A stretch of DNA of 64,000 nucleotides from Halobacteria archaeon HArc-gm2 (lineage in GTDB: Archaea; Halobacteriota; Halobacteria; Halobacteriales; Haloarculaceae): positions 124,001 through 188,000 of the forward strand of contig JAOPKE010000006.1 of NCBI GenBank assembly GCA_025517465.1, read 5' to 3'. The number at the start of each line of letters is the position of its first letter. Positions within the stretch are counted from its first letter, which is position 1. The notes below the pieces were generated by a model. It made no database searches. It worked only from the letters and a program-made list of their open reading frames with translations, and had not been told where the DNA came from. Position numbers and translations under genes: made by a program. Below, one piece after another: positions 1-64,000 of the stretch.

Positions 1-1923
1 CGCCAGTTCGGCTCTGACCGCCGGCGTGACGACTTCGCGGACGCGTTCGAACAGGCGATCGGCGTCGCTATCGACCGCGACGTCGACGCCGTGATCCACA
101 CCGGAGATCTCTTCGACGATTCCCGCCCGACGCTCCCGACGGTGCTCGGCTGTGCGAACACGCTCGATCCACCCGGCGAACGCGACATCCCGATCTACGG
201 GGTCGTGGGGGCTCACGAACGGTGCAACGGCGACCAGTGGCTCGATCTCTTTCGCAGAACGAACGGCGTGACCAGGCTCGGCCGGGAGCCGAGCGTCGTC
301 GGGACTACTGCGCTGTACGGCCTCGACGCGGTTCGCCCGGGCGACTGGCGAACGACCGACTTCACGCTCGAAGCGCCACCTCCGGGGGTCGACTGTACGA
401 TCCTCTGCATGCACGAACTTCTCGAACCGCCCGTGGACGAACCCATCGCCGACTACGCGGTCGAGGACGTCCTCGACCGCGTGAATCTCGACCTCGACGG
501 GCTCGCACTCGGCGGGTACCACGAGCCGACGAGTGCCCGCATCGACGGAACGGCCGTCTGGTATGCGGGTTCGACGGAACGGTCGGGAACGGACGAACCC
601 GAGCCCGGCGTCGTTGAGCTCCTGGAGATCGACGGTGGCGACGTCGCGCGACGCCAGATCGAACTGGAGACGCGGCCCTTCGTGACCCGTACTATCACGT
701 TCGGACGAGGTGACGGACTCGCACGCGTCCGCGACGTCCTCGACCGGCTCGATCTCACGGATGCGGCCGCGACGATCGAACTCGTTGACGACGGCGGTGT
801 TGTCACGACGGACCGCGTGAAACAGCTGGCCCGGGACGCGGGCGCTGCCGTCGTCGACGTCGACGACCAGCGCGACGGCGTCGGCTGCGCCGGGCAAGCG
901 CTGGACGAGCAGACCCGACGGACGGCACGGAACGCGATCGAGACCGCCGCTCTGCGTGGATTCCAGTGCCGAGCGAGCCGGGAGACTGCGTCCGAGCCAG
1001 CCACTGACGGGGCGGTGACAGACGACGAACCGACCGACACAGCCGGGACGGGGACTGACGACGGGGCGACCGACTCCGGACGGGCTGGGGACGTCCCCGA
1101 CGACCGAATGGACGAATACGAGGAGTTGACCGGAGTGCGTGAGCGCCTCGACGCCAGGATGTCGGAACGCCAGGCTGCCATCGACGAACTGCAGGCCGAG
1201 GTCGACGCGCTCGAGGCCGACCTCGCGACTGCCGTCACGGACCGCGGCGCGACGGCAGCGGCGTTCTTGCCGGCTGACCGTCCCCCGCGGTCTGTCACCA
1301 CCGACACCCGGGACGCCGTCGCGTCCCACGTCGAGACGCTCGCGGAGACGCTGGACGTCCGCTCGGCGAAACTGGCGCGGACGAACGCCGCGATCGAAGT
1401 CGAGCAGCAGAACGCGGCGAACGCGCGCGACGATATCGAGGAGACCGGGGCCGCGGTCGACCGTCTCGCGGAGCGGACCGACGAGTTCGAATCGGCGGTC
1501 GACGAGGCTCGCGAGGAACTGGCCGCCCTCCGGGAGGACTCGTCTGACGCCGGCCCGGATGCCGTGGCGGACGCGGCGGGTCGCGTCGAGGACCTGGAGG
1601 GAAACCTCGCGGACCTCCAGGCCGACCTCGCGGAGGAGCGCGCGGAACTGGCCGACGTCACGGAGGCACGCGACGAGGCCGAGGCCGCGATCGCGACGCT
1701 CGAAACCGAGCGCGCGGCGATCGAAGCCGAGATAGACGAACTGGAAGCGACCATCGACGAGGGCGAGGCCAGTATGGCGGCGTTCGGCGTCGTCGACGAG
1801 CTGCGAGGGCTGCTCGAAGCGCGAACCGGCGAACTCTCGGGGCTCCGGGAGGAGTACGCGGAGCTGCAAACCGAACGCGAGGCGCTGGACGCGGAGATCG
1901 AGGGGCTCACAGATGACGAGTGA
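1..1923 (+). CDS. Mre11-like metallophosphoesterase fused to a coiled coil (5' truncated)
   Basis: The frame is open from base 1, so the true start and the first D-x-H metal motif lie upstream; the GTG at 91 is internal. About 640 residues are visible. Residues 31-39 carry the GDLFD motif with HTGDLFDDS context, as in archaeal Mre11 and SbcD nucleases. The later motifs deviate: GAHE (about 71-74) where GNHD/E is normal, CMHE (about 137), and GGYHE (about 172) instead of GHxH. An acidic linker (about 337-365) leads into roughly 270 residues of heptad-like, Glu/Ala-rich coiled coil. A DNA-end-processing role is inferred from the family; the altered metal ligands make catalysis uncertain. No Rad50 gene follows. 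Confidence 0.7.
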   Translation, partial: RQFGSDRRRDDFADAFEQAIGVAIDRDVDAVIHTGDLFDDSRPTLPTVLGCANTLDPPGERDIPIYGVVGAHERCNGDQWLDLFRRTNGVTRLGREPSVVGTTALYGLDAVRPGDWRTTDFTLEAPPPGVDCTILCMHELLEPPVDEPIADYAVEDVLDRVNLDLDGLALGGYHEPTSARIDGTAVWYAGSTERSGTDEPEPGVVELLEIDGGDVARRQIELETRPFVTRTITFGRGDGLARVRDVLDRLDLTDAAATIELVDDGGVVTTDRVKQLARDAGAAVVDVDDQRDGVGCAGQALDEQTRRTARNAIETAALRGFQCRASRETASEPATDGAVTDDEPTDTAGTGTDDGATDSGRAGDVPDDRMDEYEELTGVRERLDARMSERQAAIDELQAEVDALEADLATAVTDRGATAAAFLPADRPPRSVTTDTRDAVASHVETLAETLDVRSAKLARTNAAIEVEQQNAANARDDIEETGAAVDRLAERTDEFESAVDEAREELAALREDSSDAGPDAVADAAGRVEDLEGNLADLQADLAEERAELADVTEARDEAEAAIATLETERAAIEAEIDELEATIDEGEASMAAFGVVDELRGLLEARTGELSGLREEYAELQTEREALDAEIEGLTDDE

Positions 1924-2199
1924 GCCGAATGGGGTTCCCCGCTCGGAGTCTGTCACCTCCCGTGGCAGATTTCGCGGCGCCAGTCGACGAGTGCGGTGGG
2001 GCCTCCGACGGAGGAGCGGGCCCCAGGACGGCCGCGTGGCCGACGGCGCCGTCCCGGGACCGCTGGGACGTCGGCCGGGACGGACGCCGCCATCGGCCGC
2101 TCAGCGCGCGCTCGCAACGCTGACGCGCTCACACCTTCCGACGGCCAACCTGGCAATCCGGACAGCGACTACCGACGGTCCCCGACGAACGGGACTGCA

Positions 2200-4386
2200 G
2201 TGAACGACCAGCCCACGGAAAGCTCCTGTACGTACAGCTACACGGGGGACGCGTCGTCCTCGCTGACCGAGCCCTGGCACTGTCCACACGAGACTGTCGA
2301 GGGGCGCGAGCGGTGTGTATTTCACCACTCGGACGCCGAGCGAGACGAGGCCGGGATCGCCGAGCGCGACGTCCACCGGCGGTTCGAGGAAGCGCTCGAT
2401 AGCGGCGACCCCGACCGCCGGACGTTCGTCGGCGCGACGCTCCCCAGCCTGGATTTCGACCACGTGGACTTCGACCACGCCGACCAGCACGTGCTCGACC
2501 TGCGTCACGCGTCGATCGACGGCGAGTTCGTGGCCAGCTACGCCAGGTTCGAGGAGGCAGTCGACCTGCGGGACGCGACAGTCGGATCGTTTCGGGCCAA
2601 CGACGCGGACTTCTGTGACGGGTTACTGTGTCAGCGAGCGACGTTCGAGGGTCCGGTCAACTGTCACGGGGGTATCTTCACCGGTGACGACGCGATCTTC
2701 ACTGGCGCGACGTTCGAGGACACCGTCAGGTTCGACGCGGCCACCTTCGACGACGCTGCCACCTTCGACGACGCGACGTTTTCAGACGAGGCGACCTTCC
2801 TCGGGACGGAGTTTCACGGTCGCTCGACCGACATCGACGACAGCACCTCCTTCGACGGCGTGACGTTCGAGGACGTCGTCCGGTTCGATTTCACGCAGTT
2901 CGAAGCGACGAGTTTCGAGCGGACGCGATTCGCGGCAGCCGCGTGCTTCGAGGACGTCACGGCGACCGCTGTCGTTACATTCGACCGGGCCACGTTCGAA
3001 TCGGCGGCCGAATTCGGCGGGTCGACGTTCGGAGACGACGTCTCCTTCGCGGCCGCCACGTTCAACGGTGAGACGTGCTTCCGGGGAGTCACGTTCGAGG
3101 GTGGCGGCACGGTGCTGCGCGACGACGCCGACTTTTCCGAGGTTCACTTCGGGCAGTCGGTCAGTTTCGAACGGGGAACGGTCGGCGCCGTGAACTTCGA
3201 CGAGACGGTTTTCGAGGGCGACGCGTGCTTCCGTGACGTGGCCTTTCGGGAGAACGCGAGTTTCGTTGCGGCGCGCTTCGCCGGGGAGGCCATCTTCGAC
3301 GCCGCGACGTTCGACGCCCGGGCGACCTTCGCGGACGTCACCTTCGCGGCGGTGGCGAACTACCCCGGCGTCGAGTTCCGCGGGCCCAACAATCACGACA
3401 GTGCCAGCGTCATCTTCGACGAGGCGACCTTCGAGAGCGGCGCGAACTTCCACCACGTCTCGTGCACGTCTGCGAACTTCAGGGACGTCCGATTCGAGGG
3501 TGACGTCGACTTTACAGAGTGCAAGTTCACGAAGCACGTCGATCTGAAGGTCAGGCCGACCGAGAGCGGGACTGTCGTCAACTTCACCGGCGCACTGCTG
3601 GCGAACGGAGAGATCGTCCAGCCCGAGAATCGATTGGTCAGGTGCGACCTGACGAAAGCGACGATCGGTAACGTCGTCTTCCGGGTCGACGGCTCGGAAA
3701 ACCGTGACCTGTTCGAGTACATTCGGTTCTGCGAAACCAAGTTCGAGGGCTTCGACTTCACGGAACACGCCCACTATCTCACCCGGTCGGACTGGAAACT
3801 CCACGAGTTCGACGACGACGACATCGAGTACGACTACGCCGTCGAGATGACGCGACTGTCGATCGAGAAGACCTACCAGCGGGCCAAGATCAGCGCCTCT
3901 GCGGAGGGGAACGTCGAAGCCTCCGGGAAGTTCCGATTCAAGCGCCAGCAGTACGCCCGGAAGAACTACCAGGACATCGCGTGCGACCCCAAGGAGTCGC
4001 TGTCGACGCGGATTCGAAACGGCCAGCGCGTGGGTGAAAATCTCTTCCTCGGCATCACCTGCGGCCACGGGATGCGGCTGTACAGGATCGCCGCGATGTT
4101 CATCTTCTTCCCGGTATTTCCGGCTCTCCTGTACGTGTTCGGCGGACCACAGTTCCGGACTGAGGCGGGCCAGATACACTCCCTCGCCGAAATCGTGACG
4201 ATGGGCGGGGTCGAGACGTTCATGGCGAACCTCCACTTCAGCTACATCACCTTCCTCACGATCGGGTACGGTAACATCGTCGCCGAGGGGAAACTGGCAC
4301 ACGTGATGGTCAGCCTGGAGGCCTACGCCAGCGTCGTACTGGGTGGCCTGTTCATCTACGTCCTCGTCAAACGCAGCGAGCTCTAG
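2200..4386 (+). CDS. Pentapeptide-repeat protein with C-terminal potassium-channel pore
   Basis: I place the start at GTG 2200, because the open frame upstream (from 1996) has arginine-rich composition unlike the acidic protein. The N-terminus has a Cys/His cluster (HCPH about residue 28, CVFH about 38) that may bind metal. Residues 80 to about 480 are many F-x-x-A-T/x-F pentapeptides, expected to form a right-handed quadrilateral beta-helix. The C-terminus has a membrane helix (about 627-648), a pore loop with TIGYGN (about 685-690), which matches the K+ selectivity filter T-x-G-Y-G, and a second helix (about 698-724). It is therefore a two-TM channel with a large cytoplasmic beta-helix in place of RCK domains. 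What gates it is unknown. Confidence 0.75.
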   Translation: MNDQPTESSCTYSYTGDASSSLTEPWHCPHETVEGRERCVFHHSDAERDEAGIAERDVHRRFEEALDSGDPDRRTFVGATLPSLDFDHVDFDHADQHVLDLRHASIDGEFVASYARFEEAVDLRDATVGSFRANDADFCDGLLCQRATFEGPVNCHGGIFTGDDAIFTGATFEDTVRFDAATFDDAATFDDATFSDEATFLGTEFHGRSTDIDDSTSFDGVTFEDVVRFDFTQFEATSFERTRFAAAACFEDVTATAVVTFDRATFESAAEFGGSTFGDDVSFAAATFNGETCFRGVTFEGGGTVLRDDADFSEVHFGQSVSFERGTVGAVNFDETVFEGDACFRDVAFRENASFVAARFAGEAIFDAATFDARATFADVTFAAVANYPGVEFRGPNNHDSASVIFDEATFESGANFHHVSCTSANFRDVRFEGDVDFTECKFTKHVDLKVRPTESGTVVNFTGALLANGEIVQPENRLVRCDLTKATIGNVVFRVDGSENRDLFEYIRFCETKFEGFDFTEHAHYLTRSDWKLHEFDDDDIEYDYAVEMTRLSIEKTYQRAKISASAEGNVEASGKFRFKRQQYARKNYQDIACDPKESLSTRIRNGQRVGENLFLGITCGHGMRLYRIAAMFIFFPVFPALLYVFGGPQFRTEAGQIHSLAEIVTMGGVETFMANLHFSYITFLTIGYGNIVAEGKLAHVMVSLEAYASVVLGGLFIYVLVKRSEL

Positions 4387-4801
4387 CCGCTGTCGCTGGT
4401 CGGAGGGGACAATCGGACGCTCCCTCCGGCACCGCTCGACGGTACTGCCGGCGGCGGTCCGTCGGTCCCAGGCGGACGGTCCTCTGGTGACGTCGACGGA
4501 CGGAACCGAAAATTCGCGAGATGAAGCGTGGGGAGCGGTGGGAACGGGGGAGCGGTGTATCTGGTGTGACGATACGAGGGCCGACGCCGGGATTCGAACC
4601 CGGAACACGTCCAGGGGTGTACTATTTTGTTCTAGATTTACCTTTTCCTATCTTGGCTCGCCGGCGGAGGCGGGGCTGTATTTCTGTCGCCCTGGTTCGA
4701 CGTTTTCGTTTGCCGCCAGCCAATAGATGTGCCAGCCGGTCTTAAGTGGTGTGGTACCATTCACCGCTCGCGGTTCGGGAGAAACGACGCGACGGATCGG
4801 G
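4387..4801. other. Intergenic stretch with tRNA-like fragment
   Basis: No convincing gene lies here. The interval has an AT-richer patch around 4620-4660 and the tRNA 3'-end fragment described separately. The short open frames have no haloarchaeal composition or recognisable motif. Confidence 0.5.
4579..4603 (-). pseudogene. tRNA 3'-end fragment (possible att site remnant)
   Basis: On the minus strand there is a perfect T-arm: a CCGGG/CCCGG stem around a TTCGAAT loop (4587-4603), followed by a seven-base acceptor strand CGTCGGC. No matching 5' acceptor half (GCCGACG), D-arm or anticodon arm is found within about 150 nt on the expected side. A bare tRNA 3' end is what integration of an element at a tRNA gene leaves behind. 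The parent tRNA cannot be identified. Confidence 0.5.
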
Positions 4802-5188
4802 TCACGATCTCCCGAGGAGACGACCGACGGCGAGTCCGCAGGCGATTCCCGCGAGGTAGAGCGTCATCGTCTGTCGCTGGTCGGTCGGCTTCACGAACCG
4901 CGTCCCCGTCTCTGTCACTTCGATAGCGCCCGCCGGTCGTGCCGAGAGCCCGCCCCCGAGGCCACCGCCCTCGGTGTCGTCGTCGTCGCCGCTCGTGCCG
5001 CCGCCACCGCCCACGCCGTCGGCACCGCCCCCGCCACCGCCGCCGCCCCCGCCGAGTCCGAACTCGACCTGCGCGACCGGGACGACCGTCCGTGAGTCGC
5101 GCTCGACGGGCTCGCTGTAGACCATCTCGGCGCTCGCGCTCGATTCGATTGCCTGACTCAACGACTTGAATTCGACCGGGATGTCCAT
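4802..5188 (-). CDS. GerW/YtfJ-family protein
   Basis: This 128-residue protein shows the family pattern: an N-terminal amphipathic part, a GFGLGGGGGG-like glycine run (about 54-90, expanded here), then GGLGGGLSARPAGAIEVT and TRFVKP, and a C-terminal hydrophobic helix. The family (Spore_YtfJ) is named for bacterial spore germination, but haloarchaea do not sporulate and its role in them is unknown. The glycine-rich core is interrupted by an acidic DDDDTE stretch. It stands alone on the minus strand. Confidence 0.75.
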   Translation of the reverse strand: MDIPVEFKSLSQAIESSASAEMVYSEPVERDSRTVVPVAQVEFGLGGGGGGGGGGADGVGGGGGTSGDDDDTEGGGLGGGLSARPAGAIEVTETGTRFVKPTDQRQTMTLYLAGIACGLAVGRLLGRS

Positions 5189-5335
5189 GACGGCCTGAGG
5201 GGGCTGCCCGTGAAAGGTGTTGTCTCCTCCCAGACGCTCCCCACTCTCCGCGAAGAAAGTTGCCTGTTAGTAAGGGTTGTTCAGCAAATACGGAACGGTA
5301 TTGAGAACCGGGCATGAACGACGGGCATCCCGAGC

Positions 5336-6067
5336 ATGGGAGAGAGCGCCAGCGTCGGGCTACTCTGTAAGCAGAACAAGTCGGTGTTCACGGCGGTCGC
5401 CGAGCGCCTGCAGTGTCTGGGCTACGGGGTCCAGTTCTTCCATCCCCAGTCCGGACTCTCACTGCGCCAGGCCGCCGACCTCTCGCTGATCGTGAACAAG
5501 AAGACCCTCCCAGTCGCGTTCCCGGCACTCTGGCACGCTCGACGGATGGGGACGCCGCTGTGGAACAATCTCCAGGCGACGATTCTGTTCAGCTCTCGGC
5601 TGATCGGTCTTCGAGCGGTCTCGAAGATGGGAATTCTCACGCCCGCAGTCACCCTCGAGAAACCCACGTGTGAGTACGTCGCGAAAGGCACCTACGTCTG
5701 GGACGACGACCCCGAACTCAACGGTGACGGGGATTTCTACCAGGAGTTGATCCCGACGGAGCCGGTCGATTACAAGTACTACGCTATCAACGACGGGAGC
5801 CAAACACACGTCGCGGGGAGACGCGTCACTTCGAAGCTATACGGGGAGAAACAGTTCCTCGGCGAGATACGGATCCGGCCAGCGCTGGCAGCGTCGCTCC
5901 GACGACTCGTCGAACGGTTCGACCTCCGGGGAATCGGCGTCGACCTGGTCAAAGACGACGATGGCCGGTACTGGGCCGTCGACGTCAATCTCGCAGCGGG
6001 ATACCGGGACACCGGGTTAGCGTCTGCCCTCACCGACTCGATCACGTCGTACCTTCCTGGTGAGTGA
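5336..6067 (+). CDS. ATP-grasp-like protein
   Basis: The 243-residue protein looks like the RimK/ATP-grasp fold. An N-terminal Rossmann-like part ends near LSLIVNKKTLPVAFPALW. A central region contains YQELIPTEPVDYKYYAIND, and the C-terminal GIGVDLVKDDDGRYWAVDVNLAAGYRDTG matches the acidic metal-binding strand of ATP-grasp enzymes (D, then D-V-N). It is short for the family and the glycine-rich loop is not obvious, so substrate and activity are open. ATG 5336 is the first sensible start. Confidence 0.55.
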   Translation: MGESASVGLLCKQNKSVFTAVAERLQCLGYGVQFFHPQSGLSLRQAADLSLIVNKKTLPVAFPALWHARRMGTPLWNNLQATILFSSRLIGLRAVSKMGILTPAVTLEKPTCEYVAKGTYVWDDDPELNGDGDFYQELIPTEPVDYKYYAINDGSQTHVAGRRVTSKLYGEKQFLGEIRIRPALAASLRRLVERFDLRGIGVDLVKDDDGRYWAVDVNLAAGYRDTGLASALTDSITSYLPGE

Positions 6068-6209
6068 ACCGACGGCTGGCGTCCCGCACTGTTTCTTGCG
6101 ATGGTTACGATCCGCGCGGGAAGAGCGGGCCGATAGCGAGCGTCCGCTTCGCGACGGTGAGGATCCGAAAAGTGGACGAGTAACCGGATGCCGCGTCAGG
6201 GTTCGCGTC

Positions 6210-6920
6210 TTAGCCTTCGAGATGCGCTTCAGCTGCGTCCTTGTCTTCGACAGAGTCGACGTTGGTTCGCCAGCCGTCGAGGCGGATCGCGTCGATCGTT
6301 TTTCCAGACCGAATGAGCAGGTCCATCGCGTCCGGTAGTTCGTACTCGCCGCGGTCCGATGGCTCGATGAGATGACAGGCGTGGAAGATATCGGGGGTGA
6401 ACGTGTAGAAGCCAGTCATGACGAGGTCCGATGCCGGTTCCGCTGGCTTCTCTGCAACCTCGACTACTTCGCCATTCTCGTTGGTGACGAGGACGCCGTA
6501 CCTCGAGGCCTCCTCCTCCGGGACTTTCTCGATGAGCAATCCCGCGTCCGTGCGGTCTTCGCCCTGGCGGTGGACGACGTCGCCGAGATTCGCCTGGAAT
6601 ACATCGTCTGCGAGCATGAGCACGAAGTCGTCCTCGATATGGGGTTCGGCCTGCAGCAGGGCGTCGGCGAGCCCGAGCTGTTCGTCCTGCTTGGCGTAGG
6701 TGATGGGCACGTCCTCGTAGGACTCACCGTAGCGTTCGATGATCTCTCCCTTCATCTCCCCCACGACGACGACGAACTCCGTCACGTCGAGGTCGACGAG
6801 ATCGTCGAAACAGTACTCGACGAGTGGTTTCCCGTCGACTTCGACGAGAGCTTTCGGTCTGTCTTCGGTCAGCTGCTCGAGGTCGGTTCCTCTGCTCGCA
6901 GCGAGGATTACTGCTTTCAT
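6210..6920 (-). CDS. Sugar-phosphate nucleotidyltransferase
   Basis: The 236-residue protein is a single NTP-transferase domain of the glucose-1-phosphate thymidylyl/uridylyltransferase type. It has MKAVILAA, LTEDRPKALVEVDGKPLVEY, an LADD metal-binding site near residue 103, and EKP near residue 154. It probably makes an NDP-sugar for glycosylation or cell-surface polysaccharide. The signature is altered: SRGTDLEQL replaces GEGTRLRPL, so the glycine and arginine that hold the nucleotide triphosphate are changed. There is no left-handed beta-helix C-terminal domain. A TATA element 26 nt upstream suggests a leaderless transcript. Confidence 0.8.
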   Translation of the reverse strand: MKAVILAASRGTDLEQLTEDRPKALVEVDGKPLVEYCFDDLVDLDVTEFVVVVGEMKGEIIERYGESYEDVPITYAKQDEQLGLADALLQAEPHIEDDFVLMLADDVFQANLGDVVHRQGEDRTDAGLLIEKVPEEEASRYGVLVTNENGEVVEVAEKPAEPASDLVMTGFYTFTPDIFHACHLIEPSDRGEYELPDAMDLLIRSGKTIDAIRLDGWRTNVDSVEDKDAAEAHLEG

Positions 6921-6940
6921 CGACTAGACAATCATCTTTT

Positions 6941-6951
6941 GATATAAATAC
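6941..6951 (-). promoter_or_regulatory. TATA element of the nucleotidyltransferase gene
   Basis: On the minus strand the sequence reads TATTTATATC, centred about 26 nt before ATG 6920, the usual place for a haloarchaeal TATA box serving a leaderless mRNA. Confidence 0.55.
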
Positions 6952-7058
6952 GTTTGGGCACCGGTATCTGGTTCTCGCCTCTGTGCAACGGATGGGAAGG
7001 CTTTGGCGTGAATACGATCGCGAACGAGTGTACGAGGGGGGAGGCTCGACGAAGTTCG

Positions 7059-8066
7059 TTACGACCCGCGCGGGATGAGCGGGTCGATAGCGAGCGTTCG
7101 CTTCGCGACGGTGAAGATGCGAAAGACGTACGAGATGAAGATCATGAACGGAACGAGCGTCGCCGTGAACCCGGCGCCGATGACGGGGATGATGTGTTCG
7201 ATTCCCATCGTCCGCCCCGGGAACGTGTTCCCGTCGAGGGTCACGAGCAGCGTGCCGCCGATGATCAGCGCTGGCACCGCCGTCGCGAGGATGAGCTGTG
7301 AGAGGACGATCAGCGACCACTGGAAGTACAGCGTCTTGATGTACTCGCGCGCCGGTCCGTACAGCATCAGCGCGTCTTTCAGTTCTTCGAGTAGTTCCAC
7401 CTGGTCGTTGGTGAGGTCGTCGCCGAAATCGTCGATGATGCGTTCGACCTGGAACACCTTCCAGCTGTAATCGAAGTCCAGGGCGGCGAACACGACTTTG
7501 AACGTCCCGAACTGGGCGCCGTCCAGTCGCGCTATCACGCCGTCCGCGTTCTTGTGGATCCCCTCGGTCAGGTCCCTGATGTCCGCGTTCAGGTCCTCGT
7601 TCCCCGTGTCGTCGATCTCACCGATCAGTTCGGCCCGGTCCGACGTCGCCTGGAGTATGTCGCTGAGGAATTTGGACGGTTTCGTGGAACAGGGTGCCCC
7701 GATCAGGTTCGACGCCTCCTCTCGAAACGCCATTGCACCGTCCAGCCGTTCGAACTGGTCGCCGAGCGGACCGTTCTCCTGGGTCAGGATGAGCTGGCCG
7801 AACGCGACGACGAGGGTCGCACCGGTCACGATGACGGTGATCATCGTCGAGAACAGTCGCTCGGACAGGTCGCCCTGCGTGTCCATCTGGTACAGCTCCG
7901 GACGGAGGACGAAGGTGCCGATCGTGAACGCGAAGAAGAACACTGCGGCCAGGAGCCCGGCAATGACCAGCCGGTTTCCGGACAACAGCAGCCAGGAGAC
8001 GAGGTGGCTCGTGTTGGCCCGCTTGCGGACCGTGTCGGAGGTGTTGACGACAGTCTCTGGGGACAT
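7059..8066 (-). CDS. Four-helix membrane protein, function unknown
   Basis: The 335-residue protein has predicted membrane helices at about 33-53, 70-94, 250-275 and 287-317. A hydrophilic loop of about 150 residues between the second and third contains CSTKPSKFL and several amphipathic stretches. I do not recognise a family with assigned function. The two-plus-two arrangement with a large loop resembles haloarchaeal proteins of unknown function, and I assign no activity. It is a single gene on the minus strand, between the nucleotidyltransferase and the beta-helix protein. Confidence 0.6.
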   Translation of the reverse strand: MSPETVVNTSDTVRKRANTSHLVSWLLLSGNRLVIAGLLAAVFFFAFTIGTFVLRPELYQMDTQGDLSERLFSTMITVIVTGATLVVAFGQLILTQENGPLGDQFERLDGAMAFREEASNLIGAPCSTKPSKFLSDILQATSDRAELIGEIDDTGNEDLNADIRDLTEGIHKNADGVIARLDGAQFGTFKVVFAALDFDYSWKVFQVERIIDDFGDDLTNDQVELLEELKDALMLYGPAREYIKTLYFQWSLIVLSQLILATAVPALIIGGTLLVTLDGNTFPGRTMGIEHIIPVIGAGFTATLVPFMIFISYVFRIFTVAKRTLAIDPLIPRGS

Positions 8067-8203
8067 CCTCGTTCACCCACCTGCACTGGCGCCTTGTATG
8101 TGTTCGTCTGAAAAATGAGGCGAATCGCTCGTTCGCGGAAACGACGGGATCGGGGACGGGGGTGCATCGCTCACGTCTGTCTCGTCCAGGACTGGACGTG
8201 CTG

Positions 8204-9361
8204 TCACAGCGGGCACGACCCGTTTCGCTCCGTCCGCTCACGGACGTCGAACTGGACGCTCACGGTCGCGTCGCCGCGGATCGAGAGCGCGTCGATACTC
8301 CCCGCGAACCAGTAGGCGTCACGCGCGTCGTCGACGACGCCGTGGACGGGCTGCCCGCGGACGACGTCCGCTCCGCTGATCGGCGCGTCGTGACGGATCG
8401 CTTCGCGTGACGCCGTGGCCTCGAAGGAGTAGGAACTCGGGTCGTCGGTCCCGCTGCCGTCGAACACGATGGCGTGGGGGAACCGATCGCCGTCGCTATT
8501 CGCCTCTCCAGCGGACTGGATCGAGACCCTCGACGCCGCTGCCTCCGCTGTCGTCGGCACGCCGTCGGGTATCGAGAGGTCGGGGTCGTCCGAGACGTCG
8601 GCGCCCACGTCGACGACCGAACCACAGGTGCGCTGGATGCTCCCCCGGTAGCCGCCGCTCTCGAAACTGACCCGGCCAGCGGCGTCGTTGGCGCCGGCGA
8701 CGAGAGCGTGTGGGTAGGGGCCGTCGGCGAAGTACGAGTCCCTGATCGTCACCGTGTCGCCGTTCCACACCCAGACGGGCCGGCCGTTGGTCTCGACGTA
8801 TGGGCCGTCGTCGTGCCCGTACTCTGTCTCGTCGGTGTAGGCGACGCAGTTCTCGACCAGGTCGTCGCCGCCCGCACAGCGAAACGTGGCGACGCCGTTG
8901 TTCTTGCCGAAACAGCTGTCGAAGTGGACGCTGCTGGGCCCCGTCGCGGTATGCGAGCAGTGAAAGCCGTTGTTCGGGAATCCCTGGACGTTGCAGCGCC
9001 GGAAGGTCACGTCCGCCTGGTTACTGCGATGCATGACGGCTGCACCGGGTCCGTGAACGGAACGCCCGCCGTCCCTGGTCGCGCCGTCACCCATGTAGAC
9101 GTTTTCGACGAGGACGTCTCCCGTGCCGGCGTCGATCGAGATCACGAACTCGTCGCCGTGGTAGAGGCCCGTGAACCCGACGTTCCGGATCACCGAGTTC
9201 GCGCCGGTGACGTGGAGCGAGACGCTCTCGCCGGTCGAGACGTCGATCAGCTTGTTCTCGAAGGTCTCGTCCCGATCGAGCGTAATTACCTGGCCGCTTG
9301 CACGTATCGTCTCGTAAAATGGGTCAATAGAATTACTATTCTGTGACGAGCTGGTTGCCAT
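8204..9361 (-). CDS. Right-handed beta-helix (pectate-lyase-fold) protein
   Basis: I start at ATG 9361 (385 residues): a TATA element sits at about 9383-9390, 22-29 nt upstream, which fits a leaderless start; the longer frame to 9424 would place translation upstream of that promoter. The centre has parallel beta-helix rungs such as NSVIRNVGFTG, GDVLVENVYMGDG, ADVTFRRCNVQGF, SSVHFDSCFGKNNG and DTVTIRDSYFADG. The fold is that of carbohydrate-active or adhesive proteins. No signal peptide is visible and no catalytic signature is clear, so the substrate is unknown. Confidence 0.65.
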   Translation of the reverse strand: MATSSSQNSNSIDPFYETIRASGQVITLDRDETFENKLIDVSTGESVSLHVTGANSVIRNVGFTGLYHGDEFVISIDAGTGDVLVENVYMGDGATRDGGRSVHGPGAAVMHRSNQADVTFRRCNVQGFPNNGFHCSHTATGPSSVHFDSCFGKNNGVATFRCAGGDDLVENCVAYTDETEYGHDDGPYVETNGRPVWVWNGDTVTIRDSYFADGPYPHALVAGANDAAGRVSFESGGYRGSIQRTCGSVVDVGADVSDDPDLSIPDGVPTTAEAAASRVSIQSAGEANSDGDRFPHAIVFDGSGTDDPSSYSFEATASREAIRHDAPISGADVVRGQPVHGVVDDARDAYWFAGSIDALSIRGDATVSVQFDVRERTERNGSCPL

Positions 9362-10229
9362 GTACCATTGATCACATCCGGCAATATAAGCCTTCACCCC
9401 AGGTCCAATAGAGGCAGATCTCAAGTATGAGCTGCTACCGGATGGGTGATACTGGTACTGCGCGCTGACGGCCAGTCGGAACTCGCGCCGCCGGATCGTA
9501 GTGTTAGTCGCGCAATTACTATCTAAATTTAACGAGAGGACCGTCGAACTGTGGGCGTGGGTCGCGAAGAACTAGTCGCTGTCTCCGCTAGACTGCCGAG
9601 ACAGAGCCAGTCCACACATACAGTTGGCAAGAGAATATAAGTATCGGCTAGCTGAATAGTAGTGGTACCACCGCGGCAACGCTATCGCTTCCCAGCGGAA
9701 AAATGGAGCGACAACCAGGGGGCCATCCCGGATGCCGTGGTGGAGCAACAGCGATGTCTGCGCTTGCACAGACGCGGCGTCGGATCAAAAACCCTCGGGT
9801 ACCATGCGGTATCGTCAGCCGGTCGTCGACGGGACCCGATCGACGCCCAGTGGTGCTCGAGACCCGCATCAGTGAGTCGGTGCGGACGAGCAATACGGCG
9901 TTGCCGGTGCACCTGAACGAGTTTTCGCCGTTCGTGGGAAGCGTCGCACGGCCCCCTTCGAGCAGCAACAGAACGTCGCTGCTCGCGCGAATCTGGCCGG
10001 TCAATACAGGTTTTCAGCGAACAATGACTATCACCGTATCGACGAACCACGACAGAACGAGCGTACCGTCCCCGAAACCGACCAGACCCCAGGACGACGG
10101 TCCAGTTTCCGACCGTCCCCGGGACGCCGTCGGACCCGCTGCAGTCATCCCTCGTCGAGAGAAGCGGCAGCTACCGGGGTTCGATCCTATCGGAGTACCG
10201 GGGATCGATTCTATCGGGGGTGTGGCGGG
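9362..10229. other. Intergenic stretch without a supported gene
   Basis: About 870 nt separate the divergent genes. Open frames exist on both strands but have high Arg/Ser composition and no motif. A near-duplicate of about 24 nt containing ACCGGGG-TCGAT and TATCGG occurs at about 10175 and 10198, just before the next gene. The AT-rich patches at 9500-9540 and 9630-9660 may hold promoters. Confidence 0.4.
9383..9390 (-). promoter_or_regulatory. TATA element of the beta-helix gene
   Basis: On the minus strand the sequence reads CTTATATT, about 25 nt before ATG 9361. It is the main reason for choosing the internal start. Confidence 0.45.
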
Positions 10230-10589
10230 ATGAACTGTTCCGGGACGGACAGCGACGACGACCCGTACCTCACGGTGGCGATGGCCGAACTCGACCGGTT
10301 CGGGACGCGAGTCGGCTGTCCGGTCTGTGAGAATCCCATCGCGGCGGCGGTCGGGACGCCGTCCGTTCCGTCACGGATCCTGCGCGACCGGGCGATTCGA
10401 GCGGCTGTCGGCGACGACGTCCCCGTGTACGGGTGGCGCTGTCGTCGGCACCGGTCCCACGACGTGCGAGCCCTCGCTCCCGCCGCCTTCGCCCCGGCGT
10501 CGTACGAGTCCACGGCTGCCGTCGTCGATGGAGAGGTGGTCGACGTCGCGATTCCCGGCCCCGTCTTTCAGCGAGGTGCATCGCAGTGA
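10230..10589 (+). CDS. Small zinc-ribbon-like protein
   Basis: The 119-residue protein has CPVC at about 31-34, then WRC and R-x-H-R-S-H at about 70-77, giving enough Cys/His ligands for one zinc site. The rest is unremarkable. Its stop overlaps the GTG of the next gene as GTGA, so the two are translationally coupled. I do not recognise a named family; a DNA- or protein-binding accessory role is inferred only from the zinc motif and coupling. Confidence 0.55.
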   Translation: MNCSGTDSDDDPYLTVAMAELDRFGTRVGCPVCENPIAAAVGTPSVPSRILRDRAIRAAVGDDVPVYGWRCRRHRSHDVRALAPAAFAPASYESTAAVVDGEVVDVAIPGPVFQRGASQ

Positions 10590-12385
10590 GTTCGACGCGA
10601 TCGGTCACCGGCGGACCGGGAATCGACGTCGGTTCGCTCGACCGGGAGCGCGAAGATGTCTCCGCGACCGGCGAACACGACACACTCGACTATCCCGACC
10701 CGATCAACCACGGCTTCGGGATGGAGTTGGTCCTCGAGGACCTGGCGACCGCTGGGCCCACTACCTACCGACGGCTCTACGAGGGCTGGCGCGACGTCGT
10801 CGCGGATCCGGCGAACGAGCCGCACGTGCTCGTCACGGACGTCCACTCACAGTTCGACTGGCTGGACGACGACTATCCCGCCCATCTCGTGCTCGGCTCG
10901 TCGAAGTGGAAAGCCGGACGGGACGCCGTCGACGGCGAGCTCGTCGGCCAGCGCTACGAGTACACCGTCCAGGTCATGCGCTACGACGAGGAGACCGGGA
11001 CGCTGGCCGCGGAGGTGGACGGTAGCCTTCGGGCCCCGGTCAGTTACCAGGCCTGGGTACAACCACAGGACGAATCCCTCGTGTTGCCCTCCGGTGATAC
11101 CCTGGTCTGCTACTACGGCGAAGGCACGAAGATACGGCCACAGACGACCTACGCCAGTCCGAGGGAGTCCATTTCCCGGACTGCGGAGGTCATGAACGCC
11201 GTCCTGGACGCGCTCGACGCGGCCCGACCGGAGTGGGAGACGCTCAATCGCGAGAGCCTCCGCGTCTGGAAGAGCGAGGTATACCACCGGATCCCGGAGG
11301 AGTACATGAGCGTCCTCGCACAGCGCCTCCGTGACGCGCGCACGCTCATCGAATTCGGCGGCGGTTCCGACGTCGCCGGCGACGGCACGTTCCGGCGGGG
11401 ACAGCACGTCCGAGAGAAGGTCGTCAGCGACATGTTCGACCGTCTCGGCTTTCTGGGATTCGCCGCGCGTGAGGGGTACAACCTCGGGCTCAAGGTGTAC
11501 CGGATCGGTGGGAATCCCGCCGACGAGCGACTCAAACACCCCAAGCTCGAGGCGTTCTTCGCCGGGACTGGGCGCGACACGAAGCTGCCCCACATCGACC
11601 AGTGGTGTGCGCTCCAGGCGACACTCCGCCAGTTAGCCAGCGCCTTCGCCATTCGCTGCGGCGTCAGCTGGACCGACCTCGTCGAAGACGACTACTACGA
11701 CCCCGACGAGCGTGAGATGGTCGACGTGGTCGTACCGAAGGGGTGGCGCCAGGCTATGCGTGAGGTCAACCAGGAACGGATGCGGCGTATCCTGAAGATC
11801 ACCTACGAGAGCCTCAGCAAGGCGCGCTGGGACGTCCTCTGGGTCGTCTCCTCGTTCGAGGGCGCGACGTACGAACAACTGCAGGACGCCACCGGCTACT
11901 CGTACGACTACGTCCGCGAGATCTGCAAGGAACTCGAAGAACTGAACGTGCTCCACCGGACGACCTGGCCGCGGGTCGTGGTCTTCCACAACGAGGAGCT
12001 ACGCCTCAACGCGCGCGAGGTGCTCCAGGACGTCCATCCGGACCGGGGATTCGACGACATCCGGGCGGACGCCGAGCAGCGCCGTGAGCGCCGGCTCGAG
12101 CGCCGGCAGGAATCCGCGTCCAGCGGGTCGGAGTCTGGCGCGACTCCCAGTGGGTCCGAAAGCGAACAGCCGTCGACGGCGGACGGTCGGCCCAGCGCCA
12201 GTCGATCCGACGGCAGTCAGTCTGCCTGTCGCCAGTCCGACGGCGAGGTCTGGCGCCCCTTCAGCGACTTGCGACTGACCAGCGAGCAGTTCGCGAGAGC
12301 GCTCGCCCGTGAACGCATCGCCCACGAGCACGTCCAGATCAGGACGGATCCGTACGACCGTCTCGTCGAGCCACCACCCGACTAG
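10586..12385 (+). CDS. Large winged-helix protein of haloarchaeal elements
   Basis: The start is GTG 10586, overlapping the previous stop (599 residues). The N-terminal half is not recognisable. About residues 400-430 contain WTDLVEDDYYDPDEREMVDVVVPKGWR. About 440-510 form a winged helix (WVVSSFEGATYEQLQDATGYSYDYVREICKELEELNVLHRT). The C-terminal tail is Ser/Arg-rich and of low complexity. It resembles large replication- or element-associated proteins often found beside orc genes in haloarchaea (possibly the DUF7845 group), from memory only. It converges on an Orc1/Cdc6 gene, which supports a replicon-related role but does not prove it. Confidence 0.6.
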   Translation: MSSTRSVTGGPGIDVGSLDREREDVSATGEHDTLDYPDPINHGFGMELVLEDLATAGPTTYRRLYEGWRDVVADPANEPHVLVTDVHSQFDWLDDDYPAHLVLGSSKWKAGRDAVDGELVGQRYEYTVQVMRYDEETGTLAAEVDGSLRAPVSYQAWVQPQDESLVLPSGDTLVCYYGEGTKIRPQTTYASPRESISRTAEVMNAVLDALDAARPEWETLNRESLRVWKSEVYHRIPEEYMSVLAQRLRDARTLIEFGGGSDVAGDGTFRRGQHVREKVVSDMFDRLGFLGFAAREGYNLGLKVYRIGGNPADERLKHPKLEAFFAGTGRDTKLPHIDQWCALQATLRQLASAFAIRCGVSWTDLVEDDYYDPDEREMVDVVVPKGWRQAMREVNQERMRRILKITYESLSKARWDVLWVVSSFEGATYEQLQDATGYSYDYVREICKELEELNVLHRTTWPRVVVFHNEELRLNAREVLQDVHPDRGFDDIRADAEQRRERRLERRQESASSGSESGATPSGSESEQPSTADGRPSASRSDGSQSACRQSDGEVWRPFSDLRLTSEQFARALARERIAHEHVQIRTDPYDRLVEPPPD

Positions 12386-12787
12386 TGCGACGCCCCACCG
12401 GGATTGCCCCGTCTCGAGCCGCAGCACTCGTCGCCGGAGTGGTTCCCCGCCGTTCGCATCGCGGATTAATCGACAAAATTATTATCTGTTTTCGATCCGC
12501 CTGTTCATGACGGAATTCTAATACTGCTACCGGAACGGTGACTCACAGTTGCCGTCGATCGTGCCTGTCTCGATGCACCCGACAGTACTCGGCTGTGTCG
12601 TCCTGGACCACGCGACCCGGAATTGCGCTTCTCGTTCGGGGGACGCTATCCCCAGGCCCCACTACGGTAGTTGCCCGTAGACCGATGGGGAGACTCGTCG
12701 ACGCCCGTCGGTGGGAGATATCGCTTCTGGTGCACCCGGAAATACCGGTTCGGAACGTTCACAGACGGCGATCGGATGTCCGAGTCG
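12386..12787. other. Convergent intergenic region
   Basis: About 400 nt lie between the 3' ends of the winged-helix gene and the Orc1/Cdc6 gene. An AT-rich patch at 12466-12525 may terminate transcription of the plus-strand gene. I see no gene. Confidence 0.4.
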
Positions 12788-14215
12788 TCAGGTTGCGCGC
12801 CGGACCTGGGCCTCGACGACCCTGCGGACGTCGTCGTCGTCGATCGCAGCGAGACGCGAGTCCTCACGAAGCGTCTCGAGAATCGTCCCGGGAGCCTCTT
12901 CGAACCCGAACTCGAGGAACAGTCCCGAACTCGGTCCGCAGCTCTGCCGTCTGTAATCCACGAGCGAATACGTCGTCATCTCCTTCATCTTGTTGACGTA
13001 GGTCTCCCGGTGGTATCGCTCGGCATCGATCGCGTCGGTGAGGAACCTGTACACACGATACCCAGCCGTACTGCGGGCCGACTGGTCGTCCGTTTCGGCA
13101 GCGACGGCCGCAGTCGCGTAGAGACAGAGCTTCTTCTGCGTACTGATGCCGCGAACGACTTCGAGCACGCGGTTCTTCTCGACGCTGTCCCGCGCCTGGC
13201 GAACGTGTCCCTCACGGACGGCCTGTTCGTCGTTCCGTTCTGCGAGTTCGCCAGCGATCCGCAGCAGGTCGATTGCTGTGCGTGCATCACCGTTCGCCTG
13301 GGCTGCAACGGCCGCGGCCAGCGGAACGACGTCCTCGTCGAGGACGTCCGCGTAGAAGGCGTCTCGGCGGTGGCGAAGGATCGACCGGAGCTGGGTCGCG
13401 TCGTAGTCGTCAAAGTGGACGTCTTCGGGCGTGAAGGTGCTCAGGGCCCGAGTTCCCACGTCGTCCAGCACCTTCGCGTCGTTGGAAATCGCGACGACGG
13501 AGACGTGTGCATCGAGGTCGTTCATCGCACCGGCACGGGAGAGCTGGTAGAGTAACCGGGAGAACGCCGGCGTTTGCCTGTCCCGTCGACCGACGAGCAT
13601 GTCGAGTTCGTCGAGGACGAACGCCACGGCGTCGAAGTGCCGGCCGACGATCCGATACAGTTCCTCCCACTTCTCCTTCGTCGCGACACCCTGTCTCGGA
13701 ACCTCGGCGTCGACGAGCGCTTCGTCCGCGGCACGACGTGCGAGTTCGGAGACGGCGACGCCGAGGGTATCCAGATCCTGGCAGTTGACCTCGATCGTTC
13801 CGAATCGAATATCACGCGTCTCACAGGCCCTGCCGAGGTTCTTGCAGACGGCACTGGCGACGAGTGATTTACCGGTCCCCGACGGCCCGTACAGGAAGAG
13901 GTTCGGCGGCGGGTTGTCCCCGAGGGTGACTCTGAGCATCTCTGTCACTGCCTGGAGCTGCTCGTCACGACCCACGATCCGGTCCTCCTCGACGACGTGA
14001 TTCGGGTCGAGCAGCGACCGGTCACGGATGACTCCTCCCCGGTGGTCGAACTCCAGTAGCAGATCCGTGATCGACTGTGATTCGCCCTCCGTTGCGGATC
14101 TGGCCGCCGATGACGGGTTCTCGGCGACAGCAGAACCGGTCGCTGGTGGTCCCTGCTCCCTCGTTTCGTCCTTCGATGTCCCGACATCGTCTCGGGGAGC
14201 CTCACCGTTTTCCAT
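12788..14215 (-). CDS. Orc1/Cdc6 replication initiator
   Basis: The 475-residue AAA+ protein has an N-terminal low-complexity extension (about 1-47), then Walker A GPSGTGKS (110-117), Walker B FVLDELD (199-205), sensor-1 VAISND (about 240), an RALSTF region and a C-terminal winged helix (about 370-470). Archaeal Orc1/Cdc6 proteins bind origin recognition boxes and load MCM. The roughly 950 nt upstream are noncoding and contain one G-string box (14543-14562) that recurs three times in the origin at 50 kb. This could be a second origin or an element-borne initiator. Confidence 0.9.
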   Translation of the reverse strand: MENGEAPRDDVGTSKDETREQGPPATGSAVAENPSSAARSATEGESQSITDLLLEFDHRGGVIRDRSLLDPNHVVEEDRIVGRDEQLQAVTEMLRVTLGDNPPPNLFLYGPSGTGKSLVASAVCKNLGRACETRDIRFGTIEVNCQDLDTLGVAVSELARRAADEALVDAEVPRQGVATKEKWEELYRIVGRHFDAVAFVLDELDMLVGRRDRQTPAFSRLLYQLSRAGAMNDLDAHVSVVAISNDAKVLDDVGTRALSTFTPEDVHFDDYDATQLRSILRHRRDAFYADVLDEDVVPLAAAVAAQANGDARTAIDLLRIAGELAERNDEQAVREGHVRQARDSVEKNRVLEVVRGISTQKKLCLYATAAVAAETDDQSARSTAGYRVYRFLTDAIDAERYHRETYVNKMKEMTTYSLVDYRRQSCGPSSGLFLEFGFEEAPGTILETLREDSRLAAIDDDDVRRVVEAQVRRAT

Positions 14216-15172
14216 ACCGCGTTACAGGCGGTCTGCCAACAAAACATTATTCCGCCAAACACGTCTTACATTTCGGTAATATATAGGTTAATTCGCACCG
14301 AACGTAACTGGTCGAAACGCGGTCCGGCCAACGGGGATGCCGAAACTCCGACCGCGTGACGTTCGACGGTTTTCCACGACCGGTGTCCTCGAGCCGGCAC
14401 CGGACGAGTCGCCGGGTTGCCGGGCAGGTTGGCCCGGTTCGGTACGGAACAGTCGCCAGAACGATGGCGGCGAGGGATCGCCTGTCGATCGCTCCGATAC
14501 AGTAGACGGCCTTGTACCGACAGACGGAGCGCACTACTGTACACATCGATAGAGGGGTGTCTGTGTGGTAACTCTCCCTGCAATTCGGCCGAGGGACGCG
14601 GCTCCACTCGCCGATTACCGCAGCCGATTTCAACTACCCGATCGACGTGCGTGTAATGGTTAAAAAGAATATATATTCTCCGTCCAATACGAATACTGGG
14701 GTGTAGACTGACGGTCCGAACGGTGTCGTGTCTAGTACACGCTCGGAGGCCAGCGTTTGCAACGTTGTTTGGGGACGTATCGCGCCGTTTATAGGGACTC
14801 GCGGGCTGGAGTCGCGTTTCGCAGATCTTCCCAGGCGGTTGCTAATCTGTGGTGCCAATAGCCGATTGAAACCTCTCGATCGTCTACAGCGACCTGATTC
14901 GCGCGTTGACGCTCGCCGTCGGGAGACTCCACTCCAGTCTCTCTGGTCGCTTCGCTCTTCAAAAGCACCTGGTCGATATTATATCATTAATATATACTGT
15001 ATATGAAACTGTCTATTCTGGAGGGCGGATCAAATCCGGGTATCATCGATCTCGGGGTGACTGGTAGGTTCCACGCCACAGACGTGGACGACATCGATGA
15101 TCTGTCACAGTTGGCAATCGTAACCGGGTTTCCAGTAGTAACTCCTAACGTACCCAGGGTCGATCGACTGAT
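14216..15172. other. Intergenic region upstream of orc, candidate second origin
   Basis: About 950 nt hold no supported gene. The interval includes the G-string box at 14543-14562, an AT-rich patch with the palindrome GAATATATATTC near 14668-14679, and another AT-rich patch at 14976-15002. This layout fits a DNA-unwinding element plus recognition box, but only one clear box is present, so origin function is speculative. Confidence 0.4.
14543..14562 (+). repeat. G-string box, ORB-like (copy near the first orc)
   Basis: The sequence is ACATCGATAGAGGGGTGTCT. Three related copies lie at 50304, 50345 and 50450. The GAGGGGTG core is shared, in reverse, with the origin repeats CACCCCTC- around the second orc gene. 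Confidence 0.6.
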
Positions 15173-15565
15173 ATGGACGACGTAGCGGACGACCCCGTCG
15201 AGAAACTCGAGGTCTGGTGTGCGGGGAACGACTGGTGTCCGGTCACGACGACCGCCACGTTGATCGGGAAGAAGTGGCACCCCGTGATCGTCCACCGGTT
15301 GCTCGAACACGGCCCGAGCGGCTTCAACGAGCTCAAGGCAAACGTCGACGGCATCTCCAGCAAGGTCCTCTCGGACAGCCTGGACGACCTCGAAGCGAAC
15401 CAGCTCGTCGACCGCGAGATCATCAGCGAGAAACCGTTCCGCGTCCACTACTCGCTGACCGACCACGGGCGGTCCCTCCAGCCCGTCATCTACGCGATGC
15501 GCGACTGGGGGACGGAACACCTGAAGCGGCCCGAGCAGGCCGAGGACGCGGCCTCCGGTGGCTGA
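15173..15565 (+). CDS. HxlR-family winged-helix regulator
   Basis: The 130-residue protein has the full HxlR pattern: WCPVTTTATLIGKKWHPVIVHRLL, GPSGFNELKANVDGISSKVLSDSLDDLEANQLVDR and a wing ending VHYSLTDHGRSLQPVI. Cysteines occur at about 16 and 22; in some HxlR members such residues sense aldehydes or electrophiles, so a thiol-sensing role is possible. It is divergent from nothing and convergent with the rhodanese/MBL gene. Its targets are unknown. Confidence 0.88.
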   Translation: MDDVADDPVEKLEVWCAGNDWCPVTTTATLIGKKWHPVIVHRLLEHGPSGFNELKANVDGISSKVLSDSLDDLEANQLVDREIISEKPFRVHYSLTDHGRSLQPVIYAMRDWGTEHLKRPEQAEDAASGG

Positions 15566-15664
15566 CCGGCACAGTTCGCGAACGCACTGAGGGCGATCGG
15601 CCTCTCGGCCAGAAGGGGTTACGACAGGAGAGGGGGGCCTGCGAGGCGAGAGCGGGCGTGTGCC

Positions 15665-16813
15665 CTACGCGGCACAGTTGTTCGGGCCCAGTTCGAGTTC
15701 TGTCGCCTCGCTCTCGTCGTCGACGGTGTCTCTACCGGTGTTGACGGCGATGACCGTCTCGTAGTTCGGGGGCTTCTCCGGGGCGTCTCCGGCCAATCGT
15801 TCGACGAACGCTTCGCGGTCCAGCCCGAGGAAGTCGAGTTCGTCGCGGAGGTCCCCGAGCCGGGCCTCGAGGGGGTCACCCGGCGACCCGTTCTCGTAGC
15901 GCCCGTCGCTCGTGACGGTGAGGTGGCCCGGCAGGATGGTCGTCTCGTCTGGGAGGTCGAGGATCGTCTCGTGGAGCGAGTCGTACAGCAGTTCCGCGCC
16001 GCGCGAGGCGTCGTCCTCGCCGAACTGGAGTTCCGTCCGGCCGACGGAGTCGACGAACAGCGTATCGCCCGTCAACAGGAGTTCCCCGTCGACGAGGTAG
16101 TTCGTCATCTCCGAAGTGTGGCCAGGCGTGTGGAGCGCCTCGATCTCGACGTCGCCGACCTCGACGACGTCGACGTCCCCGAGCGGTTCGTATTCGTACT
16201 CGACACCGCGTTCGCTGGCTGCCTCGCCGAGGTGGTAGGGCACGCCGACCTCGTCGGCGAGTGCCGGACTGCCGGAGATGTGGTCGGCGTGGACGTGCGT
16301 ATCCAGCACGCGTGTGATGGAGAGCCCGGCGTCCTGGGCAGCGACTTTGAACTGGTCGGTCTGTCTGGTCGCGTCGACTACGGCTGCCTCTTCGGCGGCT
16401 TTCGAGCCGACGACGTAGCCGAGACAGCCCTTCGCCCGGCGCTGGACCTGCCGAACGACGAGGTCGTCGCTCGCCGTCTCGATGGGGACGACCTCATAGC
16501 GCTTGCTCCACGCCTCCATCCCGCCAGTGACGACCGAGACGTCGTCGTAGCCGTGTTCCTCGAGGTCGAACGCGAACGGCGTCGACGTCAGCCCCTTCCC
16601 GCAGATGGCGACGACCGGTCCGCCGTCGACCAGTGCGTCCACCTCGTTCAGTTGGTCCTCGCTCAATCCCTCGTCAGGGTCGTATGGAACGTTCGCCGCG
16701 TCGCGCACGTGCCAGGCCTCGAAGCTGTCCTCGGGACGCACGTCGATGAGCGTGAACTGTTCGCCGGCGTCGATCTCGTCCGCGAGTTGTTCCGCAGTGA
16801 TGTTTGTGACCAT
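15665..16813 (-). CDS. Rhodanese-MBL fusion (persulfide dioxygenase-like)
   Basis: The 382-residue protein has an N-terminal rhodanese domain with catalytic Cys71 in CGKGLTS. A metallo-beta-lactamase domain of the ETHE1/glyoxalase-II type follows, with HVHADH at 173-178 plus later TPGHT, GDTLF and LPGH ligands. ETHE1-type enzymes oxidise glutathione or other low-molecular-weight persulfides to sulfite, and rhodaneses move sulfane sulfur. The C-terminus ends ELGPNNCAA, repeated in the paralogue at 43.9 kb. It lies downstream of the SoxB-like gene on the same strand, separated by 131 nt that hold a tandem repeat, so co-transcription is likely. Confidence 0.88.
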   Translation of the reverse strand: MVTNITAEQLADEIDAGEQFTLIDVRPEDSFEAWHVRDAANVPYDPDEGLSEDQLNEVDALVDGGPVVAICGKGLTSTPFAFDLEEHGYDDVSVVTGGMEAWSKRYEVVPIETASDDLVVRQVQRRAKGCLGYVVGSKAAEEAAVVDATRQTDQFKVAAQDAGLSITRVLDTHVHADHISGSPALADEVGVPYHLGEAASERGVEYEYEPLGDVDVVEVGDVEIEALHTPGHTSEMTNYLVDGELLLTGDTLFVDSVGRTELQFGEDDASRGAELLYDSLHETILDLPDETTILPGHLTVTSDGRYENGSPGDPLEARLGDLRDELDFLGLDREAFVERLAGDAPEKPPNYETVIAVNTGRDTVDDESEATELELGPNNCAA

Positions 16814-16840
16814 CGTATCTCACCTGTGTGGTGTCGTTCG

Positions 16841-16934
16841 CCGTTCGTCGGAACTGTCGAGTACGCCGTTCGTCGGAACTGTCGAGTACGCCGTTCGTCG
16901 GAACTGTCGAGTACGCCGTTCGTCGGAACTGTCG
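16841..16934. repeat. Tandem repeat, 25-bp unit, about 3.8 copies
   Basis: The units start at 16841, 16866, 16891 and 16916 with core CCGTTCGTCGGAACTGTCGA. They fill the gap between the SoxB-like gene and the rhodanese-MBL gene. A 25-bp unit cannot keep a reading frame. Confidence 0.9.
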
Positions 16935-16944
16935 GGGCCGCCGC

Positions 16945-18735
16945 CTAGCGCGTTCGATTACGCCCTTCGTCGGGAAACGTGTTCCTGCGCGGAATCATGG
17001 ACGTCTCGCAGTACGCCTCGCCGGCCGCGTAGTCGACGCCGGGCTGGATGAACGGATACGCCCCGTCTGCGGGCGTGTTCTGGGCTCGGCCGCCGTCGTC
17101 GGCGGTCTCGACCAGCCCCATCACCTCGTAGTCGACGGGCGAGTGGTCTTCGAGATACTCGACGACGACGTCGACCGGGATGGTCCCGTCGTCGACCTCG
17201 ACGTCCTGGAACGGGAACCCGCAGTTGCCGAGGTCGCGTTCGGGATCACCGGGTCGACGGAACGTCGCCACCGAGTACGTCTCCTCGGGGTCGATTGGTT
17301 CGCCGTCGATCTGCATCTCGACGAGGCGACGGCCGCGCTTGGCGGTCGGGTCGACGGTCACCGCGACGTTCGAGGAGAAGCTACGGACGCGACCGTCCTC
17401 CTGGTCGTAGGGGTACGGCGTGAAGTTGTCCTCGAGGAACGCCTCCACGTGGCTCGTGAGTTGCTGGCCGTAGGCGACGCCACGGGCGACGGGCGCCGTC
17501 ATCGGGAAGAACGTGTATAGATCGCCGAGCGTGATCTCGCCGGGCGGGATAGCGGTCCCGTACCGGAACCCGTGCGAGACGGCGAGGTCCGTATCGAAGT
17601 GTGCCCGCAGCGCGTCGTTGAACAGCGTGTTCCACGCGCTCTCGAGGAACGACTGCCGGTAGAGTGGGTTTTCGGTCCGGCCGACGACCGTATCCAGCGG
17701 ACGGTCGAGCGTCCCGGCCCCTCGTTCGAATCCTGGCTCGTCCTCGAGGAAGGGCGCGCGCTCGGCTTCGACCGTCTCCGCCGCCTCGGCGTCCAGTTCC
17801 GGCGTGTGCTCGCCGTCCTCGGTCAGACAGTAGAGGTGGTGTCGGAACTGCACCTCGCCATCGCGAACGCGGAGGTCCACGCGGCCGAGCGCCTCGCCCA
17901 TTCCGGACTCGACGACGACGGTTTCGGTCTCCGGGACGACGATGGGGTCGTAGGTGTACTCGTGGGTGTGCGCGCTGAACAGCACGTCCACGCTCGCACA
18001 GTCCTTGGCGGCCTGGACCATCCACGGGAGGCCGATCTCGGTGACCGCGACCACGACGTCCGCGCCGTCCTCGCGGGCGGCCTGTGCGGACGCTTCGAGG
18101 AGCGCGGGGTGCTTGCCGAAGCGGTACTTCCCCTCGGAGAACGCGGGTGCCATCCGGTCGACGTAGACGTTCGTCATCCCGACGACGCCCACAGAGAGGC
18201 CACCGGCGTCGAGGATCCGGTACGCGTCGTACAGTCGCTCGTCGGTCTCCCAGTCGTAGAGGTTGTTCGCGAGAACCGGGGCGTCGAGTGCGTCCATCAG
18301 TTCCACGAAGTTGCCGTCCTCGGCGGCCTCGTTCGAGTAGTCCCAGTTGCCGGGGACGTAGACGTCGGGCGCGACGTGTTCGTTGATGGGGTCGAGCATC
18401 GCTCGTCCATCGGTGTAGGTAGTCACGGCGGAGCCGTGGAACGTGTCGCCACTCATGAGCGTACAGACGTCGTAGTCCTCGCGGAGCTCGTCGAGTTTGG
18501 CCGCCAGGATCGGGACGCCACCCGCACGCTCGATGACCCGGTCGTCGTCTCCGAAGTCGAACGCCGGAGCCGAATTGGGGTTGTCGTAATAGACCTGGTG
18601 GCGCGGCGTCAACTGTCCGTGGAGGTCGCTCACGTGAGCGAAGACCACGTCGGCGTCCTCGTCGTCGTCGCCGCGACCGACGGGGGCGCCGTCGAGGGAT
18701 CGCCACTCGCCTGTGAGCGTTTCGTTCCCGTTCAT
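16945..18735 (-). CDS. SoxB-like 5'-nucleotidase-family phosphoesterase
   Basis: The 596-residue protein has the two-domain 5'-nucleotidase layout. Metal motifs are DLHGQL (37-42), SGDTFHGS (95-102), GNWDYS (129-134) and SAHTH (254-258). The W within the third motif and the flanking sequence (GSAVTTYTDGRAMLDPIN) resemble SoxB, the Mn-dependent thiosulfohydrolase that releases sulfate from SoxY-bound sulfur, more than ordinary nucleotidases. The C-terminal domain includes RRLVEMQIDGEPIDPEETYSVATF. Unlike canonical SoxB there is no Tat signal, and no SoxYZ or SoxXA is present, so it would act in the cytoplasm on an unknown carrier. It is followed by the rhodanese-MBL gene. Confidence 0.7.
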   Translation of the reverse strand: MNGNETLTGEWRSLDGAPVGRGDDDEDADVVFAHVSDLHGQLTPRHQVYYDNPNSAPAFDFGDDDRVIERAGGVPILAAKLDELREDYDVCTLMSGDTFHGSAVTTYTDGRAMLDPINEHVAPDVYVPGNWDYSNEAAEDGNFVELMDALDAPVLANNLYDWETDERLYDAYRILDAGGLSVGVVGMTNVYVDRMAPAFSEGKYRFGKHPALLEASAQAAREDGADVVVAVTEIGLPWMVQAAKDCASVDVLFSAHTHEYTYDPIVVPETETVVVESGMGEALGRVDLRVRDGEVQFRHHLYCLTEDGEHTPELDAEAAETVEAERAPFLEDEPGFERGAGTLDRPLDTVVGRTENPLYRQSFLESAWNTLFNDALRAHFDTDLAVSHGFRYGTAIPPGEITLGDLYTFFPMTAPVARGVAYGQQLTSHVEAFLEDNFTPYPYDQEDGRVRSFSSNVAVTVDPTAKRGRRLVEMQIDGEPIDPEETYSVATFRRPGDPERDLGNCGFPFQDVEVDDGTIPVDVVVEYLEDHSPVDYEVMGLVETADDGGRAQNTPADGAYPFIQPGVDYAAGEAYCETSMIPRRNTFPDEGRNRTR

Positions 18736-19021
18736 CGTGAGGCGACTGTCCCTACGGACGCCGAGCGTTCATGAGTTGTGGTTACAATTACAAATACTGC
18801 ACACGACCGTCGAAGAACGCTTGAACGAGTACCTGGGACGCAACCGCGCCTTGTGGACCGCGATCGGATAACGAAACAAATTCGAATCGACACGCTGTCT
18901 CGGATGCGAAACTCGATTCGGCGTTTCGCTTACGCTTCGTAGTGGCAACTTCCCTAAGTGATGCGGTCGTAGTCTCGGCCAGACAGATGCGTCTGCTACC
19001 GTCGAAACGGAGGCGGTATCG
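18736..19021. other. Divergent promoter region between SoxB-like and TauE genes
   Basis: The 286 nt separate the two divergent sulfur genes. The region contains the weak 21-bp element at 18776-18796 for the minus-strand gene. I see no gene. Confidence 0.5.
18776..18796 (-). promoter_or_regulatory. 21-bp sulfur-regulon element (weak copy)
   Basis: On the minus strand: TATTTG, nine bases, CCACAA, ending 40 nt before ATG 18735 of the SoxB-like gene. It departs from the consensus by a shifted G, so confidence is lower than for the other sites. Confidence 0.4.
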
Positions 19022-19807
19022 ATGACGACTAACTGGGTAACGACGGGACTGTCTGCGCTCGTCATCCTCGTTGCGTCCGTCGTTCACGGGATCGCCGGGT
19101 TCGGCTTCGCGCAGGTGTCGATGGGGCTGATGCCGCTGTTTCGGTCGCCCTCGAGTGCGTCGATCATCTTCACGGCGACGGCGGTCGTGAGCAACGCTCG
19201 CGTCTGGTGGAGCGTCCGGGACGCCTTCGACTGGGAGAAGTGGATCGTTCCCGTCGGCGGACTCGTCGTCGGGTTGCCGCTCGGTATCTACGTGTTCAGT
19301 CGGTTCGACCCGGCACAGATGCGCGTCGCCATCGGGGCGGTTCTCGTGCTGGCGGTCGTCGTCGTCGGTGCGACTCAGCAACTCGACGTCGTCACGGACT
19401 GGATCGAGGAAAAGGACTACAGGCCGGGGAAAATCGTCGGCGTGACGGCCGGGCTGCTCGCGGGGATTTTGGGCGGCGCCGTCGCCGTCCCCGGCCCGCC
19501 GATGATCGTCTACGGGGCGTTCATGTCGGCGAGCGGGTTCTGGAGCGACGAGGAGATGAAGGCCACGTTTACCGCCTTCTTCGGGACGCTCATGTTGTAC
19601 CGTCTCGGGAGCCTCACCTATACGGGAGCCGTGACGACGCCGCTGCTGATCGAGGCTGTCGTCGCCATGCCGATGGTGTTTCTCGGTGCCTGGTTCGGCG
19701 TGTACATCTTCGACCACATTCCCGAGCGCATCTTCCAGTGGCTCGTACTGGTACTCCTCGCCGTAAACGCGGCCGTCCTCCTGTTCACGGCGGTTCCGGA
19801 ACTCTAA
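19022..19807 (+). CDS. TauE/SafE-family anion exporter
   Basis: The 261-residue protein has about eight hydrophobic segments in two repeats. Typical motifs are HGIAGFGFAQVSMGLMPL in the first helix pair and GVTAGLLAGILGGAVAVPGPPMIVYGAF at the start of the second half. The family exports or imports sulfite, sulfoacetate and other organosulfur anions. Placed divergently from the SoxB-like and rhodanese-MBL genes, export of sulfite made by persulfide oxidation is a reasonable inference. Confidence 0.85.
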   Translation: MTTNWVTTGLSALVILVASVVHGIAGFGFAQVSMGLMPLFRSPSSASIIFTATAVVSNARVWWSVRDAFDWEKWIVPVGGLVVGLPLGIYVFSRFDPAQMRVAIGAVLVLAVVVVGATQQLDVVTDWIEEKDYRPGKIVGVTAGLLAGILGGAVAVPGPPMIVYGAFMSASGFWSDEEMKATFTAFFGTLMLYRLGSLTYTGAVTTPLLIEAVVAMPMVFLGAWFGVYIFDHIPERIFQWLVLVLLAVNAAVLLFTAVPEL

Positions 19808-20261
19808 CGCGTCGTGCTACCAACCGTAGCGCTCCGTAGAGATACGACGTCGGATGGCCGTGTCGTTCGTGGGTCACGAGATCGACGCATCGACCGCTCC
19901 GGGTCTGTTCGACCGCGTCGACGGCCTCAGCGACGGTCAATCGCCGGTCGGCCGCGTGGGCTTCGCTCTCGAGGTCGGTCGTTTCGCGCAGACTGTCGAG
20001 TGGTTTCGGCCGAATATATCCGGGTAGGGCTGGATAACGACGACGCGGTCGACGAGCGCCGCGTGTGAGTCGCCGGCCACCGCGCGTCTCCCCCGTCGCT
20101 TTTCGACGCCCGCTCCCGGGGAAGCGACGATGCCGTATCACTCCCCGCTCGGTTCGTACGTCGCCATGAAGGCCTGTGCACGTTCTTTCGCGGCCTCCAC
20201 GTCTTCGACGGAAACGCGAGTCCGTCAAACAGAACCTGAAATTCTGGTAGCCGTCTCCGAT
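19808..20261. other. Intergenic stretch, possible decayed gene
   Basis: About 450 nt have no confident gene. On the minus strand a segment (about 19810-20000) reads ETTDLESEAHAADRRLTVAEAVDAVEQ and has haloarchaeal acidic composition, but it lacks a good start and its upstream part is Arg-rich. It may be a remnant. Confidence 0.35.
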
Positions 20262-20570
20262 TCAAAAGGAGAGGTTCCGGTCGTCGCGCGGGTCGGCCCT
20301 GTCCATCTCTTCGAGGGTCCCGCCCCGGTCGTCGTAGTACTTCCGTCCGATGTAGCGCTCGTCGAGCGTCCCGTAGATCGACGCGAAGAGGTCGTCGAGG
20401 TTCTCGAACGTCTCGTCGTTGTCCCGTTCGAGCATCGTGGCGATCGCCGCCGAATCGTCGTCGTCCGGGGCGTCGATCGTGACGTCCCCGACGCGTTCGA
20501 CGACCCCCGACCGGTCGACCGGAAACTCGAACTCCTCGTCTAGATAGCCGCGCAGGTGTGGTGGTCTCAT
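20262..20570 (-). CDS. DUF5789-like small protein
   Basis: The longer open frame begins at 20795, but the conserved start is MRPPHLRGYLDEEFEFPVDR at ATG 20570 (102 residues). The body has VVERVGDVTIDAPDDDD, followed by FENLDDLFASIYGTLDERYIGRKYYDDRGG, a layout I associate with the haloarchaeal DUF5789 proteins. The function is unknown. It is strongly acidic and probably soluble. Confidence 0.7.
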   Translation of the reverse strand: MRPPHLRGYLDEEFEFPVDRSGVVERVGDVTIDAPDDDDSAAIATMLERDNDETFENLDDLFASIYGTLDERYIGRKYYDDRGGTLEEMDRADPRDDRNLSF

Positions 20571-20875
20571 TGTGTTCACTGGATCGTTGTATTCACTCGA
20601 TCGCTGGGTTCGTCCGTCCACTGTTCGTGGAGCGGCGTCGGCCGGTATTCTCTCGTGGAAGGATTCGGCCGTCCCCGGCAAAAGCGTGCTTCTCAGTTCG
20701 TTCCCAGTCGGTGATCGCGTTCGATGTCCTGATGTTGTGGAATCGACGCTGACCCTCTTGCAACGTGGCTGATGCTCCGTCGCGGATTCGACCACCGGGA
20801 GGTTTCGGTCCAGCCCCTACCTGGCGGACGTGTTCGGACGGCGATTGAAGGGCTCGGGGAACCAACACCGACGTG
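20571..20875. other. Divergent intergenic region
   Basis: About 305 nt separate the DUF5789-like gene and the peroxiredoxin gene. It presumably holds both promoters; I see no clear TATA box or repeat. Confidence 0.4.
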
Positions 20876-21349
20876 ATGCTCGAACCCGGCGACACCGCAC
20901 CGACGTTCACCGCGACGCTCGGCACGAGCGACCACGAATCGTTCGAGTTCGACGACCACCTCGGGGACGGTCCCGTCGTACTCGCGTTCTTCCCGGGCGC
21001 GTTCACGCCCCCGTGTTCCAGCGAGATGGTCGCGCTGCAGGACCACCTCGACGAGTTCCGGGACGCCGGGGCGACCGTCCTCGGCGTCAGCGCCGACTCG
21101 GCGTTCGCCCAGGGCGCGTTCCGCGACGAACACGGGATCGAGTTCGACCTCGTGAGCGACACGGCGGGCGAGGCCATCCGCGCCTACGACCTCGAGATCG
21201 ACATCGAGCCGCTCGGCCTGTACGGAGTCGCCAATCGCGCGACGTTCGTCCTCGACGAGGACGGCACGATCACGGATAGCTGGGTCGCCGACGACCCGAC
21301 GAACGAACCGGACTACGACGAACTGGTCGCGGCCGTCGAGTCGGCGTAA
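20876..21349 (+). CDS. Peroxiredoxin (AhpC/TSA or AhpE type)
   Basis: The 157-residue protein (ATG 20876, chosen over GTG 20873) has the thioredoxin fold with FFPGAFTPPCSSEM, in which the cysteine is the peroxidatic Cys of the P-x3-T-x2-C motif. No second resolving Cys is visible, so it would be a 1-Cys enzyme that needs an external thiol such as thioredoxin. It reduces peroxides, and in other systems also persulfide-type oxidants. It fits the thiol-redox theme of the neighbourhood. Confidence 0.88.
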   Translation: MLEPGDTAPTFTATLGTSDHESFEFDDHLGDGPVVLAFFPGAFTPPCSSEMVALQDHLDEFRDAGATVLGVSADSAFAQGAFRDEHGIEFDLVSDTAGEAIRAYDLEIDIEPLGLYGVANRATFVLDEDGTITDSWVADDPTNEPDYDELVAAVESA

Positions 21350-21505
21350 TCGTCGTCGACCCGTCCGGACACTGCGAACTACCTGATAACCCCAGAGAAA
21401 CCCCGCCGTGGTGGTGACTTCGTCGCTGGGTCGAAGACCGGATTGTCGATACCTGGCTCCTCTGGAGCAACGCCCGCTTCACGCAGAGGCTTTCCCGACC
21501 GGAAT

Positions 21506-23683
21506 CTACTCGCGGAAGCCGAGCAACCGTAGCCCGTTCAGCGACACGAGGACCGTCGAGCCCTCGTGCCCGACCACGGCGAGGGGGAGCGGAATCCCCC
21601 GGAGCAAGATCGTGCCGACCATGAGCGCGATCGCACCGAAGGCGATCGCGAGGTTGACGGTGAGCGTCCGTCGGGTCTTCCGTCCGAGCCCGAGGACGTA
21701 GGGGATCTTGCTGAGGTCGTCGCCCATCAACACGACGTCGGCCGTCTCGAGCGCGACGTCGGTTCCGGCGCCGCCCATCGCGATCCCCAGCGTCGCCGTC
21801 GCCAGCGCCGGTGCGTCGTTGACGCCGTCGCCGACCATCGCCACGTTCTCGTGGCGTTCGACCAGTTCTTCGATAGTCGCGACTTTCTCCTCCGGCAGCA
21901 GTTCCGCCTGCACTTCGTCGATGCCGACCTCGTCGGCGATCCGCTCGGCGACGCGCTCGTTGTCGCCCGTCAGCATGACGACGTGCTCCACGCCGAGCGA
22001 GCGGAGGTCGGCGACCATCTCGGCGGCCCCGGGACGGACCGTGTCGGTGAACGCGAGCCACCCCAGCACGGTGACGTCGCCGTGGTCCTCCCGCGCGACG
22101 ACGACGCTCGTTTTCCCCTCTGCCTCCAGGGACTGGAGCCGGTCGAGCCCGGCGTCGATCCCGTCGATCGCCGCGTCTTCGAGGACGGTCGCGAAGTAAC
22201 TTCGATTCCCGATGTGGATCGTGGCGTCTTCGACGTCGGCGCGGACGCCTTTCCCCGCGGCCGACTGGAACCGCTGTGCGTCGGGGACGTCGAGTGATCG
22301 TTCTTCAGCCGCTGCCACCGTCGCACGCGCGAGGTGATGCTCCGAGCGGGCCTGCACCGCGGCGGCGAGCGAGAGCAGTCCGTCGTCGGTCACCGTTTCG
22401 TCGGCCGTCTCGCGGACGGAGACGTCGGTCAACTGCGTGTCGCCCCGCGTGAGCGTCCCCGTCTTGTCGAAGGCGACCGCGTCGATGTTCGCCGCCGTCT
22501 CGACGTGCTCGCCGCCCTTGAACAGGACGCCCTGCTTGCCGCCGGAGGCGATCGCCGACAGCACCGCTGCGGGCGTGGAGATGATGACCGCACACGGCGA
22601 GGCCGCGACCATGAGCGTCATCGCGCGGTAGAACGTACTGTCGAACTCGCTACCGAGCGCGAGCGGAAGCGCGATCGCTGCGATGGTGAGTGCGAACACG
22701 CCGAGGACGTACGGCTGTTCGAGGCGGTCGATGAGCCGCTGTGTCGGCGCCTTCTCGCTCTGTGCGCGTTCGACCATGTGGATGAGGCGGCTGATCGCCG
22801 ACTCGTGGGCCTGTCGCGTGACCTCGATTTCGAGACTGCCGCTCTCGTTGATCGTCCCGCCGAACACCTCGTCGCCGGGTTCCTTCGGCACGGGGACGGA
22901 CTCGCCGGTGAGCGAGGCCTGGTCGACCGTCCCCTCGCCGGCCGCGACGACGCCGTCCAGCGGGATGTTGTCGCCGGGACGGACGACGAACACGTCACCG
23001 ACGGCGACGTCGTCGATGGGGACGGTGACCTCTTCCCCATCGCGGAGCACCTGGGCTTCGTCCGGCCGCATCTCGACGAGGGACTTGATCGCCCGGCGCG
23101 AGCGCCCGATGGCGTAGTGCTGGAGCGTGTTCGACAGCGAGAACAGGAAGAGCAGCATCGCCCCCTCGAACGGCGCACCGATGGAGAGCGCACCGAGCGC
23201 GGCGACGATCATCAACAGGTCGATGTCGACCGCGCGGTGGCGGAGCGTCTCGATCGCGCCTTTGAGCCCGTACCAGCCCCCGAAGGCGTAGGCGACGCCG
23301 TAGCCCGTCCACGTGAGGAGTGCGGGGCCGTCGAGCCATCCCGATACCAGGCCAGTCACCATCCCGAGCAACGTGAGTCCGACGAACGTCGCCTCCCGTC
23401 TGAGGTCCGAACGGGTGCTCACGTCGTCCGTCGCCGTCTCCTCGTCGTCCTGGATCGAGACGTCCCGGTCGCGGACAGCGTCTCGAATCGTCGCTTCGGA
23501 CGTGACCGCCCCGTCGTAGGTAACCCGGGCGCTCCCCGTTCGGAAGGAGACGTCGACGTCGTGGACGCCAGAGACGCTCTCGAGGTGGCGTTCGAGTGCC
23601 CGCGCCCCCGCTTTACCACGACCGCCTCGCCGCTCGATGGGGACAGTACACGTCGACAGTGGGGGAGACTCGGTAACGGCCAC
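21506..23683 (-). CDS. Zn/Cd/Pb-exporting P1B-type ATPase
   Basis: The 725-residue protein has an N-terminal HMA-like domain, eight membrane segments, TGES in the actuator domain, the ion-site motif SPCAV, which is typical of the Zn2+/Cd2+/Pb2+ subgroup (ZntA/CadA), FDKTGTLT as phosphorylation site, and GDGVNDAPAL. The start is GTG 23683. The HMA domain lacks the CxxC pair (only Cys12 is present), so it cannot bind metal in the usual way. The convergent or adjacent winged-helix gene upstream may control it. Confidence 0.9.
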   Translation of the reverse strand: MAVTESPPLSTCTVPIERRGGRGKAGARALERHLESVSGVHDVDVSFRTGSARVTYDGAVTSEATIRDAVRDRDVSIQDDEETATDDVSTRSDLRREATFVGLTLLGMVTGLVSGWLDGPALLTWTGYGVAYAFGGWYGLKGAIETLRHRAVDIDLLMIVAALGALSIGAPFEGAMLLFLFSLSNTLQHYAIGRSRRAIKSLVEMRPDEAQVLRDGEEVTVPIDDVAVGDVFVVRPGDNIPLDGVVAAGEGTVDQASLTGESVPVPKEPGDEVFGGTINESGSLEIEVTRQAHESAISRLIHMVERAQSEKAPTQRLIDRLEQPYVLGVFALTIAAIALPLALGSEFDSTFYRAMTLMVAASPCAVIISTPAAVLSAIASGGKQGVLFKGGEHVETAANIDAVAFDKTGTLTRGDTQLTDVSVRETADETVTDDGLLSLAAAVQARSEHHLARATVAAAEERSLDVPDAQRFQSAAGKGVRADVEDATIHIGNRSYFATVLEDAAIDGIDAGLDRLQSLEAEGKTSVVVAREDHGDVTVLGWLAFTDTVRPGAAEMVADLRSLGVEHVVMLTGDNERVAERIADEVGIDEVQAELLPEEKVATIEELVERHENVAMVGDGVNDAPALATATLGIAMGGAGTDVALETADVVLMGDDLSKIPYVLGLGRKTRRTLTVNLAIAFGAIALMVGTILLRGIPLPLAVVGHEGSTVLVSLNGLRLLGFRE

Positions 23684-23844
23684 GTTCGTTTTCTCATTGG
23701 CGTCCTCGGATTTGACGTTTGAGGTATGCTCGTGCGTGCCCGTCGGCTCTCGGTGGACTCGCTCCTCCCACTCAATTCTTTCCGAGACAGGCGTTCCGCT
23801 ATCACTTCGCTTCGGAGTGTCGAGAGAGCTATTTCGGAATTCGG

Positions 23845-24477
23845 TCAGAACAGCTCGTCGATCGGCCGGTCTGCGTCCCCTTCGGTTTCGGCATCGGGGT
23901 CCGCGTCGACCGGTGGTGCGTCGAACAGTTGACCGCCCTCGATGAGCGTGGAGCGCTCTGTTTCCAGCAGTTCGCGGTTCTCACCGTCCATCTCCTCGGG
24001 CAGGTCGATCGCCTCCGCCACACTCTCTGGCAGGTCCGGGCGTCGCGCATCACGGTGGCGCCGGATCTTCTCGGTCACGTAGAGGTGGTCCTGAACCACC
24101 CGCAGAACGGGCACGTAGCGGAGGTAGTCGAAGTCGTACAGTAGCTCGACACCGAACTCGGTGAAGCCCCAGAACTCCGTCGGCTCGTTCTGGGCGCTCT
24201 CGTCTCCCGTGTACTCGTACTTCGCGAGGAGCTGTTTCTCTTCTAGCCGGTCTAGATGCTCGTCGATCGTCGATCGGTTCTTGGGGACCAGGTACTCGAG
24301 CTCGTCGAACGAGGCCAGGTGGTGTGGATGGCCCAGAAGGGCCTGGATGATGTAGTAGCGCGTCTCCTGGGTGAGAAACCGATGTGCCTGGCGTTGCCGC
24401 TCGAACGACAGGGTATCCTCGTCGCCAAACGGGTTGTCGGACACCGGGGTCCCGGGAGGCTTCGTGCGCTCGCTCAT
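23845..24477 (-). CDS. Winged-helix transcriptional regulator
   Basis: I start at ATG 24477 (210 residues); the frame to 24645 adds an unlikely hydrophobic-basic leader. A winged helix spans about 30-105: RFLTQETRYYIIQALLGHPHHLASFDELEYLVPKNRSTIDEHLDRLEEKQLLAKYEY. An acidic C-terminal tail follows, rich in Asp and Pro. The pattern (TQETR-xx-ll-x-ii-GHP) is shared with the smaller regulator at 33.2 kb. It may regulate the upstream metal ATPase, but no operator was identified. Confidence 0.75.
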   Translation of the reverse strand: MSERTKPPGTPVSDNPFGDEDTLSFERQRQAHRFLTQETRYYIIQALLGHPHHLASFDELEYLVPKNRSTIDEHLDRLEEKQLLAKYEYTGDESAQNEPTEFWGFTEFGVELLYDFDYLRYVPVLRVVQDHLYVTEKIRRHRDARRPDLPESVAEAIDLPEEMDGENRELLETERSTLIEGGQLFDAPPVDADPDAETEGDADRPIDELF

Positions 24478-24534
24478 GGGCGGAGATACGAACGTCCCCG
24501 CTGTAACTGTTTCCTCGAGAAACGTCGACAGGGG

Positions 24535-24717
24535 ATGGACGAACCGCCCGCGAGTTACAGCTGGTCCCACCTCTCCTTTTTCCGACGGTTCGACGCGATG
24601 GGACAGTGCTATCCATGGGACTCGGAAGCAGAACTCTACGATCACGTCGACGATTTACCGGGGCCCGGCCGACCCGAATGGGAACACGAGTACGACCCAG
24701 CTGACCTTCCGGAATAG
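24535..24717 (+). CDS. Small hypothetical protein
   Basis: The frame encodes about 60 residues, with the C-terminal part YPWDSEAELYDHVDDLPGPGRPEWEHEYDPADLPE strongly acidic as expected for a haloarchaeal protein. The start could be ATG 24535 or ATG 24598. It sits in the gap between two minus-strand genes and runs opposite to them. No family is recognised. Confidence 0.4.
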   Translation: MDEPPASYSWSHLSFFRRFDAMGQCYPWDSEAELYDHVDDLPGPGRPEWEHEYDPADLPE

Positions 24718-24771
24718 TGGCTGGCTGGCCGCCACTCGGCCTTCCGTCCGTCCCGGTATCTGCCGGTTCCG

Positions 24772-25428
24772 CTAGTACCCGAACTGGTCGCGAATGAGGA
24801 CGACGGTCGTCCGTCCCTCTTCGAGTTCCTGTCGGAAGATGAGCTGTTTGGCGATCGCGGAGTCGACGCCGTAGGCCTCCTGGGCGCGCTCGTTCTCGAG
24901 AGGGTAGGCGACGGACTCCAGCCGGTCGAGCGCGTCGTCGACTGTCGGCACGATCTTGTTCACACCGCTGACGATGACGACGTTCTCGGCGGCGAACGGA
25001 TACGCACCGATGCGACTGCCCGATCGGTCGGCAGCGACGAGTTCGCCGGACTGTGCGATCGCGTTGATGCCGCCGAGGAAGAACTCGGCCGTCTGCGATT
25101 CGCGGCGAGCGGCCTGTCGCTCCGCGTCGTCTTCGATGCTCCAGATCTCGTCGGGAAGGCTCTCCCACTCGTGGTCTCCCTCGCTCAGGTACTCGGCGAA
25201 TCCGATCTCTTCGAGGGTCGTCGAGTGGCCGTTCATCACGGACGAGCCCGCCGGGATGAGCGACTGCAGTTCCGCGAGCGCGGCGTCGGCGGAATCGACG
25301 ACGACGACCTCGAACCCGTTCGCTTCGAGGTTCTCGACCGTCTCTTCGATCGCGTCCGCCGCGGGCAGGTCGTCGAGCGATTCGTCGATATCGGCGTCGT
25401 CTACGTAGTCGGGTTTGCGTTGGGACAT
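24772..25428 (-). CDS. LUD-domain protein (LutC-like)
   Basis: I start at ATG 25428, MSQRKPDYVDDADIDESLDDLP (218 residues). The body matches the LUD (DUF162) domain: LQSLIPAGSSVMNGHSTTLEEIG, SQTAEFFLGGINAIAQSGELVAADRSGSRIG, and AENVVIVSGVNKIVPTVDDALDRL. Family members are lactate-utilisation proteins or related NagB-like-fold proteins of unknown role. No LutA or LutB partner is nearby, so the substrate is unknown. Confidence 0.85.
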   Translation of the reverse strand: MSQRKPDYVDDADIDESLDDLPAADAIEETVENLEANGFEVVVVDSADAALAELQSLIPAGSSVMNGHSTTLEEIGFAEYLSEGDHEWESLPDEIWSIEDDAERQAARRESQTAEFFLGGINAIAQSGELVAADRSGSRIGAYPFAAENVVIVSGVNKIVPTVDDALDRLESVAYPLENERAQEAYGVDSAIAKQLIFRQELEEGRTTVVLIRDQFGY

Positions 25429-25597
25429 TTCGGGTGGTGAGTCGTCACCCACAGGTCGTCGTCCGTCGGCCATAAATTGCTTCGAGACACCGGTGTCGGG
25501 AAGTAACACCGGTGTCACTGGTACCGCCCCTCGGGGCGGCCGAATGCGAGTATCCGACCGGCCACCGATTGCTCGATAACGGTGAGCGGAGCGCTGC

Positions 25598-26044
25598 TCA
25601 CTCGGACGAGGAGAACTCGTCGAACAGTGCGACGACCCGCCGTTCGATTTCGTCACGGATCTCCCGCACCCGATCGAGGTCCTGGCCATCGGGGTCGTCG
25701 AGCGCCCAGTCGCGGACGTCGACCGTGTCACCGACGTCGCCGACGTCGAGCGTCGAACAGCCCATCGTGGCGACGTAGTCACAGGAGCGCAGTTCCTCCA
25801 GGGAAATCTCTCTCGGCGTCCGGTCGGCGAGGTCGAACCCCGCCTCGTCCATCACCTCGACGACTTCGTCGTGGACGTGGTCGGCCGGGTGGGTCCCCCC
25901 GGTCAGGATTTCGACGCGGTCGTCGAGTCCGCGTCGCTCTCGTTCACGTTCGGCGAAGGCCGTGGACAGCTGGGAGCGGCCGGCGTTCTGGACGCACACG
26001 AAGGCGATACGGATCGGGTCGGCTGTCTCAGTGTTGGGTGACAT
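25598..26044 (-). CDS. arsC: Arsenate reductase, low-molecular-weight phosphatase type
   Basis: The 148-residue protein has the catalytic P-loop CVQNAGRS (Cys17-X5-Arg23) of low-molecular-weight protein tyrosine phosphatases and thioredoxin-coupled ArsC. The D-P general acid is near LDDPDGQD. Arsenate is reduced to arsenite for export by the adjacent ACR3 pump, and thioredoxin (encoded at 29.2 and 58.9 kb) may recycle it. It is the last gene of the arsR-acr3-arsC operon, 10 nt after acr3. Confidence 0.85.
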   Translation of the reverse strand: MSPNTETADPIRIAFVCVQNAGRSQLSTAFAERERERRGLDDRVEILTGGTHPADHVHDEVVEVMDEAGFDLADRTPREISLEELRSCDYVATMGCSTLDVGDVGDTVDVRDWALDDPDGQDLDRVREIRDEIERRVVALFDEFSSSE

Positions 26045-26054
26045 GGTTCTGTGG

Positions 26055-27218
26055 TCAGTCGTCAGTTGCCGGGTCGGGCGGGGACGAATCGAGACTCCCG
26101 GTATCGAAGCCGCCCCAGTCGTACCGTCGCTGGAAGTACAGCGCGACGTGGACCAGCGCGAGCAACACGGGCACCTCGATGAGCGGGCCGACGACGGTGG
26201 CGAAGGCGACGCCGGAGCCGACGCCGAACACCGCGACGGCGACGGCGATCGCGAGTTCGAAGTTGTTCGACGCCGCGGTGAAGCCGATGGCCGTCGTCGT
26301 CGAGTAGTCGGCGCCGATGCCCCGTCCCATCCCGAAGCTGACGAGAAACATCACGACGAAGTAGACGGTCAGCGGCACGGCGATGAGCAGGACGTCGCCC
26401 GGCGCGGCGACGATGTTGCCGCCCTGCGTGGCGAACATCACGACGATGGTGAAGAGCAACGCGACGAGCGTCAGCGGGTCGATCGTCGGGACGAACTCGT
26501 CGTCGTACCACTGCTCGCTCTTCGCGCGTGTGCCGACGTAGCGGGAGAGAAAGCCCGCTGCGAAGGGAATCCCGAGGAAGACGACGATGGCCTCGAACAC
26601 CTGCATCGGGGTGACGTCGAAGGTCGTGATCCCGGCGACGAGTGTCTCCATGCCCAGCAGCGGCGGGAGGAAGAGCGCGAAGAACCAGACGTACACCCCG
26701 TAGGTGACGATCTGGAAGAGGCTGTTGAACGCGACGAGACCGGTGACGTACTCCGTCGACCCGTCGGCGAGTTCGTTCCAGACCAGAACCATCGCGATAC
26801 ACCGGGCCATTCCGATGAACACCAGCCCGAGGAAGTACTCGGGGCGTGCCGGCAGTCCCGGGACCAGGCCGCTGAAGAATATCACCGCGAGCCCGAACAT
26901 CAGCGTCGGGCCGATGAGCCAGTTCTGGACGAGACTCAATCCGAGCACGCGCCAGTTACTGAAGACGGTCCGAAGTTGCGAGTAATCGGCCTTCGCCAGC
27001 GGCGGGTACATCATCAGGACGAGGCCGATTTCGACGAGGTGGAGCTCCTGGATCGGCCGGGTCACCGACGGCGCGACGAAGCCGAGGCCGACGCCGATGG
27101 CCATCGCACCGAAGATCCAGACGGTGAGGTACTTGTCGAGGAAGTCCATCGACCGCGGGTCGCCACAGCTCTCACACTCGCAGTCGGGGCCGTGGTCGTG
27201 GGCGTCGCCGTTACGCAT
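26055..27218 (-). CDS. acr3: Arsenite efflux permease ACR3
   Basis: The 387-residue protein has a Cys/His-rich N-terminus (HDHGPDCECESCGD) and about ten membrane helices. ACR3 features include MYPPLAKADYSQL and GLVFIGMARCIAMVLVWNELADG, in which the conserved Cys of ACR3 lies, and NFELAIAVAVAVFG. It exports arsenite, using the proton-motive force. Its start overlaps the 3' end of arsR by 8 nt. The N-terminal CxCxxC is an unusual extra that may bind As(III). Confidence 0.9.
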   Translation of the reverse strand: MRNGDAHDHGPDCECESCGDPRSMDFLDKYLTVWIFGAMAIGVGLGFVAPSVTRPIQELHLVEIGLVLMMYPPLAKADYSQLRTVFSNWRVLGLSLVQNWLIGPTLMFGLAVIFFSGLVPGLPARPEYFLGLVFIGMARCIAMVLVWNELADGSTEYVTGLVAFNSLFQIVTYGVYVWFFALFLPPLLGMETLVAGITTFDVTPMQVFEAIVVFLGIPFAAGFLSRYVGTRAKSEQWYDDEFVPTIDPLTLVALLFTIVVMFATQGGNIVAAPGDVLLIAVPLTVYFVVMFLVSFGMGRGIGADYSTTTAIGFTAASNNFELAIAVAVAVFGVGSGVAFATVVGPLIEVPVLLALVHVALYFQRRYDWGGFDTGSLDSSPPDPATDD

Positions 27219-27609
27219 CGCTCACGCTCCCCTCGAGCACGGTGACGAGTGCGACCGCGCGATTGGTGGCGCGGTACATCTTCCAGCGCCCGTCCTTCCG
27301 GGCGTCGACGAGGCCGGCGTCGACGAGCGCCGAGAGTGCGTGACTGAGCCCGCTCTCGCTCACGTCGACGACCGCGTGCAGCTCGCAGACGCAGAGTTCC
27401 TCCTCGGCCGCGACGAGGACGCGGACGAGCGTGTACCGCGTCTCGCTGGAGAGCGCCGAGAGCACGCCGAGTTCGGCGTCGACCTGCGCCGTCCCGAGGG
27501 CCGCTTCGAGGGTGCCGAGTTCGTCGAGTCGGCGCTCGACGTCCTCGTTTCGACACTCCCCGAGTTCGTCGTCGAGATATCGCCGCAGTCGGTCCGTCGC
27601 TTGTGCCAT
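27211..27609 (-). CDS. arsR: ArsR-family arsenite-responsive repressor
   Basis: The 132-residue protein is an ArsR winged helix: ALSSETRYTLVRVLVAAEEELCVCELHAVVDVSESGLSHALSALVDAGLVDARKDGRWKMYRAT. The CVC in ELCVCEL is the classical As(III)-binding site. It is the first gene of the arsenic operon and overlaps acr3. A BRE/TATA-like sequence (CGAAACC, then ATTAATT) lies about 27 nt before the start, on the minus strand near 27632-27648. Autoregulation is expected by analogy. Confidence 0.9.
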   Translation of the reverse strand: MAQATDRLRRYLDDELGECRNEDVERRLDELGTLEAALGTAQVDAELGVLSALSSETRYTLVRVLVAAEEELCVCELHAVVDVSESGLSHALSALVDAGLVDARKDGRWKMYRATNRAVALVTVLEGSVSDA

Positions 27610-27851
27610 CGACGAATAGTTGAACAGAACCTGAATTAATGGTTTCGATGTGGTTGGAGAGTAACGGTAGAGTTCCGGATTATCGCCGACAGATTCGATA
27701 TTTGGGGCTGGCTGGTGATATTTAGTTGAGTGAACTCTAAAGCAATCTCCGGTGAGACACGCGACGAACGACGTCCAGCTAGTCCGAGCCAGCGAACGCA
27801 GACTTCCAGAGGATGGCGACCGGTTCGGCTGCGCTGTCCAGGCGGCGCGGA

Positions 27852-28412
27852 CTACTCCGCCGTGGCGACGAGGTAGAACGTCTCCGGACGGACCGCCTCG
27901 TGTTCGATGCGGAACCCGCTCGCCTGGAGCGTCTCCGCCGCCTCGGCAGCCGTGAACCGCTCGTCGAGCGGCGGCCCGTGCTCGCCGCTGCCGGTGGCGG
28001 CCCAGTCCACGACGACGAGGTGCCCGTCCGCCCGGAGTACCCGGTGCACCTCGGCGAGTGCCTCGTCGGTCGCGAACTCGTGGTAGGTCATCGTCGAGAA
28101 CGCGGCGTCGAGGGCACCAGTCTCGAGGGGCAGGTCACCCACACCGGTCGTCAGCAGCTCGACGTTCTGCGGGACGCCTTTCTCGCGGTAGTAGTCGTGC
28201 ATCTCGGCCTGGACGTCGACGGCGTACACCGTGTCCGCGTGCGGGGCGACGTCGTCGGTGTAAAAGCCCGTGCCGCTGCCGAGGTCGGCGACGGTCGCGG
28301 CCGGGGAGAGGTCGAGGCCCCAGACCAGCTCTTCGGCGGAGAGGAACCGATACCGCTGGCCAGCCTGTTCGAGTTTGTCGGCCCGGGACGCGTCGAACGT
28401 GTGGTATCCCAT
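27852..28412 (-). CDS. Class I SAM-dependent methyltransferase
   Basis: I start at ATG 28412, MGYHTFDASRADKLEQAGQRYRF (186 residues); the longer frame has a basic, Ser-rich leader. Motif I is VADLGSGTGFYT, followed by VYAVDVQ, DAAFSTMTYHEF and VLRADGHLVVVDWAA. The substrate is unknown. It stands next to the arsenic operon but lacks the conserved cysteines of ArsM, so arsenite methylation is not supported. A TATTGG-N8-AGAATA palindrome (28421-28440) lies just upstream. Confidence 0.8.
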   Translation of the reverse strand: MGYHTFDASRADKLEQAGQRYRFLSAEELVWGLDLSPAATVADLGSGTGFYTDDVAPHADTVYAVDVQAEMHDYYREKGVPQNVELLTTGVGDLPLETGALDAAFSTMTYHEFATDEALAEVHRVLRADGHLVVVDWAATGSGEHGPPLDERFTAAEAAETLQASGFRIEHEAVRPETFYLVATAE

Positions 28413-28420
28413 GTGGGGAG

Positions 28421-28440
28421 TATTGGGTCCACCAAGAATA
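28421..28440. promoter_or_regulatory. Palindrome upstream of the methyltransferase
   Basis: TATTGG, eight bases, AGAATA. It resembles the 21-bp element but has a one-base-shorter spacer and lies only 8 nt from the start codon, so it could be a repression site. Confidence 0.35.
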
Positions 28441-28597
28441 CTCCTTTCGACCGATTGGCGCCGGGACGGCGGCGATGGCGCGGACGGCCGGCTATCCATT
28501 CGGCGACGAAACAGCGGTGAAAACTGGATATCACACCCTACTGTGCACTCTATCCGGCAGAGAGTGGACCCACCTCGACGAGTGACCGTTCGGACAG

Positions 28598-28618
28598 TAT
28601 TGTGGAGTTCGGGAACAA
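28598..28618 (+). promoter_or_regulatory. 21-bp sulfur-regulon element before the TrmB-like regulator
   Basis: TATTGT, nine bases, GAACAA, ending 35 nt before ATG 28654; CTTAT follows as a likely TATA region. This suggests autoregulation. Confidence 0.65.
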
Positions 28619-28653
28619 CCTTATCGGCACCGGGCTGGAAACGATCGATCGGG

Positions 28654-29091
28654 ATGACCGACGTGGTGACCGAGGACCTGCGACGAGAGCTCCGGTGTGT
28701 CGAGCTCCTGGGGTGTTTCCACGGGCTGAACGAGCGTGACGTGACGGTCTTCGCGATGCTCGCCGACGCCGGGGAACCGGTGACGGTCGACCGGATCGCC
28801 GACGGCCTCGACTGCGAGCGCTCGACAGCGTACCGGTCGGTCTCGCGCTTGCTGGACGCCGACGTGGTCGTGCAGACCCAGGTCAACAACGACCGCGGCG
28901 GCTACTACCACGAGTACGAGCCCCGGGACGCGGCGGCCCTGGCCGACCAGCTGCGACGACGTCTCAACGACCGGTACGCGCGCCTGGGCCGGATGATCGC
29001 GGCGTTCAGGGAACGCCACGTCGCGGACCGGGACTGTCAGTCCGCGGTGAGACGCGATCGGGGAGCGGGACGTGACCGTTCGAATGGGTAG
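28654..29091 (+). CDS. TrmB-like winged-helix regulator with CX5C motif (redox-sensor candidate)
   Basis: The 145-residue protein (ATG 28654) starts with an alpha-helical part containing Cys15-X5-Cys21 within CVELLGCFHGL, followed by a winged helix (VTVDRIADGLDCERSTAYRSVSRLLDADVVVQTQV), the motif GGYYHEY, and a C-terminal helix. The paralogue at 55.4 kb has cysteines at the same positions 15 and 21. From memory the pair resembles OxsR, a thiol-based TrmB/ArsR-type regulator of oxidant response in Haloferax volcanii. The gene carries its own 21-bp element and lies just upstream of thioredoxin. Confidence 0.8.
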   Translation: MTDVVTEDLRRELRCVELLGCFHGLNERDVTVFAMLADAGEPVTVDRIADGLDCERSTAYRSVSRLLDADVVVQTQVNNDRGGYYHEYEPRDAAALADQLRRRLNDRYARLGRMIAAFRERHVADRDCQSAVRRDRGAGRDRSNG

Positions 29092-29138
29092 CCCCGCGTT
29101 TCTCCCCACCGTGTTGCCCCGCGCATCTCCCCCAGGTG

Positions 29139-29159
29139 TATTGTATAAATCGTGCAAAA
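29139..29159 (+). promoter_or_regulatory. 21-bp sulfur-regulon element before thioredoxin
   Basis: TATTGT, nine bases, GCAAAA, ending 33 nt before ATG 29193. Confidence 0.65.
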
Positions 29160-29192
29160 CAACTAAGGGTGCCCGCGCCGAATTGACTGCCG

Positions 29193-29612
29193 ATGACCGA
29201 GGACGAAGCCCTCGAGGAGATCCGCCAACAGAAGATCGAAGAACTCCGCGACCAGACCGGTGACGCGGACGGGGAGTCGACCGCGGAGTCGGCCCCGGCA
29301 GAACCCGTCCCGGTAAACGGGGCCGCGGAGCTGAACGACGTCGTCGGGAACCACGACGTGGTTCTGGCCGACTTCTACGCGGACTGGTGTGGCCCGTGTC
29401 AGATGCTCGAACCCGTCGTCGAGTCCATCGCCGCCGAGACGGCCGCGACGGTCGTGAAGGTCGACGTCGACGCCAACCAGCGACTCGCTTCGGAGTACGG
29501 CGTTCGCGGCGTTCCGACGCTCGTCCTCTTCGCCGACGGAGAGCCCGCCGAGCGACTCGTCGGGATGCAGGACGAGGCGCAACTGCGCACCACGGTCGAG
29601 AACTACGCCTGA
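29193..29612 (+). CDS. trxA: Thioredoxin
   Basis: The 139-residue protein has a charged N-terminal extension of about 40 residues, then a complete thioredoxin fold with WCGPC at 65-69, KVDVDANQRLASEYGVRGVPTLVLF with the cis-proline (VPT), and G-x-x-x-x-x-L near the end. It reduces protein disulfides and is a likely electron donor for peroxiredoxin and ArsC. The second thioredoxin at 58.9 kb is very similar in the core. Both genes carry a 21-bp element at the same distance. Confidence 0.93.
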   Translation: MTEDEALEEIRQQKIEELRDQTGDADGESTAESAPAEPVPVNGAAELNDVVGNHDVVLADFYADWCGPCQMLEPVVESIAAETAATVVKVDVDANQRLASEYGVRGVPTLVLFADGEPAERLVGMQDEAQLRTTVENYA

Positions 29613-29622
29613 GTAGGCGTCA

Positions 29623-29698
29623 CCGGTCGGACTGGACGCTCCCGGTTGGACTGGACGCTCCCGGTTGGACTGGACGCTCGTGGTCGGACTGGACGCTC
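29623..29698. repeat. Tandem repeat, 19-bp unit, four copies
   Basis: Units start at 29623, 29642, 29661 and 29680 with core GGACTGGACGCTC. They sit between the thioredoxin and DsbA-like genes. Confidence 0.9.
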
Positions 29699-29763
29699 GC
29701 GGCCGCCGTCTCTCGATCGGACCGAAAAACCCTTCGGTGGAGCGGGAATAGGATTGTCCATCG

Positions 29764-30501
29764 ATGGACGAAGGGAGCAATATTACGCGGCGTCGAGCGC
29801 TCCTCGCGGGCGGTGGAACGCTCCTGTTCGGTGGCGGCGTCGCGTACGCCGCCTCGCGCTCCGGGTCGAACGAGCAGGCGTACGTTCCCTCGAACTTCCA
29901 CACGAGCGAGGAGACGACCGGCTTCGGGGTCGAACTCGCCGGGCGACCGATCGTCGGTGAGCCCGACGCGCCCGTGGACGTCTACTACTGGACGGACTAC
30001 CTCTGCCCGTTCTGCAAGGAGTTCGAGCGGGAGACGCTCCCCGACATCGGGACGGACTACGTCGAGACGGGCGACGTCAGAGTCGTCTTTCTCTCCTATC
30101 CCAACATCGGGGAGTACTCGCTGCCGGCCGCCGTCTGGAGTCGCTGTGTGTGGGACCAGGTCGCCGAGACGCAGCCGGCGGCGTACTGGCACTGGCACGA
30201 GTCGGCGTTCGACGCCCAGTCCGAGTCCGGACACGACTGGGCCGACGAGGAGACGTTCGCCGGGATCACGGAGGAGACCGAGAACGTCGAGCGCTCGGCG
30301 GTGGACGACTGCCGCGAGAACCGCGGCGACGCCGTCCAGGAGAGCATCGACGTCGACCTCCAGACCGGCCGCTCGGCGGGACTTCAGGGAACCCCGGGAT
30401 TCGTCCTCTACAACCGCGAGGCCGACGTCGCCGGGAAGATGGTCGGTGCCCATCCGTACGAGAACTTCGCGAACGCTATCGACCAGATCCGAGACGCATG
30501 A
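29764..30501 (+). CDS. DsbA-family thiol oxidoreductase, Tat-exported
   Basis: The 245-residue protein begins with a twin-arginine signal (RRRALLAGGG) and a hydrophobic segment (about 12-30), so it is exported. The thioredoxin-like domain has CPFC at 81-84 in YWTDYLCPFCKEFE, as in DsbA and related thiol-disulfide oxidoreductases, and a cis-Pro region GTPGFVLYN near 205. It probably oxidises or reduces thiols at the cell surface. Its stop overlaps the ATG of the next membrane-protein gene as ATGA, which points to a joint role. Confidence 0.88.
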   Translation: MDEGSNITRRRALLAGGGTLLFGGGVAYAASRSGSNEQAYVPSNFHTSEETTGFGVELAGRPIVGEPDAPVDVYYWTDYLCPFCKEFERETLPDIGTDYVETGDVRVVFLSYPNIGEYSLPAAVWSRCVWDQVAETQPAAYWHWHESAFDAQSESGHDWADEETFAGITEETENVERSAVDDCRENRGDAVQESIDVDLQTGRSAGLQGTPGFVLYNREADVAGKMVGAHPYENFANAIDQIRDA

Positions 30502-31145
30502 ACGGACGGGCTGATACAGACGGACGGGCTGACCCTGAGGGACGCGCTGGTGCGGACGGACGCGCTGGTGCGGACGGACGCGCTGGTGCGGACGGACGCG
30601 CTGGTGCGGACGGACGCGCTGGTGCTGATGGGCGCCGCTGGCTCCGGGCGGTCGGCGACGCGGTCGCCTACCCACTCACCTCGAACGGTCGGTTACTCGT
30701 CGCCGGCGTCGCCACGGCGGCGACCTACGCCGTCCTCGTCCTGAGCAGTTTCCCCCAGTTCTCGCTGCAGCTCCTGACGAACGACCCCACGGACCTCCCG
30801 TACGCGCTGGTGACGCTCACGCGAGAGGCCTACCTGACGACCGGCTGGCTGGGCCTCGCGCTCCTCACGGCGTACGCGCTCCTGACGGGCGTCGCGGTGA
30901 CGAACGCCGTCACCCTCGTCCGTCGTGCTCGGCGGCGGAGCGCCTCGACGCTCGTCGGGGTCGTCCCCGGTCTGCTGGCCGCTGGCTGTGCGAGTTGCGG
31001 TGCGGGCGTCCTCGGTGCGCTGGGCTTCGTCGGCGCGATGGCCGCGCTGCCGTTCGACGGCAATCTCCTTCGAGTCGGCGGGATTCTCCTGCTCCTGTTC
31101 TTCCTGGGCCGGTCGGGAGACCCGCGGACCTGCGCGATACAGTGA
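30498..31145 (+). CDS. Membrane protein with GRAGAD repeat and intramembrane CxxC
   Basis: ATG 30498 overlaps the stop of the DsbA-like gene (215 residues). Residues about 10-45 are a six-residue GRAGAD repeat encoded by an 18-bp tandem repeat. Four membrane helices follow; the third contains GCASCGAGVLGALG, with two Cys close together in the membrane. This resembles small haloarchaeal membrane proteins of unknown function. Coupling with the DsbA-like protein suggests that it passes electrons or thiols across the membrane, which is inference. Confidence 0.65.
   Translation: MNGRADTDGRADPEGRAGADGRAGADGRAGADGRAGADGRAGADGRRWLRAVGDAVAYPLTSNGRLLVAGVATAATYAVLVLSSFPQFSLQLLTNDPTDLPYALVTLTREAYLTTGWLGLALLTAYALLTGVAVTNAVTLVRRARRRSASTLVGVVPGLLAAGCASCGAGVLGALGFVGAMAALPFDGNLLRVGGILLLLFFLGRSGDPRTCAIQ
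30541..30630. repeat. In-frame tandem repeat, 18-bp unit, five copies
   Basis: Units start at 30541, 30559, 30577, 30595 and 30613; each encodes six residues (GRAGAD in register). It lies inside the membrane-protein gene just downstream of another minisatellite at 29.6 kb. Confidence 0.9.
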
Positions 31146-31198
31146 GTCGAATCCATGTATGGAACACACCGACGAGATGATTGGGTGGTGACTCACTG

Positions 31199-31612
31199 AT
31201 GTCTCTGCCCTATCCAGTCCTGCTCAAGAGCGTCGGCGCCGGCGTCGGTGCCTTCCTGCTGTTCGGGACGGTGACCGGCCTCGTGCCGAACCCGGTGTAC
31301 GTCCGGATGGTCCCGAGTACGCCCGCCGACTACCTGTTTCTGGTCGCGACGTCGGCCTTCGCCGCGGCGTTCGTCTACCAGCGCTCCATCGTCGACCAGC
31401 CGGTCGGGGACCGGTTCGCGACCGGCGGGATCGTCGGTGGCTTCCTGGCCTTTGGCTGCCCTATCTGTAACGCCGTCTTGCTCGCGCTGTTCAGTTCCTC
31501 CGCGCTCATGACCTATTTCGACCCGTACCGGCCGCTGCTCGGCGTCCTCAGCGTCGCCGCCTTCGGCGCGATACTGTACTACCAGCGGAAGAAGGGGTGT
31601 GAGACGTGTTGA
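31199..31612 (+). CDS. Small membrane protein with GCPIC motif
   Basis: The 137-residue protein starts at ATG 31199. It has three to four membrane segments and the motif GGFLAFGCPICNAVLLALFSSS in the third, with another Cys pair (GCETC) at the C-terminus. The Cys pattern echoes the preceding gene. The family is unrecognised. Location in the thioredoxin/DsbA cluster suggests thiol chemistry at the membrane. Confidence 0.65.
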   Translation: MSLPYPVLLKSVGAGVGAFLLFGTVTGLVPNPVYVRMVPSTPADYLFLVATSAFAAAFVYQRSIVDQPVGDRFATGGIVGGFLAFGCPICNAVLLALFSSSALMTYFDPYRPLLGVLSVAAFGAILYYQRKKGCETC

Positions 31613-31711
31613 GTCCGTCCCGGAACGGCCCGTGCTGGGATGGACCGACGCCTCGGTCCCCGGTGCGACCCGAAGATAGATGGAACGTTCCCTCGTCAGG
31701 TGATCGTACAG

Positions 31712-31990
31712 ATGCGTGACTCGGAGCCCAGTGAAACGACCGAGCCCAGCGAAACGACCGAGTCCGACGACGGGTCGCGGTGGTCGCTGCTCGGCGTCGG
31801 CGGTGCACTGAGTCTCTGCTGTCTCTTCACGGCGCCCGCCGTGACCGGTGCCGCGAGCGGCGTGACCGCGGGCGGCGCGACGGCCGCTCTCGGCGCGACG
31901 CTCCTCCAGATCGCGGTTGCGGCGCTGGCCGTCGGCGTCGCCGGCGCCGCCGTCCGGTGGCGGTCCGGTTCGCGCAGTTGCGACACCTAG
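31712..31990 (+). CDS. Small two-helix membrane protein
   Basis: The 92-residue protein starts at ATG 31712; the longer frame upstream contains no haloarchaeal signal. A Ser/Thr/Glu-rich head (EPSETTEPSETTES) precedes two Ala/Gly-rich helices, the first with LCCLF. No function is recognised. It is the last gene in the run of small Cys-containing membrane proteins. Confidence 0.55.
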   Translation: MRDSEPSETTEPSETTESDDGSRWSLLGVGGALSLCCLFTAPAVTGAASGVTAGGATAALGATLLQIAVAALAVGVAGAAVRWRSGSRSCDT

Positions 31991-32079
31991 CTTTCGTCCG
32001 AATCTCGCGGGCCTGAGCACTTACCACTGGCATCGGCCAGGCGCGGTGCCAGTGAGGTTGGAACAGAGACACACCACAT

Positions 32080-32092
32080 TTGCAAGTGAAGC
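32080..32092 (-). repeat. GCTTCACTTGCAA box, copy 1
   Basis: Exact reverse complement of the box at 32267-32279. Confidence 0.7.
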
Positions 32093-32266
32093 TGAAAATT
32101 GCGCCCCTCCAACTCACAGACAGGAACCGTATGAAATTCCGAACATCACGAGAAGGTCAGCTAGACCGTCTTTTACGGTTAGATTGACGTCCAGGACCGA
32201 TCGTAACATGTCACAGCTTTAGATGAAACAGTGGACTGTTGTCCGATCTAGTATCGCTGTTCTCAC

Positions 32267-32279
32267 GCTTCACTTGCAA
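32267..32279 (+). repeat. GCTTCACTTGCAA box, copy 2
   Basis: Pairs exactly, as an inverted repeat, with 32080-32092; a degenerate TTTCACTTGAA follows at 32300. Confidence 0.7.
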
Positions 32280-32450
32280 GAGTGGTGTCTGTCTGTACAT
32301 TTCACTTGAAACAGCTGAGTTAATCATTTTAAATTCAAATATTACAGAACACATGTGTGAGGTGGAAGTTCGATCGGAAGCGGCGGATCTTCCGTAACAA
32401 TGACGCTATGGGGTGAATCTTGCCGACCGGAGACGATCGAAGAGCGTGAT

Positions 32451-33029
32451 TCACGAGCGGGATTCAGCACACTCGACGAGGTCGTCCTCGGTCGTCCACC
32501 GGCAGAGACGCCCGACGTCGTCGAGCATTTCGAAGATCGCCGTCTGCATTCCGCTGTAGGGATTGTCGACGTCGACGCTCGTGTCGATCGTGTCCGCATC
32601 CGCCGTGTCGTACTCGCGTTTGAACACGTGGGTCTTCGTGAAATACTCCTCGAGGGCCGTGAAGTAGCCCTGCTCGACGAGGAAGCCGCCCTGAGAGTGT
32701 TCGGCGACGCCCACGATACAGTCCGTGTAATCCGCGAGTAGCCGGAATTTGAGGTAGGTGTTGGTCCACTCGCTCCGAATGTCGACCATCAGGAACGCGT
32801 ACGCACCGGGCTGTCGGTTGAGACGGTCTTTCACGAGCTGGAGATGCCGGATTTCGTGTTTCCCGTAGCTGCCGAGAACGAAGTACGAGTTCTCAGCCGC
32901 GAAGATCGGTGTGAGCTCCGCCACACTCTGTTTCAGCGCTTCGTACTCCGCCGGCGTGAGTGAGGCCTCGTGCAGATACTCGTCGGCCTTCTCCGCGAGT
33001 TCGTCCACAGTGACCGGATCCCCGCTCAT
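32451..33029 (-). CDS. Hypothetical protein, divergent from an HTH gene
   Basis: The 192-residue soluble protein contains YFVLGSYGKHEIRHLQLVKDRLN and YAFLMVDIRSEWTNTYLKFRLLADYTDCIVGVAEHSQGGFLVEQGYFTALEEYF. The alternating hydrophobic strands, the conserved Asp, and the GGFLVEQG segment recall a nucleotide-hydrolase or nucleoside-deoxyribosyltransferase/TIR-like fold, but this is a weak impression. I do not assign a function. The divergent gene is a winged-helix regulator. Confidence 0.55.
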   Translation of the reverse strand: MSGDPVTVDELAEKADEYLHEASLTPAEYEALKQSVAELTPIFAAENSYFVLGSYGKHEIRHLQLVKDRLNRQPGAYAFLMVDIRSEWTNTYLKFRLLADYTDCIVGVAEHSQGGFLVEQGYFTALEEYFTKTHVFKREYDTADADTIDTSVDVDNPYSGMQTAIFEMLDDVGRLCRWTTEDDLVECAESRS

Positions 33030-33145
33030 CTAGTCCGGCATTCTCCTGACCTTCGCTTCAATGTGGCGAACACATTGCCGACCGAATCGTATCTGTACGC
33101 ATCGCTTTCAACCGATTCGCATTTTAGCGAAACGCATTTGTACGT

Positions 33146-33162
33146 ACTACACGAACTGTAGT
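33146..33162. promoter_or_regulatory. Palindrome ACTACA-N5-TGTAGT before the HTH gene
   Basis: A perfect 6-bp inverted repeat with a five-base spacer ends 3 nt before ATG 33166. It could be the operator of that regulator. Confidence 0.5.
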
Positions 33163-33165
33163 GTA

Positions 33166-33576
33166 ATGAGTACCTCCGACCACACGCCGAGCGACCTGGA
33201 GTCCGTCCGGGAGCGGCTCAACGTCGTCACACAGGAGACGCGATTCGCGCTCCTCCAGGACATCATCGGGCATCCGTCGGAACTGCCGACGCTGAAGGAA
33301 CTCGATTACGTCAACCCGAGCAAGAGCCAGACGACGATTCGGCAGCACCTTCAGCAACTCGTCGACGCAGGTGTCGTCGAGGAGGTGCTGCTCCCGGAGG
33401 ACCGCCGGCAGAACGACTTGCCGTACAAGTTCTACGGAATCAGCGAGAGCGGGCGGCCGTTCCTCGAGGAGCACAACCTTCTTCGAGCACGGGAGACACT
33501 CCGAGAGGTGTACGACCGGGTGGAGAAGACCGACGAGATCGAACGATACGAGACCGCTCCGCGACCTGAGCGATAA
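33166..33576 (+). CDS. Small winged-helix regulator
   Basis: The 136-residue protein has TQETRFALLQDIIGHPSELPTLKELDYVNPSKSQTTIRQHLQQLVDAGVVEEVLLPE and KFYGISESGRPFLEEHNL, a winged helix followed by a helix that probably dimerises. It is a shorter relative of the regulator at 23.8 kb. A palindrome lies just before its start, and the unknown gene at 32.5 kb is divergent. Target genes may include the flavoprotein downstream. Confidence 0.8.
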   Translation: MSTSDHTPSDLESVRERLNVVTQETRFALLQDIIGHPSELPTLKELDYVNPSKSQTTIRQHLQQLVDAGVVEEVLLPEDRRQNDLPYKFYGISESGRPFLEEHNLLRARETLREVYDRVEKTDEIERYETAPRPER

Positions 33577-33782
33577 CAGGTCCTCTGAGCGGTCGTATCG
33601 GTTCGACTCCGACTTCTGGCGGCGTCGATACCGGTCGATACGGACGCGCCGAAGCCGCTGTTTCCGTCCGGCTGAGTGTGTAGGCGGTCAAGGCGACTGC
33701 CCCGGGGCTTGACCCCGGGGTGAGTTCACAGTAGTGGGAATTCCAGGGAATACTTTTGGCGCTACTGCCCCTATCCCCACGT

Positions 33783-35135
33783 ATGAGCGACACCCTCGTC
33801 GTCGTGGGCGGTGACGCAGCGGGACTGAGCGCCGCGAGCAAGGCCAGGCGCGAGGACCCGGAGATGGACGTCGTCGTCTTCGAGAAGGGCCAGTGGGTCT
33901 CCTACGCGGCCTGCGGGATGCCCTACTACGTGAAAGGCGACGTCGCCGAACTCGAGGACCTCGTCGCGCTGACGCCCGAGGAGATCCGCGAGGAACGGGG
34001 TATCGACCTCCGGACGGGCCACGAGGTCGTCGCCGTCGACACCGAGGGCCAGACGGTCACGGTCGCGGCCGACGGCGAGCGGTTCGACCAGGCCTACGAC
34101 CACCTCCTGATCGGGACCGGCGCGAGCGCGGTCGTTCCGCCGTTCGACGGGACGGATCTGGACGGCGTGTTCACCATCCACGACATGGACGAGGCCGACG
34201 CCATCGAGCGCTACGTAACGGAGCAATCGCCCGACAGCGCCGCTATCGTCGGCGGCGGCTACGTCGGTATCGAGATGGCCGAGGCGCTCTCGGCGCGCGG
34301 CCTCGACGTCAGTCTCTACGAGATGCTGCCCAGCGTCCTGCAACCGTTCGGCGGGGCGGTGGCGGACGTCGTCGAGGACCACCTGCGGGAACAGGGGGTC
34401 GACCTGCACCTGGAGACGGCCGTTTCCGGGTTCGCCGGCGAGGGCCGCGTCGACGAAGTCCACCTCGACGGCGGTGAGAGCCATTCCGCAGATATCGTCG
34501 TCGTCGGCGTCGGCGTGAAGCCGAACGTCGCGCTCGCCGAGGACGCGGGGATCGAACTCGGACCGACCGGCGCCATCGCGACCGACGAGTACGGCCGGAC
34601 GAGCGCGGCGAACGTCTACGCCGCGGGCGACTGCGCGGAGAACGTCCACGTCGTCACCGGCGAACCCGACCACGTCCCGCTGGCGCTGACGGCGAACCGC
34701 GCCGGTCGCGCCATCGGCCAGACTCTCACCGGATCGCCCACGGCGGTCGGCGAGACCGCCGGCACGGCCATCGTGAAGGCGTTCGACCTCGGCGCGGCCC
34801 GGACCGGCATCGTCGACGAGGAGCGGGCCAGCGACGCCGGCTTCGACCCCGTGTCGGTCACGATCACCGACGCGACGCGGCCCCACTACTACCCGGGGAG
34901 CGAGGAGATCCAGGTCACGCTCGTCGCGGACCGCGAGACGGGCGCAGTCCTGGGCGGGAGCGTCGTCGGTCGCGACGGCGCGAAGCGGATCGACACCGTC
35001 GCGACGGCGCTACACGGCGGGCTGACCGTCACCGAGTTGCAGAACGCGGACCTGGCGTACGCGCCGCCGTTCAGCCCGGTGTGGGACCCGGTCCTCACCG
35101 CGGCGAAGGTGCTCGCCGGGAAACTGGAGCGATGA
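33783..35135 (+). CDS. CoA-disulfide reductase / NAD(P)H sulfur reductase-type flavoprotein
   Basis: The 450-residue protein has two Rossmann motifs (VVGGDAAGLSAA at 7-18 and AIVGGGYVGIEMAEAL at about 156) and the redox Cys44 in SYAACGMPYY, the single-cysteine active site of CoA-disulfide reductases, NADH oxidases and archaeal sulfur reductases (Nsr). It could reduce CoA persulfide or polysulfide with NAD(P)H. Its stop overlaps the start of the M20 peptidase gene (ATGA), so both are co-translated, a pairing I cannot explain. Confidence 0.87.
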   Translation: MSDTLVVVGGDAAGLSAASKARREDPEMDVVVFEKGQWVSYAACGMPYYVKGDVAELEDLVALTPEEIREERGIDLRTGHEVVAVDTEGQTVTVAADGERFDQAYDHLLIGTGASAVVPPFDGTDLDGVFTIHDMDEADAIERYVTEQSPDSAAIVGGGYVGIEMAEALSARGLDVSLYEMLPSVLQPFGGAVADVVEDHLREQGVDLHLETAVSGFAGEGRVDEVHLDGGESHSADIVVVGVGVKPNVALAEDAGIELGPTGAIATDEYGRTSAANVYAAGDCAENVHVVTGEPDHVPLALTANRAGRAIGQTLTGSPTAVGETAGTAIVKAFDLGAARTGIVDEERASDAGFDPVSVTITDATRPHYYPGSEEIQVTLVADRETGAVLGGSVVGRDGAKRIDTVATALHGGLTVTELQNADLAYAPPFSPVWDPVLTAAKVLAGKLER

Positions 35136-36442
35136 CGACCGACGCGTCCCCCGTCGAGAACGGGGACGGTGACGCCGGAGAAACCAGCGACGCCGGAGAG
35201 GCCGGCGGCGGGCGCCCGCCGGTCGATAGCGACGCGCTGGTCGACCTGGCACTCGATCTGCTCGCGATCGACACGTCGAACCCGCCAGGCGAAACCGGGG
35301 AAATCGTCGACTTGATCGAGCAGTACCTGTCCGCCCTGTCGGTCGACGTCGAACGGATCACGGTCGATCCGGCGAAGCCGAACCTCCTCGCGACGTTACC
35401 GGGCGAGCGCGACCGGACGCTGCTGTACGTCGGCCACCTCGACACGGTGCCGTTCGACGCCGACGAGTGGTCGTTCGATCCGCTGGGCGAACGCGAGGGA
35501 GACCGGATCTACGGCCGCGGTGCGACCGACATGAAGGGCGCCGTCGCCGCGATGCTCTCGGCGATCCGCGTGTTCGCCGAGGCCGACGACGCCCCGCCCG
35601 TCGACCTCCAGTTCGCGTTCGTCAGCGACGAGGAGGTCGGCGGCGACGCGGGCCTCCCCGCACTGCTCGAGGCCGACCGACTCGACGCCGACGCCTGCGT
35701 CATCGGCGAACCGACCTGCGAGGAGGGACGTCACTCGGTGACCGTCGCCGACCGGGGGAGCATCTGGCTGACGATGACGGCCACTGGCGAGGCCGCACAC
35801 GGCTCCCGGCCGGTGCTGGGCGACAACGCCATCGATCGGCTCTACGGGGCGATCACGACCCTCCGGGAGCGGTTCGGGACGCGCGAACTCGACGTCGACC
35901 CGGTCCTGGAACCGGTACTCGCGGAGTCGGTCGAGTACTACGCGCCGACGATGGGCGCGGACGTCGCCCGGGAGCTCTTCGCGTCTCCGTCGATCAACCT
36001 CGGGACCATCGAGGGCGGCGAGGTGATCAACAGCGTCCCCCAGTCAGCCCGCGCCGAGGTCGACGTCCGGCTGACTGCCGGGGTGGACACGTCCAGGGTG
36101 CTCTCGGACGTCCGGGACTGCGTCGCAGACTGCGAGGGAATCACGCTGGCAGACGTCTCATGGAGCGTCGGGACCGCCGAACCGATCGACAGCCCGCTCG
36201 TCGAGGCGGTGGCGTCGACGGCCGAGACGGTGACGGACGAGCGCGTCTACCGCCGGAGCGCGACGGGCGGCGGTGACGCGAAGAAGCTCCGGAACGCCGG
36301 AATCCCGACCGTCGAGTTCGCGCTCGGCACCGACACCGTCCACGCCGTCGACGAGTACACGACCGTCGACGCGCTCGCCGGGAACGCGACGGTGTACGCG
36401 CGGCTCCCCGGCGTCTGGGCAGACGCGTCCTCCGGCGCGTAA
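35132..36442 (+). CDS. M20-family amidohydrolase (ArgE/DapE-like)
   Basis: The 436-residue protein has the M20 layout: an acidic N-terminal tail, LLYVGHLDTVPF with the metal-binding HxD, GRGATDMKGAVAAML, VSDEEVGGDAG with the catalytic Glu, and a dimerisation domain starting about 190. The C-terminus has TGGGDAKKLRNAGIPTVEFALGTDTVHAVDEY. Substrate could be an N-acyl amino acid or dipeptide. Its start overlaps the stop of the flavoprotein gene. Confidence 0.85.
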   Translation: MTTDASPVENGDGDAGETSDAGEAGGGRPPVDSDALVDLALDLLAIDTSNPPGETGEIVDLIEQYLSALSVDVERITVDPAKPNLLATLPGERDRTLLYVGHLDTVPFDADEWSFDPLGEREGDRIYGRGATDMKGAVAAMLSAIRVFAEADDAPPVDLQFAFVSDEEVGGDAGLPALLEADRLDADACVIGEPTCEEGRHSVTVADRGSIWLTMTATGEAAHGSRPVLGDNAIDRLYGAITTLRERFGTRELDVDPVLEPVLAESVEYYAPTMGADVARELFASPSINLGTIEGGEVINSVPQSARAEVDVRLTAGVDTSRVLSDVRDCVADCEGITLADVSWSVGTAEPIDSPLVEAVASTAETVTDERVYRRSATGGGDAKKLRNAGIPTVEFALGTDTVHAVDEYTTVDALAGNATVYARLPGVWADASSGA

Positions 36443-36487
36443 CTCGGTCGCCGTTCGCCGCGAAAGAGTAATACGACGAACAGATAC

Positions 36488-36508
36488 TATTGTGCGGTAT
36501 GGAATTTA
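36488..36508 (+). promoter_or_regulatory. 21-bp sulfur-regulon element before the multicopper oxidase
   Basis: TATTGT, nine bases, AATTTA, ending 49 nt before GTG 36558. TTACTATGAAAAC follows, as at 43.86 kb. Confidence 0.55.
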
Positions 36509-36557
36509 CTATGAAAACACGAGCCGGCGAACGGTTCGAGCGCGTGCTCGGGTCCCC

Positions 36558-38066
36558 GTGAGCTCGCCGTCAACTTCCACCAGACGGCGCTTCCTGCAGG
36601 CGCTGGCTGGAACGGGCGCGAGTGGACTCGCCGGGTGCCTGGCGACCGAAGGGACGGGCCCAGGTGATTCGTCCCGTCCGACCCCCCGCAGTCCGCCGTC
36701 CGGCTCCGCCGACGTACGGGCCGCACTGGCTGCGGCACCGGGCGAGGTCCAGCCCGGCGCGGACGCGACGACCGAGAACTGGCTGTACGACGGCGAGTTC
36801 CCGGGGCCCGAACTCCGCGCGAGCGAGGGGGACGTGGTCGAGGTCGAACTCGACAACGAGCTCGCAGACGGAACGACGATCCACTGGCACGGCGTCCCCG
36901 TGGCCAACGAGATGGACGGCGTCCCGGACGTCACGCAGGATCCGGTCGAGTCCGGCGGTTCGTTCACGTACCGGTTCCGGGCGGAACCCGCGGGAACGTT
37001 CTTCTTCCACAGCCACGTCGGGCTCCAGCTCGACCGCGGTCTCCTCGCCCCGCTGATCGTCGAGGAGGACGACCCGCACGTGGAGTACGACCGCGAGTAC
37101 ACCGTCGTCGTCGACGACTACCTCGCCGGAGAGCCCCGCCCGCTCTCCGAACTCGAGTCGGGGAGCGGGCCGGCGGGCGGTGGCCCGGGCGGGAGCGGCG
37201 GCGGTGGTCCCGGTGGCCCCAGCGGTGGAGGCGGCGGGCCGATGGGCGGTGGTCGCGGCGGGAGCGGCGGCGGTGGCCCGATGGCCGACCGACGACCGCC
37301 GTACGCCGGCCTCCTGATGGGGGGACGCTTGCCGGACGACCCCCGGACGTATTCGGTCCGGGAGGGCGAGCGCGTCCGGTTTCGGTTCGTGAACGCGAGC
37401 AGTGCGACGGCGTTCCGGGTGCGCGCCGGTGGTCACCCCCTGACCGTGACCCACGCCGACGGACGCCCGGTCGATCCGGTGACCGTCGACTCGTTCGTCT
37501 TCGGCTCTGGCGAGCGATACGACGCGGTCGTCGAGGCCGATAACCCGGGCGCGTGGGAGGTCCGTGCCGAGGCCGTCAACGGGGACGAACCCCCGGCGCG
37601 AGCCCGCGTGACGTACGAAGGGGTCGACGACTCCGCGGCACCGGGGGCGCCGTCGAACGGCGGACGAGCGCTCGCGTACGGCGACCTCCAGGCGCGCTCG
37701 CCGCTGGCGGGCATCGACGGGAGTCCGGACAGGTCGTTCGATCTGACGCTGTCGGGGCGCCAGGGCGGGACCGAGTGGCTCATCGACGGACAGGCCTACC
37801 CCGACGCCGACCCGCTCGACGTCCGACAGGGGGAGCACGTCCGGATCAGGATGGTGAACCGCAGTCCCGTGCTCCACCCGATGCACCTCCACGGCCACTT
37901 CTTCCAGGTCGGGGACGCGGTCAAGGACACCGTCCTCGTCCCCGGGCACATGGGCGAGGTCACGCTCGACTTCGTCGCCGACAATCCGGGCGACTGGCTG
38001 TTCCACTGCCACAACCTCTACCACCTGGAGTCCGGCATGGCCCGGGTGGTGCGATACGTCGGGTGA
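36558..38066 (+). CDS. Multicopper oxidase, Tat lipoprotein
   Basis: I start at GTG 36558 (502 residues). A twin-arginine signal (RRRFLQALAGTGASGLAGC) ends with a lipobox Cys, so the protein is exported and probably lipid-anchored. Copper motifs are HWHGV, HSHVG, HPMHLHGHFF and HCHNLYHLESGM, which give three cupredoxin domains with type 1, 2 and 3 copper. A glycine-rich insert with repeats (about 200-248) interrupts the second domain. It could oxidise metal ions or organics; the substrate is unknown. Confidence 0.88.
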   Translation: MSSPSTSTRRRFLQALAGTGASGLAGCLATEGTGPGDSSRPTPRSPPSGSADVRAALAAAPGEVQPGADATTENWLYDGEFPGPELRASEGDVVEVELDNELADGTTIHWHGVPVANEMDGVPDVTQDPVESGGSFTYRFRAEPAGTFFFHSHVGLQLDRGLLAPLIVEEDDPHVEYDREYTVVVDDYLAGEPRPLSELESGSGPAGGGPGGSGGGGPGGPSGGGGGPMGGGRGGSGGGGPMADRRPPYAGLLMGGRLPDDPRTYSVREGERVRFRFVNASSATAFRVRAGGHPLTVTHADGRPVDPVTVDSFVFGSGERYDAVVEADNPGAWEVRAEAVNGDEPPARARVTYEGVDDSAAPGAPSNGGRALAYGDLQARSPLAGIDGSPDRSFDLTLSGRQGGTEWLIDGQAYPDADPLDVRQGEHVRIRMVNRSPVLHPMHLHGHFFQVGDAVKDTVLVPGHMGEVTLDFVADNPGDWLFHCHNLYHLESGMARVVRYVG

Positions 38067-38145
38067 CGCGCCACATCGACGAACCGCTCGGGACGGCCCA
38101 CCGGGTCGGGGAACGCTTAACTCGTTATAGTGTGTTAAATTGGGC

Positions 38146-38364
38146 ATGAAATACAATATCGGGGGTGCGGATCGCACCGTTCGACTGGCTGTCGGTGGAC
38201 TGCTGGCGGCGATAGGCGGTGGCTCACTAGCGGGCGCACTGGAGACCGGGCCGCTCGTCGGCGTGCTCGCGCTCCTGGTGGGCGCCGTTCTGATCGGGAC
38301 GGGCCTGACCCGCGTCTGCCTGGTGTACCGGGTACTCGGGATCGACACCGCGGACGCCCGGTGA
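38146..38364 (+). CDS. DUF2892 membrane protein (YgaP-type)
   Basis: The 72-residue protein has two Ala/Gly-rich membrane helices with the pattern NIGGADRTVRLAVGGLLAAIGGG and TGLTRVCLVYRVLGIDT, which is the DUF2892 signature. In bacteria it is the membrane part of the YgaP rhodanese. Its stop overlaps the methyltransferase start region. The context is sulfur-related. Confidence 0.8.
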   Translation: MKYNIGGADRTVRLAVGGLLAAIGGGSLAGALETGPLVGVLALLVGAVLIGTGLTRVCLVYRVLGIDTADAR

Positions 38365-38366
38365 CC

Positions 38367-38960
38367 ATGAATCCCTTCGAGAACACCGGGCAACCGGACT
38401 GGGACTGGTGGGGACGGCTGTGGCCGGCGCCCGGGGAGACGCTACGCAAACTGGGCCTCGAGTCGGGCGACGCGCTCGCGGAAGTCGGCTGCGGGAACGG
38501 CTACTTCGCGCTGCCCGCCGCACGGATCGCCGATCCGGCGCCGGTGTACGCCTGCGACCTCGACGAGTCGCTCCTCGCGGAGTGCTCGACCCTCGCCGAC
38601 CGACAGGGCGTCGACAACGTCGCGCCCGTCCACGGTGACGCCCGCCGCCTGTCCGATCACCTGCCGGAGCGGGTCGACGTCGTCCTGCTGGCCAACGCCT
38701 TCCACGGCGTCGACGACAGGGACGCGCTCGTCCGGGAAGTGGAGGCGTCGCTCCGTCCGGGTGGCCGGTTCGTCGTCGTCAACTGGGAGGACCGCCCGCG
38801 GGAGGAGACGACCGTCGGAGGCGAACCGCGGGGACCGCCGACCGACCTCCGCGTGTCGGCCGAAGAGACCGAGGCGGCCGTTCGCGCGGCGGGCGACCTG
38901 TCCCTCGAGCGGCGGGTCGACCTCCCGCCGTACCACTACGGGCTCGCGTTCGAGCGATAG
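38367..38960 (+). CDS. Class I SAM-dependent methyltransferase
   Basis: The 197-residue protein has ALAEVGCGNGYFALPAA (motif I), VYACDLDESLL, VHGDARRLSDHL, and VVLLANAFHGVDDRDALVREVEASLRPGGRFVVVNW. ATG 38367 is preferred over GTG 38361. The substrate is unknown, but it follows a DUF2892 protein and precedes TusA and SQR, so a thiol or sulfide methyltransferase role is possible. Confidence 0.8.
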   Translation: MNPFENTGQPDWDWWGRLWPAPGETLRKLGLESGDALAEVGCGNGYFALPAARIADPAPVYACDLDESLLAECSTLADRQGVDNVAPVHGDARRLSDHLPERVDVVLLANAFHGVDDRDALVREVEASLRPGGRFVVVNWEDRPREETTVGGEPRGPPTDLRVSAEETEAAVRAAGDLSLERRVDLPPYHYGLAFER

Positions 38961-39050
38961 GATTCGGGTCGCCGGTCACCCGACCCGTCGATCGCGATGG
39001 ACCGTCACCACACCGCGTCGAGCACCTATACTGCACGGTGATTTTCAGAA

Positions 39051-39071
39051 TCTTGGAATTGGTATACAATA
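39051..39071 (-). promoter_or_regulatory. 21-bp sulfur-regulon element before TusA and the SQR-like gene (reversed)
   Basis: On the minus strand TATTGT, nine bases, CCAAGA. The element ends 35 nt before ATG 39107, the same spacing as elsewhere but in the opposite orientation. Confidence 0.5.
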
Positions 39072-39106
39072 CTAAAGTGATCCGGCCCGGAGGTTCACCT
39101 GTGACT

Positions 39107-39349
39107 ATGACCGAAATTGACGTGGAAGCCGACGAGACCGTGGACGCCCGTGGGGCAGCGTGCCCCGGGCCGCTGATGGACCTCATCGGCAAGATGCGGA
39201 GCGTCGAGCCGGGAACCGTGGTCCGCCTGTTGAGCGACAACGACCAGTCGCTCACCGACGTCCCCGAGTGGACGGAGGAGGCCGGCAACGAACTCCACGG
39301 GGTCGAGGAGCGCGAGGACCACCACGCGTTCTACGTGGAGAAAGCATGA
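39107..39349 (+). CDS. TusA-family sulfur carrier
   Basis: The 80-residue protein has DARGAACPGPLMDLIGKM with the conserved C-P-x-P, Cys19, which carries a persulfide in TusA proteins. It has an alpha/beta fold and moves sulfur between rhodaneses, DsrE-type proteins and acceptor enzymes. Its stop overlaps the SQR-like ATG (ATGA), a strong sign of functional coupling. Confidence 0.88.
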   Translation: MTEIDVEADETVDARGAACPGPLMDLIGKMRSVEPGTVVRLLSDNDQSLTDVPEWTEEAGNELHGVEEREDHHAFYVEKA

Positions 39350-40491
39350 CCGAGCACGTCGTGATCGTCGGCGGGGGCACCGGCGGGGCCGTCCTCGCCA
39401 ACAACCTGGCCGAGCGACTGGCCGGTGAGATCGACGCCGACGACGTCCGGGTCACGCTGGTCAACGACGACCCGGACCACGTCTACAAGCCGGTGTGGCT
39501 GTACGTCCCGTTCGGTCAGCGCGAACCCGGGGACGCCCGCCGGCCGCTGACCGAACTCGTCGACGACCGGGTCGACGTGCGTATCGACCGCGTGACCGCT
39601 ATCGACACCGACGCACAGCGCATGCAGAGCATGGAGGGCCCCGATCCGATCGAGTACGACACCCTCGTCCTCGCGACGGGGTCGACGCTCGCGCCCGACG
39701 AGATTCCGGGACTGGCCGACGCCGGCCACGACTACTACAGTGAGGCCGGCGCGACCGACCTCCGGGACGACCTGCTCTCGTTCACCGAGGGGCACCTGGT
39801 GCTCAGCGTCGTCGGGACGCCGCACATGTGCCCGGCGGCGCCCCTGGAGTTCGTGTTCATGGTCGACGACTGGCTCCGCGAGCGGGGCCTCCGCGAGGAC
39901 GTCGACGTCACGTACACGTACCCGATCCAGCGGGTCCACGGCAACCCCCACATCGCCGAGTGGGCGCGGCCGATCATGGACGAGCGCGACATCGGGGTCG
40001 AGACGTTCTTCAACGCCGAGGAGGTCGACGCCGACGAGCAGGTCCTCCGGTCGATGGAGGGGACTGACATCGACTACGACCTCCTCGTCACGATCCCTCC
40101 CCACCGCGGCGTCGACCTGGTCGAGGAGGCCGGCCTCGGCGACCGGGGCTGGGTCGAGGTCGACAAGCACACGCTGGAAGCCGAGGCGGCGGAGCACGTC
40201 TACGCGCTGGGTGACACGGCCGATACCGGCATGCCCAACGCCGGGAGCGTCGCCCACTACCAGGCCGGCGTCGTCGCCCAGCGCATCGCGAGCGAGGTCC
40301 GCGGCCAGCCGGCGACGGCGACCTACGACGGCAAGACGCTCTGCTTCATCGAGACGGGGATGGACGCCGCCTCGTTCGTGGAGTTCGACTTCGAGCGACC
40401 GCCGTCGCCGGCACCGCCGTCCCGGAAGCTCCACTGGTCGAAACTGGCGTACAACGAGGCCTACTGGCTCACCGCACGGGGGCTGCTCTGA
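39346..40491 (+). CDS. Sulfide:quinone oxidoreductase-like flavoprotein
   Basis: The 381-residue protein belongs to the SQR/FCSD group of FAD enzymes. It has GGGTGGAVLANNLAERL (FAD), HVYKPVWLYVPFG, LVLATGSTLAPDEIPG, GTPHMCPAAPLEF with a Cys near 163, DTADTGMPNAGSVAHYQAGVVAQ, and a C-terminal KLHWSKLAYNEAYWL that fits membrane association. Only two cysteines are visible, one fewer than typical SQR. It probably oxidises sulfide or another sulfur compound to a persulfide for the coupled TusA, with quinone as electron acceptor. Confidence 0.85.
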   Translation: MTEHVVIVGGGTGGAVLANNLAERLAGEIDADDVRVTLVNDDPDHVYKPVWLYVPFGQREPGDARRPLTELVDDRVDVRIDRVTAIDTDAQRMQSMEGPDPIEYDTLVLATGSTLAPDEIPGLADAGHDYYSEAGATDLRDDLLSFTEGHLVLSVVGTPHMCPAAPLEFVFMVDDWLRERGLREDVDVTYTYPIQRVHGNPHIAEWARPIMDERDIGVETFFNAEEVDADEQVLRSMEGTDIDYDLLVTIPPHRGVDLVEEAGLGDRGWVEVDKHTLEAEAAEHVYALGDTADTGMPNAGSVAHYQAGVVAQRIASEVRGQPATATYDGKTLCFIETGMDAASFVEFDFERPPSPAPPSRKLHWSKLAYNEAYWLTARGLL

Positions 40492-40493
40492 CG

Positions 40494-41138
40494 ATGGCCA
40501 GCGAAATCGACGGCGACGGTGACCTCGACGCTGACGCAGACCCGCTCGCTGACGCCATCGCCGAGAACCCCGAAGCGGTCGCGACGTTCGTCCGGCGCCT
40601 CGACGGCGTCAACGAACTGCTCGACGTGCTGGCGCTCGGCGAGGGCGCGCTCACCGACGAGATGGTCGTCGAACTCGCCGACACGACGTCGACGCTCGCG
40701 GAGTCGGCCGACGGCATCGCGACGGACGAGACCGTCGCGCTGGCGGAGACGGTGGGACAGAACGGCACCGAACTGCAGGAAGCCCTGGAGACGCTGGTCC
40801 GCCTCCAGCGGACCGGGACGCTGGACGAACTCGCCGAACTGGCCGACGTCGTCTCGCTCGGTACGGCCGCGCTCGACGACGAGATGGTCACGTCGCTCGC
40901 GGGGACCGGCGCCGCGCTGGGCGAGATCGCGGACACGGCCGCGGACGAGGACACCCGCGACGGCCTGGAGACGATGCTCGACGGCGTCGGTGCGGCCGAA
41001 AGCGGCGACACGGAACCGGTCGGTCCCGTCGGACTGGTCAGGGGGATCCGGGATCCCGAGATCCAGCACGGACTCGGCTACCTGTTCGCCGTGGCGCGGG
41101 CGATCGGACAGCAGCAGTCCCCGCCGAAGTCAGACTGA
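40494..41138 (+). CDS. DUF1641 protein
   Basis: The 214-residue acidic helical protein has internal repeats of LDELxxLxDxxxLxxxxxDDE type and ends DPEIQHGLGYLFAVARAIGQ, the DUF1641 signature. This family often occurs beside SQR-like, formate dehydrogenase or heterodisulfide reductase genes; the molecular role is unknown. It starts 2 nt after the SQR-like stop, completing a TusA-SQR-DUF1641 operon. Confidence 0.8.
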   Translation: MASEIDGDGDLDADADPLADAIAENPEAVATFVRRLDGVNELLDVLALGEGALTDEMVVELADTTSTLAESADGIATDETVALAETVGQNGTELQEALETLVRLQRTGTLDELAELADVVSLGTAALDDEMVTSLAGTGAALGEIADTAADEDTRDGLETMLDGVGAAESGDTEPVGPVGLVRGIRDPEIQHGLGYLFAVARAIGQQQSPPKSD

Positions 41139-41212
41139 ACAGGGACGCGCCCGAACGGAGGCCGTACCCTGACGGGGACAGCGCCTGAACAGGGACACAC
41201 CCGAACGGGGCC
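41135..41212. repeat. Direct repeat of about 28 bp, two copies
   Basis: Copies start at 41135 and 41185; the shared core is CTGAACAGGGAC and CCCGAACGG. The first copy overlaps the end of the DUF1641 gene. Confidence 0.8.
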
Positions 41213-41241
41213 TTCCCGGACCTGCCGCTGTCGCCCACCAG

Positions 41242-41262
41242 TATTGTTTGGATGTCACAAAA
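41242..41262 (+). promoter_or_regulatory. 21-bp sulfur-regulon element before the aminotransferase gene
   Basis: TATTGT, nine bases, ACAAAA, then a TATTAAC TATA-like sequence. It ends 45 nt before ATG 41308. One of the best matches. Confidence 0.65.
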
Positions 41263-41307
41263 CTATTAACGCGACCGACCGTACAGCAACCACCCACACT
41301 TTCGCTC

Positions 41308-42423
41308 ATGAACCCCACAGAACTCCGCGCGGACGTTCCCGCGCTCCATGACGACGTCTACCTCAACTTCGGGGCCCACGGCCCCAGTCCGCGGTACGTC
41401 GTCGACGCCGCCGACGAGTTCGTCCAGCGTCACGAGTACCACTCGCCGGTCCGGGACGACCCCTACGAGACGGCCTTCGACGCGTTCGACCGGACGCGCG
41501 AGACCGTCGCCTCGTTCGTCGGGGCCGAGCCGGACGAAATCGCACTCACCGAGAGCACTACCGGCGGCATCAACGCGCTGGCGAACGCCATCGACTGGCA
41601 GCCCGGCGACGTCGTCGTGCGGACCGACGTCGAACACCCGGCCGGGATCCTCCCCTGGCAGCGCCTCGAACGGGAGGGCGTCGAGGTGCGCGTCGTCGAG
41701 ACGGCTGCGGGACGAGTCGACCGGGACGCGTTCGCGGACGCCGTCGCCGACGCGCGGCTGGTCTGTTTCAGCGCCGTCACGTGGACGCACGGAACCAGGC
41801 TCCCCGTCGCGGACCTGGTCGACGTCGCCCACGACGCCGGCGCGCTCGCGCTCGTCGACGCCGTCCAGGTGCCCGGCCAGCTGTCGATGGACGTCGGCGA
41901 GTGGGGCGCCGACGCCGTCGCGGCCGCCGGCCACAAGTGGCTCCTCGGGCTCTGGGGCGGCGGGTTCCTCTACGTCGACCGCGAGGTCGCCGAGGGGCTC
42001 GCACCCCGGGCCGTCGGCTACCGGAGCGTCGAGACGCCGACGGCGGACCCCTTCGAGTACGCGGCCGGCGCCCGTCGCTTCGAGGTCGGGTCGGCCAATC
42101 CCGCGCCGCACGTCGCGCTGGGCGAGGCGGTGAACGCCATCGAGGAGGTCGGTCTCGGCCGTATCGAGGACCGCATTCACCGGCTGGCCTCCCGGCTGGT
42201 CGACGGCGTTCCGGCAGAGAGGGTGCTCAGCCCGTCGACGCCGGAGTCGGGACTCGTGACCATCGACGTCGACGACCCGGCGGCGACGGTCGAACGGCTG
42301 GCCGCCGACGGGATCGTCGTGCGCGACCTCCCGTGGCCGAACGCGGTCCGGGCGTCGGTCCACGCCGTCAACACCGAGGGGGACGTCGACCGGCTGCTCG
42401 ACGGGCTGACACCGGAGCTGTAG
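41308..42423 (+). CDS. Class V aminotransferase (cysteine desulfurase-like)
   Basis: The 371-residue PLP enzyme has ESTTGGINALANAI, DVEHPAGILPWQRL, VDAVQVPGQLSMDV, and the PLP lysine in AAGHKWLLGLWGGGFLYV. The family includes cysteine desulfurases (IscS, SufS) and isopenicillin-N epimerase-like enzymes. A cysteine desulfurase needs a mobile-loop Cys, which I do not see clearly near 320-350, so the reaction is uncertain. The 21-bp element and the neighbours favour sulfur chemistry. Confidence 0.75.
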   Translation: MNPTELRADVPALHDDVYLNFGAHGPSPRYVVDAADEFVQRHEYHSPVRDDPYETAFDAFDRTRETVASFVGAEPDEIALTESTTGGINALANAIDWQPGDVVVRTDVEHPAGILPWQRLEREGVEVRVVETAAGRVDRDAFADAVADARLVCFSAVTWTHGTRLPVADLVDVAHDAGALALVDAVQVPGQLSMDVGEWGADAVAAAGHKWLLGLWGGGFLYVDREVAEGLAPRAVGYRSVETPTADPFEYAAGARRFEVGSANPAPHVALGEAVNAIEEVGLGRIEDRIHRLASRLVDGVPAERVLSPSTPESGLVTIDVDDPAATVERLAADGIVVRDLPWPNAVRASVHAVNTEGDVDRLLDGLTPEL

Positions 42424-42429
42424 GGCGTT

Positions 42430-42505
42430 CGTACCTTTGTCGGGGACTCGTGTCTTTGTCGGGGGCTCGTGCCTTTGGCGGAGGCGCGTGCCTTCGGTGG
42501 AGACT
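42430..42505. repeat. Tandem repeat, 19-bp unit, four copies
   Basis: Units start at 42430, 42449, 42468 and 42487 with the core CGTGCCTTTG and a G-rich half. They lie just past the aminotransferase stop and diverge towards the end. Confidence 0.85.
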
Positions 42506-42521
42506 TTGGGTGAGAAAGGAG

Positions 42522-42806
42522 TTACCGCAGGTCCACGTCGTCCGGACCGGTTGTGACGTCGCCGTCTGGGCCGATCGTGACGTCACCGTCCGGGCCGACC
42601 GTGACGTCGTGGCCGCGGTAGGTGAACTGGACCGTGACGTCGGCGCCAGACCGGTCCTGGCTGCCGGTCACGAGCGCGTTCAATGCGTCGGCGTCGACGA
42701 CCTCACCGAGGGGGGGCTGCAGTGAGAGCGGGTCGGTCTCCTCGGCGGCGGCGACCGCAGCGAGGACGCGATCTACGGGTCGTTCCATCGGTTGGGTGTG
42801 TAACAT
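42522..42806 (-). CDS. HalOD1-type small protein
   Basis: The frame starts at ATG 42806 (or the internal ATG 42788). The pattern RVLAAVAAAEETDPLSLQPPLGEVVDADALNALVTG is that of the haloarchaeal output domain HalOD1, followed by VQFTYRGHDVTV. Length about 95 residues. The end has a degenerate GPDGDVT repeat, three copies, matching a short DNA repeat in this gene. HalOD1 is a proposed output module of signalling proteins; the function is not known. Confidence 0.7.
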   Translation of the reverse strand: MLHTQPMERPVDRVLAAVAAAEETDPLSLQPPLGEVVDADALNALVTGSQDRSGADVTVQFTYRGHDVTVGPDGDVTIGPDGDVTTGPDDVDLR

Positions 42807-42831
42807 GGGCAAACTTGTTCGTCGGGGGTGA

Positions 42832-43410
42832 TCAGATGAGGAGCTGGACGTCCGACTCGGCCATGTGCTGGAGCGCGGTGGCCGCGCCGACGCCGACGGT
42901 GACCTCGTCGTAGAACTCGGACTCGTCGTAGTCCATCAGTTCGATGGTCATCTGGCAGGCCTGGAGTTCGACGCCCTGGTCGAGGGACAGTTCGATGAGT
43001 TCATCGATGCTGGCCGTGCCGTTCTCGTCGATCTTCTTCTGCATCATCTTCGTCGCCATGCGGTCCATCCCCGGGAGCGCGGCGAGCGCGTTCGGCATCG
43101 GCATGCTCGGGTTGCCGACCGCCGAGAGCTGTAGGTTCTTGGAGTTCTCCTCGTGGAGGATGTCGAGCCCCCAGAAGGTGTGGAAGACGACGACCTCCCA
43201 GCCGAACGCCGCGGCCGTGCTGGCGAGGATAAGCGGGGGGTAGGCCATGTCGAAGCTCCCCTTCGTGGCGACGATGGTCATCTTCTTCTGGTCGTCGCCG
43301 ACGTCGGTCTCGAGCGTGGCGACCTTGTCCTCCAGTTCCTCGACGCGGGCCTGGAGCTGTGCCTCGGTCAGGGGCTCGTCGCCGTCCGACGACTGTGTGT
43401 CCGTGCTCAT
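42832..43410 (-). CDS. DsrE2-family sulfurtransferase
   Basis: The 192-residue protein starts with an acidic coiled coil, followed by a DsrE/DsrF/DrsH-like domain (MTIVATKGSFDMAYPPLILASTAAAFGWEVVVFHTFWGLDIL) with the conserved Cys152 in LQACQMTIELM. DsrE2 proteins often occur beside TusA and pass sulfur in dissimilatory and assimilatory pathways. It is in the same transcript as the second TusA, with its start 2 nt after the TusA stop. Confidence 0.88.
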   Translation of the reverse strand: MSTDTQSSDGDEPLTEAQLQARVEELEDKVATLETDVGDDQKKMTIVATKGSFDMAYPPLILASTAAAFGWEVVVFHTFWGLDILHEENSKNLQLSAVGNPSMPMPNALAALPGMDRMATKMMQKKIDENGTASIDELIELSLDQGVELQACQMTIELMDYDESEFYDEVTVGVGAATALQHMAESDVQLLI

Positions 43411-43411
43411 C

Positions 43412-43657
43412 TTACGCCGTCTTCTCCACGTAGTGTCTGTAGACGTCGCCGTCCTCGACCTGGTCGAGGAGTTCGACGCCGTTCGTTCCCTGGGCCCAGC
43501 CGTCGATGTCGCTCATGCTGCCGGAGTCTGTCGCCAGTACCTCGAGGACCTCGCCTTCCGCGAGCTCGTCGATGGCGGACTTCGTCTTGACGACCGGCAT
43601 GGGACACGATGCACCTTTGACGTCGAGCGTCTCCGTGATGTCGAATTCTGCACTCAT
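43412..43657 (-). CDS. TusA-family sulfur carrier (second copy)
   Basis: The 81-residue protein has LDVKGASCPMPVVKTKSAI, with Cys18 in the conserved C-P-x-P. The C-terminus is VEDGDVYRHYVEKTA. It precedes DsrE2 on the minus strand, and the 21-bp element lies upstream. It is related to but distinct from the TusA at 39.1 kb (CPGP versus CPMP). Confidence 0.88.
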   Translation of the reverse strand: MSAEFDITETLDVKGASCPMPVVKTKSAIDELAEGEVLEVLATDSGSMSDIDGWAQGTNGVELLDQVEDGDVYRHYVEKTA

Positions 43658-43680
43658 GATCTGTAATCTCTGTTGCTCTG

Positions 43681-43701
43681 TATTGGAGCTACCTCACAAT
43701 A
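43681..43701 (-). promoter_or_regulatory. 21-bp sulfur-regulon element before tusA-dsrE2
   Basis: On the minus strand TATTGT, nine bases, CCAATA, an almost symmetric copy ending 23 nt before ATG 43657. Confidence 0.65.
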
Positions 43702-43837
43702 TTATTGTCGGAGGTAAAAGGATGTCGATTCTTGTGGGATGTGCGAATTACTACGATGGGGGCGATCCCGGATCTACCCTCCATATTGTGGGGGGATACG
43801 GTGTATTCGCCCATCCCGACTGGGTGCGGGTAGGCGG

Positions 43838-43858
43838 TATTGTACAGAATTCGAATTA
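43838..43858 (+). promoter_or_regulatory. 21-bp sulfur-regulon element before the second rhodanese-MBL gene
   Basis: TATTGT, nine bases, GAATTA, followed by the same TTACTATGAAAAC found at 36.5 kb. It ends 48 nt before ATG 43907. Confidence 0.6.
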
Positions 43859-43906
43859 CTATGAAAACCCTTTTGTATGCCCGTCCGATAGAAGGCAGTG
43901 TACGAA

Positions 43907-45100
43907 ATGAATCCAGAAGACTTCCCGACGCCGGACGCAGACGTCGAGACGGTCCAACCGGAAACGCTGAAGGAACGCATCGACGCGGGCGAGGACGTCA
44001 CGCTCCTCGACGCACGGATGCAATCCGATTACGAGGAGTGGCGCATCGACGGCGACACCGTCGAGTCGATCAACGCCCCCTACTTCCACTTCCTCGAGGA
44101 CGAGATCGACGACGAGGTACTCGAACAGATCCCCGACGACCGCCAGGTCACCGTCCTCTGTGCGAAGGGCGGCGCCAGCGAGTACGTCGCGGGCACGCTC
44201 GCGGAACGCGGGTACGACGTAAACCACCTCGAAGACGGCATGAACGGCTGGGCGCGCATCTACGAGGCCGTCGAGGTCGACGGCTACGACGGCGCCGGCA
44301 CGTTGCTCCAGTACCAGCGCCCCTCCTCGGGCTGTCTGGGCTACCTGCTCTACGACGACGGCGAGGCGGCGATCGTCGACCCGCTGCGCGCGTTCACCGA
44401 CCGCTATCTCGCCGACGCCGAGGAACTGGACGTCGAACTGAAGTACGCACTCGACACGCACGTGCACGCGGATCACATCTCCGGTGTCCGCGACCTGGAC
44501 GCCGAGGGCGTCGAGGGCGTCATTCCCGATGCCGCCGTCGACCGTGGCGTCACCTACGCGGACGAACTGACCACGGCCGCCGACGGCGACACCTTCTCCG
44601 TCGGCGACGCGACCGTCGAGGCCGTCTACACGCCCGGCCACACGACCGGGATGACCTCCTACCTCCTCGACGACAGTCTCCTCGCCACCGGCGACGGGCT
44701 GTTCGTCGAGAGCGTCGCCCGCCCCGACCTCGAAGAGGGCGACGACGGCGCGCCCGAGGCGGCGCGGATGCTCTACGAGTCCCTGCAGGAGCGCGTCCTC
44801 TCGCTCCCCGACGACACGCTCGTCGGCGGCGCCCACTTCAGCGATTCGGCAGAACCCGCCGACGACGGCACCTACACCGCGCCCATCGGCGACCTCGTCG
44901 AGGACATGGCCGCGCTCACGATGGACGAACAGGAGTTCGTCGACCTGATCCTCTCGGACATGCCGCCACGGCCGGCCAACTACGAGGACATCATCGCGAC
45001 GAACCTCGGCCAGAACGCCGTCGACGACGAGGAAGCGTTCACGCTCGAACTCGGACCGAACAACTGTGCCGCGAGCCAGGAGTCGCTCGCCGGTGACTAA
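43907..45100 (+). CDS. Rhodanese-MBL fusion (persulfide dioxygenase-like), second copy
   Basis: The 397-residue protein (ATG 43907; GTG 43898 is possible) has the same domain order as the gene at 15.7 kb. The N-terminal rhodanese has Cys85 in CAKGGAS, and the MBL domain has THVHADHISG at 186-195, TPGHTTGM and TGDGLF. The C-terminus ELGPNNCAASQESLAGD contains the same tail as the paralogue. It is followed by two YeeE/YedE genes on the same strand, so import of thiosulfate or another sulfur anion may feed it. The final motif is GAHF rather than PGHL. Confidence 0.88.
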   Translation: MNPEDFPTPDADVETVQPETLKERIDAGEDVTLLDARMQSDYEEWRIDGDTVESINAPYFHFLEDEIDDEVLEQIPDDRQVTVLCAKGGASEYVAGTLAERGYDVNHLEDGMNGWARIYEAVEVDGYDGAGTLLQYQRPSSGCLGYLLYDDGEAAIVDPLRAFTDRYLADAEELDVELKYALDTHVHADHISGVRDLDAEGVEGVIPDAAVDRGVTYADELTTAADGDTFSVGDATVEAVYTPGHTTGMTSYLLDDSLLATGDGLFVESVARPDLEEGDDGAPEAARMLYESLQERVLSLPDDTLVGGAHFSDSAEPADDGTYTAPIGDLVEDMAALTMDEQEFVDLILSDMPPRPANYEDIIATNLGQNAVDDEEAFTLELGPNNCAASQESLAGD

Positions 45101-45115
45101 CGCGGGTATCTACTA

Positions 45116-45670
45116 GTGATCGAACCAGTCCCACTGCAACTGACCGCCGAGCTGTTCCCGAACGGGATCAGTCGCTACGCCGTCGGTGGGTTACTCGTCG
45201 GCCTCGGTGCCGTCGTCATCTACCTCGGGACGGGGATCGCCGCCGGGGCGAGCACCTTCCTCGAGTCGACGCTGTCGTACGTCTCGAGCCAGTCCCGGTT
45301 CCAGCAGTACGTCTCCTCGCGTGACTGGCGAGTCGTCTTCACGCTCGGCATCATCCTCGGCGCGGCGGTGTTCGCGGCGACGGTCCAGTCCGGCGTGATC
45401 ACGACCTCGCTCTACGAGGCCGGGACGACCGGACAGCTCTACGACGTCGCTGGCGTCACGCTCTGGATGACCGAGGTCCAGCCCTGGCGCCTGTTCCTGG
45501 GCGGCATCCTCGTCGGCATCGGTACCCGGGTCGGCAAGGGCTGTACGTCCGGACACGGCGTCTGCGGTGTCGGGTCGGCCTCGAAGACGTCCATCGTCGG
45601 CGTGATCACGTTCCTGACGGTGGCCATCGGGACGGCTCAGGTCGTCTCGGCACTGGGGGTGAGTCCCTAG
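45116..45670 (+). CDS. YeeE/YedE-family transporter, first half
   Basis: The 184-residue protein (GTG 45116) has four to five membrane helices and the signature VGIGTRVGKGCTSGHGVCGVG, which contains the conserved Cys of the thiosulfate transporter TsuA/YeeE. The length is about half of a full YeeE/YedE protein, and the next gene encodes the second half. It starts 15 nt after the rhodanese-MBL stop. Sulfur-anion import is the likely role. Confidence 0.85.
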   Translation: MIEPVPLQLTAELFPNGISRYAVGGLLVGLGAVVIYLGTGIAAGASTFLESTLSYVSSQSRFQQYVSSRDWRVVFTLGIILGAAVFAATVQSGVITTSLYEAGTTGQLYDVAGVTLWMTEVQPWRLFLGGILVGIGTRVGKGCTSGHGVCGVGSASKTSIVGVITFLTVAIGTAQVVSALGVSP

Positions 45671-45671
45671 T

Positions 45672-46133
45672 ATGGCACAGGATCGTCATCCCCTGTTCAT
45701 GCCGCTGATACTCGTCGGCGGCCTGATCTTCGGCTTCGGGCTCGGCTTCAGCCAGATGGCCCGGCCGGAGGTCGTGCTGGACTTCCTCCAGTTCGAAGAC
45801 TTCGGTCTGCTGTTCGTCATGTTCGGCGCGGCCATCGTCTCCGGCATCGCCTTCGCAGTGATGCCCCGGATACGCGACAGCGCCCCGCTGACCGGCGACC
45901 GCTACGAACGCCGGCTGAAGCCCTTCGACCGGAACGTCCTCGTCGGCGGCGCCATCTTCGGCGTCGGCTGGGGGCTGTCGGGCATCTGTCCCGGCGCCGC
46001 CTACGCCAGCCTCGGCACCGGCAACGTCGCGATCCTCTGGGCGCTCGCCGGGATGTTCGTCGGCGCGTACCTCCAGGGCCGCTGGCGGAGCCGGGCCACG
46101 ACTGGTGAGCCCGCGACGGCCGGCGCGGACTGA
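45672..46133 (+). CDS. YeeE/YedE-family transporter, second half
   Basis: The 153-residue protein has four membrane helices and the signature GVGWGLSGICPGAAYASLGTG, with the conserved Cys of YeeE/YedE. The 1-nt gap from the previous stop and the split arrangement suggest a two-subunit channel that carries thiosulfate or a sulfane sulfur. Confidence 0.85.
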   Translation: MAQDRHPLFMPLILVGGLIFGFGLGFSQMARPEVVLDFLQFEDFGLLFVMFGAAIVSGIAFAVMPRIRDSAPLTGDRYERRLKPFDRNVLVGGAIFGVGWGLSGICPGAAYASLGTGNVAILWALAGMFVGAYLQGRWRSRATTGEPATAGAD

Positions 46134-46172
46134 CCGACTGACTGACTCGAATTCTTTGAGGCTACACCAGTA

Positions 46173-47354
46173 ATGGAACTCGCTATCGTCGGCCTGTTCG
46201 TCGTCGCCGCACTCGCAAGTCTGTTCATGGCGTGGGTCATCGGCGCCGGGTCGAGCGGCGCGACGCCGTTCGCGCCCGCCGTCGGGGCGAACGCCATCAC
46301 GACGATGCGGGCCGCCTTCGTCGTCGGCATCTTCGGCTTCGCCGGCGCCGTCACGCAGGGTGCGAACGTCTCGGAGGCGGTCGGCCGCGGCCTCGTCGGC
46401 GGCGTCAGCCTCCCCGCGACGGGCGTCATCGTCGCGCTGGCCATCGGCGCCGGGCTGATGGCCGTCGGGATCAGGACCGGCTACCCCATCGCGACGGCGT
46501 TCACGGTGACCGGCGCTGTCGTCGGCGTCGGCCTCGCGCTCGGCGGCACACCGGTCTGGGCGAAGTACCAGCAGATCGGCGCCGTCTGGGCGCTGACGCC
46601 GTTCGTCGGCGGCGGTATCGCCTACGCTATCGCCAGCGTCCTCCCCCGGGCGGACGTCCCCGAACGGTTCAGCGTCGCCGCCCTGGCCGGCCTCGTCGGT
46701 GCCGTGATGGCGAACGTCGGGTTCTCGTTTCTCGGCACGAACGGGTCGGCGGGGTCGCTCGTCGACGCCAGCCAGCGCCTGCTGGGCGCCGACGGCGTGT
46801 TCGTCGCCGTCGGCCTGTCGGTGCTGGCGGCCGTCGCGGTCGCCACGCTCGTCTACGCGGACATCCGACGGGACGAAGCCGGCGGCCTGCGACGAGTACT
46901 GCTCAGTCTCGGCTCGCTGGTCGCCTTCTCAGCGGGCGGGAGCCAGGTCGGACTGGCCGTCGGGCCGCTGCTCCCCATCCTCGACGACGTCGGCGCGATA
47001 TCGCCGTTCGTCGTCCTCGTCGGCGGCGGGACGGGTATCCTGATCGGCTCCTGGACCGGCGCGCCGCGGATGATCAAATCGCTCTCGCAGGACTACTCCT
47101 CGCTGGGACCGCGACGGTCTATCTCGGCACTCGTCCCGGCCTTTCTCATCGCTCAGCTGGCCGTCTTCCTGGGCGTCCCCGTCTCGTTCAACGAGATCAT
47201 CGTCAGCGCGATCATCGGGAGCGGCGCCGCGGTCGGCGGCAGCGACGCGGTCAGCGCGCGAAAGATCCTCGTGACCGTCGGCGCGTGGGTCGGCTCGTTC
47301 GCCCTGGCGTTCGCCCTCGGCTACGGGTCGATGGCCGTCCTAATAGGCGTCTGA
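46173..47354 (+). CDS. PiT-family inorganic anion permease
   Basis: The 393-residue protein has about ten membrane helices in two repeats with the PiT signatures GANAITTMRAAFVVGIFGFAGAV and GGSDAVSARKILVTVGAWVGSFALAF. Family members move phosphate, and the CysP branch moves sulfate. The position after rhodanese-MBL and YeeE/YedE genes points to sulfate or thiosulfate, but phosphate cannot be excluded. Confidence 0.85.
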   Translation: MELAIVGLFVVAALASLFMAWVIGAGSSGATPFAPAVGANAITTMRAAFVVGIFGFAGAVTQGANVSEAVGRGLVGGVSLPATGVIVALAIGAGLMAVGIRTGYPIATAFTVTGAVVGVGLALGGTPVWAKYQQIGAVWALTPFVGGGIAYAIASVLPRADVPERFSVAALAGLVGAVMANVGFSFLGTNGSAGSLVDASQRLLGADGVFVAVGLSVLAAVAVATLVYADIRRDEAGGLRRVLLSLGSLVAFSAGGSQVGLAVGPLLPILDDVGAISPFVVLVGGGTGILIGSWTGAPRMIKSLSQDYSSLGPRRSISALVPAFLIAQLAVFLGVPVSFNEIIVSAIIGSGAAVGGSDAVSARKILVTVGAWVGSFALAFALGYGSMAVLIGV

Positions 47355-47383
47355 CGTGACTGGTCTCGCGCTCGTTTGCTCGC

Positions 47384-48187
47384 CTAGTCCACTGGATGGA
47401 CTGTGTCGCCGTCTCGACGGACACGTTCGAGCGATTCCAGATACGCGATCCGGTCCTGAACTTCGTCGGTAGCTAGTTCCAGTTCGGCGGTCAGTTCGTC
47501 GACAGTCATCGGTTCGTCGAGGGCCTGGAGAACTTCTAGTCCACGGTAGTATCGCTTCGTCAGTTCTTGGACGCGGGCCTCGATCGGCGTGGTCACCCCA
47601 TACCGCTCCTCGAGTTCGATCAGGGCCTCGTTCGCGAACGTAGCGAACCTGTCGTCGCCGAGCCGGTCGATCTGAACTTCGAGTTCATCTCGGACGATGT
47701 CGTAATCGACGCTAGCCTGCACGAGCACGTTCATGTCCTCGATATCGTCGTCGCGTCCCGCGATCATTTTGAACAGAAAGATATCCTCGTTGCTGACCAG
47801 TTTGACCGTCAACCGATCGGTGTCGAGGAACGTCTCACTCCGGGTGCCCATCCCGTCTGTGAGGACGAGCTTGTTCGCGACCTGCTGGTTGAAGATGTCG
47901 AGGCGGCATCTATCGTCGTTTTCGACGCAACTGGTCGCCCCCAGCGCCCGATAATCGGCGTCCAGTGACTGTACTTCCGCATATCCGAGACCCATCAGGA
48001 CTGCCCACAGCTGGCCGTACGCGTCGCCGTCGGCGACGACGAGGTCGATATCCTTGGTCGCCCCCTTGAGGTCACGCAGCGACATCGCGCCACCACCGAT
48101 CAGGTACACCGTGAGCGGTTCAGACAACTCATCCGCGATACGCTGAAACTCGTTTTTGATATACTCCCTTCCGAATGTTGGCCTCAT
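47384..48187 (-). CDS. Nucleotidyltransferase-fold toxin-like protein with winged helix
   Basis: The 267-residue protein has the nucleotidyltransferase motif YLIGGGAMSLRDLKGATKDIDLVV (GG-x7-DxD), as in DUF6036/AbiEii- or MenT-type proteins, followed by KLVSNEDIFLFKMIAGRDDDIEDM. A C-terminal winged helix spans about 215-265. Its start overlaps the stop of the upstream regulator (4 nt). Pairing with a DNA-binding partner and a palindromic operator suggests a toxin-antitoxin module. Its substrate (tRNA or protein) is not known. Confidence 0.75.
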   Translation of the reverse strand: MRPTFGREYIKNEFQRIADELSEPLTVYLIGGGAMSLRDLKGATKDIDLVVADGDAYGQLWAVLMGLGYAEVQSLDADYRALGATSCVENDDRCRLDIFNQQVANKLVLTDGMGTRSETFLDTDRLTVKLVSNEDIFLFKMIAGRDDDIEDMNVLVQASVDYDIVRDELEVQIDRLGDDRFATFANEALIELEERYGVTTPIEARVQELTKRYYRGLEVLQALDEPMTVDELTAELELATDEVQDRIAYLESLERVRRDGDTVHPVD

Positions 48188-49110
48188 GGTGGTAGTGGCA
48201 CCTCGTACTCAGCCGCCAGTTCCCGGAACTCCTCCCATTCAGGGAGGCGTTCGTCCCCGGCCTCGCCCTGCGTTCCGAGGTAGCGGAGCAAAGCGTCGAT
48301 CTCGTCTTCGAGGTTGTACTTCGCCGCTTGCTCCCGGAGGTCCCCTTCGTGGACGTCGACGTGACTGAGCAGCAGCAGACAGTACGAGCGGTGCCGGGTG
48401 TCGTCGTCGATCAGTAACGTGTGACAGCAGAGCTCCGCCGGCGAGATTTCCGCTACGTCCTCGGAGTAGAGGTAGTAGCGGTGACGGGTCAGCAGGAACT
48501 GGAGGTCGAATGCCGCGAACCGAGCGAGGCCGGTTTCGTGGAACCCCTTCGAACCGATCTCAGCCTCAGTCTGGGCGAGAAATTCGTCGTGGTCCTCCCA
48601 GAGAATCGTACCCTTCGCGGCAACGGATTCGAGCCGCTGGCGATGAAGATGGTGTGCGAGTTCACGAGCGAACTCGTGGAGGCGGTCGAAGTCGCCGTTG
48701 AACTGGTAGTGACTGTCAATCGTCCCGACGAGGCCGCGGTCGCGGAGCTGTTTGAGGACTCGGTTGACGGTATTGCGGTAGTTGTCGCTCCGGGTAGCAA
48801 GGTCGGCGACGGTTCGCGGCTGGTCGAGATGATAGAGGACTTCGAGCGTTTTGGCCGTCAATAGCTCCGGGAAGTCGATGTGGGAGTGTTGCCGAACGAG
48901 GTCCTGGTAGAGTTCGACCGCCTGGGCGTCCGACGGGACGACCCGCTTTCGGCGACCGTCGCGTTCCGTGTAGACGAGCCCTTTCTCGAGGAGGTTTCCG
49001 ACGGCCCGAGAGAGATAGCTCTCGCTGTGGTCGAGCTTCGTCGCGAGCTCGGAGATCGTGTCGCCGCGTTCGACGCTGCCGAGGACTTCAAGTTCGATGC
49101 GTCGGAGCAC
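48184..49110 (-). CDS. MarR-like regulator paired with the nucleotidyltransferase gene
   Basis: The 308-residue protein has an N-terminal winged helix (ISELATKLDHSESYLSRAVGNLLEKGLVYTERDGRRKRVVPS) and a second one (about 90-140, ADLATRSDNYRNTVNRVLKQLRDRGLVG). An all-alpha C-terminal part of about 150 residues follows, with CCHTLLIDDDTRHRSYCLLLLSHVD. It is the probable antitoxin or repressor. A TATA element and an inverted TGTAACAT pair lie upstream. Confidence 0.75.
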   Translation of the reverse strand: MLRRIELEVLGSVERGDTISELATKLDHSESYLSRAVGNLLEKGLVYTERDGRRKRVVPSDAQAVELYQDLVRQHSHIDFPELLTAKTLEVLYHLDQPRTVADLATRSDNYRNTVNRVLKQLRDRGLVGTIDSHYQFNGDFDRLHEFARELAHHLHRQRLESVAAKGTILWEDHDEFLAQTEAEIGSKGFHETGLARFAAFDLQFLLTRHRYYLYSEDVAEISPAELCCHTLLIDDDTRHRSYCLLLLSHVDVHEGDLREQAAKYNLEDEIDALLRYLGTQGEAGDERLPEWEEFRELAAEYEVPLPP

Positions 49111-49112
49111 GA

Positions 49113-49162
49113 TGTAACATATTACGAAGCTAGTATATAAATAAGTTTCCTACTATGTTACA
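49113..49162. promoter_or_regulatory. Promoter with flanking inverted repeat TGTAACAT...ATGTTACA
   Basis: TGTAACAT at 49113-49120 and its reverse complement at 49155-49162 flank a TATA element (49134-49143) placed 24 to 33 nt before ATG 49110. This is a typical repressor operator. Confidence 0.6.
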
Positions 49163-49209
49163 GAGGATGAGCTCAGAGAGTCGACGAACCCGATTATCAC
49201 GCTATTTTC

Positions 49210-49638
49210 TCAGTCCCAGAACGACTGGATTCGCGCATCTAACTTCGACAGTACATGCGAAATCACCGCTCGCCAATCATCAGCAAACGTCGCATCCTCA
49301 CCCGGCGTCGCCGCATCTGGCGGCGGATGCAGATGCTCCCGGTCGTTGTGACTGTTCGGATGCCTGTCCCACCGACACTCCCACGACTCGCCATCGCGGT
49401 ACTGCTCGGAATAGTGCACGTTGAAATCGTCTGTCTCGAACCAGCGAATACGAAGAGACGCACGCTCTACACCTGCTGGAAAATATCCCGTATCGAACTC
49501 TGCAACGATGGCGTTTGGCGCGTACGGAGGCCGGTACTCGACGGTCGAGAACCGGGCGCTCCCGCGCAAGCGGCGACCGATCCGCTCTAACACGTCACTA
49601 TCGATACCACCGACACCACCTGTCGTATCCTCAGGCAT
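49210..49638 (-). CDS. Hypothetical partner of the winged-helix gene
   Basis: The start at ATG 49638 (142 residues) overlaps the stop of the upstream regulator by 8 nt. The protein has VLERIGRRLRGSARFSTVEYRPPYAPNAIVAEFDTGYFPAGVERASLRIRWFETDDFNVHYSEQYRDG and a C-terminal His-rich region. I know no activity. Tight coupling with a winged-helix protein suggests a toxin-antitoxin-like or regulator-effector pair. Confidence 0.65.
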   Translation of the reverse strand: MPEDTTGGVGGIDSDVLERIGRRLRGSARFSTVEYRPPYAPNAIVAEFDTGYFPAGVERASLRIRWFETDDFNVHYSEQYRDGESWECRWDRHPNSHNDREHLHPPPDAATPGEDATFADDWRAVISHVLSKLDARIQSFWD

Positions 49639-50197
49639 TGACTCTCCCAGCGCGCCCACCCGACAGATCGTCACGACGTGCCGCATCTAGCAACGCCGCA
49701 CGCTCCTCGACCGTCTTCCAGTCAGAGATCGCTTCCCAGACGTCCTCGACAGCGGCTTCGCGACCTGCATCGACCAGCGACACTTCGCCAGGAGATTCCG
49801 CATCGAAGCGTTCCCGGTACGCGTCAGCCGTGTCGAGCGTATCCTTGAGTCGCTCGACGATTTCGGTCTCCGAATACCGCTCGCGGATCCGCTCGACTCT
49901 GCGCCACCGAAGATACGAATCGTTCCGCTCGTACCGCACGGGCCGACCCGATATCTCACGAACCATCCCCATCTCCCTGAACCAGCCGAGATAATCACGC
50001 GCGGTCTCCGTGTCACAGTCCGCACGCTCGGCTATCTCTGACACCTTCGTCGGCTCCCGCAACTGCATCACGATGTCGAGCAACCGCTCTCTCGTCGGCC
50101 CCCCCTTCAGCAGTTCCTCCGGCGACTCCCACGTGTCGAAGTCGGGTGGCTCCTCGTCCTCACCGGGCATCCTGTCGGACGTATCGGTCGTATCCAT
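49631..50197 (-). CDS. Winged-helix regulator (DUF7342-like)
   Basis: The start is ATG 50197, MDTTDTSDRMPGEDEEPPDFDTWESPEELLKGGPTRERLLDIVMQLREPTKVSEIAERADCDTETARDYLGWFREMGMV (188 residues). From memory this conserved pattern matches the haloarchaeal DUF7342 winged helices found near mobile elements. The C-terminal part is helical. It heads a two-gene operon adjacent to the origin. Confidence 0.75.
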   Translation of the reverse strand: MDTTDTSDRMPGEDEEPPDFDTWESPEELLKGGPTRERLLDIVMQLREPTKVSEIAERADCDTETARDYLGWFREMGMVREISGRPVRYERNDSYLRWRRVERIRERYSETEIVERLKDTLDTADAYRERFDAESPGEVSLVDAGREAAVEDVWEAISDWKTVEERAALLDAARRDDLSGGRAGRVNA

Positions 50198-50303
50198 ACT
50201 CCCACTAACGGCGCCCTCTGTAATATATCTGGTGCGCACAGAATTATTTCAGGACGTCGCCTCTTTGGCTCCCGCGGTTGTGCGGAGGGGTGATATTTCG
50301 AAT

Positions 50304-50323
50304 ACATCGATAACGGTGTGTTC
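50304..50323 (+). repeat. G-string box, degenerate copy
   Basis: ACATCGATAACGGTGTGTTC; matches the ACATCGATAGAGGGGTGTCT box at most positions. Confidence 0.5.
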
Positions 50324-50344
50324 CTGCAGACGGGCCCGCGAAAC

Positions 50345-50364
50345 GCATCGATAGAGGCGTGTCT
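50345..50364 (+). repeat. G-string box, second copy
   Basis: GCATCGATAGAGGCGTGTCT; two mismatches to the copy at 14543. Confidence 0.65.
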
Positions 50365-50449
50365 GTCTTCCCAGGGCCACGTCGATCGGCTTTCCCCTTG
50401 TTTTGGATCCACCTCACAATTTCCTCATCTTAGACCAGTTCGCTGGAAC

Positions 50450-50469
50450 ACTTCGATAGAGGGGTGTCT
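50450..50469 (+). repeat. G-string box, third copy
   Basis: ACTTCGATAGAGGGGTGTCT; one mismatch to the copy at 14543. Confidence 0.65.
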
Positions 50470-50658
50470 CTGGATCCCTTCCGGGACAGGTATACGCCTG
50501 TTTTCCCCGCTGCCACCATCGAAGCGTAACCAACGCACTACGAGGGCTCTACTTGTGTTGGCGGAGTTACTAGCATTGTTGGGATGGGGATCCGATGACA
50601 TCGAAGGTAGAGTGACCCACCTGAAGGAATGACTTGACCCGAGATCGGGAAACACCCG

Positions 50659-50675
50659 CCCCACGTTTCCGTCGT
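50659..50675 (+). repeat. CCCCACGTTTCCGTCGT box, copy 1
   Basis: Exact 17-nt match to 50742-50758. It has a C-string followed by TTTCC, as in haloarchaeal origin boxes. Confidence 0.6.
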
Positions 50676-50741
50676 ATCAGAGAACGGTGGCGAGGGGTAG
50701 AGGCGAACAGCCGGAACCACGATCTCCCTGTTCCCCACACC

Positions 50742-50758
50742 CCCCACGTTTCCGTCGT
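50742..50758 (+). repeat. CCCCACGTTTCCGTCGT box, copy 2
   Basis: Exact match to copy 1, preceded by more C and followed by TTTCTCC. Confidence 0.6.
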
Positions 50759-50941
50759 TTCTCCACGATAGCGGATTGGAATGGCACGAGAATCAGGCTG
50801 GGGATAGACTGTATCATGTCCATTTTGAAGTAAGAAATTTCCGTTTGATATTATTACATACACACGTTGGATATGGTGAATTGATAATTATCAACATAGA
50901 CAACTTCGCGAAGTGAGATATTCGTAGCGTAGCGGGAGACA

Positions 50942-50961
50942 CACCCCAGAGTGTGAATGGG
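50942..50961 (+). repeat. Origin box (ORB), copy 1
   Basis: CACCCCAGAGTGTGAATGGG. Confidence 0.75.
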
Positions 50962-50975
50962 ATATGTTTCCCCGA

Positions 50976-50995
50976 CACCCCTCAGTGTGAATGGG
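50976..50995 (+). repeat. Origin box (ORB), copy 2
   Basis: CACCCCTCAGTGTGAATGGG. Confidence 0.75.
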
Positions 50996-51077
50996 CAACC
51001 AACCGGCACTCGCTGACTAGATTTCACATCGATATGAGATGTAGCAACTTAGGGAGAAACTCTGCTTCGATATCCCT

Positions 51078-51097
51078 CACCCCTCAGTGTGAATGGG
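51078..51097 (+). repeat. Origin box (ORB), copy 3
   Basis: Identical to copy 2. Confidence 0.75.
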
Positions 51098-51414
51098 CCA
51101 TCAACTGCTGACCTCGATTAAGAAGTCCTTTACATTGGAGCTCCTCACAAAGCTGGAGGGTTCTCGCCATAGTAACAAACTATTGGCTCGGCACACGACC
51201 CCCAGACATCTTAGGATTTGCCCACTTGGATAGTTGTTTCCACCCGATTATAATAAAATTAACTAAACTATTGTCGCGGTGATAGGCCGGCTAACTCTCA
51301 TGATTGGACTCACAAGCCACTCCCCGTGCCGTAATAGCTTCGTTCAGACGAACTAATCAGCTTCTACGGCTCAAGTCCAGCCCCGTCTTTACAGCGGTCG
51401 TAGCCTATTCCAGA

Positions 51415-51433
51415 CCATTCACACTGAGGGGTG
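51415..51433 (-). repeat. Origin box (ORB), copy 4, inverted
   Basis: On the minus strand CACCCCTCAGTGTGAATGG. It sits 5 nt from the orc stop codon. Confidence 0.7.
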
Positions 51434-51437
51434 GGTG

Positions 51438-52706
51438 TCACCACCCCATCAATGTCTGGAGTTCCGGCGTTGAGTTGAGCAGTCCGGTTCGTGTACTTTC
51501 TACGTCTCCCTGGAGCGAATACGACCTGAACTTCCCCTGATCTCCCCCTTCCTTCTTTTTCGATTCGAGAACTCCGGTCGTCACGTGCTTGTTCAGAAGT
51601 TCGAGCGCACGATTATACCCCTTCGGCTCCACTTCGACATCCCGTGCTACCGTTTGATACACCTCGTGAATCTCTGACGTTCGGAACCATTCTTTCTCCG
51701 AATTATTCCGGTCGAGACGTGTGAGAGCAAACAGGAGTAATTTCCCGGACAACGGAGTCCCTTTCACCATCTCCATGAAGAGCTCGACTTCGACGAGTTC
51801 GTCGGCCTCGAATACGTGCTTTGCTGTCACGGTCTCGTCTCCTTCCTCGTCAGCGACCTCGCCTGCATTCCGGAACAATCTGACTGCACGCCGTGCGTCA
51901 CCGTGTTCTTCAGCTGCGAGTTCAGCTGTTGTTGGAATCACGTCGTCATCGAGGACGCCATCGTAAAATGCGTCCCGTCGATTTTCGAGGATTTTGATGA
52001 GCTGACCCTCTTGGTACGGCCTGAACGTTCGATGTTCCGGCTGGAGAGTCGACTGAACCCGTGACTCGATTTCTCCTTTGAATTCGATGTCGTTCGAAAT
52101 TCCGATCGTAACGACTGGGAACTCGACGTCGTCCTTTGAGTGTGTCCGTGACAATGTGTAGAGCACTTCGTTGACTTCTCCATGCTTGTCGATTTCATCG
52201 ATAATGACGACGAGACCGCCAGAGAACTCTCTTTGGACAACAGGCCACAATTTTTGATCCCGATAATGTTCGGCTGAGAGGCCCTGATAGGGGACATCAA
52301 GTGGGTTTTCTGCTTTAGCATTCACCTGCTCTGCAATCTTTCGGAAGGTGGAGGTATACGTGGAGATGGGGTCCGGATTAATGTACGTCGTAACGATCGG
52401 CGACTTCGTTCCTTCAGTTGCCGCTTCGAGTCGCTCACAGACGTGTCTTGCAACTAACGTCTTCCCCGTGCCGGTTTCACCCCACTCCAGGACGTTATCT
52501 GGGACGCTATTTGTCCGCATCTTCCGGAGGTTCTTGGCCAAGAACGTGATGTGATCGTCTCGACCGACGATTCGATTGGCGTCAGGAACGTTATCGATCT
52601 CGAGCAACCACGGTTTCTCAAAGATGTTCGATTCGGGTTCGCTATCTTCCCCATCGACATTTAAGATCTCATCGACGCTTGCTTGCGTAGCATCGTCTTT
52701 TGTCAT
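51438..52706 (-). CDS. Orc1/Cdc6 replication initiator (origin-linked)
   Basis: I choose ATG 52706 (422 residues) over ATG 52727: a TATA-like CCTATATG (52731-52738) is centred 29 nt upstream of 52706 but only 8 nt from 52727. Walker A is GETGTGKT (76-83), Walker B LVVIIDEIDK (165-174), and sensor VTIGISND (about 205). A C-terminal winged helix includes the region RALELLNKHVTTGVLESKKKEGGDQGKF. The protein is shorter than the other Orc in this window. The coding region is flanked on both sides by matching origin boxes, which it probably recognises. Confidence 0.9.
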   Translation of the reverse strand: MTKDDATQASVDEILNVDGEDSEPESNIFEKPWLLEIDNVPDANRIVGRDDHITFLAKNLRKMRTNSVPDNVLEWGETGTGKTLVARHVCERLEAATEGTKSPIVTTYINPDPISTYTSTFRKIAEQVNAKAENPLDVPYQGLSAEHYRDQKLWPVVQREFSGGLVVIIDEIDKHGEVNEVLYTLSRTHSKDDVEFPVVTIGISNDIEFKGEIESRVQSTLQPEHRTFRPYQEGQLIKILENRRDAFYDGVLDDDVIPTTAELAAEEHGDARRAVRLFRNAGEVADEEGDETVTAKHVFEADELVEVELFMEMVKGTPLSGKLLLFALTRLDRNNSEKEWFRTSEIHEVYQTVARDVEVEPKGYNRALELLNKHVTTGVLESKKKEGGDQGKFRSYSLQGDVESTRTGLLNSTPELQTLMGW

Positions 52707-52730
52707 AGACGAGTCAATTAAGGCCATTCA

Positions 52731-52738
52731 CATATAGG
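52731..52738 (-). promoter_or_regulatory. TATA element of the origin-linked orc gene
   Basis: On the minus strand CCTATATG, centred 29 nt before ATG 52706. Confidence 0.45.
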
Positions 52739-52767
52739 TTGGGTCACTTCGGTGTGATTGGATTTCC

Positions 52768-52786
52768 CCCATTCACACTCTGGGGG
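52768..52786 (-). repeat. Origin box (ORB), copy 5, inverted
   Basis: On the minus strand CCCCCAGAGTGTGAATGGG, upstream of the orc gene. Confidence 0.7.
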
Positions 52787-52803
52787 TCTTGCTGCGTGAA
52801 ACA

Positions 52804-52823
52804 CTCTCCAGAGTGTGAATGGG
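52804..52823 (+). repeat. Origin box (ORB), copy 6
   Basis: CTCTCCAGAGTGTGAATGGG, divergent at its 5' end. A more degenerate GGTGTGATTGG is at 52751. Confidence 0.6.
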
Positions 52824-52950
52824 ATCGATACCACCCCCAGAAACAAGAGCGAGACAGACCCGGACACGTCAACGACACCGTCGGCGAACGCCGTCGAGAC
52901 GAGGGGAAGAGATCCGACAGCGTTTCGCTCCGCGATACCTCCCGGCGAGG

Positions 52951-53787
52951 TCAGGCCGTCCGCGGCGGCGGCACCAGGTAGACGTTCCCGTCGGCGCGCG
53001 TGACGATCTCCTCGGAGACGCTCCCGAGCATCAGCCGGCGGAGGCGGCTTCGACCTCGTGACCCGACCAGCGTCGTGGTGGGCGTCACCTCCTCCTCGAC
53101 GGCGAGGATTTCGTCGGCGGGGTCACCCTGGCGGACCCGGGTCTCGGTCTCGATGTCCCAGTCTTCGAGCGTCGACGCGAGGTCGGCGAGCTGGTCCTCG
53201 GGCTCTTCGGCGCCCTGGTCCTTCGGCGACTGGACGTGGACGAGCGTCGCCTCCTGGGTCGCGTGCCGGAGATACGAGAACGCGCCGAAGGCCCGCTCGG
53301 CGTTCTCGGAGAAGTCGGTGGCGTAGAGGACGCGCTGGAACAGGTGCTCGCGAAGCACCTCGGGTTCGTCCTCGGCGCGCTCGATGCGGTTGACCAGCAG
53401 CGGCACGACGGTCGACCTGGCGAGGTTCCGCGCCGTCGACCCGATGACGCGGTTCTCGAGCGGACTCTGGCCGCGCGACCCGACGATGGTCAGGTCGGCG
53501 CGGACGGTCTCGGCGATGCCGTTGATCCGGCGGTGTGGCGTCCCCCTGACGACGTGAGTCTCGACGTCGAAGCCGGCGTTCTCCATGACGTTCGCGTACT
53601 GCCGTAGCCCGCGTTCGCGTCGTTCCTCGAGGTTCATCCCGGGCATCCCGGCGTGTACGTTCGACGGGACGACCGTGACCAGGTGAACCGTCTCGACGCC
53701 GATGCGCTGGAGACACTCGAGACAGGTCTCGTTCTCGATGGCCGCTTCGCTCGCCGCCGAGAGGTCGGTCGCGTAAATCGCTCTCAT
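52951..53787 (-). CDS. Tandem universal stress protein (two UspA domains)
   Basis: I start at ATG 53787, MRAIYATDLSAASEAAIEN (278 residues). Each half has the Usp fold and an ATP-loop motif: LTIVGSRGQSPLENRVIGSTARNLA, then TTTLVGSRGRSRLRRLMLGSVSEEI. The CLEC at about 22-25 gives a Cys pair. It probably senses nucleotide or stress state. The best symmetrical 21-bp element lies 27 nt upstream, which ties this gene to the thiol regulon. Confidence 0.9.
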   Translation of the reverse strand: MRAIYATDLSAASEAAIENETCLECLQRIGVETVHLVTVVPSNVHAGMPGMNLEERRERGLRQYANVMENAGFDVETHVVRGTPHRRINGIAETVRADLTIVGSRGQSPLENRVIGSTARNLARSTVVPLLVNRIERAEDEPEVLREHLFQRVLYATDFSENAERAFGAFSYLRHATQEATLVHVQSPKDQGAEEPEDQLADLASTLEDWDIETETRVRQGDPADEILAVEEEVTPTTTLVGSRGRSRLRRLMLGSVSEEIVTRADGNVYLVPPPRTA

Positions 53788-53814
53788 GATCGAACAGTCG
53801 CGCCCGCCGTATAA

Positions 53815-53835
53815 TATTGTTTTGTTTCCACAATA
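53815..53835 (-). promoter_or_regulatory. 21-bp sulfur-regulon element before UspA (perfect palindrome)
   Basis: TATTGT, nine bases, ACAATA; the only perfectly symmetric copy in the window. It ends 27 nt before ATG 53787. Confidence 0.7.
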
Positions 53836-54072
53836 CCTGGGGCCGTCACTGGCGCCGCGCAGCCGGCCGACGTCACGCTCTCCCCTCGCGTTCGACCGCA
53901 ACCCACACACCCTCGGCCGGCGTGCGGCGCGCGTTTCGAATAGCTCCTGGACGGCGCGCGTGACGAATTTTCGGTCTATTTCGCCCTCGTTTCGACGGGC
54001 CGAGAATCGGGCCGTATTCACGTAACGTACGAGAATATCTCCGTGGGTTTCCCGTGCCATCCGTTGCAGTAA

Positions 54073-54093
54073 TATTGTACGACTCTTCCAAAA
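54073..54093 (+). promoter_or_regulatory. 21-bp sulfur-regulon element before the TauE operon
   Basis: TATTGT, nine bases, CCAAAA. It ends 44 nt before the leader ATG at 54138 and 85 nt before the first longer gene. Confidence 0.65.
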
Positions 54094-54137
54094 CTCCTAT
54101 TACCACCCTCCGGCTAGCATCGAGCGAGCAGAACGGT

Positions 54138-54182
54138 ATGATATTCACAAAACCACTCACATTCGGAGGTCGACAGCGATGA
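54138..54182 (+). CDS. Putative 14-residue leader peptide
   Basis: ATG 54138 opens a 14-codon frame (MIFTKPLTFGGRQR) whose TGA overlaps the ATG of the next gene as ATGA. Its start is 44 nt after the 21-bp element, the usual spacing for other starts in this set, so the transcript may begin here. The frame contains a GGAGGT Shine-Dalgarno-like sequence (54164-54169) for the next gene. A translation-coupling or attenuation role is inference. Confidence 0.4.
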   Translation: MIFTKPLTFGGRQR

Positions 54183-54328
54183 TCGAGATCGGAACGCTCT
54201 CACCGGCGGTACAGGCCGGTGTCCTCATTGGGGCGGTCCTCTTCGAGGCGATGATCCTCTACGTCGGCTACGGCTTCGTGGAACAGGTAGTCGGAAATCG
54301 ACTGATCGAGCGTATAGAGAACAAATAA
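54179..54328 (+). CDS. Small single-helix membrane protein (DUF7512-like)
   Basis: The 49-residue protein MIEIGTLSPAVQAGVLIGAV continues into one membrane helix (about 9-33) and a charged tail VEQVVGNRLIERIENK. From memory it resembles DUF7512, a haloarchaeal family of about 50 residues near TauE/SafE genes. A GGAGGT sequence lies 9 nt upstream. Its stop is 1 nt before the TauE ATG, so it may be a small subunit of the transporter. Confidence 0.65.
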   Translation: MIEIGTLSPAVQAGVLIGAVLFEAMILYVGYGFVEQVVGNRLIERIENK

Positions 54329-54329
54329 C

Positions 54330-55361
54330 ATGGACGTATTCGGAATCAGCCTGGCCATGCTCGTGCTGTTCGTCGGGTTCGGCCTTCTGATCGGCGTTCT
54401 GTTCGGGTTCTTCGGGATGGGCGGGTCGTTCCTCGTGACGCCCGCGCTCCTCGTCATGGGGTACCCCTCGCGCGTCGCGGTCGGGAGCGGACTCGCGTTC
54501 GTCTTCGGGACGTCCGTCATCGCGACGCTGAAACACCGCGACCTCGGGCAGGTCGACTACAAGCTCGGCGTGTTGATGATCGCCGGGACGACCGCCGGTA
54601 TCGAGGTCGGCAAGGAGATCGTGCTCCACCTCGAAGAGCTCGGCATGGCGGGAAGCATCATCAGCGTCACGTACGTCTTCCTGCTGGGCGGAATCGGGCT
54701 CTTCGTGACCTACGAAGCGCTGAAGGGTGACGGCGACGGCGGCGTCGACCACGACGCGGCCGACGCAGACATCGACGCCGACGACATCCCCGACATCGCG
54801 AAGAAAATCCAGTCCTATCGCGTGCCGCCGATGATCTCACTCCGCGGCGGGATCTCTGTCTCGCTGTGGATGATCCTCGGCGTCGCGTTCGCGACCGGGC
54901 TCCTGTCGGGCTTCCTCGGCGTGGGCGGCGGCTTCATCCGCATGCCCGCGCTGTTCTACCTGATCGGCGTCCCGGTGCCCATCGCGGTCGGGACCGACCT
55001 GTTCGAGATCGTCTTCTCGGGCGGGATCGGCAGTTTCCTCTACGCGATGGACGGCGGCGTCGACCTCTCCATCGTGCTGCCGCTGCTGGCGGGCAGCGCA
55101 CTCGGTGCCCGGGTCGGCTCCGCCGCGACGAGCATCGTCGACGAGGGCGAGATCAAGGTGTACTTCGGCCTGATGCTGCTCGGTGGCTCGCTCGCCGTGG
55201 CCGTGCGTGAAATCGGAAACGTCTACGGCATCGGCGTCTTCGACACCGTCAGCCTGGTGTTGATCCTGGGATCGGCGCTCCTGGTCAGCGGGGCCGTGGT
55301 GTACAGCAGTATCACGGCGCTTCGCGAGGAGTCCGGGTCACCCTCACACGCGCTAGACTAG
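54330..55361 (+). CDS. TauE/SafE-family sulfite/organosulfur anion transporter
   Basis: The 343-residue protein has about eight membrane helices in two halves, with GVLFGFFGMGGSFLVTPALLVMGYPSRVAVGSGLAFV and GLLSGFLGVGGGFIRMPALFYLIGVPVPIAVGTDLFEI, the family signatures. An acidic loop of about 40 residues (DGDGGVDHDAADADIDADDIPD) links them. It is larger than the copy at 19.0 kb. Operon position with a small membrane protein and the 21-bp element support a sulfur role. Confidence 0.88.
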   Translation: MDVFGISLAMLVLFVGFGLLIGVLFGFFGMGGSFLVTPALLVMGYPSRVAVGSGLAFVFGTSVIATLKHRDLGQVDYKLGVLMIAGTTAGIEVGKEIVLHLEELGMAGSIISVTYVFLLGGIGLFVTYEALKGDGDGGVDHDAADADIDADDIPDIAKKIQSYRVPPMISLRGGISVSLWMILGVAFATGLLSGFLGVGGGFIRMPALFYLIGVPVPIAVGTDLFEIVFSGGIGSFLYAMDGGVDLSIVLPLLAGSALGARVGSAATSIVDEGEIKVYFGLMLLGGSLAVAVREIGNVYGIGVFDTVSLVLILGSALLVSGAVVYSSITALREESGSPSHALD

Positions 55362-55384
55362 CCAGGCGCAGCATTCTGGCGCAG

Positions 55385-55405
55385 CATTGTGCGATCCATA
55401 CACAA
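55385..55405 (+). promoter_or_regulatory. 21-bp sulfur-regulon element before the second TrmB-like regulator
   Basis: CATTGT, nine bases, ACACAA, then TCTTTTAACC (TATA-like). It ends 39 nt before ATG 55445. It suggests autoregulation. Confidence 0.6.
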
Positions 55406-55444
55406 GTCTTTTAACCGTATACCGGCTACCTAGGTTCGATACAG

Positions 55445-55846
55445 ATGTCAGATTCGATGTCGGAACAACTCCAGCAGGATATGGAATGCGAGGGACTCCT
55501 CGAGTGTTTCCACGGGCTCAAGCAGCTCGACAGGGAGTGCTTCCAGGCGCTCGTCGGCTCCGAGGAACCGCTTACGGTCGATGAAATCGCCGAAGCGGTC
55601 GATCGCGAACGGTCGACCGCCTACCGCGCCGTCCAGCGCCTGCTCCAGACGGGGTTCATCCAGAAAGAACAGATCAACTACGAACAGGGCGGCTACTACC
55701 ACGTCTACCTCCCGACCGACCCCTCGAACATCGCCGACGACATGCAGCGGATGCTCAACGACTGGTACGCCAAGATGGGCCAGCTCATCCAGGAGTTCGA
55801 GGACAAGTACGACCAGGCCGAGGCGACTGCGACCGTCGAAGGGTGA
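55445..55846 (+). CDS. TrmB-like winged-helix regulator with CX5C motif, second copy
   Basis: The 133-residue protein has Cys15-X5-Cys21 in CEGLLECFHGL, plus Cys32, then the winged helix (LTVDEIAEAVDRERSTAYRAVQRLLQTGFIQKEQINYEQGGYYHVY) and a C-terminal helix DMQRMLNDWYAKMGQLIQEFEDKY. The layout matches the regulator at 28.7 kb. The Cys pair is positioned to switch DNA binding on oxidation or persulfidation. This is the closer match to the remembered OxsR-type sequence. Confidence 0.82.
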   Translation: MSDSMSEQLQQDMECEGLLECFHGLKQLDRECFQALVGSEEPLTVDEIAEAVDRERSTAYRAVQRLLQTGFIQKEQINYEQGGYYHVYLPTDPSNIADDMQRMLNDWYAKMGQLIQEFEDKYDQAEATATVEG

Positions 55847-56143
55847 GGCTCCGCCACCCGGTCGGCCCCTGATCCGCCGCGCGTCGACGACGTTACTTTT
55901 CGCAACCAGCGCGAATCGCGACAGAGACATTCCAGTGAGGCAGCGATGCCGTCGTGAGCCTCAGGAGGTGACCGGCAGCGGTGACGACGAACGGGGCCAA
56001 CGACCCCGATTGACTTCAAGGAATAAAACGTGTTCGGCTGATCTTACTTCCCGGGATTCGTCGCGGCGGGTTACCTATGGGGGTGCCGTAAGAACTACCG
56101 ATCGAGTCCGCCGGTTCGAACGTTCGTCCTGACTTCCCCAGCC
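55847..56143. other. Intergenic region upstream of cydAB
   Basis: About 300 nt. I see no 21-bp element and no clear TATA box; the AT-rich 56015-56035 segment (GGAATAAAACG) may hold a promoter. Confidence 0.35.
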
Positions 56144-57565
56144 ATGATCGACCCAGTAATCGCGAGTCGACTCCAGTTCGCACTGACCACGATCGTCCAC
56201 ATCATCTTCCCTGTGATGAGTATGGGGCTCGCGCCGTTTCTCGTGTACTTCACGTGGCGGGAGGTCCGTGGAGGGCCGCCGGTGTACGAACAGCTCCGGC
56301 GGTTCTGGACGAAGGTGTTCGCCGTCTCCTTCGTCGTGGGGACGGTGACCGGCATCGTCCTGGAGTTCGAGTTCGGGACGAACTTCGCGGCGTTCTCGGC
56401 GGTCGCGGGGGAACTGTTCGGCGGGCCGCTCGCGCTGGAAGGGATGATGGCGTTCATGCTGGAGGCGACGTTCCTCGGCGTGTTCGTCTTCGGGCGGGAA
56501 CGCGTGAGCGACGCTCTCTACTTCATATCCTCTGTGGCGGTCGGGCTGGGGACGTGGCTCTCGGCGGTGTGGATCCTCGTCGCCAACTCGTGGATGCAGA
56601 CGCCGCGGGGCTACGAACTCGTCGAGCGTGGCGGCCGGGAGATCGTCACCCTCACCGACCCGGCGGCGGCGTACCTGAACCCGCGGTTCCCGTACATGTT
56701 CGTCCACATGCAGAACGCCGCCGTCCTCTCGGTCGCGCTGTTCATGGCGGGCGTCGCCGCCTACTACGTGTTCCGCCACCACGTCTGGGGATACCCGGTG
56801 GAGGGCGTCTCGTTCTGGGAGACGACCCTGAAGATCGCCCTGATCGCGCTCGTGATCACGGCGCCGCTCCAGGCGGTCCACGGCGACCTGTACGCCCGCC
56901 ACGTCTACGAGACCCAGCCCCAGAAGTTCGCTGCGATGGAGGCGGTCTGGGAGACGGACTCGTACGTCCCCGAGTACATCGTCGCTTTCCCGACGAACCT
57001 GGGCGACCTGACCGACCCGCAGGCCAAGGAACTGTTCGGCATCGGCATCCCCGGCGGTGCCTCGTGGCTGGCCAGCGGTGGCGACCCCGGGGCGACCATC
57101 ACAGGGTTGAACGAGTACGACGACGCGCCCCCGGTCGCCATCGTGTTCTGGTCGTTCCGGATAATGGTGGCGCTGGGGTTCTGGTTCATCCTGCTGGGGT
57201 TCTGGGGCATCTATCGCTGGTGGCGTGGTGAACTCTACGAGGACGACCTCCTCCACAAGGCGCTGATGCTGTCGTCACTCCTGGGCATCCTCGCCGTGGA
57301 ACTGGGCTGGATCGTCACCGAGGTCGGTCGCCAGCCGTGGGTCATCCAGGACGTCCTCCGCACGGCCGACGGCGTCTCCCCCGGGTTGACGGGAGGTGAG
57401 GCGACCCTGACGCTCGCCGGGTTCGCGGTGGTCTACCTCGGCTTGCTCTCCCTGTACACCTACGTGATCGCCCGGATCATCCGCGCCGGCCCACCGAAGC
57501 GGGCGGAACTGCGAACGAGCGAGGCCGCCCCGGCGACGCCGGCGGAGGGGACCGCCGATGACTGA
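56144..57565 (+). CDS. cydA: Cytochrome bd quinol oxidase subunit I
   Basis: The 473-residue protein has about nine membrane helices. His19 in SRLQFALTTIVHIIFPVMSMGL is the heme ligand, and HMQNAAVLSVALFMAG has the second. GRQPWVIQDVLRTADGVSP matches the conserved GRQPW motif near the heme b558 and quinol site. The Q-loop is short. Cytochrome bd oxidises quinol and reduces oxygen to water without pumping protons. It is relatively insensitive to sulfide, which fits a neighbourhood of sulfur oxidation. Confidence 0.93.
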   Translation: MIDPVIASRLQFALTTIVHIIFPVMSMGLAPFLVYFTWREVRGGPPVYEQLRRFWTKVFAVSFVVGTVTGIVLEFEFGTNFAAFSAVAGELFGGPLALEGMMAFMLEATFLGVFVFGRERVSDALYFISSVAVGLGTWLSAVWILVANSWMQTPRGYELVERGGREIVTLTDPAAAYLNPRFPYMFVHMQNAAVLSVALFMAGVAAYYVFRHHVWGYPVEGVSFWETTLKIALIALVITAPLQAVHGDLYARHVYETQPQKFAAMEAVWETDSYVPEYIVAFPTNLGDLTDPQAKELFGIGIPGGASWLASGGDPGATITGLNEYDDAPPVAIVFWSFRIMVALGFWFILLGFWGIYRWWRGELYEDDLLHKALMLSSLLGILAVELGWIVTEVGRQPWVIQDVLRTADGVSPGLTGGEATLTLAGFAVVYLGLLSLYTYVIARIIRAGPPKRAELRTSEAAPATPAEGTADD

Positions 57566-58559
57566 GTTCCGCCCCCTGCTCGCCGACACGCTCGCGGCCC
57601 TGCCGCTCCCGGAGATCTGGTTCGGGCTCGTGTTCTTCATCCTCGCGACGTTCCTGCTGCTGGACGGGTTCGACTTCGGCGTCGGCGCGCTGTTCGCGAC
57701 GCGCGCGGACGACGGCGAACGGGAGCAACTGATCGCGAGTATCGGGCCGTTCTGGGACGGGAACGAGGTGTGGCTGGTGGTCTTCGGCGGCGCGCTGTTC
57801 GCCGCGTTCCCTCGGGTCTACGCGGCGCTGTTCAGCCGCCACTACCTGCTGATGTTCGCCATCCTCGGGGCGCTCATCCTGCGGGGACTGGCCCCCGAAC
57901 TGTACGAGCAGCGCCACGACGAGGCCTGGCAACGGTGGTGGGGTCGCGCCTTCGTGGTCGGGAGCGTGGCCGCCCCCTTCCTGCTGGGCCTGTTCACGGC
58001 GAACTGGGTGCTCGGGGCCACGCGGACGCTGACGCTCCCGGGGGTCGTCGTGGGACTCGCCGTCGTCGCCCTGACGGTCGTCGACGGCGTGGCGTTCCTC
58101 CGACTGAAGACCAGGGGCGACCTGCGGGCCGACCTCCGACGGAGCGGGCGACGGGCCGTGATCGCGTACGTCGGGCTCGCGGTGGCGTCGCTCGGCGTCA
58201 TCTACGCGACCACACCCGCCGTCCGGCCCGAACTCACGTCACCGCTCGCGCTCGCCCTGGTCGCCCTGACGGTCCTGTTCGCCGTCGGGTACGCCGTCGC
58301 CTTGGAGCGGGACCGCCACTACCTCGCGTTCGCGGCGACGGGCGGGCTCGTCTACGGCCTCGTCGCCCTCGTCGCGGCACTCTCCTTCCCGTACGTGGAC
58401 CGGGCGACCGGGCTGACTATCCAGGAGGGCATCGTCTCGCCCCTGTCGTTACAGATACTGTCCGTCGGCGCCCTCGTCCTGCTCCCGCTGGTATTCGGGT
58501 ACTTCGTCGTCCTCTACTCGGCGTTCAGCGGTCCCGTGGACCCGGAGGAGTCCTACTGA
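57558..58559 (+). CDS. cydB: Cytochrome bd quinol oxidase subunit II
   Basis: The 333-residue protein has eight membrane helices. IWFGLVFFILATFLLLDGFDFGVGALF is the conserved N-terminal helix, and GPFWDGNEVWLVVFGGALFAAFPRVYA is the conserved loop. It overlaps the end of cydA by 8 nt. It partners with CydA and stabilises the heme sites. Confidence 0.92.
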   Translation: MTEFRPLLADTLAALPLPEIWFGLVFFILATFLLLDGFDFGVGALFATRADDGEREQLIASIGPFWDGNEVWLVVFGGALFAAFPRVYAALFSRHYLLMFAILGALILRGLAPELYEQRHDEAWQRWWGRAFVVGSVAAPFLLGLFTANWVLGATRTLTLPGVVVGLAVVALTVVDGVAFLRLKTRGDLRADLRRSGRRAVIAYVGLAVASLGVIYATTPAVRPELTSPLALALVALTVLFAVGYAVALERDRHYLAFAATGGLVYGLVALVAALSFPYVDRATGLTIQEGIVSPLSLQILSVGALVLLPLVFGYFVVLYSAFSGPVDPEESY

Positions 58560-58795
58560 TGACCGGGTTGCTCTCCCGGGTACTCGTCACGTGGATCGAG
58601 TTGACGGTCGTCGGGACGGTCGGTGGGCTGGTCGGGACGACGCTCGGTGGCCCGCCCGGCTTCATCGTCTATCTCGCGACGACGCTGCTCTCGGTCGGCG
58701 TCCTCCTCTACAACGTCGACCGGCTGGTGGCCGCCCGCGTCGACGGAACCCAGCGCACGGAGCGGTCGGGGACGCCCGAAGACCGGTCTCAGTGA
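58559..58795 (+). CDS. Small membrane protein downstream of cydB (CydX-like?)
   Basis: The 78-residue protein starts at ATG 58559, which overlaps the cydB TGA by one base (TGATG). It has two membrane helices (about 8-28 and 34-55) and a charged C-terminal tail. It is larger than bacterial CydX and shows no recognisable sequence motif, so a role as a third oxidase subunit is an inference from position. Confidence 0.6.
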   Translation: MTGLLSRVLVTWIELTVVGTVGGLVGTTLGGPPGFIVYLATTLLSVGVLLYNVDRLVAARVDGTQRTERSGTPEDRSQ

Positions 58796-58838
58796 CCCGA
58801 TCGTCTGCCCCCAGTGGCACGGACCGGCTGACAAACAG

Positions 58839-58859
58839 TATTGCACGGATTGCCCAAAA
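58839..58859 (+). promoter_or_regulatory. 21-bp sulfur-regulon element before the second thioredoxin
   Basis: TATTGC, nine bases, CCAAAA, then CCCTTAAC. It ends 33 nt before ATG 58893, the same as for the first thioredoxin. Confidence 0.6.
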
Positions 58860-58892
58860 CCCTTAACTACTACTGGCCCCTAACGTAGAGTG

Positions 58893-59252
58893 ATGACAGT
58901 AGAGAACGCAACCGAGGCAAGTGCGGGCACCACAGACGAACCGGTCCACGTCGACGGCCAGTCCCAGCTCGACGAACTCGTCGACACCGGGGAGGTCGTC
59001 CTCGCGGACTTCTACGCCGACTGGTGTGGGCCGTGCCAGATGATCGAGCCCGTCGTCGAGAAACTCGCCGCCGAGACGGACGCGACGGTCGCGAAGGTGG
59101 ACGTCGACGCCAACCAGCGACTCGCCTCCGCCTATGGCGTCCGGGGCGTCCCGACGCTCGTCCTCTTCGCCGACGGCGAGCAGGTCGAGGAGATCGTCGG
59201 CCTCCAGGGCGAAGACCAGCTCCGTGCGATGATCGAAAACTACACCGAGTAA
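58893..59252 (+). CDS. trxA: Thioredoxin (second copy)
   Basis: The 119-residue protein (ATG 58893) has WCGPC at 44-48, KVDVDANQRLASAYGVRGVPTLVLF, and the C-terminal helix QLRAMIENY. It differs from the copy at 29.2 kb mainly in the N-terminal extension. It directly precedes thioredoxin reductase, so the pair is a complete reducing system. Confidence 0.95.
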   Translation: MTVENATEASAGTTDEPVHVDGQSQLDELVDTGEVVLADFYADWCGPCQMIEPVVEKLAAETDATVAKVDVDANQRLASAYGVRGVPTLVLFADGEQVEEIVGLQGEDQLRAMIENYTE

Positions 59253-60299
59253 ATGGATCGGGACACACGCGACCTCGTGATCGCTGGATCGGGCGTCGCC
59301 GGCCTCTCGGCGGCCGTCTACGCCGCCCGCGCCGACCTCGACCCCCTCGTCCTCGAGGGCGACGAGCCCGGCGGCCAGCTGACGCTCACGACCGACGTCG
59401 AGAACTACCTCGGCTTCCCCGAGGGCGTCGGCGGCATGGAGCTGATCCAGCGCGGGAAAGAACAGGCCGAGGCGTTCGGCGCCGAGTTCCAGCACGGGGC
59501 CATCGAGTCGGCCGACGTCGACGGGCGACCGATCGAGCTCTCGCTGTCGAACGGCGAGACGCTGCGGACCCGTTCGCTGATCGTCGCCACCGGCGCGAGC
59601 GCGCGCTGGGTCGGCGCCGACGGCGAGGACGACCTGATGGGCTACGGCCTCTCGACGTGTGCGACCTGCGACGGCGCGTTCCACCGCGGCGACGACGTCC
59701 TCGTCGTCGGGGGCGGCGACAGCGCGATGGAGGAAGCGACCTTCCTCGCGAAGTTCGCCGACAGCGTGACCGTCGTCCACCGTCGCGACGAGCTCCGGGC
59801 CTCGGAGATCATGGCCGAGCGCGCCCGCGAGAACGACGACGTCGAATTCGCCTGGAACACGGAACTCCTGTCCATCGACGGGTCCCAGTCGGAGGGCGTC
59901 ACCGGCGCGACGCTGGTCTCCCACCCGAACGGCTATCCGGTGGACCGGTACGAGTCGGGCGACGAGGACGTCACCGTCCGCGAGGTCGACGTCGGCGGCG
60001 TGTTCTACGCCATCGGCCACGAGCCCAACACCGGCTTCCTCCGTGACACGCCGGTCGAACTGGACGACGACGGCTACGTCGAGACGCTCGACTCCGACGA
60101 GGCGTGGGCGACGACGGCCACGGCGGCCGACGGCGTCTTCGCCGCGGGCGACGTGATGGACACCGAGTACCAGCAGGCGGTCACCGCCGCCGGGATGGGG
60201 AGCATGGCTGCCCTCGACGCCGAGGAGTACTTCGAATCCGCGCCCGACGCCGCGGCGACGACCACTGCCGCCACGGCCGTCTCGGAGGCCGACGACTGA
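59253..60299 (+). CDS. trxB: Thioredoxin reductase
   Basis: The 348-residue flavoprotein has the FAD motif GSGVAGLSAAVYAAR, the redox pair CATC in STCATCDGAF (about 131-134), the NAD(P)H motif GGGDSAMEEA, and GDVMDTEYQQAVTAAGMG. It reduces thioredoxin. It starts directly after the thioredoxin stop codon. The C-terminal extension is acidic and Ala/Thr-rich. Confidence 0.93.
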   Translation: MDRDTRDLVIAGSGVAGLSAAVYAARADLDPLVLEGDEPGGQLTLTTDVENYLGFPEGVGGMELIQRGKEQAEAFGAEFQHGAIESADVDGRPIELSLSNGETLRTRSLIVATGASARWVGADGEDDLMGYGLSTCATCDGAFHRGDDVLVVGGGDSAMEEATFLAKFADSVTVVHRRDELRASEIMAERARENDDVEFAWNTELLSIDGSQSEGVTGATLVSHPNGYPVDRYESGDEDVTVREVDVGGVFYAIGHEPNTGFLRDTPVELDDDGYVETLDSDEAWATTATAADGVFAAGDVMDTEYQQAVTAAGMGSMAALDAEEYFESAPDAAATTTAATAVSEADD

Positions 60300-60727
60300 T
60301 GCCGTCGGCCACCAGCGCTACCGACGACGGTACCGACGACAGGGCCGACCAACGACCCGAGGACCGGATCGACCCGTCGACGGTCGAGGACCAGGCCGAC
60401 CGCGTCGTCGTCTCGTTTCGGGCGCCGGAGGCGGACCCCGACGAGAACGACAGCTGGTGGATCGCCGACAGCGCCTGGCTCCGGGACGGCATGACCGACC
60501 CGACCTATCTTCGATACCTGCGCTACGCCCACGCGGGCCCGGCCGCGGTCGGCGACGAGTGGGCGGAGTTCGTCAACTGCGGCTGTGCGAGCCCGGAAGA
60601 CGTGATCCTCCGCGTCGAAGCGGTCGACGGCGGGACGGCCATCGGGGCCGACACGACCATCGAGGTCGTCGCCCGGAAGGACGTCGTCGAGGCCGGTGAC
60701 GGGCGGGCAGCCGAGATGGACCTGTGA
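60299..60727 (+). CDS. Hypothetical acidic protein in the thioredoxin operon
   Basis: ATG 60299 overlaps the trxB stop (142 residues). It is acidic and soluble, with WWIADSAWLRDGMTDPTYLRYLRYAHAG and VNCGCASPEDVILRVE, which places two Cys together. No family is recognised. Coupling with thioredoxin reductase suggests it may be a substrate or partner. Confidence 0.6.
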   Translation: MPSATSATDDGTDDRADQRPEDRIDPSTVEDQADRVVVSFRAPEADPDENDSWWIADSAWLRDGMTDPTYLRYLRYAHAGPAAVGDEWAEFVNCGCASPEDVILRVEAVDGGTAIGADTTIEVVARKDVVEAGDGRAAEMDL

Positions 60728-60757
60728 GCGGCGTCGGACCGGCCGACTTCTTCGAAA

Positions 60758-61117
60758 TTACTCCGACCGTTCGAGTCGTTCGCGGCGAGTCTCGAACTCT
60801 TCGTCGGTGAGTTCCCCACGAGCGTACGCGACGCGGAGTTCTTCCAGGGCAGCGTCCCGAGACGGTCGATCACTGGCCAGGCGCCGGGCGAGAACGTAGC
60901 CGCCGCCGAGGAGAACCAGGAGGAAGAGCAGTGGCACGAGCATGCCGAACAGCGGCCACCATCCACTCCCGCCGCCCATCGCTCCGCCGCCCATCATCCC
61001 GCCGTACCCCATCATGCCGCCGAATCCGAGTGCCATCACGATCATCGGGAGCGCGACGACCGCTCCGACGACGAGGAGCACGGCCGTCGTCGCGTCGAGT
61101 TCGGTCGGCGAGGACAT
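60758..61117 (-). CDS. SHOCT-domain membrane protein
   Basis: The 119-residue protein has two membrane helices (about 10-33 and 54-76) with a Gly/Met-rich loop between, and the C-terminal SHOCT motif ALEELRVAYARGELTDEEFETRRERL. Such short proteins occur widely in haloarchaea with unknown role. It is 2 nt downstream of the DUF302 gene on the same strand, so an operon is likely. Confidence 0.85.
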   Translation of the reverse strand: MSSPTELDATTAVLLVVGAVVALPMIVMALGFGGMMGYGGMMGGGAMGGGSGWWPLFGMLVPLLFLLVLLGGGYVLARRLASDRPSRDAALEELRVAYARGELTDEEFETRRERLERSE

Positions 61118-61119
61118 TC

Positions 61120-61542
61120 TCAGGCCTCCGCCGGGGATTCGAATTCGCCGTCGATCACTTCCAGCACGCGCTCGAAGCGGTCACTGACGTCGGTCGCGAT
61201 GGAGTCGAGCGCGGGATTGTCGGCGATCCCGACCAGCTGTGCCGGATCGACGGCGCTCACGGTGACTGCGCCGTCTTCGCCCTCGTCTTCGTAGACGATC
61301 ACGTTACACGGGAGGAGCGCACCGAGTTCGATCTCGTCGTCTAATCCTTCGCGGGCCAGGCCGGGGTTGCACGCGCCGAGGATGCGGTACTGGCGGAACT
61401 CCTCGTCGAGTTTCTCCGCGAACGTCGCCTGCACGTCGATATCACAGAGGACGCCGAACCCCTCGTCCCCGAGGGCGTCGACCGTCGCGTCGACGACGTC
61501 GTCGAACGAGCCTGCGACACGCTGTTGTGTTGTATATCCCAT
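61120..61542 (-). CDS. DUF302 protein
   Basis: I start at ATG 61542, MGYTTQQRVAGSFDDVVDATVDALGDEGFGVLCDIDV (140 residues). The DUF302 hallmarks include ATFAEKLDEEFRQYRILGACNPGLA and LLPCNVIVYEDE. DUF302 proteins are associated with thiol redox or heavy-metal responses; no activity is known. The three cysteines (about 34, 63, 83) are at conserved places. It is co-transcribed with the SHOCT gene. Confidence 0.88.
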   Translation of the reverse strand: MGYTTQQRVAGSFDDVVDATVDALGDEGFGVLCDIDVQATFAEKLDEEFRQYRILGACNPGLAREGLDDEIELGALLPCNVIVYEDEGEDGAVTVSAVDPAQLVGIADNPALDSIATDVSDRFERVLEVIDGEFESPAEA

Positions 61543-61693
61543 ACTGCACATTTCGGACGCCCCGATCATTACTGTTGTGGACCCACGGGCGGCTTCCGAG
61601 AGCCCTGCCCGCTGAGCGGGTTCCACGGGCTCCGTCCGCTACGGTTCTCCACCGGGACGATAGCTGTCGTCTCTCGCACCGACCGGGTCGGAT

Positions 61694-61757
61694 CGACTAC
61701 CGGACGAACCGACTACCGGACGAACCGACTACCGGACGAACCGACTACCGAACGACG
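61694..61757. repeat. Tandem repeat, 16-bp unit, about four copies
   Basis: Units start at 61694, 61710, 61726 and 61742 with sequence CGACTACCGGACGAAC. The last unit is imperfect and overlaps the 3' end of the UspA gene. Confidence 0.85.
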
Positions 61758-62179
61758 AGCACGGGGACCGGAGCCCGTCGAACGACGGTTTCGGCGACGC
61801 TGCCGAGGAGGATTCTGGCGGGTACCGACCGGCCGTGGCTTCCCACGACGATCAGGTCGACGTCGTGGTCTTCGGCGTAGGACACGATGCTCTGGGCGTC
61901 TTCACCGACCGTCGTCTCGGTGGTTATCTCGACGTCGTACTCCGCCGCGATGTCCCGGGCTTCCTCGAAGAGTCCGTCCGCGTGCTCGTGGGCCTCTTCG
62001 AGCCAGTCGTCCCAGTCGTGGGGCGTCGACCCCCACCCGCCCGGGCCCATGTCGCTCGCGTGCCAGTCGAGGACGTGCAGGACGACCACCTCGGCGTCGG
62101 GGTGCAGCGAGAGCGTCGTCCGCAGCGCCTCTTTCGACAGCTCCGAGTAGTCCATCGGGACGAGAATCGTCTGTGTCAT
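61745..62179 (-). CDS. Universal stress protein (single UspA domain)
   Basis: The 144-residue protein has TILVPMDYSELSKEALRTTLSLHPDAEVVVLHVLDW and DLIVVGSHGRSVPARILLGSVAETVVRRAPVPVLVVR, with the G-x2-G-x9-G(S/T) ATP-binding motif. It probably acts as a stress regulator. It does not carry the 21-bp element. Confidence 0.9.
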   Translation of the reverse strand: MTQTILVPMDYSELSKEALRTTLSLHPDAEVVVLHVLDWHASDMGPGGWGSTPHDWDDWLEEAHEHADGLFEEARDIAAEYDVEITTETTVGEDAQSIVSYAEDHDVDLIVVGSHGRSVPARILLGSVAETVVRRAPVPVLVVR

Positions 62180-62404
62180 CCGTGATCAGGCCCCTCGAAC
62201 GCTAACTCCGGGATTCGATCCGCCGGTCGATTCGCGGGCTACTCGACGCCACTCGACGGCGTCTTCCACCCGCGGAGACGGCGTCCCTGGGCTGTGTGCC
62301 ATACAGGTGGTTGAACCGCTGCTCCCAAATACTATCACTCCAACAACAGTTCAGGTAGTTTCCACCGCCTGGAACCGGCGAAGACGGCGGTGGAGACGGG
62401 CGCC

Positions 62405-63163
62405 TCACTGGGCCAGGTAGCCGCCGTCGACGGGGTAGGCGTTCCCGGTGACGAACGACGCCTCCCCGGAGCAGAGCCAGACGATGGCGCTGGCCACCTC
62501 CTCGGGGGCCCCCTTGCGGCCGAGCGGTTGCATCCCGACGAACTGGTCGATGGACTCGGGGTCGGCCTCGCCCGCGCGGTCGACCATCGGCGTGTCGATG
62601 ACGCCCGGACAGACCGCGTTGACGCGGACGTCGTCGCCCGCGTACTGCGTCGCGGCGACGCGCGTGAGCCCGATCACGCCGTGCTTGCTGGCGACGTACG
62701 GCGCGCCCCCCGCGGAGACGAGCCCCGCGATCGACGAGACGTTCACGATGGCACCGCCGTCGCCGGCCACCAGTTCCGGGAGTTCGTGCTTCATACACAG
62801 CCAGAGGCCTTTCAGGTTGACGTCGAGGACGCGGTCAAAGGCGTCTTCGGACAGGTCGGCCAGCGGCTCGGTCTCGCCCTCGATCCCCGCGTTGTTGACG
62901 GCGACGTCCACGCCGCCGTACGCGGCGACCGCTTCCTGCACCATCGCCTCGACGTCGTCGGCGTCGCTCACGTCCGTCTCGACGAAGGTGGCCGTCCCGC
63001 CCGCCGCCTCGATCCGTTCGACGGTCTCGGCGCCGCCCTCGGTGTCGACGTCGGTGACGACGACGTTCGCGCCGCCCGCCGCGAACTGTTCGGCGGTTGC
63101 TCGGCCGATGCCCGACGCGGCGCCGGTGACGATCGCGGTCTGCGCTTCGAAATCGTACGCCAT
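62405..63163 (-). CDS. Short-chain dehydrogenase/reductase (SDR)
   Basis: The 252-residue enzyme has TGAASGIG (cofactor), DVD for NAD preference, NNAG, the catalytic Ser in VSSIAGLVSAGG, and YVASK (Tyr-Lys), as in glucose 1-dehydrogenase-like and 3-oxoacyl-ACP reductase-like SDRs. Substrate is unknown. It is a single gene. Confidence 0.92.
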   Translation of the reverse strand: MAYDFEAQTAIVTGAASGIGRATAEQFAAGGANVVVTDVDTEGGAETVERIEAAGGTATFVETDVSDADDVEAMVQEAVAAYGGVDVAVNNAGIEGETEPLADLSEDAFDRVLDVNLKGLWLCMKHELPELVAGDGGAIVNVSSIAGLVSAGGAPYVASKHGVIGLTRVAATQYAGDDVRVNAVCPGVIDTPMVDRAGEADPESIDQFVGMQPLGRKGAPEEVASAIVWLCSGEASFVTGNAYPVDGGYLAQ

Positions 63164-63262
63164 GCTTCGAAATGTCTCCGTAGCGTAAACTATCTATGGG
63201 AGATTCTCACGAACGGGGAAATCCCGGTCGCTTTCGCTTCCCCGATTGGACGGGTGAGCCGG

Positions 63263-63985
63263 TCAGGATTCGAAGTACGCGAGGATGTCCCGGTGATAGC
63301 GGTAGGCGACCAGCGAGACCGAGACGACGAGCGCTGCCACTGCGAGACCGGCCGCGAGACGCCCGGCGCCCAGGAACTCGCCGACGACGTTGACGAGGAA
63401 GAACGCGGGCGCCCGGCCGACGGCCGCGATCACCACGAGTTGCCAGAGCGGGAGCCTGGTGAGGCCGCCGACGAAACAGAGCGCGTCGTCGGGCAACCCG
63501 GGGAGGAGGAAGAAGACGAACAGCGCCGCCCGGGTCCGGTCGTCGTCGATGGCGTCGAACCTGTCGAGCGTGTCCGGGTGGACGATGCGCTCGACGTACG
63601 GGCGACCGTAGCGACGCGAGAACCAGAACGCGGCCGTGCTGCCGAGCGTGATCCCGACCAGGTTGTACAGCGTCCCCCACCACGCGCCGTACAGGTATCC
63701 GGCGACGAGACCCAGGACCTGGCCGGGAATCGGTGCGGCGACGACCTGTACCGCCTGCAGCAGCACTAGCACCAGCGGCCCCAGGGCGCCGAACCCACGT
63801 ATCACCGTCCTGAGCGCGCTCGCGTCCGTCAGGATCGGCACGTACCGACGGACGAGCAAGACGGTCGCGGCGAGGACGGCGAGCGCAATCGCGGCGTGGA
63901 CCAGGAACCGGCGCCGGGTACGGGACGACCTGAACAGCCGAACGTTACCGACGAGCGACTGTACCTGTTCGAGGCCGAGATCCAT
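63263..63985 (-). CDS. TVP38/TMEM64 (VTT-domain) membrane protein
   Basis: The 240-residue protein has about six membrane helices. The VTT-domain (DedA/TVP38) signature is VVAAPIPGQVLGLVAGYLYGAWWGTLYNLVGITLGSTAAFWFSRRYGR and LPDDALCFVGGLTRLPLWQLVV. The family moves or scrambles lipids in other organisms. The 5' end is inside the window. Confidence 0.9.
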   Translation of the reverse strand: MDLGLEQVQSLVGNVRLFRSSRTRRRFLVHAAIALAVLAATVLLVRRYVPILTDASALRTVIRGFGALGPLVLVLLQAVQVVAAPIPGQVLGLVAGYLYGAWWGTLYNLVGITLGSTAAFWFSRRYGRPYVERIVHPDTLDRFDAIDDDRTRAALFVFFLLPGLPDDALCFVGGLTRLPLWQLVVIAAVGRAPAFFLVNVVGEFLGAGRLAAGLAVAALVVSVSLVAYRYHRDILAYFES

Positions 63986-64000
63986 CGATCTGTCTACCGA

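Follow-up and report, generated by a model that had tools for sequence, protein, structure and literature searches.

A leaderless SoxB-like metallohydrolase linked to persulfide dioxygenase and TauE genes in haloarchaea

SoxB is a bacterial sulfate-releasing enzyme whose gene is used to mark thiosulfate oxidation, and a carrier protein is considered necessary for its action. Oxidation of thiosulfate to tetrathionate by a haloarchaeon was reportedly described by Sorokin in 2005. One of the closest described systems is that of the bacterium Erythrobacter flavus 21-3. As set out in the excerpts of PMC7608252 used here, it has no Sox complex but three thiosulfate-induced SoxB-domain proteins that are annotated as nucleotidases. 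One stand-alone SoxB is required for the conversion of thiosulfate/tetrathionate to zero-valent sulfur, with tetrathionate suggested as its substrate, and deletion of two of the three SoxB-like genes gave no visible phenotype. Tetrathionate as its in vivo substrate is supported in the sections used of PMC9426585, and the enzyme works after TsdA, a heme protein (PMC7608252, PMC9426585).

We found no description of a haloarchaeal SoxB-like protein in the open-licence PMC literature, which was the scope of our search. Three candidate precedents were rejected on the parts of the papers at hand: the name 'SoxB' in PMC3512248 belongs to a subunit of cytochrome oxidase, the soxB entries of PMC4414474 are limited to a table of metagenome reads with other taxa, and PMC9765009 mentions soxB for bacteria only.

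The soxBL gene and its surroundings in HArc-gm2

The window is the whole stretch of DNA analysed, 64,000 nucleotides of Halobacteria archaeon HArc-gm2. A single open frame on its minus strand, from 18735 to 16945, fills the interval for which a SoxB-like enzyme had been predicted, and encodes 596 amino acids. We call this gene soxBL. The original prediction named the SoxB-like stretch SGDTFHGSAVTTYTDG and the motif GNWDY without giving a strand, and both lie in this minus-strand protein. The features around the gene are the following.

15173..15565, plus strand: regulator of the HxlR family (two Cys, WCAGNDWCP), transcribed towards the rhodanese-MBL gene
15665..16813, minus strand: 382 aa protein with a rhodanese domain (6-104) and an MBL persulfide-dioxygenase-type domain (133-297), with HVHADH and GRTELQ motifs
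16839..16934, no strand: 25-bp tandem repeat in 3.8 exact copies, filling the space that separates soxBL from the rhodanese-MBL gene
16945..18735, minus strand: soxBL, leaderless SoxB-like metallohydrolase, 596 aa, Metallophos and 5_nucleotid_C
18736..19021, no strand: divergent intergenic region between soxBL and tauE, 286 bp, presumably holding promoters
19022..19807, plus strand: anion exporter of the TauE/SafE family, 261 aa, transcribed divergently from soxBL

The two neighbours named in the original prediction are in place, with the rhodanese-MBL gene 131 bp downstream on the same strand and TauE/SafE across the 286 bp region. The closest PDB relatives of the MBL half are persulfide dioxygenases and their kin (3tp9, 4ysb and ETHE1 4chl). 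In most other cassettes these two genes stand about 62-103 bp apart, counted from soxBL to the rhodanese-MBL gene. The HxlR regulator may be a thiol or persulfide sensor. An HxlR gene 82% identical to it (L028:11819-12211) stands right behind a 66% identical soxBL at another haloarchaeal locus.

Further away in the window, a P-type ATPase gene (21506-23683) lies between the soxBL side and a row of arsC-, Acr3-type arsenite exporter- and arsR-like ORFs (25598-27609, named by eye). A Cdc6/Orc1-like ORF, also named by eye, occupies 12788-14215, which suggests a replicon origin near the cassette and matches its plasmid homes elsewhere.

The soxBL protein covers the Pfam domains Metallophos (32-260) and 5_nucleotid_C (350-491), and is encoded once in its genome. 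Its N-terminus has neither a twin-arginine motif nor a hydrophobic stretch, in line with the predicted lack of a Tat signal. The RR[ED]F leader found in all three SoxB controls is absent from it. In the 42 haloarchaeal sequences, wherever the region is present, no twin-arginine motif precedes the first metal motif; one locus (L009) shows a single hydrophobic stretch, and its frame is probably over-extended. By the pattern used, four of six haloarchaeal nucleotidases do carry the motif. From these patterns the soxBL enzyme is predicted to be cytoplasmic.

No sox gene is found close to soxBL, as had been claimed for soxYZ and soxXA, nor was a conjugating enzyme of the SoxXA/TsdA kind identified in its vicinity. 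The genome search for soxYZ that had been proposed as a check gave no match to the SoxY, SoxZ or SoxA models in the genome of HArc-gm2 (99.2% complete). The SoxZ search was positive in 3/3 Sox plasmids used as control, the SoxY control match was only sub-cut-off in one control genome, and the SoxA search stood without a positive control. Across 292 haloarchaeal genomes no SoxY exceeded the cut-off, with two sub-threshold matches.

Kinship with SoxB and with the nucleotidases

The top NCBIfam model for soxBL is SoxB (TIGR04486, 208.2 bits, E 1.7e-61), and the best nucleotidase model (UshA) reaches 57 bits, about 150 bits less. The same order holds for two divergent haloarchaeal relatives, with 191 versus 46 bits (L026) and 181 versus 47 bits (L028). 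It is reversed in the nucleotidase controls, which score 127 versus 166 (L060) and 128 versus 178 (L062) for two haloarchaeal proteins and 149 versus 317 bits for a Deinococcus one. True nucleotidases thus also reach 127-149 bits with the SoxB model, so that the margin rather than the raw score divides the groups. The curated cut-off of TIGR04486 is 550 bits, which soxBL misses and the Paracoccus SoxB control passes with 861. In the PDB the best match is the SoxB of T. thermophilus (2wdc, E 9.4e-31), followed by nucleotidases at 7e-12 or weaker. Together with the relatives at 38 haloarchaeal loci (57-90% identity), these matches put the family assignment far beyond chance as judged by sequence.

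The strongest alternative is that soxBL has diverged within the UshA superfamily as an intracellular nucleotidase or phosphatase, acting e.g. on a sulfonucleotide or a phosphorylated metabolite and sitting by chance in sulfur islands. We consider this unlikely. Its two Pfam domains and the annotation of its homologues as 5'-nucleotidases would agree with such an enzyme, but the profile margin does not. The structure prediction that had been proposed was made with AlphaFold2. The model, built from 22 haloarchaeal sequences with a mean pLDDT of 60.7, ranks SoxB first by Foldseek (4.6e-28 against 6.2e-26 for the best nucleotidase) and by fold Z, where 31.4 against 30.5 is nearly a tie that leaves room for a nucleotidase. 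Because of this tie, we did not judge the metal site from the model.

The maximum likelihood tree has 45 rows, 23 of them haloarchaeal and eight of them nucleotidases, with the CpdB-kind nucleotidase L058 left out. The haloarchaeal proteins fall into a single clade, whose branch is long (2.34). This clade stands with the bacterial SoxB-like proteins and SoxB on one side, and the eight nucleotidases are on the other; Pontibacter3 branches between the two sides. The original prediction had singled out a position inside the nucleotidases as the outcome that would speak against it. Three such placements, picked after the tree was seen, were rejected by AU tests: with the haloarchaeal nucleotidases (p 0.00039), with the UshA/Deinococcus nucleotidases (p 0.0018) and with the Azospirillum/haloarchaeal nucleotidases (p 0.0047). 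A grouping of the haloarchaeal clade with all nucleotidases on one side of a branch is not rejected (p 0.434); this test probes only a basal position of the clade relative to the SoxB/SoxB-like group. Its union with true SoxB is not rejected either (p 0.469), and in the best tree it is a separate clade.

The residues of soxBL that align with the dimetal ligands of UshA, whose roles we take as commonly assigned, are D37, H39, D97, N130, E233, H256 and H258. Asn130 is retained as in the GNH nucleotidases, in keeping with a phosphohydrolase. The catalytic His of GNH (UshA His117) is gone, being Trp131 in soxBL and Trp in 42/42 haloarchaeal copies. A Trp also occupies this position in 3/3 SoxB and 10/10 bacterial SoxB-like proteins and in 0/8 nucleotidases, which read GNH in 8/8. 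Of the HWE motif of SoxB, soxBL shares the Trp and has Asn and Asp in place of His and Glu. Towards the C-terminus it carries S-x-G-[FWV]-R-[YWF]-G, a SoxB-type motif, and not the NGGGxR of nucleotidases. The positions of UshA Phe429 and Phe498, presumably the pair that stacks on the nucleobase, are Met412 and Arg494 in soxBL, and both are Phe in the haloarchaeal nucleotidase L060; these were read on six representative rows, where Phe498 is the less sure.

By these comparisons soxBL lies outside the tested nucleotidases, and the tree tests allow a place as sister to the SoxB/SoxB-like group as well as one within it. By profile score SoxB is the closest of the characterised enzymes. The claimed kinship with SoxB therefore stands, as that of a sister or outlier rather than of SoxB itself. 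We do not file soxBL as a canonical SoxB because its score is under the cut-off, it has no leader and no Sox partners were found with it.

The cassette across haloarchaea

The linkage of soxBL to its two neighbours is conserved. The rhodanese-MBL gene is directly downstream on the same strand at 26/38 loci, tauE is within 3 kb at 26/38, and at least one of the two is present at 34/38, the exceptions being L028, L030, L032 and L038. With three extra regions the counts become 27/41, 27/41 and 35/41, as L069 and L070 have neither partner. Part of the neighbour gene calls came from a home-made heuristic gene caller. In the sample of 292 haloarchaeal genomes we found intact soxBL in 34 (in one of them it came out as two pieces within the same frame) and fragments or decayed copies only in five more, and 9/35 soxBL copies had neither partner. 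The TauE subfamily is nearly confined to soxBL genomes: it occurs in 24 genomes, 23 of which also have soxBL (Fisher p 8e-25, uncorrected for shared descent; the test assumes independence between genomes, and cassettes that move laterally break this assumption). The rhodanese-MBL family occurs in 154/292 genomes (E 1e-100) and is hence not exclusive to the cassette.

The composition of the cassette varies. At L023-L025, in Halomicrococcus and relatives, soxBL is accompanied by a different rhodanese-MBL protein, a different TauE, an Fe-S/NrfD fusion and a molybdopterin enzyme. The N-terminus of the molybdopterin enzyme in L040 has no Tat signal. If, as we assume, a Tat signal separates the two kinds, this leaderless complex would match PhsA/TtrA less well than a SoeABC-like sulfite dehydrogenase that faces the cytoplasm. 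In the genome of HArc-gm2 no close SoeA-like enzyme was found (best 29% identity over partial length), and two sulfite-oxidase-family genes are present. In the Natrinema group, DsrE and class V aminotransferase genes join the cassette. The sole DsrE-family match in the HArc-gm2 genome, marginal at 20.8 bits, is at window 42853-43287 (G000:C15:166853-167287). In a third group (L028) the HxlR regulator takes the place of the usual partners, and copper genes (multicopper oxidase, P-type ATPase) are common neighbours in the main clade.

Two soxBL copies (L013 and L021) lie on one plasmid of Haloferacaceae XH8, and the rhodanese-MBL frame of L021 is broken. L034 and L036 are truncated soxBL copies. 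Such paired, broken and truncated copies indicate that the cassette is easily duplicated and lost. It would move between haloarchaea, often borne on plasmids. We conclude that soxBL represents a real, conserved and mobile haloarchaeal branch in or beside the SoxB/SoxB-like group, whose gene neighbours link it to persulfide oxidation.

The role of the cassette may be protection rather than energy conservation. The chemistry would be the same, with soxBL clearing toxic S-sulfonated thiols or polythionates that form when copper, oxidants or sulfide act on the thiol pool, and with the dioxygenase and TauE as its partners in detoxification. We hold this to be improbable, somewhat more so than the nucleotidase alternative. 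The recurrence of multicopper oxidase, P-type ATPase, DUF302 and plastocyanin genes nearby, the ars-like and P-type ATPase genes of the window, and the patchy, often plasmid-borne distribution with decayed copies are what a stress cassette would show. However, the copper genes differ between clades whereas the persulfide dioxygenase and TauE recur, and the version at L023-L025 comes with a respiratory-type Mo/Fe-S/NrfD complex.

Proposed function and comparison with known systems

Sequence and gene context lead us to favour, by a small margin of confidence, soxBL as a cytoplasmic SoxB-like thiosulfohydrolase in an intracellular, SoxYZ-free module of sulfur oxidation or detoxification. The trio of soxBL, dioxygenase and transporter hints at sulfur oxidation without the usual carrier protein. 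The substrate, products and order of steps that we infer are as follows. The enzyme would cleave the end sulfonate from a thiosulfonate (R-S-S-SO3-, carried by a small thiol or a carrier) or from a free polythionate such as tetrathionate, releasing sulfate and leaving a persulfide. The persulfide would be handed to the neighbouring rhodanese-persulfide dioxygenase, which could also make or take thiosulfate, and be oxidised to sulfite; TauE would export sulfite or thiosulfate. In the divergent cassette, the leaderless SoeABC-like Mo/Fe-S/NrfD complex may oxidise the sulfite. The originally predicted action of soxBL with rhodanese-bound persulfide is putative in the same way. In the portion of PMC5336275 available to us, the SoxY thiosulfonate and not the sulfonate reaches the SoxB metals, and isolated SoxB gives no turnover of its SoxYZ conjugates; these observations favour a thiosulfonate as the soxBL substrate and suggest that assays may need partners.

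The metal site has one unusual feature. UshA H217, a metal-site His, corresponds to Glu233 in 42/42 haloarchaeal copies and is His in every non-haloarchaeal row compared. The spacing between E233 and H256 equals that of the Sphingobium His pair, so Glu233 is no gap artefact, and with it the activity of soxBL could be altered or lost. That this Glu in the second metal site, replacing the metal-binding His, abolishes hydrolysis and leaves a weak or repurposed SoxB fold that binds or senses sulfur species or metal is the least probable of the alternatives, since E233 is invariant and the other ligand positions are nearly invariant across the 42 copies, as expected of a working altered site.

More tentatively, and well short of our confidence in the module itself, we speculate that a mini-Sox cycle operates in the haloarchaeal cytoplasm and dispenses with SoxYZ, SoxXA and cytochrome c. 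In such a cycle a Glu-dimetal SoxB-like enzyme would free sulfate from a thiol-bound thiosulfonate, the rhodanese-fused dioxygenase would consume the persulfide, and the cassette would be mobile between genera. Haloarchaea are reported to have few c-type cytochromes, according to the excerpt of PMC4429474. If soxBL works as proposed, it would show that the active site of SoxB tolerates another metal ligand and still functions, and it would allow thiosulfate or tetrathionate to be taken to sulfate inside the cell in hypersaline systems.

The bacterial relatives point to a wider group. Ten bacterial proteins group with SoxB, of which seven are leaderless, two have leaders (Pontibacter2 and Runella) and one is truncated. 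The nine bacterial loci viewed, all on plasmids, include six with TusA, DsrE, YeeE, TauE, rhodanese or MBL/persulfide dioxygenase genes near the SoxB-like gene, and three (Bosea, Hymenobacter and Bradyrhizobium SK17) without such neighbours. A Pontibacter plasmid (L046) encodes three SoxB-like proteins close together: the first is leaderless and reads HWE, another has a hydrophobic leader and reads GNWE, and the third reads GNHD. The leaderless proteins, from Sphingobium, Pontibacter, Sporosarcina, Cohnella and others, resemble soxBL in the missing leader and in their mostly sulfur-operon neighbours. They are annotated as metallophosphatase or 5'-nucleotidase, and the four that were scanned, those of Sphingobium, Sporosarcina, Bradyrhizobium and Hymenobacter, all match the SoxB model best, at 298-335 bits. 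Sporosarcina and Cohnella share GNWD with soxBL. In contrast to soxBL the bacterial proteins keep the metal His and are shorter (about 480 aa), at about 26-30% identity. A leaderless SoxB-like branch annotated as 5'-nucleotidase hides putative sulfur chemistry in haloarchaea (34/292 genomes) and several bacterial phyla.

Among characterised enzymes, SoxB (TIGR04486; 2wdc and Paracoccus) shares with soxBL the Trp at the GNH position, a motif of the S-x-G-[FV]-R-W-G type and a Gln-containing stretch that is absent from nucleotidases. It differs in that soxBL scores under the cut-off, lacks the Tat leader, has GNWD for HWE and Glu for one metal His, comes without SoxYZ/XA and is about 25-31% identical. 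The UshA/NadN 5'-nucleotidases have the same two-domain fold and most of the metal ligand positions, but their catalytic His and the UshA stacking Phe pair are missing in soxBL. The SoxB of E. flavus is the nearest in setting: according to its published description in part, which is the basis of this likeness rather than sequence, it is a bacterial SoxB-domain protein without soxYZ, clustered with an MBL/rhodanese gene. The same combination, a SoxB domain without SoxYZ adjoining a persulfide dioxygenase/rhodanese, is found at soxBL. A new archaeal variant of sulfur oxidation had been proposed for this locus. Since a stand-alone SoxB without SoxYZ beside rhodanese/dioxygenase genes is already described, with genetic evidence, in the excerpts of PMC7608252, the novelty of soxBL lies in its haloarchaeal, leaderless and Glu-substituted form.

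Follow-up and report, generated by a model that had tools for sequence, protein, structure and literature searches.

Three classes of ORBs around one orc gene of a haloarchaeal megaplasmid: a probable mosaic of an intact origin and relics of two others

Replication origins that adjoin orc/cdc6 genes and carry G-string ORBs have been described in haloarchaea, including the predicted origin of Haloarcula marismortui pNG600, and the occurrence of ORBs on both sides of the orc gene has been described as well (Wu et al. 2012, PMC3528665). Moreover, two different ORB-like elements beside a single orc gene were depicted in the same work for Hla_3512 and Hwa_HQ2959A (Fig. 3 of PMC3528665). The locus studied here lies in a window of 64,000 nt (i.e., the whole stretch of DNA that was analyzed, from contig JAOPKE010000006.1 of Halobacteria archaeon HArc-gm2; all coordinates refer to this window unless stated otherwise) and resembles these origins in that inverted G-string ORBs adjoin an orc gene, as is characteristic of haloarchaeal orc/cdc6-associated origins. 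Like Hla_3512 and Hwa_HQ2959A it is a composite of ORB types at one orc gene, but whereas the origins in the part of Wu et al. available to us have at most two ORB types per orc (a situation known since 2012), three ORB families occur together here. Also unlike those two loci, as presented in that part of the paper, each class could here be assigned to a separate Orc family, and a recombination scar was seen in related plasmids. We consider the locus to be, probably, an intact OrcA/class-1 megaplasmid origin combined with relics of two other origins into a mosaic.

The central features of this origin, on which the comparison rests, are as follows:

50942..50961, + strand: class-1 ORB (outer); position and orientation conserved
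50976..50995, + strand: class-1 ORB (outer, 34 nt from the 50942 box); position and orientation conserved
51078..51097, + strand: class-1 ORB at the left border of the putative origin core; pattern match and conservation
51098..51413, no strand: putative origin core, enclosed by inverted class-1 ORBs; AT content and conservation
51414..51433, − strand: class-1 ORB at the right border of the putative origin core; pattern match and conservation
51438..52727, − strand: orcA, initiator gene of the orc1/cdc6 family (429 aa, TIGR02928)
52768..52787, − strand: class-1 ORB upstream of orcA; pattern match and conservation
52804..52823, + strand: class-1 ORB upstream of orcA, in inverted orientation relative to the 52768 box; pattern match and conservation

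The orcA ORF is intact and specifies a complete Orc1/Cdc6 protein with AAA+ and winged-helix domains (Cdc6_lid, Cdc6_C, and AAA all scored above cut-off in a domain search). In plasmid relatives the annotated start is at the position of 52706, i.e., 7 codons further downstream. Near the start of orcA itself lies a partial class-1 half site (52721-52732). Plasmid Orcs from many genera are ca. 92% identical to OrcA and a few are 82% identical, while other Orcs remain below 60%. Correspondingly, the OrcA stretch was 90–95% identical in 25 PLSDB records (some with a partial gene only) and 80–90% identical in three, with all other records below 60%, and a search for relatives found none in phages. 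Since OrcA is the sole Orc match on several complete plasmids (NZ_CP099995, NZ_CP008875, NZ_CP031149, and NZ_CP101164), OrcA and class 1 probably suffice for a replicon. In the mosaic reading, classes 2 and 3 would be dispensable. A PolB-orcA-h108-MarR-DUF6036 backbone is common but not universal among OrcA relatives, and is incomplete in the window, where MarR and DUF6036 are present and PolB and h108 are absent. As at this locus, pNG600 (NC_006394) combines an OrcA homologue with class-1 boxes, whereas on Halobacterium pNRC200 class-1 boxes accompany a truncated OrcA homologue (L044:6010-6513) instead of the full-length one found here. Fragments of polB lie just upstream of this truncated homologue. 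By eye, published orc3 knockout primers (PMC1906834) match the 3′ end of the OrcA family.

The six class-1 boxes that the initial annotation had reported around the orc gene were all recovered with the pattern CACCCCWSAGTGTGAATGGG, with 0, 0, 0, 1, 2, and 2 mismatches in order of position, against a mean of 0.02 in shuffled windows. In pattern searches of the 4.25-Mb genome, from which all genome-wide box counts were taken, these six remained the only class-1 matches with up to 3 mismatches. The inverted box at the orc stop was recovered at 51414-51433 and ends 4 nt before the stop codon. In most OrcA relatives the six boxes occupy the same positions in the same orientations; in three relatives (ca. 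82% identity) a tandem array replaces the upstream boxes, others possess one more box upstream, and the OrcA locus of pNRC200 has downstream class-1 boxes only. The box blocks are 94–100% conserved versus about 60–95% for the spacers. These comparisons identify class 1 as the ORB recognized by the adjacent OrcA family, and as the sole class that belongs there. With a looser pattern, class 1 was found in 70 of 391 haloarchaeal genomes (with three matches for the control). Having an Orc more than 80% identical to those of the OrcA/class-1 plasmid origin family, and class-1 boxes in the conserved layout, the locus can be placed in this family, and the proposal of a plasmid-type replication origin with ORBs beside orc is well supported by comparison.

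Throughout the OrcA relatives examined, the inverted class-1 pair just downstream of orc is retained. Its two boxes (51078, + strand, and 51414, − strand) point their cores inward and their G-strings outward, as is also the case in OrcB and Orc4 origins, and the enclosed 51098-51413 region is AT-rich (52% versus 35% for the window), with an AT-rich block at 51244-51273 that is 83–95% conserved. Together, the retained pair, the inward cores, and the conserved block argue for a likely origin core downstream of orcA, at 51098-51413. No clear origin signal was seen in the GC skew of the contig. In oriC2/oriC2D of Haloarcula hispanica, too, the sequence downstream of the initiator is rich in ORBs (PMC3936714); however, that downstream cluster is regulatory and lacks origin activity, while the downstream region here is probably the origin core itself and includes foreign ORBs. 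We propose that OrcA would bind its six class-1 ORBs and that the AT-rich spacer between the inverted pair would be the site of DNA opening and MCM loading. The upstream pair, which has the opposite polarity and is situated in the orcA promoter region, probably serves autoregulation of orcA, and the outer pair (50942 and 50976) may add binding or titration sites.

Next to these class-1 boxes, the window contains boxes of two further classes, together with neighboring genes and a second orc gene:

12788..14215, − strand: orcB, cognate initiator of the class-2 boxes; comparison with class-2 loci
14543..14562, + strand: class-2 ORB at orcB; perfect copy
49210..49686, − strand: TumE-like protein, putative toxin; below the Pfam cut-off
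49631..50239, − strand: DUF7342 HTH protein, putative antitoxin; domain search
50304..50323, + strand: weak class-2 (OrcB-type) ORB; 5 mismatches in 18
50345..50364, + strand: class-2 (OrcB-type) ORB; pattern match
50450..50469, + strand: class-2 (OrcB-type) ORB; pattern match
50659..50675, + strand: class-3 (Orc4-type) ORB; exact match
50742..50758, + strand: class-3 (Orc4-type) ORB; exact match

Both class-3 boxes are exact, and no further copies were found genome-wide with up to 2 mismatches. Elsewhere, the usual neighbor of class-3 loci is Orc4 (a family with 99% identity to Orc4 of pNRC200), and the remaining ones adjoin families that we named OrcM (L119), OrcN (L115), OrcD (L118), and OrcP (L126). 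Of the 391 haloarchaeal genomes searched, 88 contain class-3 boxes and none matched the reversed control pattern, and by its neighborhood class 3 is the ORB of Orc4, the class-3 Orc of Halobacterium pNRC200. The genome studied here encodes six Orcs, which include OrcB (the class-2 cognate) but not Orc4, so that the class-3 pair lacks an adjoining orc4. Two further box types, ACTAACTCGGAATC-GGTGTG and ACCCCGTGTGCGAAATGAAA, accompany OrcC and OrcD of the same genome (L107:3531-6822).

As for class 2, two of the three boxes initially annotated are good copies (50345 and 50450), while the third (50304) is weak. Elsewhere in the genome, the pattern search revealed the perfect site at orcB and one site with 1 mismatch. 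Wherever one of the class-2 sites examined has an Orc nearby, that Orc is orthologous to OrcB (62–80% identical), which identifies class 2 as the ORB type of this family. Class-2 boxes were found in 77 of 391 haloarchaeal genomes (0 matches for the reversed control pattern). The boxes at 50304-50469 are not next to orcB, however, which sits 36 kb away. OrcB could still bind the class-2 boxes in trans, and, as judged from the present data, use of several initiators is conceivable for this class only. The orcB gene resides within a segment of ca. 20.6 kb (contig 118459-139118; window 1-15118) that is missing from the sister megaplasmid described below, and a putative metallo-beta-lactamase/rhodanese-like ORF (15665-16813) is located near orcB. 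The suggestion that toxin-antitoxin-like genes adjoin the origin is plausible, given the DUF7342 HTH gene with its TumE-like partner, the latter below threshold, and a MarR-like gene with a DUF6036 nucleotidyltransferase gene.

A same-genus sister megaplasmid (L127; 260 kb, with overlapping ends) is colinear with much of the contig and lacks two segments of the window:

47366..49207, no strand: segment with MarR-like and DUF6036 genes, missing in the sister; alignment with the sister
50557..52860, no strand: segment comprising orcA plus the boxes of classes 1 and 3, missing in the sister; alignment with the sister

The flanks of the missing segments are 93–96% identical to the sister, which retains Usp, one perfect class-2 box, and DUF7342/TumE, and whose genome encodes five Orcs, none of them OrcA or OrcB. 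Both segments show 83–84% identity to OrcA plasmids (ca. 84% at the DNA level to the plasmid backbone for 47366-49207), and because they preserve the plasmid backbone order, loss of both from the sister is no less likely or parsimonious than gain of both here.

Other plasmids bear the traces of such exchanges. Among the matches listed and compared by hand, class 1 and class 3 lie within about 100 nt of each other in at least 16 other genomes, and in the composites examined the truncated end of an h108 gene is fused to a class-1 box. The composite spacer consists of Orc4-plasmid sequence running past the h108 gene end (45 of 46 nt; L114 vs. L130), after which the composites switch to the class-1 box, followed by a complete h108. 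The same scar junction was found beside four unrelated Orc families, i.e., Orc4, OrcM, OrcN, and OrcD, and across 60 h108-anchored loci the slot holds OrcA, Orc4, OrcB, OrcM, OrcN, OrcD, OrcP, or no Orc in reach. With seven Orc families in one backbone slot, cassette exchange is, as read from these alignments, general among haloarchaeal plasmids. The h108 gene itself (L171-L230; ca. 108 aa, without a Pfam match) is shared by 240 of 322 haloarchaeal genomes, with a maximum of 8 copies per genome, and in the sampled loci mostly adjoins swappable orc cassettes. The shared scar junction was not found at the present locus, where the junction differs, and neither the spacer between class 3 and class 1 (50770-50918) nor the outer flank had a good match among relatives, the sister's flank excepted; the history of this junction is therefore one that we infer. 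An origin of the Orc4 type would have contributed the class-3 pair, and one of the OrcB type the class-2 array. Haloarchaeal plasmids would repeatedly swap orc-plus-ORB cassettes, the junctions of which retain foreign ORBs, and the three ORB classes would be neighbors here because of this repeated exchange.

The initial annotation had taken the three box families to suggest binding by more than one initiator. The three classes do match three Orc families, yet class 1 is the only one that goes with the neighboring Orc, and a true multi-initiator origin, with OrcA acting on class 1, OrcB in trans on class 2, and a third factor on class 3, appears improbable. Such an origin would be in line with OrcB being encoded on the same contig (with one intact box at its own locus and two here) and with the conservation of orphan ORBs in other plasmids, but the Orc4 required for class 3 is missing from the genome, the sister genome retains class-2 boxes while lacking OrcB, origin specificity of initiators has been reported for Haloarcula hispanica (PMC3936714), and the three-class arrangement with OrcA was found in no OrcA relative examined. 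That the class-2 boxes are not ORBs but operators of the adjacent DUF7342/TumE-like operon seems very improbable as well: although their position is immediately upstream of DUF7342 both here and in the sister, elsewhere class 2 adjoins OrcB genes, and the box is absent (up to 2 mismatches) from 12 of 13 related DUF7342/TumE loci elsewhere, the other having a single match with 2 mismatches, on which account the operator reading was rejected. The chance that the boxes are fortuitous repeats, or the locus dead, is close to negligible, as the genome-wide and shuffle controls rule out random occurrence (classes 1 and 3 being found nowhere else in the genome) and orcA is intact and conserved. A mosaic of exchanged cassettes is favored because the sister lacks the segment with OrcA, class 1, and class 3, and because other plasmids carry the scars.

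Whether the foreign ORBs of such a mosaic are mere relics was assessed from orphan class-1 boxes, i.e., those at scar loci in genomes without OrcA. In 10 such loci, which had been preselected for class-1 boxes (no more than 2 mismatches allowed) and are related rather than independent, only 1 of 34 box columns varied versus 75 of 128 in the spacers (Fisher p = 6e-10), and all 8 scar loci of the h108-anchored sample hold at least one perfect class-1 box. Intact boxes in the absence of OrcA argue against simple decay of relics, and since they are near perfect while the spacers diverge, some foreign ORBs may be functional, although this conservation is a hint rather than proof. The orphan boxes might even be kept by selection to bind the initiators of competing or co-resident plasmids, or to tune initiation, thereby acting as decoys, titration or incompatibility elements, or a hijack route. 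This would fit with the negative control of oriC2 by its downstream ORB cluster, probably via titration (PMC3936714). Nevertheless, recent plasmid spread could mimic constraint in these related loci, the first sample was selected on class-1 boxes, and one copy (L080) seems, by eye, to have decayed, so that selective retention is a tentative and rather unlikely reading.

The mosaic reading ties ORB classes to Orc families across haloarchaea, and portrays a fixed slot of the plasmids at which origin cassettes are exchanged, leaving a recombination scar that can still be read. If orphan ORBs do act as decoys or a hijack route, origin architecture would moreover record plasmid competition. The locus provides a concrete test of whether foreign initiators can serve or disturb archaeal origins.
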